A stretch of 21,175 nucleotides of DNA. Source: a virus. The DNA is taken from positions 1 through 21,175 of IMG/VR virus record IMGVR_UViG_3300037264_008944. One strand, written 5' to 3'. Below are positions 1 to 21,175 of the stretch, one piece after another. Under the pieces are notes generated by a model that did no database searches, was not told where the DNA came from, and saw only the letters and a program-made list of their open reading frames with translations. The position numbers and the translations under genes are program-made. Numbering within the stretch: the stretch's first letter is position 1; the number at the start of each line of letters is the position of its first letter.

Positions 1-2
1 CG

Positions 3-140
3 TTCGCGTACGGCTCCATGCCGGTACGGGAACTTCAGATCTTCGCGCCGAAAGCGTTACCACCGATCGGCGGGACGACGGTTACTGACGAGGACCGTGC
101 GACCTGGCACCCCCTCGACTCTCGCCTTTCGAATTCGTGA
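3..140 (+). CDS. C-terminal end of an unrecognised phage protein (5' partial)
   Basis: An open frame enters from the left edge and ends at TGA 138-140, giving about 45 residues (FAYGSMPVRELQIF near its start). Third codon positions are mostly G or C, as in the genes that follow, while the competing frame through the same stretch lacks that bias; this is why I read this frame as coding. No motif is recognisable in the fragment. Because the next gene begins only 23 bases later, it is probably part of the same transcript. It could be the end of a packaging gene, since terminase normally lies upstream of portal, but nothing in these residues proves that. Confidence 0.55.
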   Translation, partial: FAYGSMPVRELQIFAPKALPPIGGTTVTDEDRATWHPLDSRLSNS

Positions 141-163
141 GACGCGCGAGAGAAAGGTTACCG

Positions 164-400
164 ATGTCGAACGACTATCCCGAATACGATGGCCGGACCG
201 TCCCGAACGTCGTTGAAATCTGCTCCCGCTGCTGCTCTGCCCTCCTCGTCCGGCTCGACGAGACCCCCTGGTGCTACCGCTGTGGCTCCCGCCTCTCCGG
301 CATCGTCCTGATCCGGCTCGACGCGGTCCTCGATAAGATGGACGCCATCCTCAATAAAGTAGACGAGATCGCGAAAGATGAGGTGAAAATCGATGCGTAA
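164..400 (+). CDS. Small zinc-ribbon protein with C-terminal coiled coil
   Basis: The predicted protein is 78 residues. It has a CxxC...CxxC arrangement (Cys20, Cys23, Cys37, Cys40, plus an extra Cys24), which is the usual four-cysteine zinc-ribbon spacing. A heptad-like helix follows (about residues 50-72, LDAVLDKMDAILNKVDEI), which suggests oligomerisation. I chose ATG 164 over the upstream GTG at 137 because AGAAAGG at 151-157 sits at proper ribosome-site distance from it. The 3' end overlaps the next gene by 8 bases. The specific role is unknown; phage zinc ribbons of this size bind nucleic acid or proteins. The structure reading is fairly safe, the function is not assigned. Confidence 0.75.
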   Translation: MSNDYPEYDGRTVPNVVEICSRCCSALLVRLDETPWCYRCGSRLSGIVLIRLDAVLDKMDAILNKVDEIAKDEVKIDA

Positions 401-548
401 ACCCGACGATCGCCGTTCTCCTATGCCATCGAACGATCCGCCTGTTTCCGAATCTCCCGTCCCTTCGACGCCTATCGAAGCGGAACTCGAGACGAAGAAA
501 ACGCCACCAACGTTACCAGGATGGTGGCCTCCCTTCTGGGTTTCCTAG
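393..548 (+). CDS. Small proline-rich protein, unknown
   Basis: This is a 51-residue frame from ATG 393 to TAG 546-548. Its start overlaps the end of the preceding gene by 8 bases (ATGCGTAA), and GAGGTGAAAA at 380-389 supplies a ribosome site. The protein is rich in proline and serine, then ends in a tryptophan-rich tail (LPGWWPPFWVS). There is no domain I recognise and no clear membrane segment. The same overlap geometry recurs at several junctions between convincing genes in this window, which is the main argument that it is real. It could be a small linker or membrane-surface peptide. No function can be assigned. Confidence 0.5.
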   Translation: MRKPDDRRSPMPSNDPPVSESPVPSTPIEAELETKKTPPTLPGWWPPFWVS

Positions 549-561
549 AGGATTCTCTGAG

Positions 562-819
562 ATGTCGATTTCATGTCTACACGAAGAATTCGAGAGTCGG
601 ATCGACGTCAAACGCTACGTCGAGCGACCCGGGACCGTCCCGAGGGCGTTTACCGCACATATCGAAATCCTCTGTCGGAACTGTCGTACCCCCTTCGTCT
701 TCGTCGGTGTTCCGGTCGGGGGTCACGGCCCGTTTCCGACGCCAACGGTTTCCTCGACGGGGGAAGTCCTACATCAACCACTCGTGCCGTTTTCTCGCCG
801 GGCGATCCGTTCGGCATAG
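562..819 (+). CDS. Conserved phage small zinc-binding-type protein
   Basis: The protein is 85 residues with Cys5-x-His7 near the N-terminus and Cys38-x-x-Cys41 in the middle, a likely four-ligand zinc site. The layout (SCLHEEFE start, then CRNCRTPFVFVGVPVGG, then a short beta-rich tail) resembles a small conserved family I know from many phages, with the pattern C-x-H-x(n)-F...C-x-x-C-x-x-P-F-x-F-x-G. Those relatives usually have a slightly longer C-terminus. Its biochemical role is not established. The start at ATG 562 is preceded by AGAGGATTCTCTGAG, a weak ribosome site. Two other long frames overlap the same stretch but lack a family pattern. Confidence 0.75.
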   Translation: MSISCLHEEFESRIDVKRYVERPGTVPRAFTAHIEILCRNCRTPFVFVGVPVGGHGPFPTPTVSSTGEVLHQPLVPFSRRAIRSA

Positions 820-856
820 TCCGAGGACGTTACTATGACTAGAAAGGCGGAGCGCG

Positions 857-1816
857 ATGTTTTCGATAGCAGGCGGTGCGATTCGGAAGGGCGAGCGAAT
901 TCTCGTCACGGGCGGGACGGGGAGCCTCGGCGTCGCGCTCCTGAGCGTCTTCCCGCGTGACGATGTCTCTATTCGTGTTCTGAGTCGAGACGAGAAAAAG
1001 CAGTACGATCTCCGTCAGCGATTTCCGGACGTCGAATTCCTCCTCGGTGACGTCCGTGACGAACGTGCCATCGATCGCGCGATGGCCGATGTCGATGTCG
1101 TGATTCACGCCGCGAGTCTAAAGTACGTTGACGTCAGCGAGAAACAGCCGACGGAGTACGTCCTCACGAACGTACTCGGGACGATCAACGTTCTTACCGC
1201 CGCGCGACGGTACGGTGTTCGCCGTTGTGTCGGGATTTCGTCCGATAAGGCACCCGCGCCGGTGAATACCTACGGGATGACGAAGGCGCTCCTCGAAAAG
1301 CTCTTCTTCGAGGCCGCGGCGATTCCCGGACCGACGTTTACGATCGCGCGCTACGGCAACGTCGTCGGGACCCGAGGGTCGGTCGTGCCGTTCTGGGCTC
1401 GCTGTCGTGCCGACGGCCGTCCGTTCCCGATCACGGACCCGGAGATGACGCGCTTCTTCTTTCCGATCGAAGACGCGCTTCGACTCATCGACACCGCGCT
1501 CCTCGTCGCGCCCGGCACGCTCGTCGCCACGGCGATGCCTTCCTGTTCCCTGATGACTCTCGCCGAAGCGATGTCTCCCCCTTCTACTCTCGCCCCCTGG
1601 GTCGAAATCGTCGGACGCCGGCCCGGAGAGAAGTCTCACGAGACGCTCCTCACGGCGGAAGAGATGCTCGATACCGACTTCCGTGACGGTGTCTTCTACT
1701 ACATCCCGGGGAAGCGCGTCCGGTCGTCAGGGCCGATCGCGTATACCTCGGATCGGGCGAGACGGCTCACGGTCGAAGAGCTTCGCCCGCTCGTTTCCGA
1801 TTGGGTGACGGTATGA
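857..1816 (+). CDS. PseB/CapD-like UDP-sugar 4,6-dehydratase (extended SDR)
   Basis: A 319-residue Rossmann-fold enzyme of the extended short-chain dehydrogenase family. Visible features are the glycine-rich NAD(P) motif GGTGSLG (residues 19-25), GDVRD (64-68), the HAASLK segment (84-89), the SSDK catalytic segment (128-131), Tyr139 and Lys143 of the YxxxK pair, and RYGNVVGTRGSVVPFW (165-180). The last is very characteristic of the UDP-N-acetylglucosamine inverting 4,6-dehydratase group (PseB, CapD, FlaA1). Such enzymes make a 4-keto-6-deoxy amino sugar, the first step towards pseudaminic acid or related sugars. No partner aminotransferase is in the window. A strong GAAAGGCGGAGCG lies just upstream, and the stop overlaps the next gene's ATG. 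The family is confident; exact product stereochemistry is not. Confidence 0.88.
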   Translation: MFSIAGGAIRKGERILVTGGTGSLGVALLSVFPRDDVSIRVLSRDEKKQYDLRQRFPDVEFLLGDVRDERAIDRAMADVDVVIHAASLKYVDVSEKQPTEYVLTNVLGTINVLTAARRYGVRRCVGISSDKAPAPVNTYGMTKALLEKLFFEAAAIPGPTFTIARYGNVVGTRGSVVPFWARCRADGRPFPITDPEMTRFFFPIEDALRLIDTALLVAPGTLVATAMPSCSLMTLAEAMSPPSTLAPWVEIVGRRPGEKSHETLLTAEEMLDTDFRDGVFYYIPGKRVRSSGPIAYTSDRARRLTVEELRPLVSDWVTV

Positions 1817-2859
1817 GTTCGACGAGCATCTCAGTCCTCGCCTATAATCGCCCCGACACGCTCTCGACGACGCTGACGATTCTCGCCCGCGTCCTCGAGC
1901 CTCCCTATACGCTCACGGTCATCGATAACGGGTCCGAAGATCCTCGCGTCGCGGCGGTCTTCCAGGAAGTCAGGAGTCGAGTTCCCGACCCGAACCGATG
2001 GTTCTACGTTCGCCACGACGAGAATACGGGCCTCTCGATCGGCACGAATCGCGGGCTCTCGCTCGGCTCCGGTGACGTCCTGATTCATCTCGACGACGAC
2101 GCGCTCCTCTCGTCCCCGGGCTGGAATCGCCGTCTCGCCGACTTCTTCGATCGCTACCCCGAGATCGGGCTCGCGATTCCCGTCGAAACGCCTCCCGTCG
2201 AGTCGATTCCTCACGAGAACGGCGCGTACTTCGAGGTCCGGTGGGGGCTCGGCTACGCCTGGGGGATTCGCCGGACGCTCTACGAAGAGATCGGGGGGTA
2301 CGATCCTCAACTCATGCATCAGAACGAGTGTGACCTCGCCCTCCGCGTCCGTCTCGCCGGCTATCGGGTCGCCGCCGTGACGGGGGTGGCGGTGCCGATT
2401 CACAACGATCCGGGAGGAGTGCGATCGGCGCGGTCGTTGGCAAGGGAGCACTTAGGGGTCGTACAGTTCAGAGATAAGTACGCGAGCTACTTTCGCGGTC
2501 CGGCGTGGAACTACGCGACTCACCCTCTCTATTTGATGGAGGCGTGGCCGCCAGATCAGGATTTCCTCCGTCGATTCGCGAAGTATCACGGCATCGACGT
2601 CAACCCTCCGCCACTCGATCCGAGCGGTCGCGTCGCCGTGAACGATCGCGGCGAGGTGACGTGGCCTCCCGGTCTGACCGTCGAGATCGCCGGTCGAACC
2701 TACCTCACGCGCCGGTGGGTCGAGAACCTTCACACGTACTGGGCCGACGAGGAGCCGGCGTACGTGCTTGATCGTCAACTCGCGATCGATCGCTGGTTCG
2801 CGCTCACCGGCGAGCGATACGAGGGCTATCGGTGGCCGTCCGGACGCCTTCGACCGTGA
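1813..2859 (+). CDS. Glycosyltransferase family 2 (GT-A fold)
   Basis: The protein is 348 residues from ATG 1813, which overlaps the dehydratase stop as ATGA. The N-terminal GT-A domain shows an IDNGSED nucleotide-binding segment (37-43), the metal-binding HLDDDA motif (92-97; Asp94-Asp96), GGYDPQL (161-167) and an acidic catalytic-type segment (Glu172, Asp174) followed by His197. GT2 enzymes of this type are inverting and transfer a sugar from a nucleotide donor. After about residue 215 an extra domain of some 130 residues, rich in Trp and Tyr, has no family I recognise and may bind the acceptor. There are no membrane helices, so it is a soluble enzyme. Adjacency suggests it may use the dehydratase product, which is inference. 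Confidence 0.88.
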   Translation: MSSTSISVLAYNRPDTLSTTLTILARVLEPPYTLTVIDNGSEDPRVAAVFQEVRSRVPDPNRWFYVRHDENTGLSIGTNRGLSLGSGDVLIHLDDDALLSSPGWNRRLADFFDRYPEIGLAIPVETPPVESIPHENGAYFEVRWGLGYAWGIRRTLYEEIGGYDPQLMHQNECDLALRVRLAGYRVAAVTGVAVPIHNDPGGVRSARSLAREHLGVVQFRDKYASYFRGPAWNYATHPLYLMEAWPPDQDFLRRFAKYHGIDVNPPPLDPSGRVAVNDRGEVTWPPGLTVEIAGRTYLTRRWVENLHTYWADEEPAYVLDRQLAIDRWFALTGERYEGYRWPSGRLRP

Positions 2860-3032
2860 CGAACGACGCCATCTTTCGTCTCGTTACTTCTTTCGTTCCC
2901 GGAACGACGATCGTTTCGTATCGAGGACATCGGTACTACGTGCGATCGATCGATAGCGCGAGTCTTCATATCCAACTCGGGACTGGGTTCTGGATTCCCT
3001 TCTGCTCTAACTCGCTCGAGGAGGTTCTATGA
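2856..3032 (+). CDS. Small unknown protein between glycosyltransferase and methyltransferase
   Basis: The predicted product is 58 residues, starting at GTG 2856 in a GTGA overlap with the previous stop, and ending in an ATGA overlap with the next gene. An upstream GTG (2832) is possible but would overlap more deeply. The residues look like a small beta barrel (TTIVSYRGHRYYVRSIDSAS, then HIQLGTGFWIPF), compatible with an SH3- or KOW-like fold, but no family is recognised. No ribosome site is visible, so translation probably depends on coupling. Perfect end-to-end overlaps with genes on both sides are the best evidence that it is translated. Confidence 0.55.
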   Translation: MTNDAIFRLVTSFVPGTTIVSYRGHRYYVRSIDSASLHIQLGTGFWIPFCSNSLEEVL

Positions 3033-3736
3033 ATCTTCGACCCCCAGAGACCGAGATCCGACGGAACGTCCTTCGTGGTCCGGCCGCGTACTCCGAGGAT
3101 TATTTTCTTCGTGGCGAGGATCTCGGGCTTTCGTGCTATACGAATTATCGCTGGATGCCGGGGACGACGTATCGAATGGCGACGGCGATTCTCGATCATC
3201 TCGACACCAAAGGGAATGAAACGTTCTTGGACTTTGGCTGCGCGCGTGGTTATCTCGTTCGCGCACTTCACGAACAAGGGTTTGAGGCGTTTGGCGTCGA
3301 TCTTTCCGTCTGGGCTGTCGAGAATGCCGATAAAACTGTTCGATCGAGGATTTCTCCCGTCTCGCTCGTTCGTGGTCTCCCCGTCGATCTTCCGGCGGTC
3401 GATTGGATCATCGCAAAAGACGTTCTCGAACACATCGAACCCGACGACCTCGTTCGGCTCCTTCGTCTTCTCTGGAGTCGCGTGAAACTCGGCCTCTTCG
3501 TTGTCGTGCCGGTCTCCGGAGAAATCGATGGTCCCTATCTTTCCCCCCGTGACGAATACGATGTGACCCACCTCGTTCGATGGCCCGCCTGGGCCTGGCT
3601 CCGAGCGTTTCTCGAACTCGAGGGTGCGTACGTTCGATATCAGTCGCGACTTAAAGGGATCAAAGATCACATCGCGGCGAGTTCTCCAGGAAGCGTCGGG
3701 ATCTTTACCGTCACGCGCCGAGAACGTAATGTCTAG
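3029..3736 (+). CDS. SAM-dependent methyltransferase, class I
   Basis: The protein is 235 residues with a Rossmann-like methyltransferase core. Motif I is LDFGCARG (67-74), which binds S-adenosylmethionine; GVDLS (89-93) has the acidic residue that normally contacts the ribose; KDVLEHI (130-136) is the post-II signature of the Methyltransf_11/23 group. These enzymes commonly methylate sugars or small molecules. A GAGGAGG ribosome site lies inside the preceding small gene. It sits between two glycosyltransferases, so O-methylation of a glycan is the likely role. The last 8 bases overlap the next gene. Substrate is inferred from context only. Confidence 0.85.
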   Translation: MNLRPPETEIRRNVLRGPAAYSEDYFLRGEDLGLSCYTNYRWMPGTTYRMATAILDHLDTKGNETFLDFGCARGYLVRALHEQGFEAFGVDLSVWAVENADKTVRSRISPVSLVRGLPVDLPAVDWIIAKDVLEHIEPDDLVRLLRLLWSRVKLGLFVVVPVSGEIDGPYLSPRDEYDVTHLVRWPAWAWLRAFLELEGAYVRYQSRLKGIKDHIAASSPGSVGIFTVTRRERNV

Positions 3737-4475
3737 GTTCGCCGTTCTGATCCCAGCGAACAACGCCGCGCCTTATATCGTTCGATCATTGACGTCCGTG
3801 CTCGATCAGATCCTCGAGCCGCCGGATACGCTTCGGATCCTCGTCCTCAATGATGGCTCCGTCGACGCGACCGATGGGATGATCGTCGCGACCGATATGC
3901 TCATGAGTTCGTCGTCCGCGTGGCCGTTACTTCATCTACATCGATATCGTCGCGGCGGTGCCGTCGCGCGGTTTTATGAGATGATACATCTCCTCGATTA
4001 CGATGAGATCGCCGTGTTCGTCGACGCCGACGACTGGCTCGCTCATCCCCGCGTCGTCGAATTCCTCGCCGGAGTCTATCGTGACAACGACGTCTGGGCG
4101 ACATACGGGAGTTACGCCTACTGTTCCGGTGATGGTCGCGGAATCAGTCAGAAAATCGAGCCAGAAAATCATACGCGACGAGCCGGATGGCGGGCGTCGC
4201 ATCTCAAGACGGCACGGGCATGGCTTTTACAGAAAATCTTCGTCTATGATCTTCAATGGCCCGATGGGACCTTCTTCGATGCTTCCGGGGATCTCGCCCT
4301 TTTTTACCCCGTGATCGAAATGGCCGGAGCGAAACACGCTCGATACATCGATGAAATCCTGTACATCTACAATCCGAGGAATACACGATCGGAAACGCAT
4401 ACGAAACAGGCGGAACAGCGTCGCGTGAAGGAATACGTCGAATCTCGCGCCCCGTATCTTACACTCGATGTCTAA
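3729..4475 (+). CDS. Glycosyltransferase family 2
   Basis: I start this gene at ATG 3729, which overlaps the previous stop by 8 bases (ATGTCTAG), because the GT domain begins at once (SRFAVLIPANNAAPYIVRSL); earlier in-frame codons would add a non-homologous leader. The product is 248 residues. NDGSVDAT (41-48) is the typical GT2 nucleotide-binding loop and VDADDW (98-103) carries the DxD metal motif. The remaining half ends with a short basic helix. It lacks transmembrane helices. It differs in sequence from the other four GTs of the window, so they probably add different residues rather than being recent duplicates. Confidence 0.86.
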   Translation: MSRFAVLIPANNAAPYIVRSLTSVLDQILEPPDTLRILVLNDGSVDATDGMIVATDMLMSSSSAWPLLHLHRYRRGGAVARFYEMIHLLDYDEIAVFVDADDWLAHPRVVEFLAGVYRDNDVWATYGSYAYCSGDGRGISQKIEPENHTRRAGWRASHLKTARAWLLQKIFVYDLQWPDGTFFDASGDLALFYPVIEMAGAKHARYIDEILYIYNPRNTRSETHTKQAEQRRVKEYVESRAPYLTLDV

Positions 4476-5184
4476 ACCAGAAAGTTTTTCGCCAAACGAT
4501 CATCTCCGTCATTTTATGTATGAGGATATTTATACGGCGCTCTCGAATGTCGCGATTCTGAGCCAAGGTACCGATCTCGAAGTCCTCGATTTCGGCTCTC
4601 GTTGGTATGGCGATGGCCGTGGCGGCTGGCAGACCTCGATGCGAACGCTTATCGAGGCTGTCGTTGCGCCACGAAACGTCAAACACACACTCGCGACATA
4701 CCCCGAATACGATATCGAATCGCTTGTAGACGTCTCCGACGGCGCGTTCGATTTCGTCGTCGCGGATCAAGTACTCGAACACGTCGAACGCCCCTGGCTC
4801 GCCGCCCGCGAGATCGCTCGCGTCACGGTCCCCGGCGGTATCGCGATGGTCGCGACACCCGGACTCTATCCGATTCATCCGAGCCCGCTCGATTGTTGGC
4901 GAATTATGCCAGATGGCTATCGTGTTTTGTTCCCGAGAACCCAATGGCATTGGCTCGTTCAGAATATGTGGGGCGATCTCGCTCGGATGACGACCGAGTA
5001 CGTCGTACATAAGGGGTTTTCCGAGGGCGCTCCCAGTGTCAACGTAGCAAAAGCGAAACAGGAGAGTTTGATAAAGCAATGTTTTTGTGGTTGTGGTGAC
5101 GTCCCAAGTATCGCTAGCAAATATGAGCCCGGAACCGACGGTCGCTACCCACTTGTGATCTGGTGGCTCGGGATTCGGCGCTAA
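4468..5184 (+). CDS. SAM-dependent methyltransferase, Methyltransf_11 type
   Basis: The product is 238 residues from ATG 4468, overlapping the previous stop by 8 bases (ATGTCTAA). VLDFGSRW (39-46) is a variant motif I in which the glycine-rich turn is shortened. DQVLEHV (100-106) and a PGG turn (122-124) followed by a beta strand match the family. The segment HPSPLDCWRIMPDGYRVLF (137-155) is typical of enzymes found in surface-polysaccharide gene clusters. The C-terminus has a cysteine-rich CFCGCG stretch that could bind metal. The likely job is methylating a sugar in the glycan built by the neighbouring GTs. Target is inferred. Confidence 0.82.
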   Translation: MSKPESFSPNDHLRHFMYEDIYTALSNVAILSQGTDLEVLDFGSRWYGDGRGGWQTSMRTLIEAVVAPRNVKHTLATYPEYDIESLVDVSDGAFDFVVADQVLEHVERPWLAAREIARVTVPGGIAMVATPGLYPIHPSPLDCWRIMPDGYRVLFPRTQWHWLVQNMWGDLARMTTEYVVHKGFSEGAPSVNVAKAKQESLIKQCFCGCGDVPSIASKYEPGTDGRYPLVIWWLGIRR

Positions 5185-5197
5185 GGGGAGGGAGAAA

Positions 5198-5479
5198 GTG
5201 TTCAAGGCGAAGAAGATCATCAATAGCGATCCTCGCGACCGTTTGAAGATGTCGAAGTTCGACGATTTGAAACTTGACGTCGACGATATCGAGAAACGAC
5301 TTCAGACGGCGGAGATCAGTCTCGCGTGGCTTGCGCCTCAATTAGTCAAGTCACTAGAGCAGCTAAACTTCTACAAGACTCGTATCGATGAACTCCTTCG
5401 ACGATCCTTGGATTCTTCGGTGTCACCAAAAGAAGAACTCGATCGTCAAGGAAAGCTGAAGCGAGAACGAAAGGTCTGA
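5198..5479 (+). CDS. Small coiled-coil protein, unknown
   Basis: The predicted protein is 93 residues from GTG 5198, which has the strong ribosome site AGGGGAGGG immediately before it; the internal ATG 5249 has none. It is highly charged with a long helix carrying heptad-like hydrophobics (DDLKLDVDDIEKRLQTAEIS, then WLAPQLVKSLEQLNFYKTRI). No enzyme motif is present. It lies just ahead of a ribbon-helix-helix-like gene in the middle of the glycan cassette, so the two may form a regulatory or structural pair. Function unknown. Confidence 0.6.
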   Translation: MFKAKKIINSDPRDRLKMSKFDDLKLDVDDIEKRLQTAEISLAWLAPQLVKSLEQLNFYKTRIDELLRRSLDSSVSPKEELDRQGKLKRERKV

Positions 5480-5482
5480 GAA

Positions 5483-5701
5483 ATGGATGAAAAAGATGAA
5501 AAAGTCGTTTCTTTGAATATGGCGTCGAAACTTCGTGGGTACCTTCTCGTTAAGATCTCAGAGAAATTTCGAGTCGAACTCGATGAAGAGGCGCTTCGAC
5601 GTGGGATTTCGACCTCTCGTTTTGCGTATGAGATCATCGAGGAGTTTCTCGCTTCTCGCCGGGGGGATATTCGTGACGGGGTATTTCCAGCTAAGAGGTG
5701 A
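5483..5701 (+). CDS. Ribbon-helix-helix-like small protein
   Basis: The protein is 72 residues. Residues 21-57 fit the ribbon-helix-helix pattern: a short strand (LLVKIS), a first helix (EKFRVELDEEALRRG), the turn GISTSR and a second helix (FAYEIIEEFLAS). RHH proteins bind DNA as dimers through the strand and often act as repressors or as antitoxins. No toxin-like partner is evident beside it. It begins 3 bases after the previous stop with only a weak ribosome site. The reading as RHH rests on pattern alone; a plain helical protein cannot be excluded. If real, it could autoregulate the cassette. Confidence 0.6.
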   Translation: MDEKDEKVVSLNMASKLRGYLLVKISEKFRVELDEEALRRGISTSRFAYEIIEEFLASRRGDIRDGVFPAKR

Positions 5702-5706
5702 ATCCG

Positions 5707-6609
5707 ATGCGTAATCGAACCGTAATGATGGCGAGAATCAAGAACGAAGGCCGCTGGATCGCTCGCTGTCTTGATCGGACCTGGCCGGTTGCGTCGACGA
5801 TTGTTCTTTTTGACGATGGTTCGACGGATAATACTTTGAATTGTGCCATAAATACGTTTATTGATGTCAAAAGGGTTGAAAGTTCCCCAGGTATCGAGAT
5901 CTATACGGGAACGGTACTTTTTGACAAAGATGTTCCTTTTTTGGAGAGACAGACGCTTCTCGGGTCGTTACACATCCTTCGTTCTCCGTTTGCTGGTGCT
6001 GTACGTCCAAAAGAACGAGTTTCGGAAATTCGAGACAAGAATCTTCTCTGGTCGTATGTCAAAGCGTGCGTCGATGCCGATATTATTCTCTGTCTCGATG
6101 GTGATGAGATGCTTTCGAAGGCGGCGATTCGTGCATTTCCTACGCTTTGCCGAGAAATGGTCCTAGAGAATTCCGGCGACGTCCTTCTCTTCCCTTTTAT
6201 CTATCTTTGGGATCGTGAAGATCGTCAGCGCGTCGATGGAATTTATGGTTGGCATGAAGACGGTCGTCGCCGTCTTCTCTTTCCGAGGCTTTTTACGATC
6301 GTTAGGCAGGATGAGCAACTCCTCTTTGATCAGCGGTTCGAGTGGTTTGGATCTCGAGGGGGGTTTCACTGCGGGTCGATTCCGAATTCTGATTTTCGCC
6401 CTCGAGCACTCGAACCGAAACGTGTCGTCTGCGATCTCCCGATCGTCCACTTTGGTTATTTCGATGCCAAAATGCGGCAGGAAAAATGGGAGTTCTACAA
6501 TCGGATCGATCCAAACAACGAATTCGAGGGGCGGTATATGCATATTATCGGTGAACCGAATCAGCACGCGCCAGGCCCCGTCGCGTTCGAGCCTTGGGAA
6601 GACGTATGA
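5707..6609 (+). CDS. Glycosyltransferase family 2
   Basis: The protein is 300 residues. I prefer ATG 5707 to GTG 5698 because AAGAGGTG (5693-5700) lies at the right distance from the ATG. The opening ARIKNEGRWIARCLDR and FDDGSTDNT (35-43) match the GT2 branch seen in LPS-core-type transferases (WaaE-like), with DGDE (131-134) as the metal motif. A long insert separates the donor loop from DGDE, and the C-terminal part is rich in aromatic and basic residues (VDGIYGWHEDGRRRLLFPR). Base composition here is visibly more AT-rich than in the first GT. It is predicted to be soluble. Confidence 0.85.
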   Translation: MRNRTVMMARIKNEGRWIARCLDRTWPVASTIVLFDDGSTDNTLNCAINTFIDVKRVESSPGIEIYTGTVLFDKDVPFLERQTLLGSLHILRSPFAGAVRPKERVSEIRDKNLLWSYVKACVDADIILCLDGDEMLSKAAIRAFPTLCREMVLENSGDVLLFPFIYLWDREDRQRVDGIYGWHEDGRRRLLFPRLFTIVRQDEQLLFDQRFEWFGSRGGFHCGSIPNSDFRPRALEPKRVVCDLPIVHFGYFDAKMRQEKWEFYNRIDPNNEFEGRYMHIIGEPNQHAPGPVAFEPWEDV

Positions 6610-6893
6610 ACCTCTGTGAACACTCGTGGCGCTGGTTTCGATGTCCATTTTGTTTCACGAACTTCTCCGAACCATGGCATCTCGAGATGATCGAGGCGTT
6701 TATTTCGTCAAAAGGGAAGAGTTTGATTATGGCAGGAGTCGCGCAGCTACAATTCATGCCCATAGTTGCTCTTACCGTAGATTCTGCCGTTAAACGTCAT
6801 CTACGATCTATCGATCGCGGAATTCGAGTTCAAGAAGAACGGCCACCGTCGATACGAATCAAAGAGATCGAAAAAAGCAGTTTTCCGCTGTGA
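6606..6893 (+). CDS. Small zinc-ribbon-like protein
   Basis: The protein is 95 residues from ATG 6606, in an ATGA overlap with the preceding GT; the earlier in-frame codon at 6594 adds nothing recognisable. The N-terminus MNLCEHSWRWFRCPFC gives Cys4, His6, Cys13 and Cys16, a plausible zinc site. The C-x-H plus C-x-x-C order is the same as in the small protein at 562-819, but spacing is much shorter. The remainder has an alpha/beta look with a basic tail. It is followed by a GTGA overlap with the next GT. Perhaps an accessory protein of the cassette; no function is established. Confidence 0.6.
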   Translation: MNLCEHSWRWFRCPFCFTNFSEPWHLEMIEAFISSKGKSLIMAGVAQLQFMPIVALTVDSAVKRHLRSIDRGIRVQEERPPSIRIKEIEKSSFPL

Positions 6894-7648
6894 TAAATGT
6901 CATTATTCTCTCAAAAACCGATGAATACCTCCTCCGGTGTCTCGAATCACTCGTTTCGACGCAATCTCCCTTTTTTCCGGGTGCGAGAATTGTCATTGGC
7001 GATAACGGACTCTCTCGACGAGGGAGTTCTCGGTACATCGACGTCTATCAGGCATGCCGGATTCGGAATATCGAAATCCTTTCGGTTCCGATTCCTTCGC
7101 CATTCGTGTTTGCCCGTGCCGTGAATCTCTGCGTTGAAACGACTGAGAGAAAAACAGATCTATTTTTGCTAAATGACGATACAACCTTCGAGTCGGAAAA
7201 TCCGCTATCGACGTTGACGGCGCTCGTTGAACAGGAACGCGAAGCTAAGATCATCGGAATGCTCAGCCCTCAGATCACCGGAGGCTGTGGGAATACAGAT
7301 CAGACGCTTCCTGTAGAACTCGGGAAAATCCGTCTCTCGGATCTCACGCTTTGTTTTATCGCAGTCGTGATTTTCCGAGACGTCTGGGATACCGTCGGCC
7401 CTCTCGACGAACGGTTTACGGGGTACGGTTTCGAGGACGCCGACTATAGCAGACGTGTTCGTGCTGCTGGATATGAACTCGGTGTCACGAGTGCCGTCGT
7501 TATTCGACATCATGGCTATAGCGATGAGCTTCCGATGCACGGAACGTTTGCGCGTGAGTATTCCCCGGAATTGATGTCGGCGAAGTTCGAAGAAGGGAAA
7601 CGAATCTTCGAGGCGAAGTGGGGCGACCTTCGCGGAGCCCCTGCATGA
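6890..7648 (+). CDS. Glycosyltransferase family 2, rhamnosyltransferase-like
   Basis: The protein is 252 residues from GTG 6890 (GTGA overlap with the previous stop). LNDDT (94-98) is the metal-binding motif, and GPLDERFTGYGFEDADYSR (170-188) is the classic GT2 acceptor/catalytic segment, including the ED pair at 182-183; His207 closes the active-site pattern. This signature is common in rhamnosyl- and N-acetylglucosaminyl-transferases of surface polysaccharide clusters. The usual N-terminal donor loop is shortened (GDNGLS). No membrane segment is present. The stop overlaps the next methyltransferase as ATGA, so the two are likely made together. Confidence 0.86.
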   Translation: MINVIILSKTDEYLLRCLESLVSTQSPFFPGARIVIGDNGLSRRGSSRYIDVYQACRIRNIEILSVPIPSPFVFARAVNLCVETTERKTDLFLLNDDTTFESENPLSTLTALVEQEREAKIIGMLSPQITGGCGNTDQTLPVELGKIRLSDLTLCFIAVVIFRDVWDTVGPLDERFTGYGFEDADYSRRVRAAGYELGVTSAVVIRHHGYSDELPMHGTFAREYSPELMSAKFEEGKRIFEAKWGDLRGAPA

Positions 7649-8190
7649 GCGTATCTATGTGGATTGAATGTCTCAACGTTGGCTGTGGCCGTAGACCAAA
7701 TGCATCTACCGATATGGAAAAGTGGCTCAATATCGATGCCGCTTGGTTTCCTGGAGTAGATATCGTGCGCGATCTTCGTCGTGGTCTGCCATTTCAGGAC
7801 AATCGCTTCGATTACATCGTCTGCGACAATGTCTTAGAGCATTTCGATAGCGAAGATGCGATTTTTTTGATTAATGAGATGGATCGTGTCCTCAAACTAA
7901 ACGGGAGGTTAGTTATTATCGTTCCACATGCGCATTCTCAAGGAGCCTGGCAAGATCCGACACATCGGAGCGCCTGGGTACCGCGTTCATGCCTGTACTG
8001 GTCCCCTTGGCTCTCGAGTTACGGCGGTCCCTTCGTCGGGATCACCGCTCGACTCGTTCCGGACCCAGATCTTGGCGATTCTGCCGTATCGATTACCGGA
8101 GATATGGAAACCGAGGCGTTTATTAAATTTGTAATGAGGAAAATCGATGCGGTAACGGCACATAGTTTATTCGGGAAGCGAGGAGAGTAG
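7645..8190 (+). CDS. SAM-dependent methyltransferase, Methyltransf_11 type
   Basis: The protein is 181 residues from ATG 7645, sharing ATGA with the preceding GT; upstream in-frame codons precede the domain and are not needed. LNVGCGRRP (10-18) is motif I, NIDAAWFPGVDIVRDL (29-44) carries the acidic ribose-binding residue, and DNVLEHF (61-67) is the post-II signature. HSQGAWQDPTHRSAW (97-111) resembles the segment seen in a group of short methyltransferases from polysaccharide and phage clusters. It is compact compared with typical 220-250-residue relatives. It is the last enzyme of the cassette and directly abuts a membrane protein gene. Confidence 0.83.
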   Translation: MSVSMWIECLNVGCGRRPNASTDMEKWLNIDAAWFPGVDIVRDLRRGLPFQDNRFDYIVCDNVLEHFDSEDAIFLINEMDRVLKLNGRLVIIVPHAHSQGAWQDPTHRSAWVPRSCLYWSPWLSSYGGPFVGITARLVPDPDLGDSAVSITGDMETEAFIKFVMRKIDAVTAHSLFGKRGE

Positions 8191-8421
8191 ATGCTTCAGG
8201 ATATCGTCCGCTACGGCCTTGCGCTCTGGCTCGCCCTCCTCCTGACCTCCGTGACCCTCGGCTCCGCGTACCTCGCCGTCTTCGCTCGACCGGGGATGAA
8301 CACAGGCTGGATTGGTCAGATCGTCTATCGGTTTGGTCAGGGAGTCATTCTCGTGACGATTCTTTTATCGATTGGTGGACTCTTTGGTCTTGGTGCCGCA
8401 CTCGTTCTCGGATCTCGCTAA
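8191..8421 (+). CDS. Small protein with two transmembrane helices
   Basis: The protein is 76 residues with two hydrophobic spans (about residues 7-31 and 48-73) separated by a short loop containing Arg, Pro, Gly and Trp. GAGGAG at 8181-8186 is a good ribosome site, and the ATG begins directly after the previous stop. Size and topology would suit a class II holin, but no endolysin is nearby and the gene sits between the glycan cassette and the head genes, so this is only one option. It might alternatively help anchor the sugar-modifying enzymes at the membrane. Function not assigned. Confidence 0.65.
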   Translation: MLQDIVRYGLALWLALLLTSVTLGSAYLAVFARPGMNTGWIGQIVYRFGQGVILVTILLSIGGLFGLGAALVLGSR

Positions 8422-8427
8422 CGAACG

Positions 8428-8628
8428 ATGGCGCGGAAGGGGAGGAAATGTCGAGAACCGAAAGTTGCCGAATACTATTCGGTCTCTGATGTCGCCGAGA
8501 TGTTGAGTATTAGTAGGTCGAAAGTTCGACTCATGTGTGAAGTTGGCGCCCTTCCCTCTGTTCGGATCGTTCGGATGTACCGAATACCGATTTTCGCATA
8601 CAGAAAGCTCTTTCCGCCGACGAGCTAG
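8428..8628 (+). CDS. Small HTH DNA-binding protein (excisionase/MerR-like)
   Basis: The protein is 66 residues. Residues about 16-60 match the HTH_17 pattern used by phage excisionases and MerR-like regulators: YYSVSDVAEMLSISRSKVRL, then a short wing (GALPSVRIVRMYRIP). There is no integrase in the window, so a transcription-factor role is at least as likely as recombination directionality. The stop codon lies inside the first of two near-identical 14-base repeats, and a hairpin follows, all within the gap before the head genes. Binding to those repeats is a testable inference, not something shown here. Confidence 0.78.
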   Translation: MARKGRKCREPKVAEYYSVSDVAEMLSISRSKVRLMCEVGALPSVRIVRMYRIPIFAYRKLFPPTS

Positions 8629-8718
8629 GCGCCTCTAGGAGCTCAGGATCGTCTTTTAAGCTATCCCCCCCTTACCCGACTCGTCGAAATTCATCGTAGA
8701 GGCGGCTAGGGGCCTCTA
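8624..8718. repeat. 14-base direct repeat with hairpin after the HTH gene
   Basis: GCTAGGCGCCTCTA at 8624-8637 and GCTAGGGGCCTCTA at 8705-8718 match in 13 of 14 positions, 81 bases apart. The first copy contains the HTH gene's stop codon (TAG 8626-8628). The second copy is also the right arm of a hairpin: TAGAGGC 8697-8703 pairs with GCCTCTA 8712-8718 around an 8-base loop. Paired sites beside a DNA-binding gene suggest operators; a short attachment-like or RNA-structure role is also possible. Confidence 0.6.
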
Positions 8719-8744
8719 ACCGGCAGTCTAATTCCCGTTCGGAC

Positions 8745-8763
8745 CCCCGTTTGGGGAGTTTTT
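8745..8763 (+). terminator. Weak terminator-like stem-loop
   Basis: CCCC (8745-8748) pairs with GGGG (8753-8756) around a GTTT loop, followed by AGTTTTT. The stem is only four base pairs, but it is all G-C and has a T-run directly after it. It could end the cassette transcript. The short stem keeps confidence low. Confidence 0.3.
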
Positions 8764-8790
8764 ACCAAAAATCGACATTTTCTGTATAAA
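8762..8790 (+). promoter_or_regulatory. Candidate sigma70-type promoter for the head module
   Basis: TTACCA (8762-8767, 4 of 6 matches to TTGACA) and TATAAA (8785-8790, 5 of 6 matches to TATAAT) are 17 bases apart, in the AT-rich part of the gap and just after the weak terminator-like stem. A second TATAAA at 8851-8856 has no good -35 box and lies only three bases before the annotated portal start. This is pattern matching only, and the host's promoter rules are unknown. Confidence 0.33.
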
Positions 8791-8859
8791 TGCTTATTTT
8801 AGTCATTTAGGTTATTGAATTCGTAGTTATCGTTCAGAGCGATCCTTCAGTATAAAGAC

Positions 8860-10260
8860 GTGCTTGGCCTTACGGCTCTCGCGCCCTTTCGGCACAACGA
8901 ACGGAGCTTTACGTCTCGTCCGTTAGTCTCTCGTGCCGCCCCGACGTTCGATGGTCTTTCCGTCAACGCCTCACTCCTGTTGAATATCGGCGGATCGCGC
9001 GAGATTCCACGGCCACAGAACTACAATATGCTCGAGCGGAAGTACGGCGTCTCCGCCTGGGTCTATATCTGTACCCGCCGGAAAAGCCGCGATCTCGCGT
9101 CGGCGCCGTTGCGTGTCTACGAACGCGGTGAATCGACGACGCTCGCATCATCTGAGTCGCCGTTCGCGTCGCTTCTTCATCGCGTCAATAGCGGAATGAC
9201 GATGTCGGACCTCATTCAGATCACGAGCCTCTGGCTCGATCTGACCGGAAACGCCTTTTGGGGAGTTTTTCGCGGACGTGGCGGGAAGCCAGTCGAGATC
9301 CGGCCGATCAATCCGTTTGCCGTGAGGATTTTCGCGACCGCCGAAGGCGTCGAAGGGAAATATGAGGTTTGGCACGAAAATCGCCCCTATCCCGCTCGTG
9401 CGTACCTTCCGGGACAGGTTGGCGACCTCATTCACTTCAAACTCCCGAATCCGACGTCCGATCTCGACTTCGCGTACCCGTCCGTCTGGGGCGTCGGTCC
9501 CCTCGAAGCCGGCTGGACCCTCGTCACGACCGAAGACGACGCCGTGAAGTGGAATCGGACGCTCGTCAAGAACGATGGTCGACCGACCGGGGTCCTGACG
9601 TCCGATCTCGATATCACGAACGTCGATGCCGATGCCGCTGCAGCGCGATTTCGTGACGTCTTCGGCGCTCCGGAGAAACAGGGGCGCGTTCTCGTCCTCG
9701 GGAAGAATCTCAAGTATATGCCGACGGCGATTACGCCAAAAGAAGCGGATTATCTCAAGACGATGCTTCTTTGGCGGGAACAGATCATCGCACTCTTCGA
9801 TCTCAATTCCGCGGTGCTCGGTCTCGCACAAGGCGATACCGGGAGGCGATCGGAAGCGGTTCGAGAGTACTGGCAAGGTGCGATTATCTCGACATCGGCA
9901 TCCGTCCTCTTGCCGCCAATCAACGAGTTTTTGGCAGCGGAGTTCGGAAAGAAATACGAAGTCAGACAAGACTGGTCGCGGATTCGTCAACTCCAGGAGA
10001 ACGAAGTTTCTCGTTCGCAGTTCATCCAGCGGTACTGGCAGATGGGGGTGCCGTTCAACGTTCTCAACGAGCGGTATGAACTCGGCTTCCCGGACGTCGA
10101 AGGTGGCGATGTTCCGTACCCCGGTGGCTACGTCGCCCTCGCCGCCGACGGGGAAGCCGTTCCTGGTGGTCCCGTCGATGATTCGGATCCCGAAGACGAA
10201 AAAGCGGCGAAAGACGTACTCACACTCGATGACGACGATGTCGATCCCGACGAAAAATGA
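8860..10260 (+). CDS. HK97-family portal protein
   Basis: The protein is 466 residues as called. Portal forms the dodecameric ring at one capsid vertex through which DNA is packaged and ejected. Recognisable family segments are YGVSAWVYICTRRKSRDLAS (62-81), LLHRVNSGMTMSDLIQI, LTGNAFWGVFRG, then NDGRPTGVLTSD and LDLNSAVLGL-type text (ALFDLNSAVLGLAQGDTGRR) before the C-terminal helices. The tail is strikingly acidic (about 436-466). Order before protease and capsid genes agrees. The start is doubtful: GTG 8860 is the first usable codon after TAG 8824-8826, but no ribosome site precedes it, and the first 50 or so residues are not family-like. Confidence 0.9.
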   Translation: MLGLTALAPFRHNERSFTSRPLVSRAAPTFDGLSVNASLLLNIGGSREIPRPQNYNMLERKYGVSAWVYICTRRKSRDLASAPLRVYERGESTTLASSESPFASLLHRVNSGMTMSDLIQITSLWLDLTGNAFWGVFRGRGGKPVEIRPINPFAVRIFATAEGVEGKYEVWHENRPYPARAYLPGQVGDLIHFKLPNPTSDLDFAYPSVWGVGPLEAGWTLVTTEDDAVKWNRTLVKNDGRPTGVLTSDLDITNVDADAAAARFRDVFGAPEKQGRVLVLGKNLKYMPTAITPKEADYLKTMLLWREQIIALFDLNSAVLGLAQGDTGRRSEAVREYWQGAIISTSASVLLPPINEFLAAEFGKKYEVRQDWSRIRQLQENEVSRSQFIQRYWQMGVPFNVLNERYELGFPDVEGGDVPYPGGYVALAADGEAVPGGPVDDSDPEDEKAAKDVLTLDDDDVDPDEK

Positions 10261-10294
10261 ACTCGTCGGGAGATAGATAGAGGGGAAGAGAGAA

Positions 10295-11578
10295 ATGAAA
10301 ACGCTTACGCCGGGGACACGTGCCGAGTTCGTTACTTTCGATCGTGTCAAGTCGGCGAATGATAAGACACGAGAGATTACGCACGTCATCACTTCGCTGA
10401 CCGTCGATCGTTCGAGTGAGGTGATCGTTCCGCGTGGCGTCGACTACAAACTCTTCTTCGAGAAAAACCCGATGGTCTTCCTCAATCATCGGAGCTGGGT
10501 CGATCCCCCGATCGGGAAGTGTCTTTCCCTCGAGTCGAACGATAGCGATATCGTCGCAACGACGAAGTTCGCAGGGCTCGATCAGCTCCATACGGACGCC
10601 GAACGGATTTACCGCCTCTATCGCGATGATTTCATGCGTGGCTGGTCGGTTGGCGTTCGCGTCAGACTCATTTCTCCGACGCCAATTCTGCCAGGTCAGA
10701 TGGGGGCGACGATCGTCGAATCCGAACTTATGGAGTACTCGGCAGTTGGGATCCCATCGAATCCGGACGCGATTAGTCGGATGTGTAAAACCTTCGGCCT
10801 TCCCCCCGGAGCGACCGATCACGATCTTTACGAAGCCGTCTATGGTGCCCAGAAGTACTGGACGATGGCTCTCAAACTCGACGACGATGGTGATCCAGAA
10901 ATCGATGACGAAGTCGAGAAGATGTGTCCGAAGGATATCTCGGTCGAAATGGCGCCGACGGATCAGGCCTGGTCGGCTCCTGCTCTCAAGGATTTCACCG
11001 AAAAGTCCTGGGACGATCTCTCGAAGACGGAACGGCGGAGGATTGCGGGTCACTACGCCTACGCGAAGTCGATGCCACCCGAAGTCTTCGGCGATCTCTC
11101 GCTCCCACATCACGATTGTAAGACCGGGAAGGTCGTCTGGCGCGGTCTCATGGCTGCCGCCGGACGTCTAAATCAAACGGCGGCTATCGGTGCCGACGAT
11201 ATCGCGATCGTTCGGGCTCATCTCGCGAAACACTACAAGGCGTTCGGGAAGACTCCACCTTGGGAAAAGTCGGCTGCCGTAGAAGTCCCGACGATCGATA
11301 TAGAAGCGATTCTCGAGTCGGTCCGTGACGAACTCCGGCTCTTTGCGCTCTCAGAGGATAAGGCAATCCTCACGCTTGCGGGAAAACTCGATTCGATCGA
11401 GAAGAATCTCGCACTACTCGACGAGAAGGTCACGAAGAAGATCGAAGAAGCGGCTCTGCCAAAGGAGAATATCGTCATCTCACGAGAGGAGAAGGTGTTC
11501 GATCTCGACGAGGTTCGCCGGTCGGTCGAGGCCGGCGTTGCGGCTGCCCTGGGGCAGGCCGTTGGCTCACGCTCTTAA
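10295..11578 (+). CDS. Prohead protease with extra domain and C-terminal coiled coil
   Basis: The protein is 427 residues, about twice a simple HK97-type prohead protease. Residues 1-165 are the protease: FLNHRSWVDPPIGK (62-75) has the catalytic-type His65, MRGWSVGVRV (114-123) the Ser118, and ESELMEYSAVGIPSNPDA (142-159) the conserved closing strand. A second domain (about 225-330) contains DLSKTERRRIAGHYA, LPHHDCKTGKVVWRGLMAAA and ARAHLAKHYKAFG-like text, a module I have seen attached to other phage proteases. The last 90 residues are a coiled coil (ILESVRDELRLF...LDSIEKNLALLDEKV), possibly scaffolding. It matures the head shell. GGGGAAGAGAG gives a good ribosome site. Confidence 0.9.
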   Translation: MKTLTPGTRAEFVTFDRVKSANDKTREITHVITSLTVDRSSEVIVPRGVDYKLFFEKNPMVFLNHRSWVDPPIGKCLSLESNDSDIVATTKFAGLDQLHTDAERIYRLYRDDFMRGWSVGVRVRLISPTPILPGQMGATIVESELMEYSAVGIPSNPDAISRMCKTFGLPPGATDHDLYEAVYGAQKYWTMALKLDDDGDPEIDDEVEKMCPKDISVEMAPTDQAWSAPALKDFTEKSWDDLSKTERRRIAGHYAYAKSMPPEVFGDLSLPHHDCKTGKVVWRGLMAAAGRLNQTAAIGADDIAIVRAHLAKHYKAFGKTPPWEKSAAVEVPTIDIEAILESVRDELRLFALSEDKAILTLAGKLDSIEKNLALLDEKVTKKIEEAALPKENIVISREEKVFDLDEVRRSVEAGVAAALGQAVGSRS

Positions 11579-11621
11579 CCGCCTCTTCTAAAGGCGCGAC
11601 GACGTAAAGGGGAGACCTATC

Positions 11622-13106
11622 ATGGAGGAGAAGGACCTGATTCAAATCAAAACTCTCGTCGAGGACGCCGTCAAGCCTCTCGTGACGAAGCTCGACGAGA
11701 CGGTAACCGCGAGTACGGCACTCGCCGATCGCGTGACGAAGATCGAGAAGACACCAGCGCCGGCACCACAGTTCATGCCGGTGACGATTCGCGGTTCGCG
11801 CCGTCTACCCGCGCTCGGTGGCGAATCCGCTCCCGCGTACGTTCGGCCGAAGTCGCTCGGCGATCGGCCGTACTCCCTCTCGAACGTGATTCGTGCGATC
11901 GTCGAGCGTGACGATTCGCTAGCGCCGCTCGAGGTCCATATCTCCGAGCGACTCAAGGGGATGCAGTTCCCGAGTACGAATAAGCGGTCGTATCTCGTTC
12001 CGCTTTCGTCTGCCGAAGACTACTTCCCTCCGAACGAGGGCTCCGAGGAGCTACGGAAGCTCCTGATCGATGCCCTCCCGGAAACCCCGGCCGATCCCCG
12101 GGAAGTCGCGATGCTCATGAAGCAGTCGCGGCCGGATATCGCGAAGGCGATGGATCCGATGAACGACGCCGCCGGCGGATCGTTTATCGAGTTCCCGACT
12201 CGCGGTGAACTCGTCGAACTCCTTCGCGCCGCGACCGTGATGGGGAAGGTCGGAGCTCAGGAAGTCCCGCTCCCGCCCGGTGGCCTCGACTATCCGACGG
12301 AGGCCGGTGCGACGACCTTCGCTCGGCGGGCGCCGGGGTCACAGACGGTTATCGCCGATTCGACTCCGGCGACGGGGTCCGTCAAGCTCATGCCCAAGGA
12401 GCTAGCCGGGATGGTCAAGATCCCGAACACGCTCATCCGGTGGTCGAACCCCGCCGTCGAAGCCGTCGTCCGGCGCGCACTCGCCGCCGATGCCGGGATC
12501 GCCTCCGATCTCGATTACCTACAGGGTCAGGGGGGGACGCTCTCGCCCCTCGGGATCCTGAACTATCAGCGATCGGTCGCCGAGACGCCGACTCGGAACC
12601 GCGTGACGCTTCACGTCGCGTCGACGACCGGCGGTAACGGCGATACGTTCACGGTCGAAGACGTACAGCTCATGCTTTCGCTCGTCGAAGAAGCCCCGGA
12701 CGCCGAGGGGCCGAACGCCTGGATCATGTACCCGAGGAAGTTCTACAACCTCGCGAACGCTCGTGCCGACGCTGTTACCGCCGCCGACGGGAAGGGTCCG
12801 TTCCTCTTCCCCGTGACGCGCGGAGCGATGTCGGGGGCGATCATGAAGGAACTCGGTGGTCTCCCGGTCGTGACGTCGACTCAGATCTCACGGACTCGGG
12901 CGAAGAGCGCCGGGCTGAACCTGACCTACATCCTGGCGGGGAACTTCCGCCGCGCGGTGATCGGTCGCCTCGGGGCGCTCGAACTCGCCGCGTCTTCGGA
13001 TGCCGGGTTCTCGCTGAACGAGACCTGGATTCGCGCGATCCTCTACGACGACTTCGCGCTACTTCACCCGGAGTCGATCGTCGTCTGTGACACCCTCGTT
13101 CTGTAG
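11622..13106 (+). CDS. HK97-fold major capsid protein
   Basis: The protein is 494 residues, larger than HK97's roughly 385. It opens with a helical, delta-domain-like segment (1-45, LIQIKTLVEDAVKPLVTKLD) and an Ala-Pro linker, then about 140 residues of unassigned sequence. The HK97 fold starts near 185 (GGSFIEFPTRGELVELLR). Familiar pieces follow: KELAGMVKIPNTLIRWSNPA (E-loop/P-domain region), LDYLQGQGGTLSPLGIL, AWIMYPRKFYNLANA, GGLPVVTSTQI and a C-terminal DDFALLHPESIVV. It assembles the icosahedral shell, and the protease next door presumably removes the N-terminal part. A strong AAAGGGGAG site precedes ATG 11622. Confidence 0.92.
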   Translation: MEEKDLIQIKTLVEDAVKPLVTKLDETVTASTALADRVTKIEKTPAPAPQFMPVTIRGSRRLPALGGESAPAYVRPKSLGDRPYSLSNVIRAIVERDDSLAPLEVHISERLKGMQFPSTNKRSYLVPLSSAEDYFPPNEGSEELRKLLIDALPETPADPREVAMLMKQSRPDIAKAMDPMNDAAGGSFIEFPTRGELVELLRAATVMGKVGAQEVPLPPGGLDYPTEAGATTFARRAPGSQTVIADSTPATGSVKLMPKELAGMVKIPNTLIRWSNPAVEAVVRRALAADAGIASDLDYLQGQGGTLSPLGILNYQRSVAETPTRNRVTLHVASTTGGNGDTFTVEDVQLMLSLVEEAPDAEGPNAWIMYPRKFYNLANARADAVTAADGKGPFLFPVTRGAMSGAIMKELGGLPVVTSTQISRTRAKSAGLNLTYILAGNFRRAVIGRLGALELAASSDAGFSLNETWIRAILYDDFALLHPESIVVCDTLVL

Positions 13107-13154
13107 TCGAACCGAGATGACGACCGCGAATTTTTTTACGGGGTTCGCCCAGCG

Positions 13155-13174
13155 TACCCGACTCGCGGCGGGTA
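13155..13174 (+). repeat. Small hairpin after the capsid gene
   Basis: TACCCG (13155-13160) is a perfect complement of CGGGTA (13169-13174), with an 8-base loop. No T-run follows; the T-run of the gap (13131-13137) lies upstream of it, so this is not an ordinary intrinsic terminator. It sits in the 106-base gap between the capsid gene and the next virion gene. Confidence 0.4.
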
Positions 13175-13212
13175 GGCTCCCCATACCTAATGGCAATGAG
13201 AGGTAGACGAAA

Positions 13213-13626
13213 ATGAGTTCACATCTCTGGGATTTCCTCAAGTCTCAGGTCGTCGGAACGTCGCTCCTTCCCGTTCTTCGGTCCGTAACGGGGAACGGAA
13301 ACGGGGTCGATCTTCAGCTAGGGTCGGGACAGGCGTATGCGATCGCCGTTCCGGGAGTGATCTCGGACGGGACCCACACGATCACGTTCGAGGAGTCGAA
13401 GAACAACAACGTTCTCGACGAGGGTGGCATCGCCGATCCGTACGCCACACTCGCCGCCGGGAGCCCGACGATCGTCCTGAACGCCGCCCTCTCGAACGGA
13501 GCGCCTCAGGTCGTAAACCTCAAGAATAGCGAGCGGTACGTTCGTGCCGTTGCGACCGTAACGGGGAGTCCGAGTACTGGTGGCCTGTACGGAGTCATCA
13601 TCGGGCAGCCGCGTAAGCTCTACTAG
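13213..13626 (+). CDS. Small conserved phage virion protein, decoration candidate
   Basis: The protein is 137 residues, preceded by GAGAGGTAG. The text LLPVLRSVTGNGNGVDLQLG, ISDGTHTITFEES and SERYVRAVATVTGSPSTGG, ending in GVIIGQPRKLY, resembles a small conserved protein usually found directly after the major capsid gene in HK97-type phages. It is almost entirely predicted beta structure, without cysteines or membrane helices. Position and fold type suit a capsid decoration or head-stabilising protein, but the family has no firm biochemical role that I know of. Confidence 0.72.
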   Translation: MSSHLWDFLKSQVVGTSLLPVLRSVTGNGNGVDLQLGSGQAYAIAVPGVISDGTHTITFEESKNNNVLDEGGIADPYATLAAGSPTIVLNAALSNGAPQVVNLKNSERYVRAVATVTGSPSTGGLYGVIIGQPRKLY

Positions 13627-13642
13627 ATCGATCGATGAACGT

Positions 13643-13691
13643 GGGTAGCCCTTCGGATTTTCGTGGCGGAGACGGAACCGAAGGGCTACCC
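13643..13691 (+). repeat. Perfect 14-bp inverted repeat (long stem-loop)
   Basis: GGGTAGCCCTTCGG (13643-13656) is the exact reverse complement of CCGAAGGGCTACCC (13678-13691), with a 21-base loop. It fills most of the 95-base gap between the decoration-type gene and the fifth glycosyltransferase. No T-run follows, so as an RNA it would be a stable stem without the usual terminator tail. It may protect, process or attenuate the abundant capsid transcript, or act as a protein-binding site. Confidence 0.8.
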
Positions 13692-13721
13692 GGGGACTAA
13701 AGAGGCGGCGAAATCAAAACA

Positions 13722-14510
13722 ATGGAACGGATGAAGTACGAAAAAGGCGCGATCTGTACGATTCACCGTGGCGAAGTGAATACCGAACTCTACGCCTGGG
13801 CCTGGTCGGCTCACGTCCCGCTCGCGACGGAACCGATCGTCGTCGAGGGGTCGCATAAGGCGGAACAGCGAAACGCGTGTGTTCGTGCCGCGCTTTCGCG
13901 TGGCGCGAAGTGGGTTTTGTTCATCGATAGCGATATGGTCATCGAGATGCCCGAGATGGTCGATATCGTCATCAGGCTCCTCGATACCGAACGTCCGTAC
14001 GTCTCGGCTCGGTGTGTACAGCGTGGCTTCCCCTTTACCTGTACCACCTACCGGACCCTCACGCCACCGATGAACTATCGGCTCGTCGACGTCACGCCAG
14101 AGCATGGCGTGATTCCGGCTGCTGCCGTCGGAACCGGTTGTGTTCTAATTCGTCGTGAAGTCTTCGAGGCCGTCGGCGACCCATGGTTCGAGGTCGGGCA
14201 GATCGACCCGGAGACGGATGCCGAAGATATCTACTTTTCGATCAAGGCGACGGCGGCGGGGTTTCCTCCCTCGCTCGATTGTACGGTTCGAGTCGGTCAT
14301 CGGTTCGTCGGGGTCATGTTTCCCGGCGACGACGGTCACGTCTGGGTTCGCTGGCCCGGGTCGGAAGATCTTCGATCTCGCGTTCCGATTCGGGAGAACG
14401 AGGAGGCGGTTCGTGCGCACAGGCGACTTCGTGACGAAACCCGTCAGTCCGTCGTTTACTCGACCGATCCGGTCGGACGTAACGAAACCCTATCCGCCAC
14501 GAAAGTCTAA
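13722..14510 (+). CDS. Glycosyltransferase, GT-A fold, within the head module
   Basis: The protein is 262 residues. AEQRNACVRAALSRGAKWVL leads into FIDSDM (67-72), a DxD metal motif, and VGTGCVLIRREVFEAVG, TDAEDIYFSIKATAAGF and a late VGHRF match the catalytic half of GT2-like enzymes frequent in phages. The usual N-terminal nucleotide loop is degenerate. ATG 13722 follows AGAGGCGG at a somewhat long distance, and ATG 13731 is an alternative. Lying between capsid-associated genes, it is the best candidate for a virion-glycosylating enzyme, though the acceptor is unknown. A hairpin precedes it. Confidence 0.83.
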   Translation: MERMKYEKGAICTIHRGEVNTELYAWAWSAHVPLATEPIVVEGSHKAEQRNACVRAALSRGAKWVLFIDSDMVIEMPEMVDIVIRLLDTERPYVSARCVQRGFPFTCTTYRTLTPPMNYRLVDVTPEHGVIPAAAVGTGCVLIRREVFEAVGDPWFEVGQIDPETDAEDIYFSIKATAAGFPPSLDCTVRVGHRFVGVMFPGDDGHVWVRWPGSEDLRSRVPIRENEEAVRAHRRLRDETRQSVVYSTDPVGRNETLSATKV

Positions 14511-14518
14511 CGATCGTT

Positions 14519-14543
14519 CGTCGCCTCGAAAGCCTCGGCGACG
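14519..14543 (+). repeat. Short stem-loop before a virion gene
   Basis: CGTCGCC (14519-14525) pairs exactly with GGCGACG (14537-14543) around an 11-base loop, and two further G-T pairs could extend it. It lies directly before the ribosome site (GAGAAGGA) of the next gene, so it might modulate translation. Confidence 0.5.
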
Positions 14544-14561
14544 GGAGAAGGAACGAAGCGG

Positions 14562-15059
14562 ATGAGTAGTCCGACCTCTCCCGATGGCCTCGTCGCCTAC
14601 GATCCGTACTCGTCGTTTATCCTGAGGAGTAGTAGTCAAGGATCATCGACGGCACTCGTCACGGAAGCCGAAGTTTCGGGGTTTGGCGGACTTCGTCAGC
14701 TCATGGTTACGCTTGCCGTCACCGCGATTACGCTCACCGGAGGCTCGAACCCGACGGTACAGGTAAAGGCGTGGCTTCAGCGATCGCCCGACGGAGTGAA
14801 CTGGGACGATTTCCTTTCTTTTCTAACAGCGGCGCTCGTACACGGGAATGCTGCCGTCTATCATCTCGGCGAGGTGAATTCTCGGAGTCAAACCGGCGGT
14901 GTCCCGGCGGTCCTTCAAGATGCCGGTGGATCTCCGCCGTTCGCTCAGCGAGGACCCGGGATCTCGGATAAACTTCGTCTGAAATGGCAACTCGTCCTGA
15001 CGGGATCTCCGACGGTCGTTGCCGTCACGTTCGGTGTTACCGCGCGAGGGCGGCCATAG
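14562..15059 (+). CDS. Beta-rich virion protein, unknown
   Basis: The protein is 165 residues with a good GGAGAAGGA site. After a Ser/Tyr-rich start, alternating strands follow: LRQLMVTLAVTAITLTGGSN, VQVKAWLQRSPDGVNWDDF, then LRLKWQLVLTGSPTVVAVTF. This is the usual look of a phage beta-sandwich of the type found in head fibres, decoration or neck proteins. No cysteine, signal peptide or membrane span is seen. It is placed between the glycosyltransferase and the connector. I do not recognise an exact family. Confidence 0.68.
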   Translation: MSSPTSPDGLVAYDPYSSFILRSSSQGSSTALVTEAEVSGFGGLRQLMVTLAVTAITLTGGSNPTVQVKAWLQRSPDGVNWDDFLSFLTAALVHGNAAVYHLGEVNSRSQTGGVPAVLQDAGGSPPFAQRGPGISDKLRLKWQLVLTGSPTVVAVTFGVTARGRP

Positions 15060-15063
15060 GACG

Positions 15064-15762
15064 ATGGGACGAATCATCACGCTCGCCGATCTCGCCCTCG
15101 AAGGGATCGAGGGTGATGAAGGGCGTCTCGAAGTCCTCATCGGAAAGGCCGAGGCGTTCATCGAACATCAGACGGGGTTTCGGTTCTATAGTCACGCGGA
15201 AACCTACGTTCTCGATGGGAATGGTGCCGAAGTCATCGTTCTCCCTCAGCCGGTGATTTCGCTCTCGAGTATCTCGGAAGACGGGACGCTTTTGACTTCC
15301 GACGATTACATCCTCTACAATCGTCGGGTGCCGGGACTCGATGATCGTCACTATCCACGAATCGCGAAAGTGAGTCCATCGAGCGCGTTTGATGCCGAAG
15401 GGGTTCTTGCCCAGGGCGCTACGTGGTCGTCGGAACGTAAAGCGATAAGTCTCGTCGGAACGTTCGGCTTCACCGATCTCGTTGGCACCGCCGAGGTCGC
15501 GCCGCTTGAAATACAGCATCTCGCGATTCGTCTCGTCGGACATCTTTTTCCGCGCGTCGGTCCCGATGAGGAAGAAGCGGGACGTCGTATTCGGAGGTTT
15601 GTTTCCGAAGTCGGTGGCGATCGTTCGATTTCTGCCGTCCTTAGCGATAAGGCGAATTCGAATGGACCGACTGGCGATATCGATATCGATGACGTGCTTT
15701 TACGTTATCGCCATCCTCTAACGGGTGGTCCGAAACTCGTTCTCGCGTTCGGTGGCGCCTGA
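15064..15762 (+). CDS. Head-tail connector protein (HK97 gp6-like)
   Basis: The protein is 232 residues. ATG 15064 is chosen because the family text starts there: IITLADLALEGIEGDEGRLEVLIGKAEAFIEHQTGF, with the helical N-terminus and then the ETYVLDGNG, IVLPQPVISLSSIS strand pattern of the gp6/Phage_connect_1 adaptor group. These form a ring below the portal. The late segment has an Asp-rich IDIDDVLLRYRH. The overall length is about double that of small gp6 proteins, suggesting an added C-terminal region. The stop overlaps the next start by one base (TGATG). The family assignment rests on pattern and order. Confidence 0.78.
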   Translation: MGRIITLADLALEGIEGDEGRLEVLIGKAEAFIEHQTGFRFYSHAETYVLDGNGAEVIVLPQPVISLSSISEDGTLLTSDDYILYNRRVPGLDDRHYPRIAKVSPSSAFDAEGVLAQGATWSSERKAISLVGTFGFTDLVGTAEVAPLEIQHLAIRLVGHLFPRVGPDEEEAGRRIRRFVSEVGGDRSISAVLSDKANSNGPTGDIDIDDVLLRYRHPLTGGPKLVLAFGGA

Positions 15763-16157
15763 TGTCGACGCAGGCGGTAATCGCCGGAATGATCAAGGCG
15801 ACTGTCTCGGCGTTTCCTGGCGTCAAAATCATATACAGACTCTTCAAGTCGTCGACCTTCGCGCCGATCTCGAATACGACGCTCGAACTCTATCACGACG
15901 TGCCTATCCGTCATACGATGAAAGATTCCGTGATGGTTAGGGATCTCGTTTCTGGTGGTGCCGGGCCGGTACAGCTCGGGGACTTGATGTTTACCCTCCT
16001 CTTCGAAGATCTCGTTCCTCATCTCTCGGAAGCGAAAAGTGGCGGGCTTTCGACGAGCGATCGAATTCTCGAGGGGAATAAAGAGTACCGGGTCGTCGCT
16101 CACGAACTCCTCTCGAATAACGTGATCTGCCGCCTCTACGCTCGGAAGGTGACGTGA
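15762..16157 (+). CDS. Head-closure or neck protein candidate
   Basis: The protein is 131 residues, in a TGATG junction with the connector. It has an N-terminal helix (QAVIAGMIKATVSAF), a central GDLMFTLLFEDLVPHLS segment and a closing LEGNKEYRVVAHELLSNNVICRLYARK, which looks like the small beta-barrel head-closure proteins that follow the connector in tailed phages. Gene order strongly supports a neck role. A tail-terminator role is an alternative. It has no recognised enzymatic motif. Confidence 0.6.
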   Translation: MSTQAVIAGMIKATVSAFPGVKIIYRLFKSSTFAPISNTTLELYHDVPIRHTMKDSVMVRDLVSGGAGPVQLGDLMFTLLFEDLVPHLSEAKSGGLSTSDRILEGNKEYRVVAHELLSNNVICRLYARKVT

Positions 16158-16330
16158 TGGCAGCCTCGAATCTTTGGCTTCACGTCGTCCTCTGTCGTTG
16201 TACTCGCGAAGAGTTGATCGAACGCTTCGGCACGCTCATCGTCGAGTATAGGCACAAGGCGTATGAGGGTGGGACGCCAAGCGATCTCGCGACGCTTCTC
16301 GTCGATTCACTTCAGCTCGATACGCCATGA
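16157..16330 (+). CDS. 57-residue protein, unknown
   Basis: This small frame begins at ATG 16157 in a TGATG junction and ends in an ATGA junction with the next gene, so it precisely fills the space between two convincing genes. The product (MAASNLWLHVVLCRCTREEL..., ending SLQLDTP) has a hydrophobic start, a CxC pair and a helical C-terminal half. No family is recognised. The exact fit of start and stop to both neighbours is the evidence for translation. Confidence 0.62.
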   Translation: MAASNLWLHVVLCRCTREELIERFGTLIVEYRHKAYEGGTPSDLATLLVDSLQLDTP

Positions 16331-16809
16331 CGGATTTTATTCGCGTTCCCGGAGATTCGATCGGGAAGAAAGTCCATACACGACAGATCACACTCCCGGA
16401 TGCCGAGGTCGTACAGCGACAGCAGTTCGAGGCCGGGACGACGAACCCTCAGGTGTCGTGGGCAACTCAGGCGACGGTCGCGGCGGGTGGACAGGCGTCG
16501 CTCGATAGTCCGCAGATCACGAACGCGAAAGTCGGCAAACTCGTGATGCTCATCGTCGCGAGTACGGTTCCGCTCAAAGCGGCTCTTCATACCGTCGTCG
16601 ATGCGACGCCTTCGGCTTCGCCACGGGCGGTATTCATTATGGGGTCCGAGCGGACCCGCGAGTTCACACCTCCGGGAAGAGACTTCTTCAAGGTAACGGG
16701 AAACGCTTCCGCCGGACTCGATGGCTGGCGCGTCGTCGCGACGAATCTCGATCCGAGTGAAGCCGCTGATATTTATGTAACGTGGCTTTACGACGAGGAG
16801 GACACGTAA
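16327..16809 (+). CDS. Virion protein with shared C-terminal beta domain
   Basis: The protein is 160 residues. Residues about 50-156 are homologous to the C-terminal 105 residues of the repeat protein encoded at 17354-18472: both have an AxLDs/t segment, then PLKAALHTVVD versus AWKAVIGTFENG, and then AGxDGxRxVxTNLDxSEAADxY. The N-terminal 45 residues differ. No membrane or enzyme motifs are seen. Placement after head-neck genes suggests a structural role such as a tail or fibre component. Start by ATGA overlap. The fold is probably a beta sandwich; function is not known. Confidence 0.7.
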   Translation: MTDFIRVPGDSIGKKVHTRQITLPDAEVVQRQQFEAGTTNPQVSWATQATVAAGGQASLDSPQITNAKVGKLVMLIVASTVPLKAALHTVVDATPSASPRAVFIMGSERTREFTPPGRDFFKVTGNASAGLDGWRVVATNLDPSEAADIYVTWLYDEEDT

Positions 16810-16814
16810 GAGTT

Positions 16815-17096
16815 ATGAAGCGACGACGGCTCCCGGTATCGAAGGCTACTCCCGAAAACGGTCATCAAGAACCTCGACGGGTGCTCTATACCGCAACGCC
16901 TCAGGAAGTCGCTCTCATACAAAACGCGATTACGCAAATCCAGCTCTACACGCAACAGTTGAACCTCGCGCGACTCGGTCTTCAGTTCTTGTGGCGGGAA
17001 CTCCGAGAAGTCCACGACCTCCCGGAAAAGTTCGACTTCGATCCTCAGACCGGGGAATGTAAAACGCTCCCGAAGGCGGAGGTCTCCCGTGGCTGA
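16815..17096 (+). CDS. Small helical virion-region protein, unknown
   Basis: The protein is 93 residues from ATG 16815 with TAAGAG as ribosome site. It starts basic (MKRRRLPVSK), then carries a helix with regular Gln and Leu (QEVALIQNAITQIQLYTQQL, then LARLGLQFLWREL), and ends with a short acidic segment (FDFDPQTGECKTLP). Similar small helical proteins with a late FD..G motif occur beside phage structural genes, with unknown function. It may pair with the coiled-coil protein that follows. The 3' end overlaps that gene by 8 bases. Confidence 0.6.
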   Translation: MKRRRLPVSKATPENGHQEPRRVLYTATPQEVALIQNAITQIQLYTQQLNLARLGLQFLWRELREVHDLPEKFDFDPQTGECKTLPKAEVSRG

Positions 17097-17361
17097 CGTT
17101 GGACCGAACTATCACGTCGAGCAGCAGCGACTGAAGTCCTCGCTCGCGGCGTTGCGGGCAAATATCGAGGCACAGCAGCTTGCGATTCTCGAGATGGCGG
17201 ATCGAGCGCAGAAACACCGAGAAAATATCGCCGCGTCTCTGAAGGCGATTAGCGAATACGAAGCGAATCTACGTGCCATGGAGGCGGCTCACGGAATTCT
17301 GACGAAAGATATCATCGAGGCGATGTACCTCAGTCTCGATAGAGGAGTGAACAATGGCTGA
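17089..17361 (+). CDS. Coiled-coil protein, unknown
   Basis: The protein is 90 residues, beginning at GTG 17089 in an 8-base overlap (GTGGCTGA). GGCGGAGG just upstream supplies the ribosome site. Nearly all of it is a single helix with a strong heptad pattern (LKSSLAALRANIEAQQLAIL, MADRAQKHRENIAASLKAI). It could act as a chaperone, a rod or a fibre trimerisation element. It shares its opening residues MADV with the two genes that start at 17354 and 18488. No function is established. Confidence 0.62.
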   Translation: MADVGPNYHVEQQRLKSSLAALRANIEAQQLAILEMADRAQKHRENIAASLKAISEYEANLRAMEAAHGILTKDIIEAMYLSLDRGVNNG

Positions 17362-18472
17362 CGTACGTGTTATTCTCCCGATGTCGATCGTCGATAGGAC
17401 GACTCCGACACAAAAAGCCGCCGTTTCGGCTGCCGGTGCCGTTTCTGTCGATACCGAACTCCTTGCCGTCGCCGTCCTCGCCGACGCGACGGCGAACCCG
17501 ACTCCGACGTCTCTGGGAACGTTCCCTCATATCTTTAACGGAACGACCTGGGATCGGGTTCGTTCTGTCGTCGCCGGTCAGGATACGACTGGGACGGGAA
17601 TTCTCGCGTCCGGAATGCTCGCTCAGTTCGACGATGCTACTCCCGCCGCGGTTTCGGAAAACCAATTCGCTCCGCTGAGACTGAGTACTCGTCGCGCTCT
17701 CCTCGTCGAAGGCGTCGCGTCGGGAACGAACGTTAACGTCAACGTCGCCGCGTCGACGACGATTACCGTCGATACGGAACTTCCCGTTGCCGGCGCTCTC
17801 GCCGACGCCGCCGGGAACCCGACGACGCCGACGGTTGGTGCCGGAGCCCTACTCTTCAACGGGTCGACCTGGGATCGGATGCGCGGGGATATTACAAACG
17901 GTCTCGACGTCGACGTCACGCGCGTCACGGGAACCGTCACCGTCGACTCCGAACTCCCCGTCGCCGCCGTTCTCGCCGACGCCACGGCGAACCCGACGGT
18001 TCCGGGAGTCGGAACGTTCCTTCACGGCTATAACGGTACGACCTGGGATCGGGTCCGGACGGCGAATACGGGAAGGCTTCAGGTCGACGTTATTACCGGC
18101 GGTGGCGTCGATACGCCAACGACTCCGGCTCTCGATACAGCGTCGTCTTCCGGGACCGCCGCCGGTGCTTCCGCGAACCTCGATACCGCGGATCTCGGTG
18201 GCCTGACACGGAAACTCTGGCAGTGTCTGATTTCGTCCTCGGTCGCGTGGAAAGCCGTCATCGGGACGTTCGAGAACGGCGCGTCGGTCAAGACGCTCGC
18301 GACGCTCTTTGGACGTGCCGGTGAAACGGTCTCGTACAAGCCAGCGCATCGGGACTTCGCGTCCGACGCGTTCTCCGCGAACGCTGGTTTCGATGGTTTT
18401 CGTGCCGTCGTCACGAACCTCGACAGCTCGGAAGCCGCCGATCTCTACGCATCGTTCGAGTATTCTGCATAA
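17354..18472 (+). CDS. Repeat-containing virion protein (fibre or tail-type)
   Basis: The protein is 372 residues from ATG 17354, overlapping the previous stop by 8 bases, with AGAGGAG at 17341-17347. It has three copies of a roughly 40-residue unit (32-71, 139-177, 197-235) starting VDtEL, passing through LADAtaNPT and ending FNGTTWDRVR. Between copies 1 and 2 comes APLRLSTRRALLVEG, a segment common in phage structural proteins of this kind. Residues 267-371 form the domain shared with the gene at 16327. It is Thr/Ala/Val-rich and lacks cysteine-based or enzymatic sites. It probably forms a beta-rich virion appendage; no specific receptor role is shown. Confidence 0.75.
   Translation: MADVRVILPMSIVDRTTPTQKAAVSAAGAVSVDTELLAVAVLADATANPTPTSLGTFPHIFNGTTWDRVRSVVAGQDTTGTGILASGMLAQFDDATPAAVSENQFAPLRLSTRRALLVEGVASGTNVNVNVAASTTITVDTELPVAGALADAAGNPTTPTVGAGALLFNGSTWDRMRGDITNGLDVDVTRVTGTVTVDSELPVAAVLADATANPTVPGVGTFLHGYNGTTWDRVRTANTGRLQVDVITGGGVDTPTTPALDTASSSGTAAGASANLDTADLGGLTRKLWQCLISSSVAWKAVIGTFENGASVKTLATLFGRAGETVSYKPAHRDFASDAFSANAGFDGFRAVVTNLDSSEAADLYASFEYSA
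17447..18058 (+). repeat. Three-copy intragenic repeat
   Basis: Copies lie at 17447-17566, 17768-17884 and 17942-18058. They contain the exact 14-mer CGACCTGGGATCGG at 17544, 17865 and 18039. The conserved protein core is NGTTWDRVR. Spacing is unequal, so these are diverged domain repeats rather than a simple tandem array. Confidence 0.8.
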
Positions 18473-18487
18473 TCGGAATGTATCTCG

Positions 18488-19012
18488 ATGGCAGACGTTA
18501 CGCACGGCGGCGATCCGGTCGGGGGCGATACCGCCCACGCGGCGGCGGACAGCGGCCGGCCGGTCAAGATCGGCGGGAAAGCCAATCAGAACGAGCCGAC
18601 GGCTGTCGCGGATGGCCAGAGGACCGACGCGTGGTTCGATCAGCAGGGGCGGCTCGTCGTCGCCCCTCTCTTTCCGGGCAACGTCGCGTCGGCGGGGGTC
18701 CACGGGCCGGTCTCCGTTACGCTGACGACGACGAGCGAAGCCACGGTCATCGCGGCGCCGGGGGCGGGCTCGATTTACGTGACGGGAATCATGGCGAGCA
18801 ATACCTCGGGGACGAAGTCACGTCTCGATCTGAAAGAGGGGGCTGCCGGGACGGTACGGATCTCGATGATGTGCGCCTCGGATGGCGGTGGCTTCATCTC
18901 GCCGTCGTTGACGCCGCCCTGGAAGCTCCCGGCGACGACAGCGCTGATCGGGCAACTGGATACCGCGGTGACGGACGTGCGGGTCAACATTCAGTTCTTC
19001 GTGGCGCCGTGA
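18488..19012 (+). CDS. Conserved phage virion protein, unknown function
   Basis: The protein is 174 residues from ATG 18488. The N-terminal text (HAAADSGRPVKIGGKANQNE, AVADGQRTDAWFDQQGRLVV) is a motif I recognise from many phage structural or tail-region proteins of the form VDxGxPxKIGGxA...VADGDRVxAWFD. The C-terminal half is a beta-rich region (GSIYVTGIMASNTSGTKSRL, then VRVNIQFFVAP). A partial GGAATG ribosome site is present. From here on, leucine CTG and G/C-ending codons are noticeably commoner than upstream. Its role in the particle is not known. Confidence 0.68.
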   Translation: MADVTHGGDPVGGDTAHAAADSGRPVKIGGKANQNEPTAVADGQRTDAWFDQQGRLVVAPLFPGNVASAGVHGPVSVTLTTTSEATVIAAPGAGSIYVTGIMASNTSGTKSRLDLKEGAAGTVRISMMCASDGGGFISPSLTPPWKLPATTALIGQLDTAVTDVRVNIQFFVAP

Positions 19013-19028
19013 GGAGAGGGACTCCCTG

Positions 19029-19466
19029 ATGGCATTCACCGACAAGTGGGCGACCCCCGAGGCGATTGCCTCGGCGCTGACGACCGAGTTGAATGCGCTG
19101 GCGAACGTCACGCTCAGTGCCGAGTCCGCCGCGATCGACAACCTCACGGGGCTGTATCCGTTCGTCGCGCTCCAGCTCGACGTGACCTACGGCTCCGCTC
19201 CGGCGGCGGGTGGCTATGTCGCGGTCTTCATCGAGCCGAGCCTCGATGACAGTGTCTATGCGACGCCCCATCAGGACTTCCTCGGCCCGAACGCGCTGGC
19301 GTTCTTCCCGCTCCGGGCGGTGACCTCTCAGCAGATCATTACGATCCGCGACGTGCTGATCCCGCCGTTCAAGTTCAAGCTCGTGCTCTACAACGCGGCC
19401 GGCCAGGCGATGCCGGCCTCGGGGACCACGCTGAAGTACCGGCGGTATTACACGCAGGGCGTATAG
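19029..19466 (+). CDS. Conserved phage protein, virion-associated, unknown
   Basis: The protein is 145 residues with a GAGGAGAGGGACT site ahead of ATG 19029. MAFTDKWATPEAIASALTTE, LNALANVTLSAESAAIDN and the later FKFKLVLYNAAG followed by LKYRRYYTQGV match a small conserved family found near tail or fibre genes in many phages and metagenomic viruses. It appears to be a single beta-sandwich domain after an N-terminal helix. No experimental role is known to me. It is likely part of the same transcript as the neighbours. Confidence 0.7.
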   Translation: MAFTDKWATPEAIASALTTELNALANVTLSAESAAIDNLTGLYPFVALQLDVTYGSAPAAGGYVAVFIEPSLDDSVYATPHQDFLGPNALAFFPLRAVTSQQIITIRDVLIPPFKFKLVLYNAAGQAMPASGTTLKYRRYYTQGV

Positions 19467-19470
19467 AGCG

Positions 19471-20337
19471 ATGCTCCTCCCGGGTCGATCGAGCTGGCGC
19501 GTCCAGAAGCCCCCATGGGGCCGCGTGCGGATCGATCGGCACCACCCCCTTGGGTCGGGCCTCGTGGGCGCGTGGCTGCTGCACGAGGGCGCGGGGAATC
19601 GGTGTCAGAACCTCGCGACGCGCCAGTACGGCACGATCACCGCGCTCCCGGCGACTGGTTGGCAGGCAAATCCCGATGGCGTGGTTCTGTTCTTCGCTGG
19701 GGGAGGTGGGGGCAACAAGCTAGTTAATGATAATTACGCGCCCCTCTCCTCGGCGCTCCGCGTGTCGATCGTGGCGCGGGTGAAGACCAATAGCGTATCG
19801 GGAAATGCCGGGATTATCGATCAGACGGGGACAGGCGACGCGACGAATCTCCATTGGGAGCTCTTGCAAGAATCCTCGCTCTGGAAAGCCAGGACATCGA
19901 CCGAGGGGACCTCGAATGCCGATGTGGCGTTCACGACCATCCCTAGCACGAGTGTGTGGCAAACCCTGGGTATGTCGGTCATCGACAATACGGCGTCCAC
20001 CGGGACCAAAACCTACATGAACGGGGTGTTCGAGACGCAGGGCACGTCCAAGCTGATGGGCACGGGCTCGGGCAAGCTCTTGATCGGTCATCTCGGCTCC
20101 GCCGTGTACCCCTTCACCGGCACGATCCAGCACGTCTACGTCTGGAATCGCGTCTTGGAAGCGAACGAGTTCTTGTGGGCGCATCAGGAGCCCTACGACT
20201 TCCTCGCCGAAGAGCCGATTCGGCGGAGCTTCTTCTTCAAGGCGCTCGACGAGGGCGTGGTGGTCCTGGGCGACACGATGCAGCGCGGGACGGCGCCCTT
20301 GAGCGTCGGCACCGGCGGCACCCGGGCGGGCTGGTAG
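19471..20337 (+). CDS. LamG/concanavalin A-like lectin-fold phage protein
   Basis: The protein is 288 residues. LVGAWLLHEGAGNRCQNLAT (31-50) is the typical first strand region of a LamG-type (Laminin_G_3) jelly-roll domain, and the later TLGMSVIDNTASTGTKTYMN, VFETQG, LLIGH and FTGTIQHVYVWNRVLEANEF continue the pattern to about residue 235. The C-terminal tail contains a basic-aromatic EEPIRRSFFFKA segment often seen in such phage proteins. Such domains commonly bind glycans, making it a candidate for host-surface recognition. Binding specificity cannot be read here. It ends one base before the next ATG. Confidence 0.78.
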   Translation: MLLPGRSSWRVQKPPWGRVRIDRHHPLGSGLVGAWLLHEGAGNRCQNLATRQYGTITALPATGWQANPDGVVLFFAGGGGGNKLVNDNYAPLSSALRVSIVARVKTNSVSGNAGIIDQTGTGDATNLHWELLQESSLWKARTSTEGTSNADVAFTTIPSTSVWQTLGMSVIDNTASTGTKTYMNGVFETQGTSKLMGTGSGKLLIGHLGSAVYPFTGTIQHVYVWNRVLEANEFLWAHQEPYDFLAEEPIRRSFFFKALDEGVVVLGDTMQRGTAPLSVGTGGTRAGW

Positions 20338-21054
20338 ATGGCCACGCGCCTTTACCTCCCGTCGTCCGGCGCCGCCGCCGTCAATCCGCCGTTCACGCTC
20401 CAAGCGTCCTGGGATCAGACGGGCTCGGCGGATCGGCTGCGGATGGTGACGACGAAGAGCGCCACGGCGATGACGTCGCTCACCCAGGCGAGCACGATTA
20501 CGTCGAACCAGCGGCAACTCGTGCGCCAGTACGTCTCCGATCCGATCGCGGGGCAGGTCCTCGCCGTCGGGACGATCAAGGGGACGATCAGAGTCGCGGA
20601 ATCGGCCACGAACGACAACATCAACGCGGTGGCGTCGAAAGTCCTCGTGGTGAGCAACGACGGGCAGACCCTGCGCGGCGCGATTAGCAACCTCTCCCAT
20701 ACCCTCGTGAGCGTGAACGAGTGGGCCACGGTGGCGGTCGGGCTGACCAATCGGAGAGTCGCCGATGGCGATGCGACCTCTGCCGTGACGTCGCAAGAAG
20801 GCGATCGGATCGTGATCGAGCTGGGGTATAGCACGACCGTCGGGGGCTCGTCGATCAGCGGAAACATGAATTTCGGGGACGATGCCGCCTCCGACTGCGC
20901 GGACGACGAGGCGGGGACGGCGGCGAACAATCCGTTTGTGGAGTTGTCGATCACCGTCGAGTTCTTGGCGCTGTCGGCGCTGGGCATCAATCGACGATGG
21001 CAAGGTGTGGAACCGCAAGCGCTCCTGATCGGGGCGGGAGGACTGGCAGCATGA
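20338..21054 (+). CDS. Conserved phage virion protein, unknown
   Basis: The protein is 238 residues, starting immediately after the preceding stop. MATRLYLPSSGAAAVNPPF and QRQLVRQYVSDPIAGQVL, with VVSNDGQTLRGAI and NNPFVELSITVEF, match a conserved family that sits next to tail-fibre-type genes in many phages. Predicted structure is nearly all beta strand (a jelly-roll or sandwich is likely). No enzyme motif or signal peptide is seen. It may be a fibre or baseplate-like component. The last codons overlap the following gene as ATGA. Confidence 0.7.
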   Translation: MATRLYLPSSGAAAVNPPFTLQASWDQTGSADRLRMVTTKSATAMTSLTQASTITSNQRQLVRQYVSDPIAGQVLAVGTIKGTIRVAESATNDNINAVASKVLVVSNDGQTLRGAISNLSHTLVSVNEWATVAVGLTNRRVADGDATSAVTSQEGDRIVIELGYSTTVGGSSISGNMNFGDDAASDCADDEAGTAANNPFVELSITVEFLALSALGINRRWQGVEPQALLIGAGGLAA

Positions 21055-21175
21055 GCCGACTGATTGCCGCCGACTACCGGATCGCCCCGGATCGCTGGCT
21101 CTCCTACCGGGCCCACGACCTCGCCGAGCCGAGCCGTCCCACGCCGGCGCGAGGGGTGCCGCCGGTAGGGTACTA
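21051..21175 (+). CDS. N-terminal part of an unrecognised protein (3' partial)
   Basis: The frame starts at ATG 21051 in an ATGA overlap and is still open at the window's end, giving 41 codons (MSRLIAADYRIAPDRWLSYR at the start, then a Pro/Arg-rich stretch). The upstream sequence GGGGCGGGAGG gives a ribosome site. No domain can be recognised in this fragment. Confidence 0.55.
   Translation, partial: MSRLIAADYRIAPDRWLSYRAHDLAEPSRPTPARGVPPVGY

Follow-up and report, generated by a model that had tools for sequence, protein, structure and literature searches.

Why would a phage carry a run of sugar-modifying genes immediately in front of its head genes? The locus lies within a window of 21,175 nucleotides, the whole stretch that we analysed (IMG/VR record IMGVR_UViG_3300037264_008944). 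From 857 to 8190, all on the plus strand, it holds one dehydratase, four GT-A glycosyltransferase (GT1-GT4) and three class-I methyltransferase (MT1-MT3) genes. Between most adjacent genes there is an overlap of 4-31 bases or a gap of 0-13. A sequence-only reading had proposed this unidirectional, overlapping set, and coordinates, profiles and conserved gene order agree with it: every feature was present, on a single strand, where that reading had placed it. The starts of GT1 and GT2 are better set at ATG 1813 and ATG 3729. The genes follow in this order (L numbers denote IMG/VR phages discussed below):

857-1816, plus strand: NAD-dependent UDP-sugar 4,6-dehydratase of the PseB/FnlA/CapE group (PF02719, 1.5e-68)
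1813-2859, plus strand: GT1, GT-A glycosyltransferase with a DDD motif and a conserved extension at the C-terminus (PF00535, 6.5e-15)
2832-3032, plus strand: small ORF, doubtful, weak support, no family in Pfam or PHROG
3029-3736, plus strand: MT1, class-I SAM methyltransferase (PF13489, 2.2e-9; phrog_27380, 5.8e-20)
3729-4475, plus strand: GT2, GT-A glycosyltransferase (PF00535, 5.1e-12; 44% homologue at the equivalent position in L025)
4468-5184, plus strand: MT2, class-I SAM methyltransferase (PF08241, 5.2e-10; 49% homologue in L025)
5198-5479, plus strand: small ORF at a module boundary, coiled-coil-like by eye, no family
5483-5701, plus strand: small ORF, possibly ribbon-helix-helix-like (phrog_25971, 3.8e-5, a family of unknown function)
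5698-6609, plus strand: GT3, GT-A glycosyltransferase (GT-A fold in two models; conserved homologues)
6594-6893, plus strand: small ORF, doubtful, weak support, no NCBIfam match
6890-7648, plus strand: GT4, GT7C/galactosyltransferase-like glycosyltransferase (phrog_29879 galactosyl transferase, 4.1e-9; phrog_2456, 1.6e-6)
7618-8190, plus strand: MT3, class-I SAM methyltransferase (PF08241, 6e-9; 42.5% homologue following GT4 in L014)

Profile searches for each enzyme gave matches for the dehydratase, GT1, GT2 and the methyltransferases, while GT3 and GT4 fell below Pfam cut-offs and were upheld by other evidence. The dehydratase shares its fold family and motifs with the PseB/FnlA/CapE UDP-GlcNAc 4,6-dehydratases. 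TGGTGSLG at 18, SDK at 129-131 and Y139 in YGMTK correspond to the nucleotide-binding and D-K...Y catalytic residues of extended SDR enzymes, and PDB searches returned Cap8E (1.4e-57) and FlaA1 (7e-52). The NCBIfam PseB and FnlA models matched at 4.7e-70 and 2.7e-58, far below their equivalog cut-offs (236 bits versus 407.75 and 197.5 versus 730), which places the assignment at the level of the group. Homologues 48-56% identical occur in L014, L019 and L022/L025. MT1, MT2 and MT3 all exceed Pfam methyltransferase cut-offs, and equivalent cassettes carry sugar O-methyltransferase families (RMNT_CmcI, 4.6e-42, in L014; TylF, 1.7e-87, in L005).

GT1 and GT2 pass the PF00535 gathering score and contain an acidic DxD motif; GT1 has full-length homologues of 42-46% in L014, L019 and L022. 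Neither GT3, GT4 nor GT5, a further glycosyltransferase described below, reaches a Pfam gathering score, and their assignments draw on PHROGs and homologues, with fold as additional evidence for GT3. The closest solved relatives of GT3 (Pfam match 0.011, under cut-off) are peptide and protein glycosyltransferases. SunS was the best Foldseek match (2.9e-9 and 2.1e-7 for the two models), and profile A5 returned GmaR (6.1e-5) and the ThuS entry 7msk (1.4e-4). Structural similarity is weak (TM about 0.44-0.50, with an LPS fucosyltransferase also matched), and identity to SunS/ThuS and GmaR is 12-16% across the GT-A core at a TM of at most about 0.5. Homologues of GT3 (40-44%) are found in L003 and L014, followed in both by homologues of GT4 (36-41%), which itself matches PF02709 (GT7C) at 0.0011, under cut-off.

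Enzymes of these types raise the possibility that the cassette alters a polymer on the host surface, such as LPS, capsule or teichoic acid, perhaps to prevent superinfection or aid progeny release. Bacterial O-antigen and EPS loci typically hold GT2-family glycosyltransferases, a PF02719 dehydratase and O-methyltransferases, and homologues of MT3, GT4 and GT3 are also neighbours in Terriglobia genomes, away from phage genes. Serotype-converting phages are known and also appear in PMC12619734. The machinery for such a role is missing from the window, as the sequence-only reading had noted for flippase, polymerase and lipid-carrier genes: ORF, Pfam and PHROG searches of this incomplete 21 kb fragment, outside which lipid-carrier genes could lie, revealed none of these. 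The same holds within the fragment for the initiating lipid-phosphate glycosyltransferase and flippase or ABC exporter of Wzy- or ABC-type pathways, for acyltransferases, and for the GtrA/GtrB pair and multi-pass glycosyltransferase of GtrAB-type systems, whose nearest signal was a weak match of GT2 to phrog_22739 (0.021). No glycosyltransferase has a convincing membrane anchor, GT4 showing one borderline hydrophobic stretch. Together with the position of the genes inside a head block, these features make remodelling of a host polymer unlikely.

Directly downstream, on the same strand, the cassette runs into the portal, protease and capsid genes, and the head operon contains a fifth glycosyltransferase that had been overlooked:

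8860-10260, plus strand: portal protein (phrog_2662, 1.7e-40)
10295-11578, plus strand: head maturation protease (phrog_80, 3.3e-11; phrog_617, 3.3e-12)
11622-13106, plus strand: HK97-type major capsid protein (phrog_10, 4.9e-24)
13722-14510, plus strand: GT5, glycosyltransferase within the head operon (phrog_34859, 4.1e-5)
15019-15762, plus strand: head-tail adaptor (phrog_442, 7.3e-17)

GT5 thus lies downstream of the major capsid gene and upstream of the adaptor gene, an arrangement that fits poorly with a host-polymer role. It matches annotated phage glycosyltransferases by tblastn (2e-9) and has a blastp match at 1e-15, and its homologues in two other phages occupy the equivalent place (capsid, small gene, glycosyltransferase, tail tubular A). 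The major capsid protein has no obvious Ser/Thr-rich acceptor tail.

Decoration could instead fall on a tail-associated protein, such as a subunit of the tail tube or of a fibre. In mycobacterial phages both capsid and tail tube are glycosylated (PMC12363180; PMC12619734), and structural-region genes of unknown role follow at 16327-21054. Among 250 Terriglobia genomes, three carry the GT3-GT4-MT3 homologue set, and one of these three loci adjoins the sheath genes of a contractile injection system. Since the other two do not, we rejected a general link of the set to such systems. The cassette and GT5 flank head genes specifically, and we judge a tail target improbable.

We then asked whether the arrangement recurs. 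Scanning viral contigs with single sequences of capsid, portal, GT4 and GT5 found no relatives, whereas alignment queries recovered more; among isolated phages, GT1 and GT3 had no matches. The IMG/VR phages L025/L022, L014/L011, L003/L002 and L019 each carry a different selection of genes directly homologous to those for the window enzymes, in partly shared order, and to our knowledge these cassettes are undescribed. L025, a related metagenomic phage, carries dehydratase-GT1-MT1-GT2-MT2 homologues (42-56%; MT1, 51%, at the equivalent position) in the same order. Its GT1 and MT1 matches lie 27 bases apart where the window has the small ORF 2832-3032. The set is kept with terminase, portal (45% identical) and protease (58%), and glycan and head genes have diverged to a similar extent. 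In L014, whose head genes are unrelated, dehydratase-GT1 and then GT3-GT4-MT3 appear in the same order right after the portal, with GT-B, CmcI-type methyltransferase and HNH-like genes that the window lacks; one HNH-like gene (ORF 9480-10004) takes the position of the small ORF 6594-6893. L003, of the same lineage as L014 and also with unrelated head genes, has GT3-GT4 alone in that position.

Because L025 carries the 5' set while L014 and L003 carry dehydratase-GT1 and GT3-GT4-MT3 in different combinations, the cassette, judged by sequence comparison, is two modules with a boundary near 5190. The gene set proposed by the sequence-only reading stands, but not as the single unit it described. 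A drop in GC across about 5000-8500 coincides with this boundary and might suggest a recently acquired, functionless or chimerically assembled block of bacterial sugar genes. Yet L025, an independent contig from this lineage, also links the 5' module to these head genes, which contradicts a chimera for 857-5184 and indicates that the set was inherited with the head genes. The overlapping frames are intact, catalytic motifs are kept and gene order is conserved in unrelated phages, and we give this explanation almost no weight.

The exception to head linkage is L019, where dehydratase-GT1 lies among replication genes and was not seen beside head genes. This placement would suit glycosylation of modified bases in phage DNA as a defence against restriction, and phage glycosyltransferases can hypermodify DNA (reference cited in PMC12619734). 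No hydroxymethylase, DNA kinase or thymidylate-synthase-like gene was recognised within the window, a fragment beyond which DNA-modification and lysogeny genes could lie. Three methyltransferases and a UDP-sugar dehydratase fit this role badly, as do the peptide- and protein-directed relatives of GT3, and we consider it very unlikely.

Decoration of the virion has a precedent in mycobacteriophages. Virion proteins of Corndog and Che8 are reported to be glycosylated (Freeman et al. 2023, cited by PMC12363180). Cluster O phages (Corndog gp35-gp38; Wildflower 33-36), compared here through Wildflower, which has the same arrangement as Corndog, encode portal-MT-GT-GT-GT-protease-capsid in overlapping genes, and glycosylated capsids are reported in this cluster. 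Like the window phage, they place several glycosyltransferases and a methyltransferase inside the head block. Their cassette differs in following the portal and in having one methyltransferase, three glycosyltransferases and no sugar-nucleotide dehydratase. Che8 (cluster F) also encodes glycosyltransferases for capsid glycosylation (gp108-gp110), but at the right genome end and with no methyltransferase among annotated neighbours. Blastp, phmmer and hhalign detected no orthology of the window enzymes with Wildflower 34-36 or Che8 gp108-gp110, returning generic or short partial similarity; the best cluster O match was GT1 with Wildflower 35 (hhalign probability 92.8% over 92 columns, generic GT-A), and GT3 resembled Che8 gp108 weakly (4e-4 over 52 residues). 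The window locus is most likely a larger variant of the mycobacteriophage strategy, built from exchangeable parts common to unrelated phages.

The position before the portal, GT5 in the head operon, head linkage in relatives and the cluster O counterpart lead us to conclude that the cassette and GT5 are probably a late, phage-encoded virion-glycosylation system. Of the two fates that the sequence-only reading had entertained, a methylated glycan on the particle is thus favoured over an altered host polymer. The explanation that appears best is that an O-methylated oligosaccharide is assembled in the cytoplasm, independently of lipid carriers, on one or more virion proteins. The identities, order, head linkage, conservation and modularity of the genes are what the data show; which protein is modified, with which sugar, when, by what sequence of steps and to what advantage is inferred. 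The dehydratase would act on a UDP-HexNAc, probably UDP-GlcNAc, and yield a 4-keto-6-deoxy sugar nucleotide that host enzymes perhaps complete. Within the cytoplasm, one glycosyltransferase would then place the first sugar on a head or head-tail protein, GT3 being a candidate for its relation to peptide and protein glycosyltransferases and GT5 for its place beside the capsid gene. The remaining glycosyltransferases may extend the chain stepwise by single sugars, with MT1, MT2 and MT3 O-methylating them to leave a methylated oligosaccharide on the particle. Reading of the glycan genes together with the head genes would place glycan synthesis at the time of virion assembly. Its likely benefit is an altered particle surface, affecting protection, adsorption or aggregation.

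A more specific proposal is possible, though we lean against it in full: dehydratase-GT1-MT1-GT2-MT2 and GT3-GT4-MT3 would be exchangeable modules of a widespread, hitherto undescribed 'plug-in' set beside the portals of unrelated tailed phages, accompanied by a glycosyltransferase at the capsid-adaptor junction, and would build a multiply O-methylated glycan containing a 6-deoxy- or keto-sugar on the capsid. Sugars would pass one after another straight to the protein, and GT3 would start the chain as a protein-initiating enzyme like SunS or GmaR.

Direct demonstrations of virion glycosylation come from only a few phages, most of them mycobacterial. If our reading is right, the phenomenon extends beyond the mycobacterial group to uncultured phages, here in a pathway equipped with a sugar-nucleotide enzyme of its own and three methyltransferases. 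Glycan genes move as modules among phages with unrelated heads, so the role of the glycan for the free particle becomes testable through comparison of relatives.

The cassette at 857-8190 contains all of the genes named in the sequence-only reading, on the plus strand and in the order proposed there, with neighbours mostly overlapping by 4-31 bases or lying 0-13 bases apart. Its enzymes precede a set of head genes.

Cassette enzymes (plus strand) and head block of the window
857-1816, dehydratase
1813-2859, glycosyltransferase (GT) 1
3029-3736, methyltransferase (MT) 1
3729-4475, GT2
4468-5184, MT2
5698-6609, GT3
6890-7648, GT4
7618-8190, MT3
8860-10260, portal, HK97-type head block
10295-11578, protease, HK97-type head block
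11622-13106, major capsid, HK97-type head block
15019-15762, head-tail adaptor, HK97-type head block

The UDP-sugar dehydratase-like gene stood firm: it matches PF02719 (1.5e-68) and, in the PDB, Cap8E and FlaA1, and its TGGTGSLG, SDK and YGMTK motifs are all intact. It scores below the PseB and FnlA equivalog cut-offs, so family score does not fix its exact product. As proposed, all three MTs are methyltransferases; they belong to class I and exceed the Pfam cut-offs. Two of the four GT assignments rest on PF00535 (GT1 and GT2, for which ATG 1813 and ATG 3729 are the better starts); GT3 and GT4 miss the Pfam cut-offs and are carried by homologues and fold (GT3) or by PHROGs and homologues (GT4). 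Two of the proposed small genes, 2832-3032 and 6594-6893, match no family and may be spurious.

The window's methyltransferases match general profiles only. Equivalent cassettes encode sugar O-methyltransferase families (RMNT_CmcI, 4.6e-42, in viral contig L014; TylF, 1.7e-87, in bacterial locus L005), which makes sugar O-methylation the best inference for them. The GT3 profile matches GmaR (6.1e-5) and ThuS (7msk, 1.4e-4) in the PDB, and for both of two GT3 models (pLDDT 59 and 73) Foldseek ranks SunS, a peptide S-glycosyltransferase, first (2.9e-9 and 2.1e-7), but with TM-scores of only 0.44-0.50. Since an LPS fucosyltransferase scores nearly level with SunS, these matches are suggestive of a protein acceptor.

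Metagenomic relatives indicate that the cassette has two parts. The independent 18.5 kb contig L025 belongs to the window's own lineage, as its portal and protease are 45% and 58% identical to the window's. Its dehydratase (56%), GT1 (42%), MT1 (51%), GT2 (44%) and MT2 (49%) genes keep the window's order and are followed by terminase and portal. Glycan and head genes have diverged similarly, as expected for joint inheritance, and the shared order and head genes rule out chimeric assembly of the 5' part. GT3-GT4-MT3 take the place of the L025 terminase in the window, where no terminase gene was seen; at about 5000-8000, GC drops from 55-63% to 48-51% and third-position GC from 0.58-0.77 to 0.45-0.56. 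In our reading, the cassette consists of module A (857-5184), common to this lineage, and module B (5698-8190), common to L014 and, in part, L003. The window is an IMG/VR virus record of 21,175 bases; such records may be fragments, and the phage's terminase probably lies outside this one.

L014 and L003 represent another lineage: between the two, terminase, portal and protease share 54-58% identity, with no blast match to the window's, and the L003 head protein is phrog_3990, not phrog_10. In L014 (cassette also in L011), the portal is followed directly by a GT, dehydratase (50%) and GT1 (44%); more GT and methyltransferase genes come next, then GT3 (44%), which an HNH-like gene separates from GT4 (36%) and MT3 (42.5%). 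L003 (counterpart also in L002) has GT3 and GT4 adjacent, immediately after portal. L012 and L013 hold more GT/MT sets close to head genes; in L019, methyltransferase-dehydratase-GT1 sits among replication genes. HNH-like or homing-type genes, recognized by eye, lie between L014 cassette genes (5391-5633, 9480-10004, 12299-12934) and are a possible vehicle for cassette shuffling. By appearance, L014 1-732 is an intein or homing insertion in terminase.

By portal and capsid, the nearest isolated relatives are <30% identical, placing the window phage in a lineage without close cultured members. We found no tRNA in the window. A small excisionase/MerR-like HTH gene near portal (8428-8628; 35% match at L003 13892-14047) could regulate the block. 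The C-terminal domains of two structural-region genes without assigned function, 16327-16809 and 17354-18472, are paralogous to each other (35% over 117 residues).

A fifth glycosyltransferase, GT5 (13722-14510), missing from the earlier reading, lies inside the head operon between capsid and adaptor genes, flanked on each side by one small gene. It is similar to glycosyltransferase PHROGs (4.1e-5). In the phage collection, its nearest homologues (blastp 1e-15) come from two Manatee Spring phages, whose head set is a different one and where they occupy the equivalent site: capsid, small gene, GT, tail tubular protein A (annotated as such in one of the two).

Bacterial homologues were also found. 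A Terriglobia genome carries MT3, GT4, GT3 and GT1 homologues downstream of a contractile injection system. Among 250 Terriglobia genomes, three carry the set and only one of these has it near sheath genes; with the link to injection systems confined to this single case, we rejected it as general. That locus (MAG contig JAIQGL010000013.1, ~79000-108500; L028, L005) encodes two sheath proteins, CIS_tube, Phage_base_V, Baseplate_J and Tail_P2_I, then, on the same strand, GT/MT/TylF genes with homology to those of the phage cassette, and may specify a glycosylated phage-tail-like particle. In bacterial sequence L007 (9514-14781), one 1755-residue protein contains stretches similar to GT3, GT1, MT1, MT2 and MT3.

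The sequence-only reading had left two destinations for the sugar, the virion or a host polymer. As it noted, lipid-carrier, flippase and polymerase genes are absent from the window; the GTs have no convincing membrane segments (GT4 has one borderline stretch). Together with the head-gene position, these absences favour a route in which sugars are added directly, one step at a time, to a virion protein, which would occur in the cytoplasm. The cassette thus probably builds a virion glycan; modification of a host polymer, the main rival, is unlikely. The window encodes no aminotransferase or reductase partner for the dehydratase, so its keto sugar would be used as such or finished by host enzymes.

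Glycosylated proteins are reported for mycobacteriophages Che8, Corndog and Myrna (Freeman et al. 2023, as cited in PMC12363180 and PMC12619734). In cluster O mycobacteriophages, portal, O-methyltransferase, three GT, protease and capsid genes are consecutive, and the 2015 authors proposed that the capsid bears a complex methyl and glycan modification. Tests for orthology between the window's enzymes and those of Che8 and cluster O (represented by Wildflower) found none. The window set would work like the cluster O system, but as a separate, larger assembly with a sugar-nucleotide enzyme of its own.
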